From NCBI GenBank assembly GCA_963402885.1, contig OY727098.1, forward strand, positions 27,690,417 through 27,754,416: 64,000 nucleotides of DNA, written 5' to 3'. The notes under the pieces are model-generated. The model made no database searches. It saw only the letters and a list, made by a program, of their open reading frames with translations, and had not been told where the DNA came from. Each line of letters opens with the position of its first letter. Within the stretch, counting starts at the first letter, position 1. Below are positions 1 through 64,000 of the stretch, piece by piece. A program made the translations under genes and the position numbers. Source of the DNA: Antedon bifida (taxonomy: Eukaryota > Echinodermata > Crinoidea > Comatulida > Antedonidae).

Positions 1-2479
1 ATAACTCTTTCAAAAAGACTATAAACTTAGAAGCTAAAATGAAATTTTTCGAAGATTCTTCTATATAAATTCAAATCTCTGTAATTCAGCAATGTTAATG
101 CTATGTATAGTTTATGGTTGTGTTGTGTGATCGGATGCGTGTGCAGTTTTAATATCGCGTTAGTAACGCGCATTAGTGAGTTTTCATAATAAAGCAAATT
201 AGTCTACATGTATATCTTAAGGCGAATGAAACTAAGTTGAACAAACAAATCATGTCGCTTCTACCGCTTTAGTGAAGGAAATCTCATATCGTTTGGCACA
301 TTCTCATTAATTTAACTGCCTAGATTGTTGGAGACTTTCGCCAAAATGTCATCGGATACTATCCAATCAAATCAAATAATGTGGACGGACGGTCCGTATC
401 TAGAACGCGTACATGTATTGTGTAACGTATTGGCAATAATATCGCACGCCAAAGCACAATGACGTTTCCGGGGCGATAATTAAGAGTAAACAAAACTGAG
501 TCGTCATTTAAAAAACGTATTTTGAGCAATAAAGGTTTAATATAGTTGGCCTCCTAACTGCTTTCATTACAGATTAGTACGACGCAACAGTACGTTGATC
601 TTTAATAGGATGATGCACTTCAAATTAGAAATAGAAAACAAAATACAATACACTATGGTTTAGAGATGTTTAAAAAAAGATTCTGTTTGCGCTCTGAATT
701 TTACGATGGTCAGCCGATGGTTAATGCTGTTGTGCTACTGATTAAAAAGTCCACTCTTTGCCCCTCCTAGTCCACGTACTGTAGCTATGCTTAAATATTT
801 AATCTATTGTTAGTCCATTCTTTACTCTCTCGTACCACTGTTAAAGAATGTATCACCTGGTGCATTTAAATATATAGTCTGGCTCTATGTAGGAAGCTAT
901 TTGAAAGCAAACGTTGCAGGTAAAATTGACCACCGCACACACGCGAATAACGCGTGTAGGTATTTTTAATCCAAAATATTAATAATAAGTAGTTTTGTGC
1001 TACGGTCGAGTACCTGGTGCATGTCAATGCACAAATTATCTATAAATTATTGAAGTTGTATTTAACTATACAATTCGATTACTTTATCCCCAATGAGGTG
1101 TGTCTAATCGCCGCTATTGCATTGCCAACCAAGGCACCTCCCCACAGACCACTCAACTCTTTTATCAGTTTTGTTTTCGTTAAGGAAAAATGAGTATTCG
1201 AAAGGGAATGTTATAGTTGTCATTAATAACTTCCATTTGACTCATATCCTATATTTTAATGTTGGTGAATCAATAGTTGTATTTATTTATCTCATTAAAT
1301 GTACATCATCTGGCTTCAAACGAAGACGTTAATCATTCCACCTCAACGATAATGATACAGTTATCATAATGATAGATAACTTTATTTAGAGCTATCATTT
1401 GAACCTTTCAATATGCTGGTTGGGCCTAGTAGGCCTATCCACACAATTTACCCACATCGGGCCAAAACAACCGCTAAATATATCTCAATAAATTCCTAAA
1501 TTTAAAAAAAAATGTATTACGGTGTCCAGTCAGCCAGAGCTTAAACACAAAGGCACATGTAAATTGTAATGCTTTTGTACCGTATTGAAACATTGAGCGA
1601 ATAGAGACACGTCACAGAACTAAGAACAATGCTGTGCACGAACAGGTACCTGGGAGTGTGGCGTCCAAAAGAAAACTAAAGATCAAGAATTGCGAAAATG
1701 TGAAAGAACAAGGTATGTAGCGATTGTAGAGCTCAAGACAAGGAGGAAAGCGTGGACAAGAAACAGGTAGTATGAGAGGTGTTTTTGTTTTGGGAAATTG
1801 AGGCGCGGCAGGCAGATTGTGTATTCTGTTGAGTCGTCGCTGTTTAACCTATAACTTGTAAAATATATTGAATTGCATCTGCAGTATTAAAATGAGAAAG
1901 ACGCAAACCTGTTGAAATAGTATAACAGCGATAAGAGATGGATGGATTATTAAACACTTAGGATGATGGGAAATGTAATTTGAGATCCGATATCAATGAT
2001 GCTAATCCTAAGCTTTGACGTTTTTATTACAAAGTCATCTTATAATTTGTCACATCACGTGTTACCGTGCTAAATATAAACCGCGTGCGTGGGCCTGGTA
2101 ATGACATTACTTTCTCGTTATTCTGTTTGGCGCTTCACATAGATACTTATAATCACTTAATTTATGATGTCATGGCATAAGATAGGGAAATTCCCTAAGT
2201 GGGGCCCGATCGCTAGAGCAAGGGGATAAGCGAAAGGAATGATTACGCGCTATTATACCTTAAGATTAATTAGTTAACCGATATGTATGTGGAACGATAG
2301 TCATTATTCGATAATTCCACATAATCAACAAGCACAAATTGTCGAATATAAGGCGTCTTCCTGAAATCGACACTAATATTTCATTATTTTATGTCAACGG
2401 CAATAAGCCTACAGCAATTCTGAACGAAGCCTATTTCAACATAGGTCTGAAAACACATTGTTTTTATATGAGTAGTAGT
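1..2479. other. Gene-free flank
   Basis: No open frame longer than about 70 codons and no recognisable exon was found on either strand. The stretch is ordinary AT-rich sequence. It may be intergenic, or the intron of a gene lying outside the window. Confidence 0.5.
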
Positions 2480-3690
2480 AGGTGTTAATATTGCGTTATA
2501 ATCATTCTATGGGTTTAAACCAGTTATGTCAAAAAATAAAAGGGTCGACATTTGCTGATTTCCTGAAAAAGAGATTTCGAGAAACGGATTGGCCAAAATA
2601 TCGACTTTTCAAAATGAATTATGAATTATGCGGTAATAATAATGCCATATATTTGCATTATCATCATCTTAAGGTCATAGTGACCAGTTTTGCTAAAACA
2701 TAAAGGGTCGATTTGCAGATTTTACGACAAATCCTTGTAATAATACAGAGATTTTGTCGAAAAATGGCCAAAATATCCACTTTTTAAAATTCAATTATTA
2801 TGCGATAATATTGCTATATATGCGTATGTATTGCGTTATCATCATCTTATAGAGTGTTTGTAAATAGTTATGTCGAAAAAGAAAAAGGTTAAAATTTGGC
2901 CAATTTTGGAAAAAATCCCTGTACTATAGTACAGGGATTTTGTCGGAAAATGGCCAAAATATCCACTTTTTAAAATTCAATTATTATGCGATAATATTGC
3001 TATATATGCGCATGTATTGCGTTATCATCATCTTATAGAGTGTTTGTAAATAGTTATGTCGAAAAAGAAAAAGGTTAAAATTTGGCCAATTTTGGAAAAA
3101 ATCCCTGTACTAATAGTACAGGGATTTTGTCGGAAAATGGCCAAAATATCCACTTTTTAAAATTCAATTATTATGCGATAATATTGCTATATATGCGCAT
3201 ATATTGCGTTATCATCATCTTATAGAGTGTTTGTAACCAGCTATGTCAAAAAAGAAAAGGGTCGAAATTTGGCCAATTTTGAAAAAATCCCTGTAGCCTA
3301 CTATAGTACAGAGATTTTTTTCGGAAAATGGCTAAAATATCCACTTTTTAAAATTCAATTATTGTGCGATAATATTGCTATATATGCGCATATATTGCGT
3401 TATAATCATCTTATATAGAGTGTTTGTAACCAGCTATGTCGAAAAAGAAAAGGGTCGAAATTTGGCCAATTTTGGAAAAAATCCCTGTACTATAGTACAG
3501 GGATTTTTTCGGAAAATGGCCAAAATATCCACTTTTTAAAATTCAATTATTATGCGAAAATATTGCGTTATCATCATCTTATGTTTGTAACCAGTGTTGT
3601 CGAAAAAGAAAAGGGATTTCGACAAATGGCCAAAATATGACCTTTTAGATATTCAATTACCGTATGCAATAATGTGTTAATTATATAAGT
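2480..3690. repeat. ~187-bp tandem array with a hairpin in each unit
   Basis: About five diverging copies of a unit of roughly 182-190 bp; the shared word TATCCACTTTTTAAAATTCA recurs near 2779, 2961, 3148, 3339 and 3526. Each well-preserved unit carries an inverted repeat centred on CCCTGTACTATAGTACAGGG, and the symmetry extends outward through AAAATGGCCAA and its mirror TTGGCCAATTTT, so a stem of about 30 bp is possible. Outer copies decay. Small open frames here are repeat artefacts. Confidence 0.85.
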
Positions 3691-3761
3691 GAGAGTTTGT
3701 ACGTTTGTGTTTGTTCGTTATACAAATTGTTGTTACTGCACATAACCTTATATATGGGGTA

Positions 3762-4010
3762 TCAAAATGACCGCAATTGTACCGGGAAAGTAGTTTTGAC
3801 AACAAAAGTGTGATGTGCCCAAATATGGTAGTGATATGATATCATCATGTCCATATATGGGCAAATCACATTTTGTTTGTCACATAAAGTTTGATACAGT
3901 ACAGTTTCGTTCCTCCCACTGATGCCAGTCGCATCCAAGAGGCAGTCTTCTCTAGCATCCAAATATATGCTGGGTCCGACTGTTGAAGGGCTTTCTTGAC
4001 TGGGTTAGCT
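3762..4010. repeat. Degraded MITE copy next to an inverted dispersed repeat
   Basis: Positions ~3785-3900 match the body of the TA-flanked MITE family seen intact at 6107-6247, but the terminal inverted repeats are lost. Directly adjoining, ~3890-4010 is the reverse complement of ~10915-11035 (shared words GGACCCAGCATAT and CTCTTGGATGC). The coding-like frame through it is not a complete gene. Confidence 0.6.
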
Positions 4011-5225
4011 TCTTAGCTTGACTAGGATCGCACTGAAGGAGATTGCTTAATTTAATCCAGGGGTCACGATAGTATGGTTTTCGGGCTTGTGCAAAGATAG
4101 TGTAAACAAAGCTTTACGATCACCAGTTTGTCGTCACCACCCCACGCCACCAATATCATAATCAATATTGAATGCGCAATGTCTTTTTACGAGCAAAAGG
4201 TCTTCTTAAAACAAATTGATAAGGGTGTTAATTATGTATGTGTCATTAGTAAAGCACTAGGGGGGTTACATTAAGTGGTCCTATGTGCAAATGCCTGAGG
4301 CTCTACAATTATGATGTTAAGACATTAAGTATTTCTGCATTAAGGTTTTGACATCAAACGCTGATTCTCATACTAATTATCTTATTGTTGAATGCCATTT
4401 AGATAACACAAATCAAACCACGCCATAGGCTCATTTACAATTTCACTTTTTACTTTTTCTAATAGAAATTCATTTAATGTTGTTCTTTTAAATAATAATC
4501 ATTTTAGAGTAACTATTAATAGTAACAGTTCACATAGATCTAATATATGCATTCTGTTACTGTAAAGAAAAATATTGTATTACCTTACACAAAAGAGTAT
4601 ATTTTGTACTACATCTCTACAGAGTTCTTGCAGAGGCATAACGGTACGAATAAAAGACAGTTTACAGAAAAATCGTATTATTTAAAATATAAAAAAACAA
4701 CCAGATACCAGTATCTTTACTTATAATGTTTTTGAAATAAATTATACAAAATTAATTTCTAATACATATTAAAACAAAAACTAAATAATGAAATAAATTC
4801 TGTTAAAAATAAAACAATTTTCTGTATGTTCAGCTTATTATGTTTTATAAAGTAAAAGAGCCCTGAAAGCAGTAAACATATTAAACAGCTATTTTTACTA
4901 AACACATAATTGAACCTTGTTTAGAAGTGAAACTAATGTTGTTATACTTTGCTCGGGCCTTCTTTACTAAATCAAATTTTATCTGCTTATAATTATGAAT
5001 TTTATTTGACTTTCTTACAAAAATGTTATTGTCTAGCAGTCTGTTTGTACATATATAATCAATACGTTGATGTAGCATGATTTTTTCGACAAATTGCATA
5101 CGTAATTGTTTTATACTTGAATACAGCACTAAATGAAAGCAAGTGTAACAGTTTAAGAGTTGAGTTTCATAATACTTAAATGGTTTTTAACAATTCACCA
5201 GTTGTATTATGTCTAATACTTTGTA
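4011..5225. other. Intergenic, nothing recognised
   Basis: AT-rich sequence between the 5'-flank repeats and the 3' end of FZR1. One short minus-strand frame (82 codons) has no recognisable similarity or splice context. It could include the distal 3' UTR of FZR1. Confidence 0.4.
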
Positions 5226-5227
5226 GG

Positions 5228-5690
5228 CTAGACATCTGTTCACACAGCATTGTAGCATGAGTTTGAAGTATTCTTATAAATAAGAAGTTTGCAGAATAAA
5301 TGTCTGTTCACACAGCATTGTAGCAGGAGTTTGAAGTATTCTTATAAATAAGAAGTTTGTAGATTAAACATCTGTTCACACAGCATTGTAGCAGGAGTTT
5401 GAAGTATTCTTATAAATAAGAAGTTTGTAGATTAAACATCTGTCCACACAGCATTGTAGCATGAGTTTGAAGTATTCTTATGAAATAAGAAGTTTGTAGA
5501 TTAAACATCTGTTCACACAGCATTGTAGCAGGAGTTTGAAGTATTCTTATAAATAAGAAGTTTGTAGATTAAACATCTGTTCACACAGCATTGTAGCAGG
5601 AGTTTGAAGTATTCTTATGAATAAGAAGTTTGTAGACTAGACGTCTGTTCACACAGCATTGTAGCATGAGTTAGTATTCCTTTGATACAT
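5228..5690. repeat. 69-bp tandem array in the FZR1 3' region
   Basis: About six and a half copies of a ~69-bp unit; the word GTTCACACAGCATTGTAGCA recurs near 5237, 5306, 5374, 5512, 5580 and 5648. Copies are nearly identical, so the array is young. It ends 16 bp below the FZR1 stop codon, so if the 3' UTR runs downstream (minus strand) the array is transcribed. Confidence 0.85.
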
Positions 5691-5705
5691 CCTGCCTACT
5701 ATTAG

Positions 5706-8700
5706 TTACCTAATGTGATTTAGTAGGTTCAACACAGACTTTGATTCCTGTGTGAAAAAAACAGAACATTCTGGTATTAAAAATAAACAAGAATAAAACT
5801 TGGAAATCACAAAAATACATTACAAATTTAAATTTAATTTAAATTAAACTTAATTTGATTGCAGTATAATTAGTATTATTCTTGTGGTCATTTTGATAAA
5901 TTTGTATTAGAATTTCTAAATTTTGTAATTTTGATCAATCATGGAGAACCTAACCTAACTTATTTCTCCATGGATCAATTAATTTCAATTTTTAAATCGC
6001 TCTTCTCACCTGTATAATTTTTTAATTTCTTTTTTAATGTATTAGCAATCAAATTCAGCCATTATTATTACACCGAAATAAATAGTAGTAGTATATATCA
6101 TGTATAAAGCTCTGTCTACACTATCAAACTAGTTTGACAAAAAAATGTGATGTGTCTAAATTATGGTAGTGATATGACATCATCATGTCCATAATGGGCA
6201 CATCACATTTTTTTGTCACATAAAGTTTGATAGTGTGGACAGAGCTTTAAGTGTAATTTAAATGCAATTTTTCTATATTTCTATTGCAATGACTTCCATT
6301 TGTTTAATCTTTATAACAATTATTAATGATTTAAAATAGTAGTGGGAATGAGGTGCTATGTAATGCTGCCTACTTTTATTAATGACTTTAAATAGTGCAC
6401 TATGCATAATGACATTGTGATTATCATGTGCACATGCATCATCACCTTGTTCTACGTTTTTAATTTGGGTAAAAAAAGTCAAGCATTTGAAAATTAAAGT
6501 TGATGATGTAGGTTGAAGTACTACAGAGTGCACTGTATTTCACAAAAGACAAATTATATTATATTATTATACAATGTATGTTGCTTAAAGTAAGTAAAAT
6601 GAATATTATTATTATAATTATTTATTTTCACTTGTGTTATTTCCTAATACAGTATATTATTATTTTTGTTAGTTTTTCATTTTTCTGTTTTTGTTTCTCA
6701 GAGCAAACATAATTTCTATGTATATTTTATATGCAAATGACAATAAATGGAATTAATTTTCCACTGATGAATGAATGAATATACTGCTGTATACTGTGGC
6801 AGTGATATGAACAAAAATTGTATTCATTATTTATTGAAATAATACTATTTTGCTTTCTATATGCTCTTTTGAAACATAATTTCTTCATATTTAAAATTCC
6901 TGTCATCTCACCGTTATATAAAGTCTACTACTGCCATTTATCTTATTTACAACAAGTGCTACTCAATGTCCCAATATTTCTTATATTATTTACATATTAT
7001 TTTGACATATTGCAATATTCCGTCATTATAAATCTTGATTTAATGAATACAAGTTGGCCCTGTTCTGAATACCAATAAGAGGTTTGTTTCTAATTGAATT
7101 TAAACATTGCCAACATTACTATTATTACTTTATCCAATACACGGCTCTCCTGTTTCTTTCAATCAAATTTAAACACCGCAAGCATGGTTACTGCTTCTTT
7201 CAATTGAATTTAAACGCCGCAAACATGATTATATCGTTTTATTCTTTTTTGCAAATTTACAAATAAGAGTTATTATTATTAAACTCTCTAAACCCTTTGG
7301 GAATTTAAGAAAACTAAAACATAACATTTCAACTTACCTTAGTTGACCTAGATTTGCTAAAAACGTTCCAGAAGCGTAAAGTTTCGTCCCCAGCCCCGGT
7401 AACTATAGCTTCACCATCGGGTGACATTGCCTGCATAAATTAATAAATAAAAATGTATCAAATAACTTAGTATTGATTTTAAAGATGTTGTTACAAAATT
7501 GTTTTTTTTTTCAAGTGAATAATATTTTTTTGTGAATTGAATTGAATATTATGTGATATCAAAATGACAACATACTGTATTCAACAAAAAATATGGTACA
7601 TAAAATTGAGGAGGAAATAATACATTTAAATAAATAAATAATACATTTAATAATAATACATACTCAGCACAGACAAAAAAACATGTGTATCCTTTGAAAT
7701 ACAACATACAACATGATGATGTGAAGTTGTGATAACATAAATAACATTCAGATTTATATCACATTAATGTCAGGCTGTAGTTGTTGAAGCTCATGTTTCT
7801 TAATTACATACTGATGATTCAATTACAAATAACTAGAAATAAGCATCTCCTTAACCTTTTCAACTACGATTCTTGACAGTAACATTGGCAAGTTGATTTA
7901 GTTTACTTTATTATGTGCTGTACCATACATTTGTTGGCTGCTGTCTTTGGGGGCTATGTTGATCAGCTCATATACATTCTCATTTTGCTGCACCATCCAT
8001 TTGTTGGCTGCTGTCTTTGGGGGCTATGTTGATCAGCTCATATACATTCTCATTTTGCTGCACCATCCATTTGTTGGCTGCTGTCTTTGGGGGCTATGTT
8101 GATCAGCTCATATACATTCTCATTTTGCTGCACCATCCATTTGTTGGCTGCTGTCTTTGGGGGCTATGTTGATCAGCTCATATACATTCTCATTTTGCTG
8201 CACCATCCATTTGTTGGCTGCTGTCTTTGGGGGCTATGTTGATCAGCTCATATACATTCTCATTTTGCTGCACCATACATTTGTTGGCTGCTGTCTTTGG
8301 GGGCTATGTTGATCAGCTCATATACATTCTCATTTTTATTGTAATCATTAGAGACACATTGGGGCAGTAAAAATAATGCAAAATATCACGTTTAAATCTA
8401 CTTACCAGATACAAGACACGATATGAATGGCCAGTAAGTTTAGCTACTTGTACCAAAGATGGGTATTTCCACACTAATATCTGATTCTGTGAGTAACCAT
8501 GCGTGCTCACCTGAAACAAACAAATTTAGATTTTAATACGCTATATTGTATTATATTTTTTACTGAGGTAAACATAATGTTGAATGAACATTGTTTTGAT
8601 GCCAAAAACTGGTGAGATAATGTACCTTTAAAATATATAACATTGTTTTGAGGCCAAAAACTGGTGAGATAATGTACCTTTAAAATATATAACATTGTTT

Positions 8701-11700
8701 TGAGGCCAAAAACTGGTGAGATAATGTACCTTTAAAATATATAACATTGTTTTGAGGCCAAAAACTGGTGATATTTACTGTACTGTACAGTAAATTAATA
8801 CCTGTGAAAAATATAACATTGATTTGAAACTGGTGAGAATACTAAATTAAATCACACCATATACAGTATAAAATATACAGGCCCATTATATAACATACAA
8901 TCTATAGGTATATAACATAGAATATGTTTAAACTCCCTATAGAGTATGTTTGCTAAGTTGTTAGTAATGTAAGAATCATAACTATCAGGATAATTACACT
9001 GCAGCAGCCAATGTAAATATCTACCACAAATTTGGTGATCTAAGATTGGTAAATCCATGAAAGTAAAAAAAAAAGGTACAAAGAATGAAAGCCTATATGT
9101 TACGTTATTTTCAAATGGTATTAAAAAGATAATATTTCAAAACTAAATCTTTCATCCCATGTCTATTGTAAATCTCCATCATCAGAAGATTGAAAAACAT
9201 TTTAATGTTTTTTTTTCTGTGAATAAAATGGATAGTATTGCAAAGCAGATATTTTATTTGATAATTTGTTGAAGATTTATATTGTAGAGTAAATTATTTG
9301 CACATTACCTTCATTAAGAATATAAAATTCAAGTTTGTACAATATGTGAAATCAAACAAAAATGATGAAAGTCTTGAAAAAGTAAAGACATTTGAAAATA
9401 CTACCTCTTCCAACAAATAAACAACACTGACAAATACGTATAGATAATAATCAATTTCTGGTTCAATAGCTTTCAAAATTTAAGAGAATTGTTCACAATT
9501 TTGATGTGAACTTTACTCAACCTTATCCGGACGGACAATTTAATTTAGAATAATAGTTATCACTTTCTCCCATGAGGCGGGCATCTATCTCTCTGTTAAC
9601 AAATGAGTTTGAATTGAATCACCATCAGTAAGGCATGTTTAAACTGGATACATACTGCATAGTATTAAGTTAATAACCACAACAAAAACAACATTTATTT
9701 ATTGTTAATGATATTTATTGTGTTGTAACATTAATGATGATAATGATGTAATAATGATATTGCTGATGATAATGTATTGTAACATTGATGATGATAATGA
9801 TGTAATAATGATATTGCTGATGATGGTAATGTGTTGTAACATTGATGATGATAATGATGATACTAATAATATTGCTGATGATAATGTATTGTAACATTGA
9901 TGATGATAATGATGTAATAATGATATTGCTGATGATGGCAATGTATTGTAACATTGATGATGATAATGATGTAATAATGATATTGCTGATGATGGCAATG
10001 TGTTGTAACATTAATGATGATAATGATGTTAATAATTATATAGCTGATGATGATAATGTAGGTAATATTGATTATGATAATATCAGATGATGATGTGTAT
10101 AATATAATTTAAATTGCAAAGTCTGATAATACATTTTCTTATGGCTAAATAAAGCAAATTAATTTCCTCAAGAGCCAGCGTTTAGGTGATAAGCCAACGG
10201 TAAATTAAGAAAACTCAACCAAACATAAAGATAATAAAACAACTTACTACAGACGTAATCTACTGATCATATAATAATCATCATTAATGAACATTAATAG
10301 TAAACAAGTGGTTTATAATGCTGTTATCATTTCTTTCTTAAGATGATTCTGTGCACTGTAGGTTAAAATGATCATTTACACTCAGGAATTTGAGTTGACA
10401 ATAAAAATTGAGTTTTTAATGATTGTAAGACAATTCCATGGTGTATGTTTCAAGATTTCTTATAATATGTGAGGACGAAATGAGATGTTGATTACTCTAG
10501 TAGCAGGTGAGAGAGTGATACTGTACAGGTAACTCACGACAAAAAGTTTAGAAACGGACTAAAAAAAATGATGGGCAACTGATTTTCCATACTGTTCAAG
10601 TTAGTTTGTAGAGTATCTAAGGAGATTTCTGGGAAACACTGTCACATGTTACAACTGTATGATAGGAATTATTTTAAAGGTAGGTTAAGAATAATGGCAC
10701 ATCAGGAATGTCCTCATGATACAGTACTGTACAGTACTATAGACATGAGAAGGAGGAGCTTCTCATTTCCTGTACAACCTGCTTTTGGGAAACTTCACTT
10801 TACAATAATAAACAGATATAATTAATAAATATTAAATTACATAACATCCCATTATGAGGTAAATAGCAAAATCATTTTGTAAACTTTTTAGTCAAAACAA
10901 AAATAAAAACTAAAGGTGTTGGTTCAGTCAAGGAAGCCCTTCAACAGTCGGACCCAGCATATATTGGATGCTAGAGAAGACTGCCTCTTGGATGCAACTG
11001 GCATCAGTGGGAGGAACGAAACTGTACTGTACTGTACTATATAATGAAAAGAGCTGGAACTTAACACAATGTGGTCCTGGAAACAGTTACAATAAATATA
11101 TCTGTATGCTTAGACTGGTATTGGTATCTCAAACGATCTGTATCTGTATTCTATAAAAAGTAAACAAATAGATAAATAACAAAACATTACATACCAATTC
11201 ATTATCATGTTTAGACCAGGAAAGATTGCAAACTTGTGAGCCTGTATCTACTGTCTGTAGTGGTTGGCCTGTTAAAGTATTCCAGAACCTGATACAGCGG
11301 TCAGCTGTACCCCCTCCTGACGCCAACAAACCATGCTGGTGAGGGGACCACGCTATAGCCTTCACCGCTGCTATGTGGTCTGTATATTGTTGAACTGGTG
11401 TCACACTTGAGTTGTTCCATACAAATAACTACAAGAATTACAAGTAAATTAAATAAAAATGTAGAAAATCAATTATTTCTTTAAAAAAAAAACATTGAAC
11501 TAAAAATTAAACACTTTCAAAAACTTTGAGAATCATAAAAACAAGAATTTCTAATCCTTTAAAGTCCAAAATTTTCTTCCTTAAAATTCAAAATGCATTT
11601 TGAAAATTGAATAGTGACAAAAAAGTTAAATTAATATTGAGAGAATAAGTTTGTTAAAGGCAAGTAGGTTGTAATGAGCAAGGAGTAACAGATGATGACT

Positions 11701-14700
11701 GTCCAATACTATCATCAGTCTTGCATGACTTTAAATGATATTGCAGCATTTGCGAATACAATCAAATAAAAGCTTTACTAAATTAACTTGATATTATTCA
11801 CTGCTTACTTGCTTCAATTTGATTCTAATAATATAAGAGAAGATTACACGTAGAGATAGAATTTTGTATTTTGATATCATTTCATACGTATATCAATAAT
11901 TGATACATGAAATGATAATATTAAGTTTATCAAAGTTTGAAATAGACCATCATTAATATCGGAAGAATAAATGTATTGAACAAGATGCAGACGTAAGTGG
12001 CAGGCAGCTTGTTATTGTCTACTATGTGCCTTGTTTGATTTGATTTGAGAAAATTTAAGAAAATCATCATAAAAAATATATACAAAGTGATAACATAAAT
12101 TACTGACATTACAAATAAATACATTTATAAAAGATTTTCCAGGATAGCCCAAAAAGCTTATTAGCTTATTTCCATTTGGGATCCTTTTATAATCTAAAAT
12201 CAAAAATATAAACGTTACAAAGTATTGGATTAAACATGTAAATATAACAACAATAATATATAAAACAAGTTTAAAAAGACTATGATTGACTTATAGTTAT
12301 TTGGTTGAACAGAAATGTGATTTAACATTTTTCTTAAAATTACTTTTGTTGGGTTTAAATTAAACAACTGCTTCATTGTATAAACATTATTCAAACATTG
12401 TACAATTTAAATTTAACCGTTTTATTTAGAATGTCAATGTACTGTTCGCTTGGTCAAATTAATCAGGTTACTCTACAGATTTATGCAAACACACATATCT
12501 CTGATTTAAGTAAATTTAAAGTTATTACTAGTAGTAAATGTTCAAAATTATCTCAAAATTACCTGAAAATGAAAGAGAAAGAAAGTTAAAAACAAACCCA
12601 TATTGTAAATTGAAAAGAAGACAGTAGTTGGTAAACTTTTTCCTCTCATTAAATTATCAACAAAACAATAAAAAAAAACATTCTAATGTGACATTAATTA
12701 ATTAATTAATTTCAGAATGCTAAAAAAAAAGTAACCAGTTGCCATATGACTCTTTTACAGGGCTCATCATTATCATAATAGTGTAATACAATAAGCTTAC
12801 AGAACACGGAATAAAATGTTGAAAACATTGAATAAAGCAACCCTTTTTTCTATACAATTGATTTTTCTACAAATTGAATTAATCCCCGATAGATACAACT
12901 ATCATTTTCTGTAAATTAGAAGTTGATTAAAAATCATGTTTTCATTCGGGAATTAAGATAAACTGTTAACAATCTTTTGGCAAATTGTTATTAAGTTGAA
13001 AGAAGCAACAACACCGTTGTTACTGTAATTGTGCCTATTATTCTATGCATAATAATGAAAGCAATTCAACTTGTGTAATCTATACATTCTATTTTAAAAA
13101 TTAGTACCATACAAAAATGTTGCCCTCTGGAGCCATAAATGATGTACAGCCGGTGTCACGTTTTAAGAGCGTGCTTAAAACGCATCTGTTCACTAATGCA
13201 TACTGAGTTTTTTCTAGGGTAAGAGGCGCCGGAGTCCAAGATGACCGAGACATAACTGGTGCGGCTGAACAGGGTTTAATTTAGACCGAAACCTGTATCT
13301 CAATACAGTGTTTGGTTATTGGGTTTAGCTTTTCAACCTCTTGCAATTTGTATGTATAGTGCTAAAGGTTTGACATTAAAAATCAAGGATATTACTATGT
13401 TTACAGCTTAACATCTTATGTAATAGCAATAATTTGAGGGTTTTATTTGTACAAATTGTATTGTGACATTTTGAAATAGACAGAAAATGATTTTATCTTT
13501 ACGTCCATTCAGATATCTACCAACACTACATAATTACACCTACAGTGCTTGTTTCAATATTTGCTTGTTCAAATGCTCTATTTATTTGGAGAGTTTGGCC
13601 TCGAATTAAATCACCAAGGTAATAAAACCCACATTTAATTATGATAAAAATACTCATGAATAAAATAGTTTACTCTTAAGAATACGAAACATTGTATTCC
13701 AAGATGTGATGATAGAGTTGTCCTCAATTACATGCTTTTTATCATTTATATTCTAGGTTTGATCTTGAACTAAAGCCTTGTCTACACTATCAAACTTTAT
13801 GTGACAAACAAATGTGATGAGCCCATATATGGACATGATGATGTCATATCACTACCATATTTGGGCACATCACACTTTTCTTTGTCAAACTAGTTTGATA
13901 GTGTAGACAGGGCTAAGAAACAATTCTTATCTATTGATACCCACCCTATTATCATTTCCTCCTGAGGCTAAATGCTGATGGTCAGGTGACCATTTAAGTC
14001 CGCAGACCTCTTGACGGTGGCCTGTAAGTCGTCTGTCGCCCATAACACTGGAGTTACGTAAATCTCGTTGAAGAATTACACGATCCCTGCTTCCAGATGA
14101 TAGCATATCGCTGTTCCAAGCTAATGCACCTGAAAAAAACAGAAAAATTAAATAAATTGTAGAAGAGTACTCCATAAACTTTTATAGTAAAAACATTTCT
14201 TCTGTGCCCCTTAACAAAACATTAATTCTCTTACCAACTCTTGCAGAATGGCCTTCTAAAACATTCATTTTCTTCTGTGCCCCTGCATCCCATACTTGAA
14301 CAAAGCCTTTGTTAGTTCCAACTGCTACTAGATTACCCTTCAAAATACAGTATAATGAATTAAAGATCAAAGCATGATGTTAAACTGTATTCCGCTCCAA
14401 ATCTAAAACTCCATCATAGTGTGTTACTTCATATTCTTGACACTCTCTGATTTCTTGTATTCTTTGCTTTCTATATATTTTGTAGTTATTATCATGTTAT
14501 AGTCATAATGTTGCTGTGTTAAAATGTTTGTGTAAACATAAACTCACGTTGAGTAATTGAAATCTAATTGGTCAACAGTAGTTCCCCAAAGAATGCATCC
14601 AAAGAACTACAAAATTACTCCGTTACAAAACACCACAAAGATCATGACAAGTTGTAGAGCGACAACTTACTTTAAAAATACTATCAATATAGATTGTTGT

Positions 14701-17700
14701 TTTTATTATCTAATTACACTAAAAGTTCACTTGTGTCTTTTAATGTAAAGATACAGTAATTCCTTCATCTTCTATTTCATCTTTAACTCAATTTCTGAGT
14801 ATTTATTTTGTAAGGTATTAGTTCTGTACAATAAAACAATATCATATTTCATAAATTCTTCTTTCTTGATTTCTTCTATAAATTTTATTAGATTTATTTG
14901 GAATAAAAACCCAATGTATCTGAATTTGATTGCAATACATACGTTACATCATAAGACAATTTTAAATTAAAATCATCAGTTTTTTGTTGCTGGCCCCGTA
15001 GAATCATCGCTGGTAGGATCACCTTAAAATATGTTGAAATATTAATAAATCAATGCAGTTTATTTTATATTTAGAATTTATTATTATTATTGATAATTAA
15101 TTTAAAGCAGCACAAATTTTGCATGAAAATTGAATAAAGAATTTTAGCTAAAAATGTCAATAAATTACTTGGCAAGCATTTGCAATATAAAGGAGGTTAA
15201 AAGGTCAGACAAGAAAGTAGTAAGCTGGCTTGTTTGAATACTGAGCAAAATTAAATGGCCTAGTTAAATACTCTACATGTTTTTGCAAGTAATTGATAGG
15301 CAAAATAACCAGAGTGCAAAATATTCTACAAAAAGCAACAATTTAGAATTTCCTTTTGTGGTCCCCAGCTTGGAAACGATTTACATATCTTTAAAACATC
15401 TATGATTCAAATGTTATAGCATAGAGGTCCTGTATTAAAGGGACACTTATCTGTGATTCAAATGTTATACAATAGAGGTCCTATTAAAGGGATCTTTGGC
15501 ACTCTAGTTTCTCCCTTTATGTTGCTTTAAGGGAAGTATTGCCTGAATAGTGTTGTTCCAACTGTATCAATTTAGCCCTATAATTGTTTAAATAATGATT
15601 AATATTAGAATTCTATTTCGAATTTAAAAAAAATAACATTATGGCACCAAAATAATTAAATTTCATTGTTTGTTCTTTCTATAAAAAGGTTTAATTTTAA
15701 CCTTTTTAAAGAACATTTTAATTTCCATCTCACCGTGTGTGTGTCAGATTGGTAGCAGTGAGGTTAAAAAAAACAAAAAACAGGACCAGTATATAAAACA
15801 ATATGTGAAATATCTATACCTGATATGTTTTTATCCTATATAAATTTGTTTTTAAATAAATAAATTAAAAAAAGCATGTTGACATTTCTTACCCCTTTTG
15901 CTTACTATATGTGTGTATTAGAAGAGGAATGAATGAATTTGGATTTGATAGAATAATGATGATATTGCAAGTCAGCATGGTAAGATAGTAACGTCAAGCG
16001 TAAATATCTATATTAGGTTTTTATTCCTAAAAATTATTGAAGGATTTATGAAATCTAATACAGTTTATTTATACAGAACTAATACCTTACAAAATAAACA
16101 CTCAGATATTGAGTTAAAGATGAAATAGGAGATGAAGAAGGAATTATCTTTACACAAATACAAAGTGAAGCTTTTATGGAAAATAGCAAAAACAAATAAT
16201 TGTAAATGGTTTTACAAATTATTTTCACCAATACAAACAATAAGTGTATACAAATATCGTGAAAACCATTGATGATCGTATTAATCACAGAAATTTAAAA
16301 CACCCGAATCGATTACGCTTCTAGCTATTACGAATATATGAATATTCATGAGCAAAGATCAATATACAGGCCAATTCTTGGACAGAAATCTTCAATAAAG
16401 TCGATTTTGAACCACTTTAAAGATGTAAATATAACTTCTAAACATACATGTACATTTCAACATGATCAATTCAAAATCATTACTTAATTGTTGACATACA
16501 GAACACACAAATGTACTAATCAGTTTATGCATAGTCGTGCACATTTGAAATTTTATTATATAATCTAGATTAAAAATAAATATTAGTACAGTATACAGTA
16601 CACTACAGTAAGGGGTTTGTCTAAAACTTGTCGATAAAGTAGGTTGTAAAAACCAGTACTGCCATGTACCTACAAGTACAGGTGCTTCCTGTAAGGGTGC
16701 TATGTTGAAATTCGTCAGGGTGGAAGGCCTTAAATAATGGGCAGAAGGATAAGGGGGCCACCTTAGCCTGGCAGCACAATTAAATATATGGTAACTCCTT
16801 AAATATCAGAGGGTTTAAATTTATGATTTATAGGGAATGAAACAGATACACCTGAAGAGTAAGGAGTTGAATGTGCAAAGAGCATCGATATGCAGGAATA
16901 CATAGGAGCAGGTAGAAGGTTATAGGTCAAGATATAATTATATCCTAGATTTGGTTATACCATTTCTATTTATAGACACAATACAATGTAAGGTATGTTC
17001 TTTCTTACTTCTTCTTAACATTAATAGAGGGTGCTATACAATGTCACTGCAGTTATCAGAAGTAGTCAACATCAATAATTGTATCATAAACTAAGGTATT
17101 CACAGAAGTATTAATTGTTAGTAAGTGACTAAATGAAGCTCACCCTTTCATTCCAAGAAACCGAAGTAACTGTGTCGCCATCCACTGATAAATCACATAA
17201 TTTAGTTACCTGAAACAATTAATACAAACAATTTAGTTTTGACTGTATAACACATGAAGTACAAAGAAGACTAAAGATGTTTTCACAACGTGCCCGAGTT
17301 CGGTCCGGTGCCCTGAGGAAAATATCGTGGAAAATGAGTTCAGTGGTAAAGCATAGGATCATTCACACCAAATTCATACGATTTGAATCCATACCTGGGC
17401 TCTGAAATCATAGCGATGGATCAAGAAGCCATTTGTTTTCGGAAAATTGTTTTCTTTCGTCCAATCAGCAGTGAGCATGAAAACGGATAACTGAATTCAT
17501 GCGTGAAAGCACGCTCAATGCTTGCGATATTTTTCTCTGGGCGCCAGACAGAATCTGTACTTAAAATGGCTGAATTCACTTACCTGACTGGTACAAGCAC
17601 TCCATAAGTACACACATGTACCAAGACCAACGCTTAAAATATTTGTGGAGGACCAATCTACCAAATTTAAGTAAAAATCATCTTGCAGTTCAGGTGCATC

Positions 17701-20700
17701 TAACACTTTAAACGGTATTTTTGAAATTTTTCTAATTGGTTTTCTTGGAGATCTCAGTAGCTTTTGACTGGAAAATAAAATAATGATTTATTTATAAAAA
17801 TTAGATAAAAACACAATGATAGTAATTATATTGAAAAAACATAGATACAGTTTAAATATTAATACATGGGGCAGTTACTCATTATTTTGTATACAATGTA
17901 TTCACTTCATATCTCAATTGTGACTCACATTTCAATTAAGTCAATTGCACTAAATATTCACACATAATAATGTTTAAATTTTGTGACCCACCCTAGAGCC
18001 TCTTTTAATATTATAGCCACCCCAAAGGTCTCTTTTACTCTCGCTTCTAGAACATCCAAGAATTTTATCGATTAATATGATGAGCATCATAAAATTCCAA
18101 CAGGGAAATTTGTTAATTAAATAGTTGATCAAACAAATATAAAAAAAAAGAAAATAAATATCCTTGAAATTCTCTTATTAGCTGTCATCAACTCATAATT
18201 CATCTTTGAGTGTTTGTTATAATTCAAATAACAGAATCAGTAGTTTTTTATAAATGGAAATGGGTTGTCACAAAAAAGAACCACAAAAACAGCAAAACTG
18301 CATTCATAAACAGTTTCTGTTTTAAATTTTAAACTGCAGCACATTGATGGTCTACAGTAAGTTCTACAGTAACTTCAGATCACTTGATGATGCGCTGTTT
18401 GTTGGGAAACAAAAACAAACAAACTCTTTATACTATACTGTAATGTCATGACTAATGCTGCAACTTAAGATCACTTGATGACGCGTTTGTTGGGAAACAA
18501 ACACAAACAAACTCATACTGTAATATGACTAATACAAACTAATAAAAAAATTACTAAATAGAACAAATATTTGAAAATAGTTAGAGAGTGACAGTCAAGG
18601 CTGATAAAATGTTAAGTGAATCAGATCCACTGTAGTAAATGTATTTAAACTTAATGAGAGTTGTGGACTAAATTACAGTGGTGTATAAACAAATAATTTG
18701 TTAATATTCCCTGTGGATAGTAGTACACAAATAATGCACAAGTCAGAGTGCGTTAGTGGATATGCGGCGCACTTGAGGGTATTTACAATGTTGCAATATG
18801 CACGAGGCGTAAACACATCCTTGAACCCAAACAGTATTACTGTAAATGTTGTAATTGAAGATTGAAATACAACCTATGTATTGAATAATAAAAAGCTGGT
18901 TTTCGATTGTAATCCTCTAGTGAAAAAGTGTTCATTAAAGGTGTTAATAGTACGCAACAGTAATTTATTGATTCAGACTTTTTCTTAAAATTTATTTTTT
19001 TATTTATTTAATCATTTCTAATTATTAATAATGGGAAGATGGCGCCATTGAATTTATTATATCATTTTTAATTAATTCCTAAATGAGCTCGTCTTTTTCA
19101 ATAAGAATGACGGACTAAAAGAAATTCAATTAAAAAAGTTCTTGACCGTGACATTTTTTCAGGAATTAAGGCGCCAATCTACGTATGTTTGCATTACAGT
19201 ACATAAATTGTTCAGACTGTTTAGAGAAAATCATCATTGTGTGTACACTATTCTTGTACCATAGTGAGCCACAGGCAGTTCTAGTTTTACTAGTAACATT
19301 ATTATATTATGTATTCTTTATACTGGGTAGCTACCTCTTCAGTCAAAGACTCACTGTTCTCCCAGAGGGCCCAGTGTATAGTACTATGATGAGTTTTTGA
19401 CAGTGGCTGTGTGTGAACTATTACACTGCTGGGGTAACCCCGATTGAGTACAGTAGTGATGAGTTTTGTGTACCAGAAGGATTCATACCTTTTACTACCA
19501 ACAGGTGAGATTGAGTACGGTGATGAGTCTGCATTTTGTGTACTAGAAGGCCTATAAGCATGTACTTGGTAATGAAACAGGTTCTTAGGCACCTTCTGTG
19601 GTGTTACCATACGACGGTCTTCTGATTGTGGGTCTTTTATTGTATCAATACCAGATCCTAACAGTTCATTCTTTAACAGACAATGGTAAGCTAATGTATC
19701 TAGGAAAATACAAAGGTACAATGTTTATTATTACTTTGTTATCAACTAAGTCATGCATTTTAGCACATACAATAGGTAGTTGTTAATTGTTGTATCAACT
19801 GAAAACAATTTTATTATGTTAAAGTTATATAATCAATAATAGTTTTAAGTAATTTTATATTTATATACTCATGCCTCAAAAAACATTATTTAAAGAAATG
19901 ATTGGGGAATTTCAAACTAAATGTCTTCTAGTCTACATGAAAATAATCACATAGAGTATGTCATTATACATAATACAGTTAACTTTAACTCTGCCAATAG
20001 GGACACCTGTGGGTTGGCTTAATATCTTGTCTTGTTTACAATAGTTCATACATCCATCAGTCATTTAATGAATGAATGCCTATAGCAGCCACATACTGTA
20101 CCTTTGCCAGATTCCACATTGTTATCTCTTGGTCTTTTCATTGAACTGGAATTCTTGTTTTTATCTTCAATTGTATTAAACCCTACGTGCCAATTTGTTG
20201 CGGCTCTACTTGGAATAAATCTATAACAAAATATATAATAGTTAAATATTATTGTACAAAGCGATTTATAAAAATAAACTATGCATTATTACAATTTACA
20301 GTAGAACCCAAATTTTGTTTGTTAAAATACAATCAATTAAAAACTAACCGGTCTCCATATCTGTCTTTTGTAGGTGACGCTGCTTTCCCAGGTGATAATG
20401 GCTAAAAACAAAGGAAAACAAGATAATTATATTAATGATCAACTTTTCAGAATAGAATTCAAATGTGACTGGCAAGACGAGAACCAATCTGAGGCTATGT
20501 TAGTGTTCACTTCACATTGTAAAGTGGGTTTGATTTAAGATAAAGCTCTGTCTACACTACAGTAACAGTTTGACAAAAAGGTGTGATGTGCCCAAAGATA
20601 TGATGTCATCGTGTATGGGCACATTACATTTTTTTTGTCACATAAAGTTTGATAGTGTAGACAGACCATAAGAGTTATTTTCCAAATGAATCAAATCATG

Positions 20701-20897
20701 CGAACTTGTTTTTTAGAAAAGTTGTATGGCGGAATTTTGTTGTGTTGTTCAATTAACAGTTTTGTTTTGTAATTTACATATATGGTAGCTTTTTAATTAA
20801 GTTTTAATTAGTACAAACTGACCACTTTGTTTGGAGTTCCAATCGTGCTCAGTCCATTTCGCTGTCTCAACAAACGATTCTCATAGTCATGGTCCAT
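5706..20897 (-). CDS. FZR1: Fizzy-related protein / Cdh1, APC/C co-activator (12 coding exons)
   Basis: Co-activator and substrate receptor of the anaphase-promoting complex (APC/C) in late mitosis and G1. Coding exons in transcript order: 20897-20823, 20401-20349, 20220-20102, 19699-19489, 17767-17584, 17209-17144, 14337-14235, 14129-13945, 11428-11195, 8510-8406, 7430-7338, 5747-5706. They sum to 1470 nt with phase kept across every GT/AG junction, giving 489 aa against 496 in human. Seen: an N-terminus starting [12 protein letters not shown], the C-box DRFIPSR at 42-48, KNELLG near 92-97, a seven-bladed WD40 propeller from about 176 to 476 ([21 protein letters not shown] and GHSYRVLYL landmarks), and the C-terminal Ile-Arg tail at 488-489 that docks on APC/C. 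The last exon encodes only 13 residues. Introns carry MITEs and tandem arrays; the coding sequence is intact. It is divergent from CFAP144. The Cdh1 rather than Cdc20 assignment rests on the N-terminus and overall near-identity. Confidence 0.97.
6107..6247. mobile_element. TA-flanked palindromic MITE, intact copy
   Basis: About 141 bp bounded by TA on both sides, with terminal inverted repeats AAGCTCTGTCTACACTATC (left) and its near-complement (right), and a self-complementary centre around ATGACATCATCATG. TA duplication and small size suggest a Tc1/mariner-type non-autonomous element. It lies in the last FZR1 intron. Related copies are at ~3785, 13773, 20543, 39304 and 61836. Confidence 0.8.
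7915..8337. repeat. 70-bp tandem array, six near-identical copies
   Basis: The word TTGTTGGCTGCTGTC recurs every 70 bp (7931, 8001, 8071, 8141, 8211, 8281) with almost no divergence, which implies very recent amplification. It sits in an FZR1 intron about 70 bp from exon 10. Confidence 0.92.
8576..8790. repeat. ~52-bp tandem array
   Basis: Four copies of a unit built on AACATTGTTTTGAGGCCAAA, followed by a decayed fifth. It is in an FZR1 intron, just upstream of exon 10 in transcript order. Confidence 0.8.
9700..10090. repeat. ~57-bp GATGAT-rich tandem array
   Basis: Six to seven copies of a unit containing TAACATTGATGATGATAATG, expanded from GAT/AAT triplets. It holds long open frames in several phases only because the units lack stops; these are not genes. 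It is in an FZR1 intron. Confidence 0.85.
10915..11040. repeat. Dispersed repeat, inverted partner of ~3890-4010
   Basis: About 120 bp matching the reverse complement of the repeat near 3.9-4.0 kb. It looks like a decayed fragment of an unidentified mobile element, about 150 bp from FZR1 exon 9. Confidence 0.55.
11995..12205 (-). mobile_element. LINE 3'-tail-like dispersed repeat
   Basis: Positions ~12050-12165, reverse complemented, match ~54890-55000 on the plus strand (shared words GGCTATCC and TTATGTTATCACTTT). The stretch begins with a TTTGATTTGATTTGA run and has a 'cccaa...ttatttccatttgggatcc' layout like the 3' end of the LINE at 44.6 kb. Interpreted as a truncated LINE 3' UTR; it has no coding content. 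Confidence 0.45.
13109..13206 (+). pseudogene. C-terminal remnant of a LINE reverse-transcriptase ORF
   Basis: Starting near 13115, about 29 codons read LPSGAIND... then [16 protein letters not shown] and a stop. This resembles the 'LP...FK..LKTHLF' ending common to non-LTR retrotransposon ORF2 proteins. Only the extreme C-terminus and some 3' UTR survive, inside an FZR1 intron. Confidence 0.5.
13773..13913. mobile_element. TA-flanked palindromic MITE, second full copy
   Basis: Same family as 6107-6247, with TIRs slightly changed (GCCTTGTCTACACTATC left, GATAGTGTAGACAGGGC right) and TA at both edges. It lies 32 bp from FZR1 exon 8. Confidence 0.8.
14338..17143. other. FZR1 intron 6, no further exon recognised
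   Basis: A 2.8-kb intron. A short AG-bounded frame near 14940-15020 could be spliced in phase but has no FZR1 counterpart, so it is not annotated. A small duplication with AGGTCCTATTAAAGGG-type words lies near 15400-15490. The rest shows no structure I can name. Confidence 0.4.
18300..18540. repeat. Short tandem duplication (~105 bp, two copies)
   Basis: The segment around GATCACTTGATGATGCGCTG and the following GTTTGTTGGGAAACAAA inverted repeat occurs twice (about 18380 and 18471), slightly diverged, in an FZR1 intron. Confidence 0.6.
20543..20668. mobile_element. TA-flanked palindromic MITE, diverged copy
   Basis: Left TIR AAGCTCTGTCTACACTA is intact; the right end GTGTAGACAGACCA is diverged and flanked by TA. 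It lies in FZR1 intron 1 and is shorter than the 141-bp copies because of a central deletion. Confidence 0.75.
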
Positions 20898-21832
20898 ATT
20901 TGGTTAGTCTGTAAACAAATCTTAAAGTTAGATTTACTGTATATTGTTCTCAGAAAGTAACATTTATTGGAACAATGGAATAGTATTATTAAGCAGGATG
21001 TTCAATTTAATTAATTGTGTGTGAGTGAGGCCTATCTACACACTATATCTAGCTACTATTCTGTATAGTAGGCCTACTAGCTAGCTAGGCTAATTTATTA
21101 ACTTGTATGTTCCTGACTGATGATGTAGCCTAGGCCTAGCCTTTTATAGACTTATTTTATATAAATATAGTTTTTAGTATAGCCTAGTATGCTTAGCCTA
21201 TCATTGATCCGTACATTTTTGAAGAAAAAAAGTAAAAGTAGATGGACGAACAAAAATACCGGGACTAAACTAAACTAGGCCTCGGTAATTGACGCGTCGA
21301 CCTTGGGCGAAGCATCTTTTGTTTTCACTGGCCGCAACCAAACAAGCTTGACACCCAACTTCCGAAACTTTTTTTAGCGAGGATAGGCCTAGCTAAGCTT
21401 GTAATAATTTCATAAAAACACATATATCTAATTATATTACCTTAATTGGTTGATTTTTAGTATATTAAGGTTCGACTCTATCTATATTTCATTAATTAAA
21501 ACTAGTATTTTATGGCAAATAATGTAAAACAAGTAAGCCTTCTACTAAAAAAAGTCAGGCGCATTTAAAATCCCGTTGTTGTTTTCATTTTCTATGGTGC
21601 TAGGAATTGTGGGATATCAACAGTGACCTTCGCCCTCGTTTCTATGACAGCATTGTTTGTTTTTATATTTTGTCAACCATGAACAAAGCTCATCATCACA
21701 CACAAAAACACACGTCAACAGTCATTCAAACCAAACCAAGTCATTAAAAAGTGAAAGGCTAGGCTGCACACAGGCTAAAAAACAGTACCAATATCTGTTT
21801 TTCTTTTAAGTTTTAGTATAATTTTGTTTTAA
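20898..21832. promoter_or_regulatory. Divergent promoter region FZR1 / CFAP144
   Basis: The two start codons are 935 bp apart and point outwards, so both promoters and 5' UTRs lie here. The minus-strand side (~21040-21200) has a cluster of AGGCCTAG/CTAGCTAG words, also seen near other gene 5' ends in this window. No TATA box or defined factor site is claimed. Confidence 0.6.
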
Positions 21833-24800
21833 ATGGCAGCGCCAGCAAGAGAAAAAGATCCTGTAAATATTGTCCATCAAAATGCAATTTTATGCGAGAC
21901 AATAAAGAAGGAACAACGAACACAGAAATTATATACAAGTTACAGCATTAATCCGTTCAAAAAGAGTAAGTTAATTGTACATTTTCACTATTTATCAATC
22001 ATGTCATCTTATTTTAAAGTAATCCATCTTGTTTTTGTATATTAATAACTTCTTTATTAAAATATTACCTCACCTTATTGTTTCTTAATTAAGGGTCTCG
22101 GCTTTAATATTAATTAAAAGCTTTTGTTTATTGTGTTCAGTTTCCTTTTCATGTCTGTGAAGTTGGTTACTAGTTCCTAGTTCCTAGTTCCTTATTCAAA
22201 TTCAATTAAAGGGACAGTCACAAATATTTTTAAAAACAGATTTTAATACGTAATAACTGTCTAATTGATTTGTTATTGCATCAACATGTTAGCCTTAACC
22301 TCCTCTACTTCTTCCGGTCAAAGTTCAATAACATTTTATGCATTTACACCCTCTACGGCGAATAAGTAACTAGCTTTTACGAACGTTATAATACTTGACC
22401 TACTTCCTTTTTTCAAAATATTTTGGTATGGATCGATCACCCTTGACCTACTCTACCATTTGCCACCCCAGTTCCGCGAACTTTTTTGCGTCTACGCCCT
22501 CTACGGCGAATAAGTAACTGGCTTTACGAACGTTATAACACTTGACCTACTTAATTTTTTCAAAATATTTTGGTATGGATCGATCACCCTTGACCTACTC
22601 TACCAATTGCTACCCCAGTTCCGCGAACTTTTTTGCGTCTACGCCCTCTACGGCGAATAAGTAACTGGCTTTACAAACGTTATAACACCTGACCTACTTA
22701 ATTTTTTCAAAATGTTTTGGTATGAATCGATCACCCTTGACCTACTTTACCATTTGCCACCCCAGTTCCGCGAACTTTTTGGCATCTACGCCCTCTACGA
22801 CGAATAAGTAACTGGCTTTACGAACGTTATAACACTTGACCTACTTAATTTTTTCAAAATATTTTGGTATAGATCGATCACCCTTGACCTTTTCTATCAT
22901 TTTCCACCCCAGTTCCGCGAACTTTTTTGCGTCTACGCCCTCAGCGGCGAATAAGTAACTGGCTTTTACGAACGTTATAACACTTGACCTATATATTTTT
23001 TTCAAAATATTTTGGTATGAATCGATCACCCTTGACCTACTTTACCATTTGCCACCCCAGTTCCGCGAACTTTTTTGCATCTACGCCCTCTACGGCGAAT
23101 AAGTAACTGGCTTTACGAACGTTATAACACTTGACCTACTTAATTTTTTCAAAATATTTTGGTATGGATCGATCACCCTTGACCTACTCTACCATTTGCC
23201 ACCCCAGTTCCGCGAACTTTTTTGCGTCTACGCCCTCAACGGCGAATAAGTAACTGGCTTTTACGAACGCTATAACACTTGACCTACTTAATTTTTTCAA
23301 AATATTTTGGTATGAATCGATCACCCTTTACCTACTCTACCATTTGCCACCCCAGTTCCGCGAACTTTTTTGCGTCTACGCCTTCTACGGCGAATAAGTA
23401 ACTGGCTTTTACGAACGTTATAACACTTGACCTACTTAATTTTTTCAAATTAATTTGGTATGAATAACATTATTTCACATAATTGTTTTCTTTGTACACT
23501 ATAATGGGTAATGTATTAGGTAAAACAACTTAGTTAAAAAAATTATTTTCGATCAAAATTGTTGTATTCTCTTTACAACTTTTATACCTCATGGAAGAAT
23601 ATGTGCTTTTTAATTGGCAATATTAATGGTTAAAGGATTATTAATGAATATCTTAATTTTGATATTATAAAGTCTATTAGCCTAAACCGTTTTCAGGTAT
23701 TTTTTAAAAACATTATTTCAACATTTATTTTTGTGCGCTATAGACGGGTACTGTAGAAAGTATAGTTTAAAAAATATTGTTTGTATTGTGTTTAAAACGA
23801 CTATTATCACTCAAGGACTAATGTGCGCTTGAATTGTTAATTAATAAAGGATTATTAATGAATATGTTTCAGGTAACAGTTGATATCATGAAATTTAAAA
23901 AATCCACATTAGTGGCTATTTCACCCAATTGTTTAGTTTGTGAGATATAGACGGGTACTACAAATATAGTTTTAAAAATATTACTGTATATTGTGTTTAA
24001 ACGACTATTATCACTCAATGAATATTGTGCGCTTTTAAATATTAACAGTAACAGTATTAATGAATATGTTAATTTTGCTGTTATAAGGTAGTGTAAACTG
24101 TTTTTAAGTAACAGTTGCTGTAATGACATTTGAAAAAAAAAAAAATTAGTTCAGCTTTGTTTTTTTTGTGCGCTTATAGATGGGTACTGTAAGATGATGT
24201 CATTGTAGGCCTATGTGGGTGATTTTTAATTCAGAGATTTGTTCAAACATTCTAGGTCTACAGTGGTAAAACATTTAGTAATTTATAGATTTTATAATAA
24301 AAGACATTTATGCCATAAACGATATGCGTAAGAACACCATTTAAACAACTTAATGTGATGCTTAACATTTAGATACAATTATCTTCCTACATCATATTAC
24401 CTAGGAAACAAAATGCAATGGGAAAAAAAATTGCTTTTGACAGTTTTGAAAGAAATTATTACTGTATATTGTGTTTAAACGACTATTATCACTCAATGAA
24501 TATTGTGCGCTTTTTAATATTAACGGTAACAGTATTAATGAATAATATGTTAATTTTGCTGTTATAAGGTAGTGTAAACTGTTTTTAAGTAACAGTTGCT
24601 GTAATGACATTTAAGTTCAGATTTGGTTTGTGCGCTTTTATAAAATGGGTACTGTAAGCAAGTTTAAAAAGATATTACATTGGGATCGATTGCAACTGTT
24701 GCAATTACGCGAAAAATTAGCCCGGCATAACATTTATTGAAGTGGGGTGGTATTGAATGACTATGCAGTGTGTCGTCACATGTTGACGTAAGAAGTTATT

Positions 24801-27681
24801 TATTAGTTCTTAGTTTATATACTACGATAGAGCCTACTTTAAATGCTGTTTTAATTTCAGGTAGTCATGTTCTACTTGTGTTGAAAAGTGTTAATGAATA
24901 AAACTTGTGGTTATCGTTTTTAACCAAACTGTTGTATTTGTGTTTGCTTCAGAAATTATCTTCTAGAATCGTAACAAGTCAAAACAAAACTAAAATGAAT
25001 TCGCCGTAAAAGGACATAGGTATAAGTTCGCGGAACTAGTTTGGCAAATGGTAAAGTAGTCAAGGGTCATCTACCCATAACAAATTAATTATTCGCCGTA
25101 GAGGGCGTCGATGCAAAAACTATTTGGAAAAAATTAAGTAGGTCAAGTGTTATAACGTTCGTAAAAGCCAGTTACTTATTCGCCGTAGAGGGCGTAGACG
25201 CAAAAAAAGTTCGCGGAACTGGGTGGCAAATGGTAGAGTAGGTCAAGGGTGATCGATTCATACCAAACTATTAAAAAAAAATTAAGTAAGTCAAGTGTTA
25301 TAACGTTCGTAAAGCCAGTTACTTATTCGCCGTAGAGGGCGAAGATGCAAAAAAGTTCGCGGAACTGGGGTGGCAAATGGTAAAGTAGGTCAAGGTTGAT
25401 CGATCCATACCAAAACATTTTGAAAAAATTAAGTAGGTCAAGTGTTATAACGTTCGTAAAGCCAGTTACTTATTCGCCGTAGAGGGCGTAGACGCAAAAA
25501 AAGTTCGCGGAACTGGAGTGGCAAATGGTAGAGTAGGTCAAGGGTGATCGATTCATACCAAAATATTTTGAAAAAATTAAGCAGGTCAAGTGTTATAACG
25601 TTCGTAAAGCCAGTTACTTATTCGCCGTAGAGGGCGAAGATGCAAAAAAGTTCGCGGAACTGGGGTGGCAAATGGTAAAGTAGGTCAAGGTTGATCGATC
25701 CATACCAAAACATTTTGAAAAAATTAAGTAGGTCAAGTGTTATAACGTTCGTAAAGCCAGTTACTTATTCGCCGTAGAGGGCGTAGACGCAAAAAAGTTC
25801 GCGGAACTGGAGTGGCAAAAGGTAGAGTAGGTCAAGGGTGATCGATTCATACCAAAATATTTTGAAAAAATTAAGCAGGTCAAGTGTTATAACGTTCGTA
25901 AAGCCAGTTACTTATTCGCCGTAGAGGGCGAAGATGCAAAAAAGTTCGCGGAACTGGGGTGGCAAATGGTAGAGTAGGTCAAGGGTGATCGATCCATATC
26001 AAAATATTTTGAAAAAATTAAGTAGGTCAAGTGTTATAACGTTCGTAAAGCCAGTTACTTATTCGCCGTAGAGGGCGTAGACGCAAAAAAGTTCGCGGAA
26101 CTGGAGTGGCAAATGGTAGAGTAGGTCAAGGGTGATCGATTCATACCAAAATATTTTGAAAAAATTAAGCAGGTCAAGTGTTATAACGTTCGTAAAAGCT
26201 AGTTACTTATTCGCCGTAGAGGGCGTAAATGCATAAAATGTTATTAAACTTTGACCGGAAGAAGTAGAGGAGGTCAAGGCTAACATGTTGGTGCAATATC
26301 AACTCAATTAGACAGTTATTACGTATTAAAATCTGTTTTTTTTTAATATTTGTGAATGTCCCTTTAATTGAATTTGAATAAGGAACTAGGAACTAGGAAC
26401 TAGTAACCAACTTCACAGACATTTCCTTTTCCATATTTTGATGACATCATCTTTGTTAGCTTTGTACATTTAGCCTATATCCTTAGTTTTATGGAATAAA
26501 TTGATTTTGATTGATATCTATATCTATGATATACAGTAATTATTTTAATTAAGTAAAACATGTGTGTTTCTTTGTTATTTTAATCTCATGTTTTATACTG
26601 AAACATGTTTTTTTCTCCTAAAGATTGGTGGAATTATGCATTCTTGAATTGGATGTATTCAGTCAGTATTCAGTACAGTGGCTTATAGGCATACAGTTAT
26701 GTCTTTTGAATGATCACCATTTCATTTTATTTACATTTTGTTTATTACAGTGTACACATTAACTGGAAAGCCCAACTCAGTTCATGACTCAGCAGATGGT
26801 GAAGAAGATGGTGAGTTTTAAAAATCAAATTAACAATGATTAGTGAAATTATTGATGTACTTTACACTAAATATTGTGCAATAATTGTATATTTTACTCA
26901 TGAGCTATTGAAGAAATAAAAATGTTAAGATAAGAACCCATAAAAGACAAAAAAAAAGATCAATTTGTAAATGAAAAATATATTCAGTTCCATATTATTA
27001 CTAATATTCTTTCAGATTATTTGCTCCTTTCACCTACAGACAAGTCGGCCTAACTGTATTTTTATTGCGATTCAATTATTTAATATTATTTGTTCTTAAT
27101 TTTTCACATTTTATAGGCAACTTCCTACGAATTATTAAACGAGCTTATCAAGAACCAGTTAAAAAGTTTGAATCACCTCAGACTGAAGCCCAAGAAATAG
27201 GCTGGTACTACAAACCCTTGGTATGTTTAGTATTGCCTACTAGTAGTATTTCTGTAATAACTTATCCTATCACATGTTTGTTTACATATTCTGTAAATTT
27301 AATATTCTCATTCCAATTGTTAAGAAGTAACTTTTTATGTAGTAAGCTCTCTTAAAGTTTTTTCAACAGACTTTTTTCAATGACAAACTATTACAGTAGA
27401 ACCACTTTTTTAAAGGAGTACCTTTGGAACCCAACATTGTCCTCTTAATTGGGGTTTCTCCTCGATAAAAACATAACAAAGGCGTGGTAATAATATGCTG
27501 AACTATTTCTAAACATGCTACATTGTGAATACACTAATTCTGTTATAATTTCTGTGTATTTTTTTAGCTTCCGCAAGACAGAGAAGATCGACGACTTAAT
27601 TATCCACGAAAGAATTCTGAAATAACAACATATATGGACGCAGCTTGGAGACAAAAAGAACAACAAGAAAATCTACAATAA
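21833..27681 (+). CDS. CFAP144: Cilia- and flagella-associated protein 144 (FAM183 family), 4 exons
   Basis: Small axonemal protein; family members are microtubule inner proteins of ciliary doublets. Exons 21833-21965, 26751-26810, 27117-27220 and 27568-27681 sum to 411 nt (136 aa), with GT/AG and continuous phase. Seen: KEQRTQKLY at 26-34, followed by an 'INPFKK' segment, QTEAQEIGW at 86-94, and DREDRRLNYPR at 103-113. These are the conserved blocks of vertebrate FAM183, which has nearly the same length (134 aa in human). Intron 1 is 4.8 kb because of the foldback element at 22151-26422; without it the intron would be about 0.5 kb. The gene converges with EBNA1BP2. Confidence 0.93.
22340..23460. 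repeat. Left-arm array of the foldback element, ~8 x 148 bp
   Basis: Units recur near 22352, 22500, 22647, 22792, 22940, 23087, 23235 and 23383, each containing CGGCGAATAAGTAACTGGC and CCAGTTCCGCGAACTTTTT. Each unit has a small dyad at TTCCGCGAA. Minor variants (GCGTCTACG or GCATCTACG) are irregularly ordered. Confidence 0.9.
23640..24620. repeat. Central region of the foldback element, diverged internal repeats
   Basis: A segment of about 150 bp (words TTTAAACGACTATTATCACT and GTAACAGTTGCTGTAATGAC) occurs at ~23990-24130 and ~24455-24612, with an older copy near 23780-23890. The minus-strand frames here share a translated start but have no protein similarity I recognise. Confidence 0.7.
25010..26240. 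repeat. Right-arm array of the foldback element, ~9 x 148 bp, dimeric
   Basis: Reverse complement of the left array. Units alternate between a GTAGACGC...GGAGTGGC type and a GAAGATGC...GGGGTGGC type from ~25170 to 26100, giving a higher-order period of about 296 bp that the left arm lacks. Confidence 0.88.
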
Positions 27682-28279
27682 TACAGAACTGAAATTATGG
27701 GTATAGCAGCAATAACTAACATTTTATAGTAGTATAGCCATAGTAACAATACCTCTATGACCACTGAATTCAATGCGCAATTTTAAACGTTTTAAGTTTC
27801 GGTTTCAAGTGATTAAATTAAAAAAGTGTTGTACAGTTGAGTAGTTTCTTGTTTTTAAACATTGCTATGTAAGAATAACCAATCGCAAAGAATTTGTTAA
27901 AGTTTGAAAATTGTTATTGTTAATTGAGGGATGCATTACAGCAGCAAGTTGTTTGTATATACAATGTATTCAATAATATAATGCATGTTGAATGATCAAG
28001 TTGTCTAAATAATTATACTGTAAATATATTGAAATCCACCGCATTGGATGATTTGATCAAACTTGAGAGTAGACTAAAAACAAAGATCAAAAATCATTAT
28101 CTTTATTACCAGCTTACATAGAATAGGTACTCAGTTAAGTAGACTCGGTTGAATAACATCAACCAACAAATGTTCGCTTCATTACGTCAATAAATATTTA
28201 TAGAAATATCACTTGATTGTTGTGGTTATACAATTTTATATATCCCTACAAATTTAACAAACAATGCTACAGTAAGCCC

Positions 28280-28600
28280 TGGCTAATGAGCCACGCAGAC
28301 TTAACAGGTAACCCTACAGACTTGGAGAATGTTGAGCACTTGACTTGACAAATAACTCTACAGACTATGTAAAGCCCTAGAATTAACAGGTGACATAACA
28401 GACCTAGACTTAGCAAGTAACTCTACAGACTTAAACAATGTAAAGCTCTAGAATTAACAGGGGAGTCTATAGACTTAGATGCTGTAAAGCCACACAGACT
28501 TAACAGGTGACAGACTTAGATGCTGTTTAGTCCTAGACTTATCAAGTAACTCTACAGACTTAGATGCTGTTCAGCCCTAGACTTAACCAAGTTGACTTTT
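28280..28600. repeat. Degenerate short tandem repeat downstream of EBNA1BP2
   Basis: Repeated words CTACAGACTTAGATGCTGT and TTAACAGGTGAC at irregular spacing, just past the EBNA1BP2 stop at 28674, likely within its 3' UTR or flank. Confidence 0.6.
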
Positions 28601-28673
28601 AATTTTTGGACTATTTCTCTGTCAATTAATCCAAAGCCTTTATTATTTTAGTGGATATTTGAGTAATGTATAT

Positions 28674-31600
28674 CTATTTCCTTTTATTCTTTGTCTGTTG
28701 TCTTCTGTTCTTCCCTGGTCTCACATTCTTTCCGCCCTTTTTTCCCTACAAAAAACATTTATGCATGTAAATTAGAAATTGTATCTGATATCAAGTGTTA
28801 TATGGTAGAACCTTTATTTTATATCCCACCACTCAATTATTTCACCCAGCCTACATCATTTCACCCACTAAAAATCAATTTAGCCTACACTCAACTATTT
28901 TAGCCTACACTAAACTATTTTAGCCTACACTAAACTATTTTAGCCCACACTCAACTATTTTAGCCTACAATCAACTATTTCAGCCTATACTCAACTATTT
29001 TACCTCACTATTCCACCCATCCTAAATTCCCCAACCCCATAAAAGACCATTCAATGACTGAAATTATCAGGTTTTGTCAACGACCATTATCATACCCTGA
29101 CACACAAACATACCTTGTTCATTTTTCCACCACTAAATTTTCTGTTCATACCAGTACTTTTCGGGTTCTTAGATTTTATGTTGTCAACGTTTCTAAAACT
29201 ATCCTTGGTATTTTGTTTCTGTCCTTTCTTTCGACCACCAAATCCAAATTTTTCATTTTTAAATTGTCTTTTTTGCCCTGGTCTGAAAAAGAATATATTT
29301 GGTATATTTAGTGTTATTTAAAAAAATGTCATTATATCATTGGGCGGGTTCTGTGCCTGTGGTGTTAAATGTTATTTTTAATTGTACAAAGTTGATTAAA
29401 AAGTTGGGACTATGTAATAGTGATGATACATACCCTTTAACTTTAGAAACACCAGGTTTCTTTTTATCTTCGTCATCATTGAGAAAATCAAGTTCCCTCT
29501 TTTGTCCTAGAATTATAAAATAGCGATGATTGTGTTTTTATGTTTACATTAAAGGTTTTTTTTATGAGTGAAACAAAAAAAACAAAAATGTTAGTTCTCT
29601 TTTTGAAATGTTCCAATACAATGTCCTACTCAGTGACTTAGTTAAATCTCTATCAAGTACATTGCAGACTTTTACCTTTGCGATACTTCTTGACCGCTTC
29701 AATCATTTCTTTTTTTTCTTTCTGTCTTTTTAGTAACACTTCATGTTGAACCTAGTAAATAAAACAATACTTAAAAATTGGAAATTCTTTAACAAATTTG
29801 TTTAAATGATGAAAATGGCCAAATGAATTACGTAAAAGAAGACACATGATATAATTGTCAGTGGTCAGTTGGGTGTCCAAGACACATGATATAATCGTCA
29901 GTGGTCAGTTCACTCACCTTTTTACCATATTTCTTTAATTCTCTCAGTTTCTTTGCCTTTTCAGACTTTTCTATTGATGCTTTCTTTGTTATTATTTTTT
30001 GTTTAACCTGTAAAAAAAAACAACCAACAATGAAATTGTATTGTACAGTAGTTTACTCAAAAATACAACCCATGACAGTTTGATTTCTGTGATAATCATT
30101 CGGGGAAAATGCAAAATCTAATTCATCCAAAAATATTGCAGAAAGTGCTAAAGAGGAGACCATAGGCCCTAGCCTGTTATAGCATTATAAGTAGACATTT
30201 CATTATAAACTGTAAATTTCACCAAATATCAATGCTAATTGTCTCTCCATACCAGATTATAATTCTACCAGCAAAAAATTAATTGTCTGGATGAAGTTGC
30301 AAGTTAACAACTGACCTTTTGCATGTGGACATCTGATTTGACCATTTCAGCATAATAATCAGGTGGTCTTTTTGTTGGTATTCCAAGTCTTTCAAGTTTT
30401 GGTAAAGATTTTAATACTGCTTCCTGAGCTTGCTGATAACTAAAACATGTTAGATAACTTATTAAAAATAGATTTCAAATTAATTTAATCATTATCTTTC
30501 TATGGCTTTCTCCATTTTTATGTATGTTCTGTATTTTCAGAATCAATGTGAAATCCATATATGTTTGAAAGATTTGAGATCAATCATTTATAACATTTGG
30601 GAGACTTTTACATATATTGGAATGTTATGTCTGCAGACTAAAATGATAACCAACAAAATAGATTTTATATAAAAAAAAAAAATAAAACTTACAATTTTAA
30701 TTCTCTTTGAAAATCATCGTCATAATTAGTTTCATCTTCTTGATTATTTTGTATTGTTACATCAAGTCTTTCATACCATTCCAGTTCGTTTGACAACTCC
30801 TCTAATTTACTTTGCAACCCAGCCTTTGAAGAGAATACAAAGTGAACATTTAAAGGCTTAAAAATCATGTTTGTATTGCCTGACCAACCCAACATTCTAG
30901 ATAATTCTGAGACAGATTTTTTTTGGTACAGTCAACTCTCCCAATACCAGACATCTTTGGCTGGCTTATTATGTCTGGTTTTCCTCGGAAAGTCTGGAAT
31001 TCGGATTGTGTATTTAATGGTAAAAATGAATTTGCGTGCATGAGTGATTTTTCTACAGTTAGGAAGTATACAGTAAGTTTTTTAGCAGGACCTTGATTAT
31101 TGAAGTGTTTCTGGAATAAAAACACTAAGAAAAAAGAAACATGAGGACATAGTTAATATCTTACCTCATCATTTGAGTATTGTTTTGGAGCAGCAACAGC
31201 AAAATTTAAACCAGGTTTAAGGTTTCCTTCTTTAAGTGCCTGTTGCAGCTGAAAAGTTAAAGTTTTTGGAAACATAAGTAAAGTCAACTAGAGAATATTG
31301 ATTGGTTGGGTTTGAGAGCAAGGCATTCAATGATAATTGGGATTTAAAAAGATTTTGGTCTAATTATTATGCATTATGATTGAATACGCATTTACAGATC
31401 TGGCCATCTATAATTAATAATTATATCCTACTTTTAACTCAATACACTATTGCAGTTTGGCACCTAAAACTGAGCATAAGACACCTACATCTAGTGTAGT
31501 ACGTGAGACGTGTAGGCCTGGCTCTAGCTAGGCCTAATAGAGCCTCTATAGCACTACTAGGCCTAGTACTACTACAGACAGCACCTAGCTAGGCTAGCTA

Positions 31601-31737
31601 GCCTACCGCCTAGGCTAGGCCTAGCCTAGTCCTTTTAGTTTTACCTCTAAATTAGATTAAATTAACCAGTACAAATATTCATAAATCGAACTCACTTCTT
31701 CATCAGAATCTGAAAACTCATTTAAATCTGATTCCAT
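28674..31737 (-). CDS. EBNA1BP2: EBNA1-binding protein 2 homologue / rRNA-processing protein EBP2 (9 exons)
   Basis: Nucleolar factor for 60S ribosomal subunit assembly and 27S pre-rRNA processing. Exons in transcript order: 31737-31696, 31248-31165, 30823-30693, 30439-30316, 30007-29918, 29751-29676, 29506-29434, 29282-29114, 28745-28674; together 861 nt, 286 aa (human 306), all phases consistent. Seen: acidic start MESDLNEFSDSDEE, 'LKPGLN' near 25-30, EWYERLDVT at 57-65, FYQQAQEAVL at 86-95, IPTKRPPDYYAEM at 106-118, a Lys-rich coiled-coil-like stretch (about 128-185), FGFGGRKKG at 219-227, and a very basic tail ending KNKRK. The last exon supplies only 23 residues and was found by its basic composition and phase. 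The start codon lies 125 bp from a foldback-like element, so the promoter is confined to that gap or extends into the element. Confidence 0.94.
28870..29030. repeat. ~20-bp tandem repeat in the last EBNA1BP2 intron
   Basis: About eight copies of TTTAGCCTACACTAAACTA-like units with single-base changes, between coding exons 8 and 9. Confidence 0.85.
30929..31000. mobile_element. Left end of a pogo-like MITE
   Basis: TA followed by CAGTCAACTCTCCCAATACC, matching the TIR of the complete element at 53013-53165. No matching right end was found, so this is a truncated copy in an EBNA1BP2 intron. Confidence 0.55.
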
Positions 31738-33369
31738 TATGACTGAAGCAAATTTAACAACTAAACGTAGAATTTAAAATCATTAAAAATAATCACAACA
31801 ACATGTGTTTTCTTCTTGGTTATTCTCGCGTGTGCGGTGTGCGAGAGAGTGCGAGGTATATTCTACGGAGCGCCATTTATGCCTTTTACTTCCGAAATAG
31901 AAATAGTACTACGGTAACTCTGGTTCAGTGGACCAAATTTAGCACCAGTGGAGCACATAACAGTGACTGATATAAAATAGAAATAAGTCACTAATTTTAA
32001 TATCTTTTCGTATGTTAATACACTGTGCTCAAGTGGACCCAATTTGGAGCAAGTGAGGAGCACAGTGATATAAATAGAAACAAGTCATTGAATGTTAATA
32101 TCTTTTCGTATTTTAATACACTGTGCTCAAGTGGACCCAATTTGGCGTCAGTGGAGCACAGTGATATAAAATATAAAGAAGTCACTGAATGTTAACATCT
32201 TTTCGTATTTTAATACACTGTACTTAAGTGGACCCAATTTGGCGCCAGTGGAGCACATATAAAATAGAAATAAGTCACTGAATGTTAATATCTTTTCGTA
32301 TGTTAATACACTGTGCTCAAGTGGACCCAACTTGGAGCCAGTGGAGCACAGTGATATAAAATAGAAATAAGTCACTGAATTTTATTATCTTTTCGTATAA
32401 GCATATTTGAATACCTACCGGTATGGTACCATACATGTTCGACAATACAGAATAAATATATAAATATGTTTTAAGCAGATCTTTGAAATTGAAGCATATG
32501 AAGTCAAGTTTTTTAAAACCCAACCTAAAATTCGCATCTGGATAGTTGAAATTTAACATTATAATTATCAAATGTGATAATTGTAATTGTTTTCTAAATT
32601 ATAGAAATATTAAAATTAGTAAGTAGGCTTTTGTGTGCTAGCTCTGTTTGTATTTCATAATTTTGTTTTGTTGAATTACCGTCACGGCCGCGTGCATTGC
32701 ATGTCTCACACTTGGAAACAATCACCATTGTATGGCTGGTCCTGAAGACTTATATATTTCGTTTCATAATTTCCGGGGAATAAGCTTTCATTCTTAGCTC
32801 TGCCCCAACCATGGTGAGCTTAACTGGAGACTTAATATTTAATTTCATATTTCAATAAATATTTTTTTCAAAATTGTCTTTGCTCAGCCCCAATCACGGT
32901 GGGGTAGTGAAGACTCTTATATATCATGTTTCAAAATACTATAGGTGTCATTTCTGGGCACCTTGTAGTTGTTTTAAACAGTTTGGTATGCCGTGCGTTG
33001 TTATGCAAATGAGTTTGTGCAGGTGTAATGGGGAAGATGGCATTGTTAGTCATTCGCGGTGAACACGCCACAAAATTAAATTTAAAAGTTAAATTTTGAT
33101 TTTGCTAATCTTTATTAGAAATTCAAATCATGTAAAGATAAAATTTTCCGGGCGGGAACCTAGAAGCTCCCCTCCTTTAGTTTGCAAAAGTAATCTTGAA
33201 AAGAACCCCATGCGGAAAAGAAGCTTACCCGTTGAAAAGAAGCCTGCCGTACCCAAGAGTACTAAAAAATGAGGAACACATGGGCTCTTTTTGGGGTTTT
33301 ATCATGGTGTCTATTTAATGGAAAAGTGAATGCCATACATAATAATAAAAAAAAAAACAATATTCATAA

Positions 33370-33445
33370 AAAAAATATCCGTCGAGGTTCGAACCCCAGC
33401 TGATAGCACTCAAAACTGAGCATTACCCGTTGCACCACAAACTGA
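33370..33445 (-). repeat. tRNA-derived SINE head on the minus strand
   Basis: On the minus strand an A-box-like TGGTGCAACGGGTAATGC is followed about 30 nt later by a B-box GGTTCGAACCTC. The cloverleaf is degenerate. Just beyond is ATATTTTTTTTATG. A remnant with TATCCGTGGAGGTTCGAA occurs at ~46685-46705 beside the LINE, showing this is a repeat and not a unique tRNA gene. Confidence 0.5.
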
Positions 33446-33542
33446 AACATGACTGAACAGCTGATAATAGTCTATTTATACGTGTATTACGTAATTCATC
33501 ATTACGTCATAAATATCCTATTAACCTTCCTAAATCCAAAAT

Positions 33543-33615
33543 GATCAGTTAGCTCAGTCGTCTGAGCGTCGTGTTAACAACACGTATGTCGTGGGTTCGA
33601 TTCCCACGCTGGTCG
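33543..33615 (+). tRNA. tRNA-like fold, anticodon AAC (Val), head of a SINE
   Basis: 73 nt with all arms: acceptor GATCAGT pairs 7/7 with GCTGGTC (two G-T wobbles); D arm GCTC/GAGC; anticodon stem CGTG/CACG (the fifth pair is T-T) with loop TTAACAA giving anticodon AAC; T arm GTGGG/CCCAC with loop TTCGATT. A-box TAGCTCAGTCG and B-box GGTTCGATTCC are present. The linked body and T-run and its place inside a transposon argue for a SINE head or tRNA pseudogene and not a working tRNA gene. Confidence 0.5.
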
Positions 33616-33799
33616 GTGGAATAGAGTTAAAGGCATGCGGCCACTGTGTTTGGGGTTCACAGATCATACGTCCCCCTTTCCACCACACATCATGAGGCGA
33701 CAACATCAATGCATCTGGTGATGTGGTGGAAACGACCCCAAAAGGCTGTGGCAGGGCCTTAGTGCTGAGGCAGGGAGAGCACATTTACCATCTTTTTTT
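33543..33799 (+). mobile_element. tRNA-derived SINE ending in a T-run
   Basis: A tRNA-like head (33543-33615) is followed by ~175 bp of unrelated body and a run of nine T at the end, a typical pol III stop. The sequence after the T-run (GGCTCTCGCCA) is also found at 46735 without the SINE, consistent with insertion at that site. The minus-strand open frame across it is an artefact. Confidence 0.65.
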
Positions 33800-35104
33800 T
33801 TGGCTCTCGCCAACTGCTTTGATGGTTTAAATTTAATGTTTAGCGCCCTCAATTTATTTTAATGTAAAAAAAAGGAATTAATTCTCATCGTTACGTGTTT
33901 AGAAGAGAATTAATTTTATCTCATCGTAGTTTGGTATGCCGTGCGTTTGTTATGCAAATGAGTGTGCACATGTGCTGTGGGAAAGATGGTATTGTTAGTC
34001 ATACGCGATCAACACACAACACTGTTCAATTTTTATTTTGTTAATCTTTTACATTATAATTATAATTCTACCTGTTACACGTTATAGTGTATTTTTAAAT
34101 ATCCGTTTCATGCAAGATATTGTATTGTAGGCCTACTGATATTATGTTGTGAATAAAAGTTTATGGCAGAATAAATAAATAAATAAATAAATATGTTTTA
34201 AGCAGATCTTCGAAATTGAAACATATATGAAGTCGATTTTTTTTAAAACCCAACCTAAAATTCGCATCTGGATAGTTGAAATTTAACATTATAATTATCA
34301 AAGGTAATATGACAAATCTAATTGTTTTCTAAATTATAGAAATATTAAAATTAGTAAGTAGGCTTTTGTGTGCTAGCTCTGTTTGTATTTCATAATTTTG
34401 TTTTGTTGAATTACCGTTACGGCCGCGTGCATTGCATGTCTCACACTTGGGAAACAAAGAAGATTCTTATACATGTTGTTTGAAAACATAATAGATGTCA
34501 TTTTCGGGTACATTGTAGCTCTATTTTAAACAGTTTAGTATGTGCGTGCGTTGTTATGCAAATGAGTCTGTGCAGGTGTATTAAAGTAAAGATGGTATGT
34601 TAGTCATTCGCGGTCAACACGCCACACTGTTAATGTTAAATTTTGATGCCGTTAATTATTTACATTAGAAGATTTTTAAAATCATGTAAATAAAATATTT
34701 CCGGGCGGGAAGCTAGCAGTTCCCCTCGTTTAGTTTGCAAAAGTAATCTCGAAAAGAACTCCATGTGGAAAAGAAGCCCACCCAAAAATACTAAAAATGA
34801 AGGAGCACATGGGCTTCTTTTCGAGGTTTTATCGCAGTCTATTTAATGGAAAATAATGCCATGCAACTTTGTTTCTGATTTAAAAAAAGGTCCAATTCAT
34901 TCATTATTTTCCATTAAAAAAAAATCCACTGGCGCCAAATTGGGTCCACTTGAACACAGTGTATTAACATACGAAAAGATTGAAACTTGAGTGACTTTAT
35001 TTCTATTTTATATCACTGTGCTCCACTGGGGCCAAATTGGGTCCACTTGAGCACATTGTATTAACATACGAAAAGATATTAAAATTTAGTGACTTTATTT
35101 CTAT

Positions 35105-35866
35105 TTAATTTTTTTATTAAACCTTATTTTGTGAGGGTGACCCTAAAAAGCAAATGCAGACAGTCAAAAACATATATGAAAAAACGGATGAACTATGTTA
35201 AAAAAATTTAAATATATAATATATATGTACTTAAATACAAAAGATTTTTCTTTTGGGATTAAATTTTTTTAGAGCAGACTTAAAATTATTTATTGTTACC
35301 GCATTTCTTAGTTTGGTGGGTAGCAAATTCAGGTATGTTGGTGCTCTATAGATGAAGCTGTTTCAGTTTTAGGGAAAGGGACGACAAATTTCCTCTCACT
35401 GACACTTCGGGTACATCGATGATTTAGAATTCTGGCAAGACGCAGGGCAAGGTATTCCGGAGCAAGACCATTTGCAGACCTGTAGGCAAGGCAGCCCAGT
35501 TGTAGATGCATGCGATCTTGGACTGTATGGAGATTTAAGGTGTTGTAAATGTTAGTTTGTGGTGTGAGAGGATGAGCTTTAAGGATAATGCGAAGTGCTC
35601 TATTTTGAATGGTCTGTATTCGGTCAATATTCGATCTGATTCCCCAAACACTACATCAATAGTCAATGTGTGGGAGGATTATAGTGTTATAGAGGAGTAT
35701 GGATGTGTGTTTATTAATGAAATGACCGAGCACGCGATAAGATGGAGATGGACAAGCCCAGTTCGGAACGGAGTTTATTTACATCAAAAGAAAAAGATAA
35801 ATTTGAATCAATGTGAATGCCAAGATGTTTTTGTTTGTCAGTTTGTGATATGGGTATATACGAAAC
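35105..35866 (-). pseudogene. LINE ORF2 C-terminal fragment, frameshifted
   Basis: The minus strand reads KHLGIHIDSNLSF, then after a frameshift LYNTIILPHIDY-stop-CSVWGIRSNIDR, RMHLQLGCLAYRSANGL, and after another shift YLNLLPTKLRNAVTI to a stop at 35231. This is the order of motifs in the C-terminal part of CR1/L2-type LINE reverse transcriptases. It interrupts a right-arm unit of the long-inverted-repeat element; the unit's GTGACTTTATTTCTATTT word appears on both sides. Confidence 0.75.
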
Positions 35867-36299
35867 GATATTAAAAGTAGTGACTTTATTTCTATTTTAT
35901 ATCACTGTGCTACCCTGGTGCTAAATTGGGTCCACTTGAGCAGTTACCGTAGTACTATTTCTATTATTGAAGTTAATAAAGGCATAAATGGCGCTCCGTA
36001 GAGAAGTAGAGAATGCTCCAGTCGTCAGAATGACGCCGCTCTGAATATACCTCAGAGTGCGGCGTATCTATGAACAAGATATTACTACCTACATTGTCCA
36101 CCATATCTATGCGGAGAGTGATAGTCTATAGTTGCTGCACCAACTCACTTCAATTCTTTTTTTTTTTCAGAAGTCGCCTCCTTATTGTTTTTTAACGGGT
36201 CAAGACCTACTGCCAGTTTAGTCATAGTGATTTAGTGATTTTTTAAATTGTTATAGCTCTATTATGATGTGTGTAGTCTTAACAACGTCACAGATAAAG

Positions 36300-36665
36300 C
36301 AGCATCGTGTATTTATTTATTTTATTTATTTCAAAAACCTCCCGAAGGAGAAGCATAAAATACAAATATTTACAATGCAAAAATAAGGTAAAAATAATAA
36401 AAGTCTACAAATACTACATACATACATCGTTATGTAATAAAAATGAGTTCACTCCTATTACAGATTCCCATGACAAAAACAGTAGTTTTCCTTTAAATAT
36501 GATTAAAATAAAAAATAGATTTAATAAAAGAACAATTTTCACGGTGAACACAATTTAATTTTTTTTTAAATTTAATTTGAAATGGCAATTTACAAAGTGC
36601 GAATAAAGCAAAGGCATAGTTACTATTAAAAATCACCAATGAATAAATAGAAAAGTAAGACAAAT
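36300..36665 (-). mobile_element. LINE 3'-tail fragment
   Basis: TATTTATTTTATTTATTTC followed by 'aaacctcccgaaggag' and an A-rich stretch. A similar 'ccaaaatacctcccgaatgagttgcc' segment is at ~39600-39690, so this is a dispersed retroelement 3' end. No coding sequence remains. Confidence 0.4.
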
Positions 36666-36736
36666 GTTTGGGACATTCACAACACAGGATAGACTATATT
36701 TAGACAGTAGACGATATAGTTTAATATGTTGTATCT

Positions 36737-39700
36737 TTACAACTTTACAATTGGTATTTCAAAGCAGAGTTTTAATCCTGTTCCCTGCATTCGTTCATGG
36801 TACACTCTGTCGTACTCTTCGTTCTGCGTAACAGTAAAATAGTTCTTCCAGTCACCTACCTCACCTGTGGAAAAGATGTAAATAATGATAAAATTAAAAG
36901 ACGACGGAGGAGGATTGATGTTATGCCGGTTTTTACGGTAAAGTAGATTACTGTCGTCATAGCATGCGTCTTTATAGCTTGGTTAATTCACACTAGGACG
37001 CAACACAAGGTTGACGTACGCGCAACGCAAGTGATTTGGCCAATCACAAGGAATGGATCACTCGTCATTGGTCAACTCGCTTACATTGCGCCTACATCAT
37101 TGCGTTGCGTTTTAGCAAGAAAATGGCGTACCTCAGCGCAAGTAATTTGACAAATCAGAAACTAGATGATTGATAATTGTGCGTGTACGTTCTTGTGTTT
37201 ATTCCTCCTCCTTCTAGTAGGAACCAATTTAACAATTAATCATTGCAAACCTTTTCTAATAAATGATGTTTTACTATAAATCTTATGATCAAACACTGGC
37301 AGCCATGTCCCGATGATGTTGGAAAGTGCGTCATCTTTCATGCTTGAAAACGACGAGTGTTTCACAACCTCGTCAATAGCTTCGTCTGACAGATTGTAAC
37401 CTAGGAAGTCTGCCATCTGAATAACCGTACTTCTTGGATCCTATAAACATGATTATTAACGACATGTTTGGAGTTATAATTTGCTTCGTCTTTGTCGCAA
37501 CAGATATTACTCGGTATGTGTATGTATTTTTAATGAGATGCAAATACATCAAATCAAATCACAAACATGATCATAGTTGTCATCCTCTCATATCCTCCGC
37601 CATCGCATCTATCGTATATTTTATTTTTATTTTATTAATTTGGCAAACACATTTAAACAAACAAACAAGCAGATAAAAATTAGCTAGATTGCGCAATGAG
37701 TGGCAAAAAGGCAACAGCTTCTGTCGCCGATTAGGCGTGTCACTCTAACAAAAAGGCTAAAACGTACAGAAATGAATGAATGAATTTATGATAAAATCAT
37801 AATGTATATATAATTGGTTTTTCTAACTCAATAATAATATTGATAAGTCACTCACCATTTTTACATCCTCATATTTAAAGAAAAGAATGTTTGATAAATG
37901 ACGTCGTTTCCACCAAAACAAATTGTGATCAAACCAAGATCCATAAATAACTGTTGAAATACACATTTATTTCATTTATTCAACTTGAGAGAGACAGAAG
38001 TTGAGAAGTTTTTGTGGCCCGGGTCTTTTTTTTAGGTATCTGGTTTCGTAACACCACCGTGGTAAATCAAGTTTATCGGCCGGCCTCCGGAGAATATCCG
38101 ATACTATAAAGCGTAAGATAGTTCTCTGACGATGATTTCTTCATGACAATTAGTATAAGGCCTAAATGTCACCAGGGATAATTGAACAATAATGGTAAGG
38201 AAAGAAATTACAATGTCATTCTCTCGAACTATGATTTTGAAATCCTTAGAGCTATAAGGATTGAAAAAATAGATGATATATTATTAGGCGAAATATTTCC
38301 ATAATCCCGTCAAACTGTATGCTTACCTTCGTTTCGAACAAAATCCTGATAGAATTGATTCCATTGCGTATATCTAGGTAAAACCACGTTATAGTTGTGG
38401 AAATGGAAGTAAGATACGGCCACGTCCTTTGGATTCCTCGATATGTAGATTACCTGACGAAACAAATATCATGAGTAAATCGGTTAGATATCCAATCGAC
38501 ATTAAACAGGCCAACGGAATGTTAAGAGAGATTTCGACTACTGTATACTATTAAGAAAATGTTTAAATTACATGTACGGTATTTAAAGGGGACTTTCACG
38601 AAGTAGCGCTACATTAAATGGTTTTTCCCACTCGAAATCGAACCCCACTTTCTTACGATAAATCGACGTAATCGTAACACAACTGGAATTGTTACGTCGA
38701 CTGGAAACCAGCATTAAGAAAAGGACGTACGTCAGCGCAAGTAATTTCACCAATCAGAAACTAGATTCGGATAATGAATAAAATGTTTAAATTACATGTA
38801 CGGTATTTAAAGCGGACTTTCACGAAGTAGCGCTACCTTAAATGTTGGTTTCCACTTGCAACGCAACGACGTAAGCGAATCACCGAAAGTAATTAGACCA
38901 ATCACGATACAATGGATTATCGCTTTACATTTGGTCAACTCACTGCGTTGCGTTCAAGTTCGAACCAATATTAATTCGAAGTGATATCTTCATGCCTACT
39001 AAAATACTACATGCAAGCATGCTTTAAAAAGTAAGAAATAAGAGGTACAACAAATTAGACAAACTAGGTGATGGATGATGTTGTTAGAATTAATGTATCT
39101 TTTAAGAATTCTACGAGGCATAGCAAACGTATTTATTTTTTACCTTTGCCCTATTTTCAAACAGTTGCCGAGGTAAGTGCTTATCTGGAAGATGCGTTTT
39201 AATAATACGCGGTGAAGGTGCGTCCTGTAGTTGATGATGACGAAATGGTGTAGTGGACTTCTCAAACTATAGATGTCAAAAAACAGATAATGTTTAGCTT
39301 ATAAGCTCTGTCTACACTATCAAACATTATGTGACAACAAAATGCGATGTGCCCATATATGGACATGATGATGTCATATCACTCATGAGACGAGTGCTTC
39401 TAGTGCGTGCCCCAGTTATTATTGTTATAACTGAATAAATATGCATAAATGAATGACTATTTGGCCATATCACTTCCATATTTGGGCACATCACATTTTT
39501 TTTGGTCAAACTAGTTTGATAGTGTAGACAGAGCTTTAAGCTAGGCCTGGTTAAGATCAGATGCACAACATTGTTTATTCATTTTCTTTTAAAGTTTTTG
39601 TGTATTTATTTCCAAAATACCTCCCGAATGAGTTGCCATATAAAAAATATAGGCCTACAAGATGTTTACAATTATAATTTACAGTACGTACATGCGAGTA

Positions 39701-40236
39701 GTGAAGTGCAGCGTTCATCTCTATGTATTTGATTGAGGTTAGCACGTGCTCTGTAATTTGCTTCCGATCTCCTCTTACCGAAATAAGTCGCAACATTTGC
39801 AGTATCCAAGTAGATCCTGTACGATACAATATGTTTGTCGTCAGAATACCTAATCTATCTCTCACTGTTTACTGATGGTGTTTACTATATAGGGCCTAAA
39901 ACAAACAAATTGAAACTACTACACTTGGAAACATTTTATTTTGTCCAGTAGTAATTGTGTTACTGTTAATGTCTTTCTGGGCAAAGAGAAACAGATGAAC
40001 ACAGCCGACCTCCTAGGCTATACTATAGGCCAAACATTAAAAAACATACCCGATTTAGGATACGAAACAAACCACACATCATCGTCTCGTACTTGATATG
40101 TTCTGAGATCATCAAGAACATTTGAAAGCATCCATTTTGAATACAGAATTCCATCCTTTCTATGCGTTACACATTCGTTTTCCCAGTCATGATCCTGGGG
40201 AGAAAATGTAGCGTTATCGGGTCGGGACGACGACAT
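36737..40236 (-). CDS. Cytosolic sulfotransferase, SULT family (7 exons)
   Basis: Transfers sulfate from PAPS to small hydroxyl or amine substrates. Exons in transcript order: 40236-40050, 39816-39692, 39266-39144, 38453-38327, 37950-37856, 37440-37251, 36864-36737; 975 nt, 324 aa, continuous phase. Seen: PAPS 5'-phosphosulfate loop SYPKSGSTW (58-66; the usual first T of SGTTW is S), catalytic His in KTHLP (H129), 3'-phosphate loop SRNPKDVAVSYF (150-161), and the C-terminal RKGEVGDWKNYF (281-292). Exon 2 was extended to a GTACGT donor because the residues GDRKQITEHV...YIEM match the family between the loop and the His. The N-terminus is ~14 residues longer than in SULT1. Substrate cannot be told. 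A LINE tail abuts exon 2 and MITEs sit in the introns, yet no coding break was seen. Confidence 0.9.
36985..37130. mobile_element. MITE with GCAACGCAA-type inverted ends
   Basis: Ends read GGACGCAACACAAGG and CATTGCGTTGCGTTT in inverted orientation, with internal GGCCAATCAC and GTCATTGGTCAAC also inverted. The same family is at ~38840-38965. It is in the last sulfotransferase intron. Confidence 0.55.
38560..38970. repeat. Direct duplication containing a second GCAACGCAA MITE
   Basis: A ~70-bp segment (TTACATGTACGGTATTTAAA, CACGAAGTAGCGCTAC) occurs at ~38570 and ~38790. The second copy runs into a MITE with TTGCAACGCAACGACG at left and ACTGCGTTGCGTTCAA at right. It lies in a sulfotransferase intron. 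Confidence 0.6.
39304..39536. mobile_element. TA-flanked MITE interrupted by a 92-bp insertion
   Basis: The ends match the 6107-6247 family. At 39384-39475 a 92-bp foreign segment lies between two copies of CATATCACT (39375-39383 and 39476-39484), present once in intact relatives. This is therefore a later insertion with a 9-bp target duplication. It lies in sulfotransferase intron 2. Confidence 0.8.
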
Positions 40237-41396
40237 TCCGTCAATATAAACGGCGTAATCCGGTGTAAATTAGAGGTTAAACAGTGTTATTGTTATTTAG
40301 AATGTGCTTGTTGATCAATGTCTGAAAAGTACGCCGCAGATATACCAGGGTATTTTATACCTCCCTGGATAGACTCTATAAATACTATAGTCCTTGAACT
40401 AGGCTGAACCATGTAAATAAAACATTGTACAACATAGGCTACAAATAGTAGAGCAGTTAATGACATGAGCTGTGCATTTTATTACCAAAGCATGAAACTT
40501 GGCACAAAGTTTCTATAATGTATATAGATTCAAAATATCGGGGGGTGCCAAGTGTCCAACGTCCGGTATGGCGGCCATCTTGATTTCAAAATGGCCACCA
40601 TAAAAACAAAAAATGTTCATATCTTGGCAACTATACACATTAGAGACTTAATTCTGGTTTCAGATTGTTCACAAACTATATATTTCTATTTGCTCTAATG
40701 AAAATTTTCGTCCAAAAATGACCGGAAATAACGTTTCTTTCAGTTTGACCTTTGACCTCGTATTTGTATATCTCTGTAACTACTGGTCATTTTCAATCGA
40801 TTTTGGTGTCATTTTGTTCAGAATAAATACATTTATATTTGTAGTAATGAAACATTTTCACATAAAATGACCGGAAATACAATTTATGACCTTTGACATT
40901 TAATTATTGATTTTTAATTATGTGAATATACTGTATGTGGTTTTTGGTGGTCTTAAATGCACCTAATTTTGAACTTTGACCTGATAGGCGTAATTATATT
41001 AAATGATTAATGGACTTAAATTGTATATAGTACATAACATTGGTAAACATTGTGCTTGGTGGTACCATTAGTTCAATGATGTTGGCACCTTCTGATTCGC
41101 TAAAAGTTTTAATAGTTTGACAGAGGAAATAACATACATGTTATGGAATACCGTAAAACCTCGAAAAGGTGATAGTATGAGCTTCTTTTCGAGATAGACT
41201 GTATTTGAATGTCAAATGAATAGTATGATGATCATGTTTGTATCAATATATTATTAAATGACCTTACAAAGAACCCTTTATATTTCAACAATCAAGCCTC
41301 AGTTATTCTACAATTTATTGTTTTCCAAGTGGTAGGCCTATTTTGATTGCATCTTCTTTTTGTAGGCCTATGCTTCCTCGGTAATATGGTCCTACC

Positions 41397-42805
41397 CCTC
41401 CTTCTTTGTCTGTAGATGGTCTTATACCCCATTCTTTGTCTGTGGATGGTCTTATACCCACCTTCTTTGTCTGTGGATAGTCTTATACTCGCTTCTTTGT
41501 CTGTGGATGGTCTTATACCCGCTTCTTTGTCTGTGGATGGTCTTATACCCCCCCCCCCCCACTTCTTTGTCTGTGGATGGTCTTACACCCCTTTCTTTGT
41601 ATGTAGATGGTCTTACACGCCTTCTTTGTCTGTGGATGGTCCTACACTCCCTTCTTTGTATGTGGATGGTCCTACACCCACTTCTTTGTCTGTGGATAGT
41701 CCTACACCCCCTTCTTTGTCTGTGGATGGTCTTATACCCCCTTCTTTGTCTGTGGATGGTCTTATACCCCCTTTCTTTGTCTGTTGATGGTATTACACCC
41801 CTTTCTTTGTGTGTGGATGGTCGTATACCCCTTCTTTGTCTGTGGATGGTCTTACACCTCCTTCTTTCTCTGTGGATGGTCTTATACCCCCTTCTTTGTC
41901 TGTGGATGGTCTTATACCCCATTCTTTGTCTGTGGATGGTCTTATACCCACCTTCTTTGTCTGTGGATAGTCTTATACTCGCTTCTTTGTCTGTGGATGG
42001 TCTTATACCCGCTTCTTTGTCTGTGGATGGTCTTATACCCCCCCTTCTTTGTCTGTGGATGGTCTTACACCCCTTTCTTTGTATGTAGATGGTCTTACAC
42101 ACCTTCTTTGTCTGTGGATGGTCCTACACTCCCTTCTTTGTATGTGGATGGTCCTACACCCCCTTCTTTGTCTGTGGATAGTCCTACACCCCCTTCTTTG
42201 TCTGTGGATGGTCTTATACCCCCTTCTTTGTCTGTGGACGGACTTATACCCCCTTTTTTGTCTGTTGATGGTATTAAACCCCTTTCTTTGTCTGTTGATG
42301 GTATTACACCCCTTTCTTTGTGTGTGGATGGTCGTATACCCCTTCTTTGTCTGTGGATGGTCTTACACCTCCTTCTTTCTCTGTGGATGGTCTTATACCC
42401 CCTTCTTTGTTTGTGGATGGTCTTATACCCCCTTCTTTGTCTGTAGATGGTCTTATAATCCCTTCTTTGTGTGTGGATGGTCTTACACCCCCTTCTTTGT
42501 CTGTGGGTGGTCTTACATCCCCTTCTTTGTCTGTGGATTGTCCAACACCCTCTTCTTTGTCTGTGGATGGTCTTATACCCCCTTCTTTGTCTGTGGATGG
42601 TCTTATACCCCCTTCTTTGTCTGTAGATGGTCTTATAATCCCTTCTTTGTCTGTGGATGGTCTTACACCCCTTCTTTGTCTGTGGATAGTCTTATACCCC
42701 CTTCTTTGTCTGTGGATGGTCTTATACCCCCTTCTTTGTCTGTGGATGGTCTTATATCCCCTTCTTTGTCTGTGGATGGTCTTACATCCCCTTCTTTGTC
42801 TGGAC
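41397..42805. repeat. 30-bp minisatellite, ~47 copies with higher-order structure
   Basis: Unit CTTCTTTGTCTGTGGATGG followed by TCTTATACCCC, 30 bp with occasional length changes. Variant blocks recur at a higher-order spacing of ~490-510 bp (for example the GTCTTATACTCGC variant near 41480 and 41970, the TCGTATACCCC variant near 41822 and 42332). Because 30 is a multiple of three, long open frames run through it in several frames on both strands; none is treated as a gene. Confidence 0.95.
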
Positions 42806-43079
42806 CCACTACTTTGATTGATTAAATCAGACATTGTTTCTTGTATGATTAGGAGACCAAGACCTTCAAAGTGAAAGTCCACAAGTTGATGCCTAAAAAG
42901 GTCTTGTACAGAACAGTATATTGTAGGTCCATGTCACTAATTTGAGAATTACTTGAATAATTATATTGAGATGTCTTTTACGAATTGATTTGGTTCGGAT
43001 TTTGCTAAAAAATCAATGAGTAGAGAAAATCGAGGAAAAGGATTCAGATGGTTTACAGCAAAGGCCCATTACCATAAAA

Positions 43080-43361
43080 ATGGAGTACATTTTTTTTAGA
43101 TGCAACGAAAATGAACAAGAATTACCTGAGTTTCTGACTAATGAAAGTAGGTCTACTGCACAAATGCAGGATAAGTTTGTAGTAAGTACTTTGAAAGACG
43201 GTATTCTCTTAACTCATGAAAATGAAAACTTTCCGAACTTGTCTCATATGCAACATCAAAGAGGCCAACAAAAGAATGCTACTTTACATCAAAAATATTT
43301 CCAAATGGCATCTAACAATTCAATTCAACTTTTATTTCAGACAATTGTCCATATGGTATAA
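43080..43361 (+). other. Unassigned 93-codon open frame inside the element
   Basis: An open frame between the minisatellite and the right arm, with polar composition (FRCNENEQELPEFLTNESRS...). It has no motif I recognise and no splice signals that place it in a gene. It may be a remnant of captured host or transposon sequence, or chance. Confidence 0.2.
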
Positions 43362-44562
43362 TACATTGCAAAAAAAAAAAAAAGATGATGGAGAGAGGAC
43401 CAAAACTTTTATCTAACGATTGACACATCACAGTTTAGCAAACAAGTCGGCATAGATGAGCTCAGTGATTGCTGTTTCTCAGTGATCTGTCATACTTTAC
43501 GCCTATCCTATCACATCAAAAGTCAAAAATTCAAAATAATAATTCCTGGTCATTTTTGCAGTGTCATTTATTTCGTTAAAAAAAATTAGGTGCATTTATA
43601 CCAATGTAAACCACATACAGTATGTTCACATATTATATATGTCAAAGGTTATAAATTGTATTTCCAATTATTTTATGTGAAAATGTTTCATTACTACAAA
43701 TATAAATGTCTCTATTCTGAACAAAATGACACCAAAATCGATTGAAAATTATCAGTAGTTACTGAGATATACAGATAAGAGGTCAAAGGTCAAACTGGGA
43801 GAAACGCCATTTCCGGTCATTTTTTGACGAAACTTTTCATTAGAGCAAATAGAAATATGTGGTTTGTGAACAATTTAACACCAGAATCAAGTCTCTACTG
43901 TTTATAGTTGCCAAGATATGAACACTTTTTGTTTTTATGGTGGCCATTTTGAAATCAAGATGGCCGCCATACCGGACGTTGGACACTTGGCACCCCCCGA
44001 AATTTTTAATCTATATACATCAAAGAAACTTTGTGGCAAGTTTCATGCTTTGGTAATAAAGTGCACAACTTGGCTATTTTTATGGCACTAACTGCTCTAC
44101 TAAAAGAGATACAACGGATATTGGTAAATCGTGCACCGGATAATACATCCACTAAAATACTGATTCGGTTCTCTCTAAAATACCTAATCCATTTTTTTGC
44201 TTTCTGGGAAACACTTCGTTCCCTTGAAATCCAACGATCACACCGTAATATAGTACTGTTAAGACATCGATAGACTTAAGGCTTTATTCGTAAAAACCAT
44301 GTTTAAACTTGTAGGGTTAAATGTTGATGTTGTTAATCTTTGCATTAGAAGATTGTTCAAATCATGTATATAAAACATTTTGCGGGTGAGAACCTGGCAG
44401 CTCCCCTTTTTTAGTTTGCAAAAGTAATCTCGAAAAGAACTCCATGTGAAAAAGAAGCCCACCCAAGCGTACTAAAAATAAAGGAGCACATCTTCTTGTC
44501 TCTATTTAATGGAAAATAATGCCATAAAACTTTGTTTCTGATTTTATAAAAGGTCCACTTGT

Positions 44563-46668
44563 TTATTGATTGATTGATTTTATTTGATATTCATACATAA
44601 AAGTTAAAATATACAATGTATAAAAAGAATACCTGGATAACCCATTAAGTCGACAAAAAAGTAAACTTATTTCCAATGGGGTCCAATCCGTAATGACTGA
44701 AAAGTGAGTGGTTGGGCCTAGTACAATTATCGTTAAGTATGACTCAGTAAAAATGAAAAAACAAGAAAATACATACAAGACAAGAAAACATCAAAAAAAC
44801 AATATTAAAAATAGCTTAATTAAACTGAAATACCAAGCTGTTCATTATTAAAATATTCTTTAAGTTTTATTTTGAAGGTTGCATTATTTTGTATTGATTT
44901 GAGTGAATTGGGGAGCCTGTTCCAGTCACGGATACCTAAGAAATAAAAAGTCGTATCATTAACGCCAGTAGCCTTAGGAGTGACAAAATTAAATGTTGTA
45001 CCCCTGGTGAAATGGTTGTGATGATCAGAAATTAACAAAAAGTTATCCTTAAGGAAAGAAGGCGTATTAAAGTTATAACGAATTTTGTGAACATAATTTA
45101 ATCTTAAAAACTTATTTCTGAGGCTGACATTAAGAAACCCAAGATCGGAAAGCTCTTTGGCACCTATGTGAGACCTCGGACCAACATTTAAAATGAAACG
45201 TGCCATCTTGTTTTGGGCAGTTTGTAATTTATGTTTAAGATTCTTATTGACACCGCCGTACCATGCCGAGGCAGAATAGTCAAATGTACATTGTATTAAA
45301 GCAGTGCTTAATAGTTTACGACATTTTTTATTCAAGCACGAACTTTGCCTATGTAAAAACTTCAACCTTGACTTAACTTTACTGATAACACTAGTTGCAA
45401 TGATATCACATGATACATATTGGTCTAAATCAATACCTAAATATTTAACTTGCTTAGTACTTTTGATTCTACGGCCCATTAATTCTACAGAAAACTCTTT
45501 TACTTTGTTAAGCTTCGCTCTGCTACCAAAGATAATACTTTCGGTTTTGCCAACATGTAAAGATAATTTGTTTTCAGTTAACCAGTCCTGGCACTTAGCT
45601 AGGACAGTACTTAATTTATGAGCGATTTTGGTGGCATCGTGATGAGAATACAGAATCGTAGAATCATCAGCATAAAGCAATAATTGAACATCAGAATCAA
45701 TACAAGAAGCAATATCATTTAAATAACATAGAAAAAGAATAGGGCCCAAGATGCTACCTTGCGGTACACCATGAGTAACTATAAGAGGTTCAGAGCAGGT
45801 ACCATTCACACTGACAACTTGTGTGCGGTTAGCGAGATAAGATTGAAACCAGTCAGTACACTTAAAACCCATGCATTTTAGCTTGTTAATTAAAATCACA
45901 TGATCGACGGTATCGAAAGCTTTTTGTAAGTCAATTAGAACCATTCCAGTAAGAAGGCCTTTGGACTTATTGTTTTTTAAACCGTCGATGAGATTTATGA
46001 GGTTGCTTTCAGTTGAATGGGCCTGCCGAAAACCGGATTGATAGGCATAAAGTATATTATTTTTGGAAAGATACCTTTCAACTTGTATAGCTACAGATTT
46101 TTCAAGAATCTTAGATACCGTAGGCAGAATACTAATCGGCCGATAATTCTCAACATTTGTTCTAGTATTTTTCTTAAATAGAGGGGTAACTTTAGCAATT
46201 TTAAGATCATGAGGAAAACAATTAGTTTTAAACGAAAGGTTAATGATATGAGCTATCGGTTCAGCCAAGATTATCGCACCGTCACGTAAGAATCTTGAGG
46301 GAATATTATCTAGACCGACGCTTTTGTTTACATTTAGGCTTTCGAGTTGAGTTTTAACAAATTCTATGGTAACAGGCTCTAGCTTAAACATTTTTCCTTT
46401 TAATTTAACGTAGTATTTAAGAAGATCGTTAGTGGACATGGTGAAAAGACCTATGCATTTTGGGAGTTTTTTGACGAGTGTTGACGCAACATTCGTGAAA
46501 AACTCATTAAAACGAGAGGCAACGCCTTTTGGACAGAAAGTTTGTTTACCATTGTCATCGAGAACGATTTTAGTGTTTGTTTTACATTTCTTCTCGTATC
46601 CGAGCTGTTTGAGGGTTTTCCATAATTTTTTAGGGTTTTTTAGGGCCATCAAAATATCTCTCTTTCAA
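44563..46668 (-). mobile_element. 5'-truncated non-LTR retrotransposon
   Basis: The 3' end on the minus strand is an AATCAATCAATCAA tail at about 44565-44580, the short-repeat tail typical of Jockey/CR1/L2-group LINEs. The 5' end stops within ORF2 near 46668, so the endonuclease half and ORF1 are missing. The reading frame is still open, implying recent insertion. Confidence 0.85.
44820..46652 (-). CDS. LINE ORF2 reverse transcriptase, 610 aa, N-terminally truncated
   Basis: Encodes the reverse transcriptase of a non-LTR retrotransposon. Seen: ENYRPISILPTVSKILEK (168-185), LIDLQKAFDTVDH with the first catalytic Asp at 241, HGVPQGSILGP (294-304), the active-site YADD at 327-330, KYLGIDLD downstream, and the C-terminal domain with a SLRNKFLRLNYVHKIR block. 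The apurinic-like endonuclease domain that should precede it is absent, and in-frame sequence continues a few codons upstream of the first Met before the truncation point. Autonomous retrotransposition is not expected. Clade within Jockey/CR1/L2 is not resolved by eye. Confidence 0.9.
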   Translation of the reverse strand: MMALKNPKKLWKTLKQLGYEKKCKTNTKIVLDDNGKQTFCPKGVASRFNEFFTNVASTLVKKLPKCIGLFTMSTNDLLKYYVKLKGKMFKLEPVTIEFVKTQLESLNVNKSVGLDNIPSRFLRDGAIILAEPIAHIINLSFKTNCFPHDLKIAKVTPLFKKNTRTNVENYRPISILPTVSKILEKSVAIQVERYLSKNNILYAYQSGFRQAHSTESNLINLIDGLKNNKSKGLLTGMVLIDLQKAFDTVDHVILINKLKCMGFKCTDWFQSYLANRTQVVSVNGTCSEPLIVTHGVPQGSILGPILFLCYLNDIASCIDSDVQLLLYADDSTILYSHHDATKIAHKLSTVLAKCQDWLTENKLSLHVGKTESIIFGSRAKLNKVKEFSVELMGRRIKSTKQVKYLGIDLDQYVSCDIIATSVISKVKSRLKFLHRQSSCLNKKCRKLLSTALIQCTFDYSASAWYGGVNKNLKHKLQTAQNKMARFILNVGPRSHIGAKELSDLGFLNVSLRNKFLRLNYVHKIRYNFNTPSFLKDNFLLISDHHNHFTRGTTFNFVTPKATGVNDTTFYFLGIRDWNRLPNSLKSIQNNATFKIKLKEYFNNEQLGISV

Positions 46669-46819
46669 AATAAAAGAAAAAAAAATATCCGTGGAGGTTC
46701 GAAACCAATCATTTAACATCTTATGTTTTTCTGTGGCTCTCGCCACCTGTATTTTTGATGTTGTAAATTTTATGTTTAACGCCCTCAATTTTAATCAGAA
46801 AAAAGGGGAATTCATAAGC

Positions 46820-48235
46820 TGCCGATTGTGTCCGAGCATTTCTATTTTTTTCATATACATTTTTTCGATCTAATTTTTGGTCAACGTTAATAGTTATATC
46901 ACGTGGCATTAAAAAGGCATACGGTAGTCCTCAACAATTCAAAACTAAAAAATACCCCCAATTTTTTAAAGATTACTTTTTCAGGGTGATAACATAGGGT
47001 GGCCTATCGTTAAAAAATATAAATAAATAAATGTGACAACATAAATGAGTAACTATTAGTATTAAATGTGAAAAAACACCAAATTAAATATATTGGTAAT
47101 ATGGCGTAACGTATATGAAGTTATAAAAAAGTTTTAAGAGAGACTGAATTTAGAATAGGGGGTGTTATATTTGTCCACAAAGTGTGACGTATTACACCGC
47201 ACTGAAAGGCACTTTACTTCGTTGACGCGGCATAGATGGGCTGTCGTAGTTTATATAGATGGTTGGAATTTCCCCTTTTCTATTTTTAGTGTTTTTCGAC
47301 GACTTCTTTTTGGTCGGCGATCTTGTTGATTTGTAGGTGTCATTCGAGGTTGGTTTCTAGAAATAGTAAGCATTCACTTTTATTTCTCAACCCGGTTTAT
47401 GTTAGTTGACAGTATACAGTTATGTTTTTTATTTTAAAACTCTCTACGGTATTTCGATTTTTAGAACGTGATGATAGCTAGCCCCAAAAAATCAAGAACT
47501 AGTAGTAGTACTATGTGACACTTTAGTTAGAGAGGGCTCTAGCCTAGGCTAACTACAGACCGGGACCAACAGGGTATCCGTTTCCGGGTTGTGGTGAATG
47601 TACAGGTATATTTTAGCCCGAGAAACTCAAACGCCGCATTCAATGATTCATTTTAATCGTTGATGATTGATGTTAGTCCTCCTTTCTCTGAACATACATA
47701 CTCTAATTGCTTGGTAGGTCTAAATAAGATATAATAGGAACTAAAGTTAATTTTTTAATAACTAGGCCTAATTAATAATAGTTGTAATATTTAGAAAAAA
47801 CCAATATGACAGTAAAGTAAATTGTAAATATACATTTAATTATTAAGACAAATTTAGGCATAACGTTAATTTATTGTTTGCACATAAATAACAAACATAT
47901 CTTGTTTAACAAGATACAATTAAGCCAAAAAGTTTTAATTTTGGTTAAAACCTGTCCACTACGACATAGGCTGTGAGAACAAGTACAACATGGTAACTTC
48001 TTCATCTTGAAAGATAAGTTCTTTTATAAAGTGCAGACAAACATTTTGTGTACACAGAAAAACCGTTTTACCATTAGTTTCTAGAACCCACAGAGTGAGT
48101 AAGCCTGATAATTATGACATGGATTACTGTTCCACTTACGTTTTAACTGCTTGGACACTCACCCACACTCCCCCTCTCACTCATTCCCGAAACCTGTTTC
48201 TACTTATATTTTTGTATTTTCTAGATCTAGTGAAG
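46820..48235. promoter_or_regulatory. Upstream region of the DED-kinase gene
   Basis: No coding exon found. A polypyrimidine tract and TTTTCTAG lie 12 bp before the ATG at 48236, so the first coding exon may begin at a splice acceptor, with a 5' non-coding exon upstream (candidate GTAG|GTGTCA donor near 47336). AGGCCTAG-like words occur near 47530-47570. Confidence 0.4.
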
Positions 48236-51200
48236 ATGGCTGATTCTGCTTTTAACCAAGCTCTGGTTTGGTTGTCTGATAAAATATCAGAAGAGGAGCT
48301 TCCCTGCTTACAGTTTATTGCATCATCTATTCTCAAGAAAAACCACTTCGACAAGTCTACAACAGATATATTTAACCATTTGAAAACAAATAAGTTAATT
48401 GCAGAAAACAATTTTTCCATTCTGTACGACACGTTAGGATTCATGGGGCGCTTAGACTTACAAGTGGAATTCAGGAAAAAATTTGAGGGAAAAATACCAA
48501 AACAAAAATCACAAGAGATCTCCTCATTCACAAGAATGCTCATCGATGTTTGTAAACATGTGTCTGTGTCTTCTGGTGATTGGAAAAGTTTTCTGTTTTT
48601 ATACCGACAAGAAGAAGGAGGTGCTAGAATTGACAAAGGATGTGCATATGCCTGCCTACAATATCTTTTGGATAGAGATATTTTGAGAAATGACAAATTT
48701 ACTTTAAGTAAATTTAAAGGAGTTTTGGAAGGGTCTGGTCTTATACAATCCAAGAAATGTGTGGAGCAGTACTGTAAGTTCAATCTAGTATTGTAAAGTG
48801 GCTTTTATTGACATAAGTCTTGTAAATGTGAGTGTAATTTTCATCAATCACAAAACAAGATCCCATATTAACACAACTATAAAGTTATTTAAGGATGAGT
48901 AAAATACTTTTTAAAACTTGTCTGTGTGACACAGTCATTTTTTAGAGGATGCTATATCCATGAAAAAGAAATTTCTTGTGTGTGTCAAAAACTCTTCTTG
49001 CCTTCCACAATATGGAACCCTGTTAAATTCTCTTTGCCAAGAGGATGTGATTTCCACAGATCCCTTTACTATAGGCTACTATTAACCCATTATTATTCCC
49101 ATTATTATTCCCAATATTAGTGGGATTACAGAGTTTACTTTTTCTTTCACCTACCCAGTTGTTGGTATCAACTATCACACATATGTTTTCTTGATGATTA
49201 CCACAGTGTATATTTTATATTTTTTAGTAAAGGAGAATAAAACCCTTCCAGAAGAAATAAAAATCACACCAGAACGTTCGAGGTACAGTATTCTACTGTA
49301 GTTTCTACATAAATAAATATTTATATATTTTTGTTGCCCTATTTTGTGATTTATAAAGTGAGTTTTTTCTTTATACAATTACACCACCCTTTTCATTAGT
49401 AAATGTTAGCAAGTATGCTCATATTTTACCCTAATTATTTTACTAGAACAATTGATTGTTAAGAAAAGTTCTTACTAATCACTAATAATATCAATATTGA
49501 TAATAAATTCAGATTCAGATTAGATAAGAGTACAATCAAAGTCCAAACAGTCTGCAATGACATTTTGAAACCAGGAAGTAGACTGTAAAATGTTTTAATT
49601 TGATGTAAGAGCTTTCTCAAAGCTTATTTTGCAATTAACACTACTACATCACCTACTGGTACAATTTAATTTTTAAACTGTTCAAACCAAATAATACAGA
49701 TGCAAATGGTATAAATACCTTAGTGACGTTCTGATGCTGTCAGTTTCTTCAAACTACTATTTGGAATGGTCTGATAATAGTTTTTCTTCAAACAGTAGTT
49801 TGACAGAATGTCAACAAAACGTCTTTACAAACGTATTTATACCAATTATGTCTGTATTTTTTGGTTCAACAAAAAAGTAATAATTTTCCAGTTTATTATA
49901 TTCGGAACCAGATGAATTTATTTAATAATCTAATATTTAATTTTCTTTTCTGTAAAATATCAGCCCTATTGTTGCTGAAGCATTTGATGGACATGGTGAT
50001 GGATCTTCTGCAAACAATATTTCAGGTATTTAAATGTAAATACAAATAAGCATTATATGGTTGGGAAAAAAAAGGATTGATAGGATAGAGGTTATTCGCT
50101 TGAAGTGATTTGATTAGATTTGATTTTATTCGATTTCAACATAAGATTACAAGACAAAATGAATACAAACAATTTACAAGCAAATACATTAAATAAGAAA
50201 CCAAGGATAGCCCATAAAATCAAAAGAAAAGTCAACTTAATTCCAATTGGATCTTTAAAAACAGACAATCACAACAAACAGCATAAACATACAAATCAAA
50301 CAATAATATATGGCAGAAGATAAACAATATAAAAATTTAAAATGAGACAATAGCAATTGGATGACCTACAGCATGAACCTATAACCTAATAACTAAATTT
50401 CGCAGCAAAACTGTACTGCAACAAAAATTCTTCTTATGTAGAAACAAATTATTTAGAGAAGTAGAATGTATTTTGTTTTATTCAATATTCCATAATTTCC
50501 ATTGCAAAATATCGTAATACAATTAAAATTACTTAAATGAAATGTGCTATTCAGAGCCTGAAGTAGAGGTAGTGGGAAAAATTATTAATTTAATTGAAAA
50601 AAAAACACACAACCTACCTAACCTATCCTCAAATGATATGGATTGAAGATGAATGAATAAATGAATAAATGTGATTTTATATTTGTGTTTTTGTTTGTGA
50701 TTTTTAATTCATTTTCATCTCATGTTCATCTATATATTTCATCTAATTGTGAGTGAGTTGTGTGTGGATATGATACAAATCTTTTTAATTTCAGGATATA
50801 ACATTTCTGGGAACCATAATCTCATTCTGATTGATTCAACAAATCCAATTATCAGACAAGGTTACTTTTTAAAATAATTTTCTTTTATATACAATGTCTT
50901 GTTTTTTGTGTTATCAACAGAATTTCTCAAGATTTGTACTAGAAACTGATATAATTTTGCATTTAGAATGAAATACTGAATAAAGTACACAATACTTAAT
51001 TTTTAGCATTGGGTAACCAACCACATTCTGGTAAAAAGAACAGAACAAAGCAAGATACATTAATGAAGAACCAACAAACAATGGATTCTGAGGATAAAAT
51101 GAACCAACACCAAACATCAGTTCCTGAAGGCCGATCAATGCACCTCAAGCCAGAAATTGACGATCAAACTGACCAACAGGAACTGAGTGAAGAAAGAAAA

Positions 51201-54200
51201 CCCCGATACTCAATGGACCAAGCAACAGGCACAGACCCACAGTCGCCAATGCACAGACAGGAGGGAATAAAAGGTCAAATGTCGGAAACAGACAACCAAG
51301 ATAGTGGAATACAAAGGGATTTATCTATAGGTTTGTCATCAACGTTTTTAATCATCTTTTTTAAAGACTTGGTTTGAATAAAATTGAATGTGTTATTGTT
51401 TTTTTGTGTCTCTTTTTAGTTAGGTTGAGGAACCCAGTTAGACAAGGCTCACCGTCTAGTTGGGATCCTTTAGCTGTTCAATTAATATTTATCATTTGCT
51501 GTTATAAGTATGCCTAATGCATTAATTTTTTCTATTTTTTGTTTATACTTTCGTTATTCATTGAACAGTTGTAAATACAATAAATATCACATATGTCAAA
51601 TAATAAAGAATTTTAAAACTTTTTAGATTCATTTCCAAAACCATTGTCATCTTTAAATCAGCCTACTGACCTTAAACCTACACCACCAACAGCAGGTAAA
51701 TTCATTCTGTGATTATTTCATTTTTTTTCTAGTCATGATAATCATAATAATCAGCATAGTTGTCGTCGTCTCATAACTATATTTGTTAAAAATTAATAAA
51801 GTAAAATGAAAATGTATAGATAAATTTGTTTGATCTATGCTATATACCATATTATATTTTAGTATTTTTGATCAAAATTTTGAAAAAATGTTAACAATTG
51901 TTTCATTTGTATTATACCAACAAGAGCATTTGTGTGCAGACAAAAAGTGCTATCGTTTCAGTAAAGATGAAATAGCACAAATGAAGAGAGAGGAAAAGAA
52001 AATAGGAAAAGGTGGTTTTGGCACTGTCTATAAAGGTAATGTCTGGTGAATTAGAATTTCTTTATCTAAGAGACATTTTTGTTTGTTGTGGTAGGCCCTA
52101 TACTGTACGGCGTCAAGACGTCAAGTGTACAGTAGGTCTGTGACAAGACACACATATGGGTGAATATAAACATGAGTTTGTATAATGTTCCACAAGCTGT
52201 ATATATTTTGATTTTATTCAACAATCAGAGTCAAATATTCTTTTATTGTAATACTATTTATGTTTAAGATTGTAAAAAGTAATTAATAATGTTTACCTTT
52301 TTAGGACGTTTGATACTACCTTCTGGGCAAGAATCATTAGTAGCTATTAAAGAATACTCTGAAGATATAGCTAAATCTACAGGACAAGGGGACAAACAAT
52401 TTGAAAAAGTATGACAAAAATTATAATTTTAAGAGGAAGTTAGGCTGCAAGATGAATCTAGTTTAACATAAAAGTCTCCCTGATAATGGGAGAATTATAA
52501 GGAAAATAAGGGTTTCGATTTTTATTACAGAATTTTATTAAATTTCCAACAAACACAGCAAAAAATGACACAAACTAAATTTAGTTCTAATCTAATTTTG
52601 ATTAATTCTAATAGGAATTAGATGCTGTGAATATATCAAAGCATTGTTTTGCAGTGACAGTTATCGGGTACTGTCTTGATGGAGAGTAAGTAATTTGCAT
52701 TAAGTATTTTTAAAACATGCTCTTTCAAGAGTAATACATTATTTTAACATATTTTCTATTAATTTTCATTATTTTGAAAAGTTTATCAAAAATGTTAAGT
52801 TTTTCAATGAATGTTTCTACACACAGTTGTTTTTCTTTCTTTAGATACAAAGCACTTGTTTACCCATATATGGAGAAAGGCGATTTAAAAAATCTCATTG
52901 ATAATTGTGACCCTGCCTTGACATGGCAGGTCAGACTTCGTATTCTACATCAGATTTCGCGTGCTATGTGTCATTTTCACAATTCTTTCAAAAAAAGAAA
53001 TGGGTAAGTATACAGCCAAGTCTCCCAATACCGGACACCTTTGTCTGGTTTTTAGAATGAGTTTTTAATGGTAGAAATTAATTTGGGACCTTTTGAACCC
53101 CTGGAAAGTCTGTTTTTGGAAGAGTTTCTGGTTTTTAGAGAGTCCGGTATTGGGAGATTTGACTGTACTGTCACAAAAGAAAACATCATTTAGTGAATTG
53201 TTGATATGTCTAAAGTCTTCCACTCATTTGCTAAAAATTGAATTATACTAATGGTTGAAGTTTTAAATGTATGTATTTTTATATTTATATATTTGCAGCC
53301 AAGATGTTATACATGGAGATATAAAAGATGATAATATATTTGTTGACAACAATTTTAATGCTTTCTTGGGAGATTTTGGTGTAGCAGAAGAGATAGCAGA
53401 AGAGCATACACACATTACAAGAATACAGAATGCATCTGCTCTTGGTTACAAAGACCCAGACAATATTGGGCATTTTACTCGATTATCTGATATCTTTCAG
53501 TTTGGAGTTTGTAAGTTTTAAAGACACCTTCCCTACGTTTTTTAGATCTATTCTAAGATCACAAACTATATTTAATGTAAAAATAATACTATATGGTCCT
53601 ATTGCGATAACTTTTTTCGTCTTTAAATGGTTAAAAATGTGAAAAATAAGTCGATTCTAATAATTATAGCGGCACGCTATAAATCCCAAAATGCATTGCG
53701 CGCGGATTGATATTTCTGTTTTTCTTCTGTAATTCACCCACTTTTCAATCGATCGTGAGGCCAAAACAAATGGAAGACTCCTAACTTTTCAGCGAAAATA
53801 TCGGGTTTTCCCCAATTTGTATCAACGGAGTCTGGCAAAAATAGAAAGACAATTAATGCAGCAACTATACAACGTTAGGCTAGGTATATAGCTAGCGTAC
53901 GATGTTCGTACGTTACCGATGTTTACCAGCTAGGCCTACAAAACTAAGCCTAGCTAGGCTAGGCCTAAAGACGTCCACGAGAGGTCAGTCGCCGCGAGCT
54001 ACTTAGGTAGTGCATTGTTTCTCACTTTTTATCATAATTTACCATAAAACGTACATTTAAGACAAGGAATGACCTGGTTTAATGTTTTTAAAGTAATATA
54101 TATGTATTATTTTTACAAAACGTCACAAATTGTAGGGAAGGTGTCTTTAAATTGTAATATTTATTTTAAAATGTATTTTTCGCCAAAATCATGAAAAATG

Positions 54201-56024
54201 AAGATGAATAAAATCGGAATTTGAATAAATCTTTTTGCAGTTTTAATAAAGTTATTCACTTCCATAGAAAAAAAACCCGAAAAAATATAATATAATATAT
54301 ATAATGTATATAACACAACAGGCAAAGAACATTAATTCTAAGTTGCACAGTGATATACTGGAATTTAATTAATTTTTTTTATTCAATTTTTGGTCAAAGT
54401 GAATAATATTGTGTTGCATTAAAATGGCCAATAAAAAAAGTCAACCGGAACACAGACTGCCGACCTGTAATACAACTAAAGGTATAAATAAAATTGAATT
54501 TGTCACGTTGACAAATTATAGGTGATTTTTATGATTGAACACATTTTTTGATATTTCTGATCCAAAACCTTTAACATGACAAGGTAATGACAATTCTCAA
54601 GCAGAATATTGATTTCTTAATCTGAGTGAATAATACTGATAATAGGCCTGTATGTATTTTGTTGCAGTAATGTTTCGCTGCCTTACAAGTAAACCTGCCA
54701 AGAAAGATGGAAAACGTGCAGAATGTGAATCTTTAGCACCAGCGAAGGAGAGATATTTACCAGATTGCTGTGAAGATCTTTGTCAAGGCATTGATAAAGT
54801 ATGTATAATTTCTGAGGAATAACCAATTTTAAAGACAAAGTTAACATTTTATTTATTTTATTGAACCATGTGTTAACGCAATGAAAATAAACTACTAAGC
54901 TTTTTTGGCTATCCAGGAAAATCTTCTCTAGAAAATATATTTCTCTGTATGTCAGTAGTTAATGTTATCACTTTTGTATGTATAATGATTTATCTTATAA
55001 ATTCAAATTCATATCTAAGAAATACTGACATTGGCCAATTTCAAATTCAGATTCAGATCTGGTAGATTATTTATTAACTTATGAAAAGAACTTAAGAAAG
55101 AGAGTATTCTTCTATTTGTCTACATACCAGTGTATAAATATATACAATTGGCCTTGTTTGTTTTTTAAGAACATCTGGGAAGAGAAATGTGATATGGCAA
55201 ACGAGCTTGCAAGATTTGTGGTTAATGAATGTTTGGTCAGTTCAGAGACGGGAAGAAAGAGATGCTCCTTTAAAGATATATTTATAATGATAGATGTAAG
55301 TGAGAAAACTATAACTTAATTAAGTCAGTTTTAAATTTATTGGGGAAGTAATAAGTATACTAGATAAGTATAGCTTGTTAGAAAAATATTTGGACTGTGC
55401 GTATGTTACCAGAAGAACAAATCTTTAAATGTCTACATAAAATAAATATAGTTTCAGATTTGATGAGGTGGAAAAGCTAAATGTGTCAAAATCTGTCATG
55501 CAAAAACGTCATTAAAAGAATTTTGCACAGTGACTTCAGATAAATTGCCTTTGTTATTAAAGACATTCAATTTATAAACGTCTTATTGCTGTAAGAAAGA
55601 CAATGTGACTTTTAGTGACCTTTAATGTGCACTGTATTTTGGCTTTAAGTGTCACTTTTTCCTCATTCAACTTATAACATGAGGTTACTATCATGCTGTA
55701 GTTTCTGTAATGTTTTGGTTCTCTTCAGAAACACATGAAGGAAGAGGACATTCTACCATTTGCAAACACTGATGATACCTTGTGCATTTGCTGCCGAATA
55801 CAGAAACCCATTGATCGTGAGTTATTTTGTTTGTTATATTTTTATGTGTTCATCTTGTAACATTTCACAATTAGATCCTTGTTCTTGATCAAGCAGGATA
55901 GTTTGAGCTGAACTCTTTCTTTTTAAAATTTTTAGTTGACCCTAAATGTGGTTGCAACTTCAGATGTCCAGATTGTATACGGAACAGTAGTCTGTCTTGC
56001 CCGTGTACACCAGAAAACCAGTAG
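48236..56024 (+). CDS. DED-DED-protein kinase-RING-like protein (15 coding exons, 729 aa)
   Basis: Exons: 48236-48773, 49228-49282, 49964-50025, 50795-50860, 51007-51330, 51627-51695, 51940-52035, 52305-52408, 52615-52685, 52845-53003, 53299-53510, 54668-54798, 55170-55295, 55729-55816, 55936-56024; 2190 nt, every junction GT/AG and in phase. Seen: residues 3-82 form a death-effector-type domain with RLDL at 72-75 in the helix-6 position; ~97-178 is a second, weaker one. 180-370 is a polar Gln/Ser/Thr-rich linker. The kinase spans ~385-665: glycine loop IGKGGFGTVYKG (393-404), VAIK Lys419, HGDIKDDN (520-527; non-RD, Gly in place of Arg), GDFG (539-542). The tail 690-724 is Cys-rich: C690, C693, C705, C707, C711, C714, C722, C724. 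Death folds recruit partners by homotypic contact; non-RD kinases include IRAK and RIPK types. Likely an innate immune or death signalling kinase (inference). The start at MADSAF is chosen over an upstream in-frame ATG (48095) because an acceptor lies between them. Confidence 0.88.
50115..50420 (-). mobile_element. LINE 3'-tail copy
   Basis: GATTTGATTAGATTTGATTT run, then 'gcccataaaatcaaaagaaaagtcaacttaattccaattgg', arranged like the 3' UTR of the LINE at 44.57-44.72 kb ('cccattaagtcgacaaaaaagtaaacttatttccaatgg'). It lies in intron 3 of the DED-kinase gene. Confidence 0.5.
53013..53165. mobile_element. Complete pogo-like MITE, TA-flanked
   Basis: TIRs CAGCCAAGTCTCCCAATACC and its near-complement GGTATTGGGAGATTTGACTG, with TA at each edge (53011-53012, 53166-53167). 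It is 153 bp and starts 9 bp after the donor of DED-kinase exon 10. Confidence 0.85.
53522..54146. mobile_element. 625-bp TTAA-flanked element with terminal inverted repeats
   Basis: TIR AGACACCTTCCCTAC at left, complement at right, each preceded or followed by TTAA (53518-53521, 54147-54150). TTAA duplication points to a piggyBac- or Kolobok-type transposase acting in trans. It carries an AGGCCTAG-rich block (~53930-53970) and GTACG-rich dyads. It starts 11 bp after the exon-11 donor. Confidence 0.8.
54890..55000 (+). repeat. Dispersed repeat, partner of 12050-12165
   Basis: TTTTGGCTATCCAGGAAAATC and following words match the reverse complement of the FZR1-intron copy. Probably a LINE 3'-tail fragment in the opposite orientation. 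Confidence 0.5.
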
Positions 56025-56229
56025 AAACTCCATGACAGAACTGATTTGGACCAATTAAACCCTGCAACACCCTTGTTCAAATTGGGTATTTTTTGGATTT
56101 TTTTGTAAATATATTTAAGTATTATTGAATGTTCTCCTAAAGCCAGTTTTGCAAGAAATTGGCTTCCAATTGGAATTAAAAATGGTGTAGAAAATATTCT
56201 ACTATTTCACTTTCATTCATTCATACACA

Positions 56230-57060
56230 TTCAGTTATAAAAATAATAACTGGGGCCCATGCTAGAAGCAAAAGCTTGTCTCATGGAGGGCCCTACAATA
56301 CAAATATGTATAATACAGGTACATGAAAAGAAATAAAACAATAAACAATAAAATAAGTAAAAAAAGATAAAATATTGAGCATAACAAAAGTTGCTAATGC
56401 TAGTGTTTTACAGATTGTTTGAAAGTATAAAAAGTTTTATTTTAACAGGGAGATCATTCCTTAGTTTAGGTCTGGCTATTGGAAAAAATTGATTTCTAGT
56501 TAATCTTGTAAACGGATCATATAAACGTGTTGTTTTTCAAATTATATTCATTACTTAAATTACTTTTTGATAACATTCCAAGCATACAATGAGGTTTATT
56601 ATTAATAAATTTAAACATAGAAATAGCAATTGAACCTTATAAAGATCATTTAAACTAAGCATATTAAGTTGTTTAAATAAAGGTTTGGATGGGGTTCGGT
56701 AATGGAAAAAGGTAATGATTCTAGCAATACGTTTTTGTAACAAAATAAGTGTATCAATATTAGATTTATAATCAGCTGCCCAGATAATATTGCAATATTG
56801 GAAATGAGGAAGAATAAGTGTATTATAAAGAGATAGTAAAATAAATTCCAAAAAAAAAAGTTTAATTCGATTTATAATACCATAGATTTAGATATCTTTT
56901 TAGATGACTGGTCCATTGCAAATGTTCCTGGATGTAAACCCCTAAAAAGGTGATTGCATGTTTACGTTCAATTATTCATTCATCATTTAGAGACACTTTG
57001 AGTTCATCAATCTGCAATTTATGCTTGGGAGTGTGGATAAACATGTTATAAACAATCATT
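56230..57060 (-). pseudogene. LINE ORF2 C-terminal fragment and 3' UTR
   Basis: Minus strand: HTPKHKLQIDELKVSLNDE, a stop, then ITFLGVYIQEHLQWTSH, a frame change, then LYNTLILPHFQYCNIIW and LLQKRIARIITF to about 56555. This is the typical C-terminal block of L2/CR1-type LINEs. Inserted in the 3' flank of the DED-kinase gene; the related flank at 58.5-60 kb lacks it. Confidence 0.8.
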
Positions 57061-57741
57061 GAATACCAATCAGGCTGCTTTGTCAATTTGATTTGATATA
57101 AAGTACAATTATATTTGACTTTTTTTTGTATTTGTACATCTTAAGTATTATATCACTGTCACTGTGCTTAATTGCCTACAATTAATTTCTAAATTGTTGA
57201 CTAACTGCTATTAGTGTTGCATTTATTATATATTCCCATAAATATTGAAAATATAGCCACTTATACTTAAATATTGATCTTTACACTGAGCCCATATAGT
57301 ACTTAAGGTATACTTTTTAAAATAACAGTACATTCTTAAGATTAATGCAATTGGTTGGCAACAGTGGAATAAATGAATTCTCAATGATTTGTTTTATTTT
57401 CTGAAATTTTAATAAAGGTACGATTTTAGAATTTCAAATGTAGTTAAAAAAGGACTTTACATGTTTTGATACAATTACTAGTACTGTGTTTTTAATGTGA
57501 GTAATCAAACCATGATGCAATGTTGCTGAGTTTGATACCTTGAATATATTATGAAATATAATTTAATTTTATATAATGTATCATGATATATTTTCTGTGA
57601 AATTAATAATAAATTGTTAAGTCATGAAGCTTATGTGTGACTATGTTTCTTGTCCTATTCGATGGGACTTTACCGTTGAGTACAGTTGTTTCTTCTTTGG
57701 GTACATATTTAGCATAGTATTTTGAACTTTGAGATTGTTAA

Positions 57742-57859
57742 AGATGTAGGCCTATTGTCCCCCAAAAACATGAAAAATGAAGACTATTATATGAAAATAA
57801 AATGGCATATTCAACAACAAACATTTTAAAAATTGTTTTTTCAGGGGGACAATACATCT
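57742..57859. mobile_element. 118-bp TTAA-flanked mini-element
   Basis: Ends AGATGTAGGCCTATTGTCCC and GGGGACAATACATCT are inverted, the left copy carrying a four-base GGCC insertion, with TTAA on both sides. It differs from the 53.5-kb element in TIR sequence. Confidence 0.7.
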
Positions 57860-57969
57860 TTAACGTTTGAGCACAATCGGCCGTTTACAAGTTATCATTT
57901 TAATACACTATACTCAACAAAACTTTGTTTGATCGATTACGAAAGTTCCCAATCGAATACGACAATTTC

Positions 57970-58080
57970 TAACTCAATAATCTATATAGTGCTCAAGTGA
58001 ATCCAATTTGGCGCCAGCGGAGAACAGTGATATAAAATACAAATAAAGTCACTGAATTTTAATATCTTTTTGTATGTTAA
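57970..58080. repeat. Single unit of the 31.9-36.0 kb element's arm repeat
   Basis: CTCAAGTGAATCCAATTTGGC, GATATAAAATACAAATAAAG and GTCACTGAATTTTAATATC match one ~100-bp arm unit. This shows the unit also occurs outside the large element. Confidence 0.7.
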
Positions 58081-58484
58081 AACTACGGAAGCTTAAAGTG
58101 ACCGTCAATTTCCACGATTCCAACACTACTTATCTTGTAACACGGAATAAAGCAGAGATTAAGACTAGCTTTCAGAATAGAATTCCGTCTTGTCAAGATA
58201 ATTTACGTCTTTCCACGATAATTATCTTGGAAAAGACGGAATTCCATGATAAATTCGGATAAGACAAAATTTCAAGACAGCTTTTCTTGGAAAAACACAT
58301 GACAAATTGCCATCCAATTTTTCCGTAGATTACGAATCTGGAAGGTAATCGATGAGGATAGGAAGCATTTTCGAGATATAAGGGTCAAAGTTCAAAATTG
58401 ACCAATTCCAACAATGTGTTCTTGCAGCTCTAATTAAAAAGTTTGGTATGAGGTTCGAACCCAATACTAGAGAGAGCAAGTACA

Positions 58485-60110
58485 AGTACAATTCAGGAAA
58501 CGCAAGAGATCTCCTCATTCACAAGAATGCTCATCGATGTTTGTAAACACGTGTCCGTGTCTTCTGATGAATGGCAAAGTCCATGTACAGCTGAAAAACC
58601 AGTAGAAACTCCATGATGGAACTGATGTTCAAATTGGGTATTTTTTTGTAAATATAAGTATACTTAAAGTGCTCACTCAGTATTCTTTGTAAATATAAGT
58701 ATACTTAAAATGCCCACTCAGTATTCTCCCAAACGGTGGCTCCCAACTGGATTTTAAAATGGTGTAAGATAATAGAACTATTCTACTTCATGTTATAAAG
58801 ATTAAATACCAATCAGCTTTGTCAATTTGATTGATAGAGTGCAATATATTTGAGTCTTTTTGTACTGTACATCTTAAATAACTGTACTTATTGTCTAAAT
58901 TGGGGAAATGCTGCTTGTATTTATATCTGAAAATATATAAAATAGATCACTATTGAAGAGCTTATTATTTGTGACAAATACTTCAGACTATATAAGAAGT
59001 AAATGTTGTATATCATGAAGTGTATTTCACCATATAATATACTAGTGTAAGTAAAGTTAGTAAATGTACTCGGTAAAATATCATCTTACAAAAATCAATG
59101 AAAAGAATCGAATAAAGATTATTGGACAGATCTTGATCTAAATATAAAATAGATTGTACAAATCACATTTTAATTAATTCCTTCAATCAAGATCTATGTA
59201 CTCTTTGTGAAGACCTCTAATTAAGGTTATTTTTAAACAATCAAGGTTCCATACTAGAATTGGATTTAATGGGCCAATGGCCAAATGATTAAAGTAAGGC
59301 TGTGTTTCCGCTAAAATGTGTTATCGATAAAATTTAATCGGTACTTAACCGATAAAGTTCATGTGGAAACAGTTTAACCGATAATTATCTCATTGAAATT
59401 TAACAGATAATTATCTCATTCAAATTTAACAGATAATTATCTCATTCAAATTTAACAGATAATTATCTCATTCAAATTTAACAGATAATTATCTCATTTA
59501 AATTTAACAGATAATTATCTCATTCAAATAGATAGTTTATACAATAAATAAAAATACATTTTAACCTTTGACATGAAGGACAATTGTTGCTGTAATTGAT
59601 CATGAACATTTGACTTTTATTAATTATCTGATTGATTAAAAGATTAACCAATAATGTTTTTATGACTTTAGAAACAAAGATTGATATATACAGTAATGTT
59701 GATTTTTACAGCCCAAGTTTATATAGTACTTAATACATTTTTAAACAGTACAGTACGTTTTTAAAAATACAACAGTCGAATGAATGTATTTTTAATGATA
59801 TGTTTTATTTGCTAAATTGTTAATGAAAATAGAATTTTAGAATTTCAAATATATAGTAAGGACTTTACATGTTTTGATACAGAGTACAAATATTTATGTG
59901 TTTTTAATGTGGGTACTAATTCAAACCAGGTTCCATGCAATCATGTTGAGTTCTGTTTAAAATCATTGATATATATACTTTGAATAAATTGTATCATGAT
60001 ACATTTTCTATGAAATTGATAATAAATTCATTAATTCATGGAGGTATTAAACCTCCATGATTAATTCGTGAAGCTGATGTGTGACTAATTTATTTTCTTT
60101 ATTCATTTAT
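58485..60110 (+). pseudogene. Collapsed partial duplicate of the DED-kinase gene and its 3' flank
   Basis: ~58503-58577 matches exon 1 (48510-48585, second DED) at about 90%; it then jumps directly into the last exon (AGAAACTCCATGATGGAACTG) and the 3' flank, continuing with weaker similarity to 56040-57640 as far as ~60110. Exons 2-14 are missing. The joins are within exons, not at splice sites, and unspliced flank is included, so this is a genomic duplication with internal deletion, not a retrocopy. It lacks the LINE found at 56230-57060. Confidence 0.75.
59385..59530. repeat. ~26-bp tandem repeat
   Basis: Six copies of AATTTAACAGATAATTATCTC-type units, each with an internal GATAATTATC palindrome. 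It lies inside the duplicated flank but not in the parental one. Confidence 0.9.
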
Positions 60111-60429
60111 ATTGCAATTTTGTATGAAAGTTCCCAATTGAATATGACAATTGGTAACTCAATAATCTATATAATGGTCTAAAGTATTTTTAAAGAGAAC
60201 AGTACTCAAAAATTATTAGTGGTGCAATTACTAGAAAATCATCCTCCTCCAGTACGTATTGTTCAGACATCCATGTGTGAACCATTTGAACCAGGACATT
60301 TGTCTAAATGAAAAAAAAGTCATAAGAACAATGTATGGACATTTTATCGGTAATTATATCACACAAAAGAAATAATACAGTTTTATTTAGATCTAAAAAT
60401 AAATTCACGTGTGACGTATGTACTGTCTT

Positions 60430-60653
60430 TTCTAAGAAGAAGAGAAAAAAGATAAACTAATCGCACCAGAGTGTGCCACCAACGTCTCCGATCCACCAGC
60501 AGCAGCGCAGCAGAGTACGTCGTGCCTAGCTGCTAGCTCTAAACATTATTAAATCGCGATGATTTTTGTGCGATGGGACGATGTGAGTGAGGAAGAGGTT
60601 GACTAGGATGGACTGATAAATAATTGTTATAAATCTAGCGCCGAGGTAAATAA
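60430..60653 (+). other. Candidate 5' non-coding exon
   Basis: A relatively GC-rich stretch (CCACCAGCAGCAGCGCAGCAG) ending at a consensus-like donor CCGAG|GTAAATAAAG near 60645. The next acceptor (TCTCTTACAG at 61535) precedes the signal-peptide exon. Placement is by splice-site logic only. Confidence 0.3.
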
Positions 60654-61552
60654 AGTATAATATCACTAAGAATAAACCTAGTCTCTAGAAGTAAGGCCTA
60701 GTAGTAAACTAGTAAGTAGGCTAGGCCTAAAGAACTGATGCTAGGGCCTAGGCCTACGTCGTAGGGGGATTTGCCCGTCGTAGTAGGAATTGCCCGTCGT
60801 AGTAGGAATGCTGCTGCTTCAGTGCTAGCCTAGCTAGGTCTTCTTCTTCTTTGAACATTATAAAAAGATGGGAAAATAGGGGTGTCCCATTTATTAATTG
60901 AGTGTGCTAATGTGTTAAAATACTGCTGCTTTTGTTCTTTTGTTTAGTGCATTATGTTTCAGCAACAAAGGGAAAAATAGAAATGGTTTGTACATCTTAT
61001 TTAACATTAACAAGTTATAACTTATTTTTATTAAATCACAGTTTAGTTTCGGTACTCAGTATCACTATCAGTAAGAAGACCTTAAACTTATTTTCACAAG
61101 AAATGATGATTTGAGACCTGACCTACTTTTAAAACAAAATGTACATTTTCATTTCATTTACATTCAAGAGTAACATGTAACTATCTTTACTAAATACAAT
61201 AGTAATAGTAATATGTGTAACACCATGTTGATTTAAAATACTATTTTGTGTCACCATTGAACTTAGGGACGTCGGAGGACACAACTTATCAAGCTCTTTT
61301 GAGTTTTTATGTGTTTCCTTTTATATTATGTATTCATATATTGTTGTATATTTTTATGTTTGATGAATAAAGAATATTTGATTTGATTTGAACCTATTTT
61401 TGTTGACTAGCAAGGTTACAACTAGCTCATTGCGCTTGGTTCCGTCACTGAGAAGTACTTCTTACTTTATTGAATGTGGTACCAATATTGTATTTTTGTT
61501 ACAATGTAGATAAATTGAAATTTACTCTCTTACAGATCTCTTGTAAGAAGAC

Positions 61553-61637
61553 ATGAAGAAGAAGATGATGTTATTACCATTCCAAGGGTTTTTTGTAACA
61601 ACCATTCTGATTGGTTACTTAACAAGTCATTGCAAAG
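61553..61637 (+). CDS. Signal-peptide exon of a secreted or membrane protein (gene continues past window)
   Basis: ATG 17 bp after acceptor TCTCTTACAG; 28 codons then donor CAAAG|GTAAGA in phase 1. The peptide has a Lys-rich start MKKKMM, a hydrophobic core LLPFQGFFVTTILIGYL and a polar end TSHCK, the layout of a cleavable signal peptide. No later exon was recognised before the window ends, so the product cannot be named. The isolated exon is short, so a chance open frame remains possible. Confidence 0.55.
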
Positions 61638-61767
61638 GTAAGACTTTTAAACATTATGTTTGAAATGTTTAATCCGTATCTTATATAGAATGTTAGTATA
61701 GATGTTTTTAGCTATGAATATTGCCTCATGGTTTCATTTATGACGTTTAATGCATAATACGAAATAA

Positions 61768-62035
61768 GCAATGAAAGGAAACACATAAAATGTGTGTTTG
61801 TTCATTTTGCATTCATAATGGTACAGGTAACTATAAAGCTCTGTCTACACTATCAAACTTTATGTGACAAAAAAAATGTGATGTGCCCATGTATATGGAC
61901 ATGATGATGTCATATCACTACCATATTTGGGCACACCTCAATGAAAGGGAACACACATACTGTAACAAAAAGAAAATGTGTGTTTGTTCATTTTTTATCA
62001 TTCATAATGGTACAGGTAATAACAACTATAAAACA
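61768..62035. repeat. Local duplication carrying a truncated MITE
   Basis: The ~70-97-bp segment AATGAAAGGAAACACA...GGTACAGGTAA occurs at ~61770-61830 and ~61940-62020. Between them is the left part of the TA-flanked MITE (61836-~61937), broken off after TTTGGGCAC. Duplication and truncation probably happened together. Confidence 0.65.
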
Positions 62036-62039
62036 CTGA

Positions 62040-64000
62040 AACTGACAAAGCCCAATAAAACAAAATTGTGTTCTTAACTTAATTAAAGTAATTGATTATG
62101 TGCACTAATATAATGACAGCAGATGATATTTTTAAAAGAGTGAACAAAGAAGAATAATTTATTTAAGTTGGCAATCTAGCTCTGCTCATTCCAAAGTTTG
62201 TGAAATCAATGATAATGTCGGGGCTTGTAGTACAGGGAAAAAATTGAAAGAGAATTGTGAAATGTAACCACTTTGAGAAATAAAAATAGTAAAGTATGCT
62301 CGTAACGGAACCAAATCTGATTGAACGCTCCTAATATGGCAGCGTCTTGAGATCGTTGTTATTCACCAAATACTACTATTGCAATCACATTATAATAATA
62401 TTGTCTGATGATTTTTAATTCAACCACCATTGTTCGGACTAAATATTCACACAGAATATACTTACAGAATCATGCTGTTGGATGTAGTTAAAATTAAACA
62501 GCTAATAAATAATAAGTGAGATCGTTTTCTTCTTTTTTATTCTTGTGTATTTAATTAATGAAGATATGAATGGTGTTGTCAATGTGATTAATTCTTTACA
62601 ACGTGATTCTAAGAAGGTTGTATAGACCATTCTTGGTTGGTAATGTTATGCATTGTAAATGGGAATATTTACTAAGCCAAATATTATTTCTCAATTTAAA
62701 TAACTAACAAACAAAGTGAATAATACTTATAAAGCTAAATTCATAATGAATAGACATTATTTTATTAATTTTACGGCATTTTCAGTAAATCTATTTTTCT
62801 GTGTTTTTATTCTCTTGAACAAAACGTAATAGAAATATAATAGATATTCCTCTCATAATTTATTGAATCAAAAATTCTTTTAAAAAAGCCATTGTTGTAT
62901 AAATGGTACTGTTCAGCGTCTTCTTGAGACTATACTATCATACTAATGACCTTTAAATACTTAAATGAATGGTAATTTAAATGGTTTGTTTATATTAGGT
63001 TTGCAACATTAGTTTCTTAATGAACAGTGATAGCATGATACAAACCATTAAAGGAGATAAGATTACATAATTTATTTTGGTCATTACTTTTTATGAGTTG
63101 TACAACAGTATGTAGGTCTCAATAAAGGCTACTAGGTAGAAGTACTAGTGTAACATTTTTAAAGGGACTGTTTCTATTGAAAATTGAAAGTACAAATTAT
63201 TCTTCGAAAAACCTGTTTTGATAGTTTTGAAAACTACCAAAACAGGTTGATTGAAAAGACAAGTACCTGTTGCTAGCTACAGTCGTTTTAGTTTCATTAT
63301 GCCTGGGCTAGTTTCCTTGTCATTCCTGGGCTAGTTTCCTTGTCATTCCTGGGCTAGTTTCCTTGTCATTCCTGGGCTAGTTTCCTTGTCATTCCTGGGC
63401 TAGTTTCCTTGTTAAGCTTCTTCCAATGAACAATTACAATCTCAATTGGTGTAGAATCTTTGATAAAGGTTTCAAGATTTAAGTTTATGGATTTATTGGT
63501 ATTAAATCCAAATATTCTTTTTAAACTTTGGTTTTTATTTTAAAGATCAATCAATCATTCATTCAAGATCCTTCTACTGTACATGTTTACGTTTCCATTA
63601 TATTTGATAATAAAAGGAATCTGTATCTTCTTTTAGTTTCACTTGATTCAGATAAATAAGACTATTAGATCATTATTTTAATTGCAGTTAGTATGTACTT
63701 AAATGGTTTGTGTGCTTTGTATTGGTCATTGCTTGTTATTTCCTGGAAGATCAAACCAATTTTGTTCAAGATTATTTTCCTGTAAACATACACTGATGTA
63801 TTTTATGAGTCATTCTTCAGTATCATGGACATTTTATCAGTGCTAGATACAGTATATTAACGTCTTCTGCCATTTTCTGTTTAAATAAAACTAATTACAT
63901 AAGGGCCTCCGCGATTGAAGAAGCACTGTTATTAACTATTATTAATTAAAAAAGTACTAATAAATTGTAAACAGTGCTGTTATATGGAATGGAGAGGAAA
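62040..64000. other. Intronic sequence, no exon recognised
   Basis: AT-rich, presumably intron 2 of the gene beginning near 60.4 kb. It contains an inverted repeat around 63210-63250 (CCTGTTTTGATAGTTTTGAA / ACTACCAAAACAGG) and the small tandem array listed separately. Confidence 0.4.
63295..63412. repeat. 23-bp tandem repeat, five copies
   Basis: CTGGGCTAGTTTCCTTGTCA followed by TTC, repeated five times with no divergence apart from the edges; a very recent expansion. Confidence 0.9.

Follow-up and report, generated by a model that had tools for sequence, protein, structure and literature searches.

A putative death-effector domain kinase with a cysteine-rich tail encoded in the genome of the crinoid Antedon bifida

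The window analysed here is a 64,000-nucleotide stretch of Antedon bifida contig OY727098.1 (positions 27,690,417 to 27,754,416). Positions 48236-56024 of its + strand hold a chain of 15 exons that, when joined and translated, gives exactly 729 residues and a single stop codon, at the terminus. All 14 introns begin with GT and end with AG, the GC content is 0.374 in the exons versus 0.281 in the introns, and stops make up 7.5% of codons in the intron sequence of the locus. GTAAGT occurs five times on the + strand of 48236-56024, each time as a donor of the model, that of exon 1 included. The predicted order of two death-effector domains (DEDs) followed by a kinase was recovered on one in-phase chain, with both DEDs encoded by exon 1. 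Rfam, at gathering scores, gave no match in 40000-64000. The features of the locus are as follows.

48236-48773, + strand: exon 1, with the ATG, DED1 (residues 6-76, RLDL at 72-75), a DED2-like region (residues ~93-178, F121/L122 patch) and a GTAAGT donor
48236-48796, + strand: predicted alternative reading in which unspliced exon 1 gives a 186-residue tandem-DED-only protein
49228-49282, + strand: exon 2, linker; codon score attained by 7.6% of null stretches
49964-50025, + strand: exon 3, linker; codon score attained by 0.4% of null stretches
50795-50860, + strand: exon 4, linker of symmetric phase (1-1), YNISGNHNLILID; without a Pfam match, codon score attained by 42% of nulls
51007-51330, + strand: exon 5, polar linker of symmetric phase (1-1), with a codon score higher than that of any of the 255 nulls
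51627-51695, + strand: exon 6, linker of symmetric phase (1-1), with a codon score attained by 12% of nulls
51940-52035, + strand: exon 7, kinase start, glycine loop GKGGFG (394-399)
52305-52408, + strand: exon 8, VAIK Lys419
52615-52685, + strand: exon 9, alpha-C Glu439
52845-53003, + strand: exon 10, hinge LVYPYM
53299-53510, + strand: exon 11, HGDIKDDN (520-527), DFG (540-542) and DPD replacing APE
54668-54798, + strand: exon 12, kinase C-lobe
55170-55295, + strand: exon 13, end of the kinase C-lobe
55729-55816, + strand: exon 14, first Cys group of the RING-like tail (C690, C692, C693)
55936-56024, + strand: exon 15, the other Cys (705, 707, 711, 714, 722, 724) and the stop
58503-58646, + strand: decayed tandem copy of part of exon 1 (48512-48589) and of the exon 15 end and 3' flank (56001-56045, 56074-56094)

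DED1 matched PF01335 at 40.0 bits, against a Pfam cut-off of 35.9 (E 4.8e-10), and carries at 72-75 the expected RLDL, the RxDL of the E/D-RxDL charge motif. RxDL is present in DED1 only, the pattern [RK]xD[LI] occurring otherwise only at 473, inside the kinase. The second DED is weaker: the piece searched alone (93 residues) had no Pfam match, and neither a PDB search nor structure prediction of DED2 alone gave a fold match. It is, however, supported by comparison with caspase-8, as phmmer gives a single alignment of residues 6-136 with the tandem-DED prodomain of caspase-8 (E 9.4e-7), which has a domain score of 31.8 bits, compared to 18.7 bits over 6-80 for DED1 searched alone. The whole-sequence scores are closer (32.1 bits for the tandem versus 30.1 for DED1 alone) because DED1 alone also matches the second DED of caspase-8. 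Aligned to the DED2 piece of caspase-8, our DED2 scored 50, a value attained in none of 2000 shuffles (mean 24.1, SD 4.6), and it showed no similarity above chance to the caspase-8 DED1 piece (835 of 2000 shuffles reached the score). Within the protein, DED1 and DED2 likewise resemble each other no more than chance predicts (240 of 2000 shuffles). Residues F121/L122 of DED2 align with caspase-8 F122/L123, whose double change is reported to stop self-filamentation, with FADD still binding and seeding short filaments (PMC11074299). A single-sequence structure model of residues 1-179 was of low confidence, and its first six structural matches were caspase-8/cFLIP, FADD and MC159; PADLOC gave no match for the same residues.

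The kinase domain, a full one in the original prediction, is recognised without ambiguity as PF07714 (E 7.4e-29). Among the best 60 of 1184 PDB matches, plant receptor-like kinases (RLKs) ranked first (1e-28), followed by IRAK4 (6e-23), which is the nearest kinase identifiable by name as animal, and, lower down, by IRAK1 (1e-17), an EGFR chain (5e-17) and MET (8e-15). None of these 60 is RIPK1, 2 or 3 by name. An entry named "ScRIPK kinase protein" (8ho6) is also among the 60. Two motifs are altered, HGD replacing HRD (Arg to Gly) and DPD replacing APE, which together with the altered ligands of the RING-like tail (see below) and the collapsed paralogue adjoining the gene are the features expected if this were a decaying or inactive kinase, a pseudokinase scaffold encoded by a lineage-specific gene in the course of being lost, as is the copy next to it. 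We consider this unlikely: the residues of catalysis are retained (K419, E439, D522, N527 and D540-F-G), HGD is known also in IRAK1/Pelle, and the 729 codons run without an internal stop.

The C-terminus is rich in cysteine, as predicted, with nine Cys within 690-724, and the protein ends five residues past the last of them. Its identification as a RING did not hold up in the same way, since a Pfam search of the 729 residues that found DED1 and the kinase did not find a RING, the PDB gave no match for one in the tail, and the ligands are altered. The tail spacing, C-x2-C-x11-C-x1-[C]-x3-C-x2-C-x7-C-x1-C, resembles that of the IAP-type RING of cIAP1 and cIAP2 (cIAP1: C-x2-C-x11-C-x1-H-x3-C-x2-C-x6-C-x2-C), but has Cys instead of His at position 4 and the seventh ligand displaced by one. 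A loose RING pattern that permits position 4 to be Cys and the last gap to be 1-2 arose in 3 of 20000 shuffles of residues 684-729 and in 22 of 20000 shuffles of 630-729, a rarity that is flattered because the pattern was written after the tail was seen. We infer for the tail a zinc-binding module descended from the IAP-type RING, which may or may not retain E3 ligase activity.

The joining of the DEDs to the kinase depends upon the linker encoded by exons 2-6. The prediction had taken the in-phase exons to mean that the fusion is no artefact; the exons are indeed in phase, but phase alone leaves room for two genes, since each phase was selected so that the exons would join. Such a pair would consist of a short FLIP-like tandem-DED gene, represented by exon 1, and an adjacent kinase gene starting in the linker, making the joined model a construct. 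Unspliced exon 1 is a complete tandem-DED open reading frame of 186 residues ending at 48796, AATAAA occurs shortly downstream at 49236 and 49256, and by codon statistics exons 2, 4 and 6 are indistinguishable from chance open stretches. However, the donor that closes exon 1 is a perfect GTAAGT, and each of the remaining four such hexamers of the locus is the donor of a kinase exon; in the frame of the chain, exons 3 and 5 have coding scores; and AATAAA/ATTAAA are frequent locally, with 38 on the + strand of 48001-58000. In addition, the decayed copy holds its exon 1 part and the exon 15 end side by side and in the same orientation, as one duplicated unit with further flank matches collinear to 60179, which we count in favor of a single gene. 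We regard two adjacent genes as improbable, and splicing across the linker into one transcript is the reading that the sequence suggests.

It is also conceivable, if rather a long shot, that one gene makes two products, the full DED-kinase and, through retention of intron 1, a tandem-DED-only inhibitor like the short forms of FLIP. This would be compatible with the single-gene explanation. The exon 1 donor at 48774 lies 20 nt upstream of an in-frame stop codon at 48794, which leaves the tandem DED whole, and FLIP and procaspase-10G are reported to have short isoforms, made by splicing, that retain DEDs only (PMC4558505), which we counted toward this possibility. Against this, a stop soon after any first exon is expected by chance because the intron is AT-rich, with its high density of stop codons.

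Exon 4 (YNISGNHNLILID) was considered as a RHIM on account of its amyloid-type look and stays a lead without support. A 51-residue piece around it, searched alone in Pfam to E 10, had no RHIM match. The RHIM core pattern, [IV]Q[IVLC]G, is absent from the 729 residues, although the motif is short and diverges. The TRAF6-binding motif, PxExx[FYWDE], is also absent from the 729 residues, and NCBIfam returned ten models, all far under their cut-offs.

We consider that a single gene probably encodes an intracellular death-fold kinase composed of a tandem DED, a polar linker, an RLK/IRAK-like kinase and a Cys-rich tail. It shares with caspase-8, caspase-10 and FLIP the N-terminal tandem DED (alignable over 6-136), RLDL in DED1 and the F-L patch in DED2, but differs from them in that DED2 lacks RxDL, both DEDs lie on one exon, and the catalytic part is a protein kinase rather than a caspase or pseudo-caspase, no caspase domain being among the four families listed by the Pfam scan of the 729 residues. 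IRAK proteins have the order death-fold domain, linker, kinase. This order is also found here, yet IRAK/Pelle have a single death domain where this protein has a DED pair (the same Pfam listing includes DED and not Death), and the Cys-rich tail and the absence of a TRAF6-binding motif set it further apart. As in RIPK1, RIPK2 and RIPK3, a kinase is coupled to a death-fold domain or other assembly unit of cell-death signalling, but the domain order is reversed, the kinase of RIPK1-4 being N-terminal (PMC11507063), and Pfam detects no RHIM.

Protein searches with residues 1-200 (558 candidates) and 500-600 (95 candidates) gave no match at E 0.001, and those with 376-729 gave 57 among 1499 candidates, numbers that leave room for distant orthologues since such searches need exact shared words. 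The named proteins among the 57 are mostly plant receptor-like kinases; one (P0046) is a fish RIPK with a CARD, and Pfam lists PF01335 for none of them. The retrieved portions of the open-licence PMC literature searched nowhere name a DED-kinase, which may be catalogued elsewhere, and a search of that literature aimed at such kinases returned no paper. One report describes a single kinase with a death-like domain in Trichoplax (PMC6321704).

A caspase-protease docking module, an innate-immunity-type kinase and a zinc-finger-like tail appear to be combined in one animal gene. By analogy with IRAK and RIPK, the DEDs most likely recruit the protein into clusters in which the kinase becomes active. 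The tandem DED would dock on DED adaptors or co-assemble with DED proteases of the FADD/caspase-8 type, and the cluster would bring kinase domains together for mutual phosphorylation and that of downstream targets, as in the death-domain assemblies of IRAK4/Pelle and RIPK1. Such a protein would form a direct link between phosphorylation and the platform on which caspase-8 assembles. As the product of an echinoderm gene, a kinase of this build would also be a testable candidate for a gap in necroptosis: one study found neither RIPK1 nor RIPK3 in the sea cucumber Holothuria leucospilota and left open what would feed necroptosis there (PMC11507063), and another names a RIPK3 in Apostichopus japonicus without having detected its interaction with MLKL (PMC11932488). 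A bolder reading, to which we give little credence, is that of a self-contained death-signalling kinase-ligase in which a caspase-8-derived tandem DED brings the protein into FADD-type filaments, an IRAK-like kinase and a modified all-Cys RING work on that assembly, and a tandem-DED-only splice form acts as a built-in brake; if true, one chain would do what vertebrates split among caspase-8/FLIP, RIPK1 and the cIAPs. Proteins that join a kinase to a RING (P0045, PF13920) or to a U-box (P0003 and P0037, PF04564) do exist.

The original prediction joined 15 exons on the + strand (48236-56024) into one chain, and reconstruction from the sequence returned exactly this, a protein of 729 aa with a single terminal stop, in which all introns have GT...AG boundaries. 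The GC content of the exons is 0.374 vs. 0.281 for the introns, and by codon position the exon values are 0.464, 0.356, and 0.301. Stops make up 7.5% of codons across the intron sequence, so that an open chain of 729 codons is unlikely to be an accident, allowing for the fact that the exons were selected for openness.

Both death-effector domains (DEDs) lie in exon 1 (48236-48773) and the kinase domain in exons 7-13, with the linker exons 2-6 between them. Intron 1 opens with GTAAGT, a hexamer that occurs 21 times across the window and five times on the + strand of 48236-56024, all five being donors of the model. To score coding potential, exons 1 and 7-15 served as the training set of a codon model, and stop-free stretches of window positions 1-40000 supplied the nulls. 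Linker exon 5 scored above all 255 of its nulls and the score of exon 3 was matched by 0.4% of 500. The scores of exons 2, 4, and 6 were matched by 7.6, 42, and 12% of 500 nulls, respectively, and these exons are therefore without independent support. In leave-one-out controls on kinase exons (300 nulls each), five of six were matched by <4% of nulls and the sixth by 26%. Exons 4-7 are symmetric (phase 1-1), thus linker exons 4-6 could be skipped or shuffled with the frame kept, and exon 1 left unspliced is predicted to yield a 186-aa tandem-DED protein. Exon 4 (50795-50860) encodes YNISGNHNLILIDSTN, which by eye resembles an amyloid-/RHIM-type motif; database searches returned no support for such a motif in this segment.

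Downstream of the gene, window 58503-60179 holds a decayed copy of its start, its end, and its 3' flank, with the middle deleted, made up of the following parts:

Parts of the decayed copy downstream of the gene
58503-58580, exon-1 part, copy of 48512-48589, 93.6% identity
Directly abutting the exon-1 part with no gap, exon-15 end plus the start of the 3' flank, copy of 56001-56045, 87% identity
Collinear flank matches, extending to 60123-60179 (copy of 57938-57994), 72-100% identity

From its sequence, this region looks like a tandem duplicate that has lost its middle. Within this single duplicated unit, exon-1 and exon-15 sequence have the same orientation, an arrangement that falls short of proving a single transcript. 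Positions 57989-58083 hold one copy of a repeat unit found also near 35000 and 35900 and, as a 97-bp array, at 31968-32398.

The kinase domain retains GKGGFG, K419, E439, D522, N527, and D540-F-G, and departs from the canonical motifs in having HGD in place of HRD and DPD in place of APE. HGD is also carried by IRAK1 and Pelle. Among the best 60 of 1184 PDB matches, the closest solved-structure sequences were plant receptor-like kinases (FERONIA, 1e-28), followed by IRAK4 (6e-23) and IRAK1 (1e-17), with further matches to an EGFR chain (5e-17) and MET (8e-15). When the catalytic-loop segment was searched alone, 14 listed matches had E ≤1e-9; most of them carry plant receptor-like kinase names and none is called IRAK. 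Unlike IRAK, the 729-aa protein has no death domain, and we make no claim of IRAK membership.

The C-terminal tail, originally described as RING-like, has cysteines at residues 690, 693, 705, 707, 711, 714, 722, and 724, giving the spacing C-x2-C-x11-C-x1-C-x3-C-x2-C-x7-C-x1-C. This is near the spacing of cIAP1 (C-x2-C-x11-C-x1-H-x3-C-x2-C-x6-C-x2-C), from which it differs by a Cys for the His and by x7/x1 for x6/x2; in an ungapped comparison 7 of 36 residues are identical. A loose RING pattern tolerating the tail's departures, devised post hoc from the tail itself, occurred in 3 of 20000 shuffles of residues 684-729 and in 22 of 20000 of residues 630-729. Neither the Pfam nor the PDB search returned a RING for the tail. 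It is plausible that the tail is a diverged all-Cys RING descendant, at most a candidate ligase, and it may bind zinc and tune stability. Kinase-RING and kinase-U-box chains are known elsewhere, the former in one protein (P0045) and the latter in two (P0003 and P0037) recovered with residues 376-729.

The order DED-DED-kinase-tail is read from the sequence; family knowledge suggests how it might operate. The DEDs would drive assembly on a FADD/caspase-8-like platform, the kinase would be activated by proximity within that assembly, and the output signal would pass via kinase substrates. By analogy, we consider it probable that DED assembly activates the kinase. It is unlikely that the whole protein works as a kinase-ligase, with the tandem DED recruiting and an IRAK-like kinase and a modified all-Cys RING acting on the same assembly. 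Protein searches with residues 1-200, 376-729, and 500-600 returned no protein combining a DED with a kinase, and none was named in those parts of the open-licence PMC literature that were covered. A DED-kinase would be an additional instance of a habit already known in invertebrates.

Elsewhere in the window, upstream of the gene, a stop-to-stop open reading frame of 614 aa (44820-46664, - strand) contains an RVT_1 reverse transcriptase domain (E 3e-36) and is probably a LINE. A 30-bp minisatellite (41386-42802, 46.9 copies) is free of stops in several frames on both strands. Two 147-bp satellite arrays, at 22334-23462 (7.7 copies) and 25117-26238 (7.6 copies), lie ~1.65 kb apart; by eye their consensus units resemble reverse complements of one another, and the pair may form the two arms of a large inverted element. 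A short dispersed repeat at 61834-61935 has matches that include 3814-3896, 6151-6249, 13771-13869, 20615-20677, and 39303-39383.
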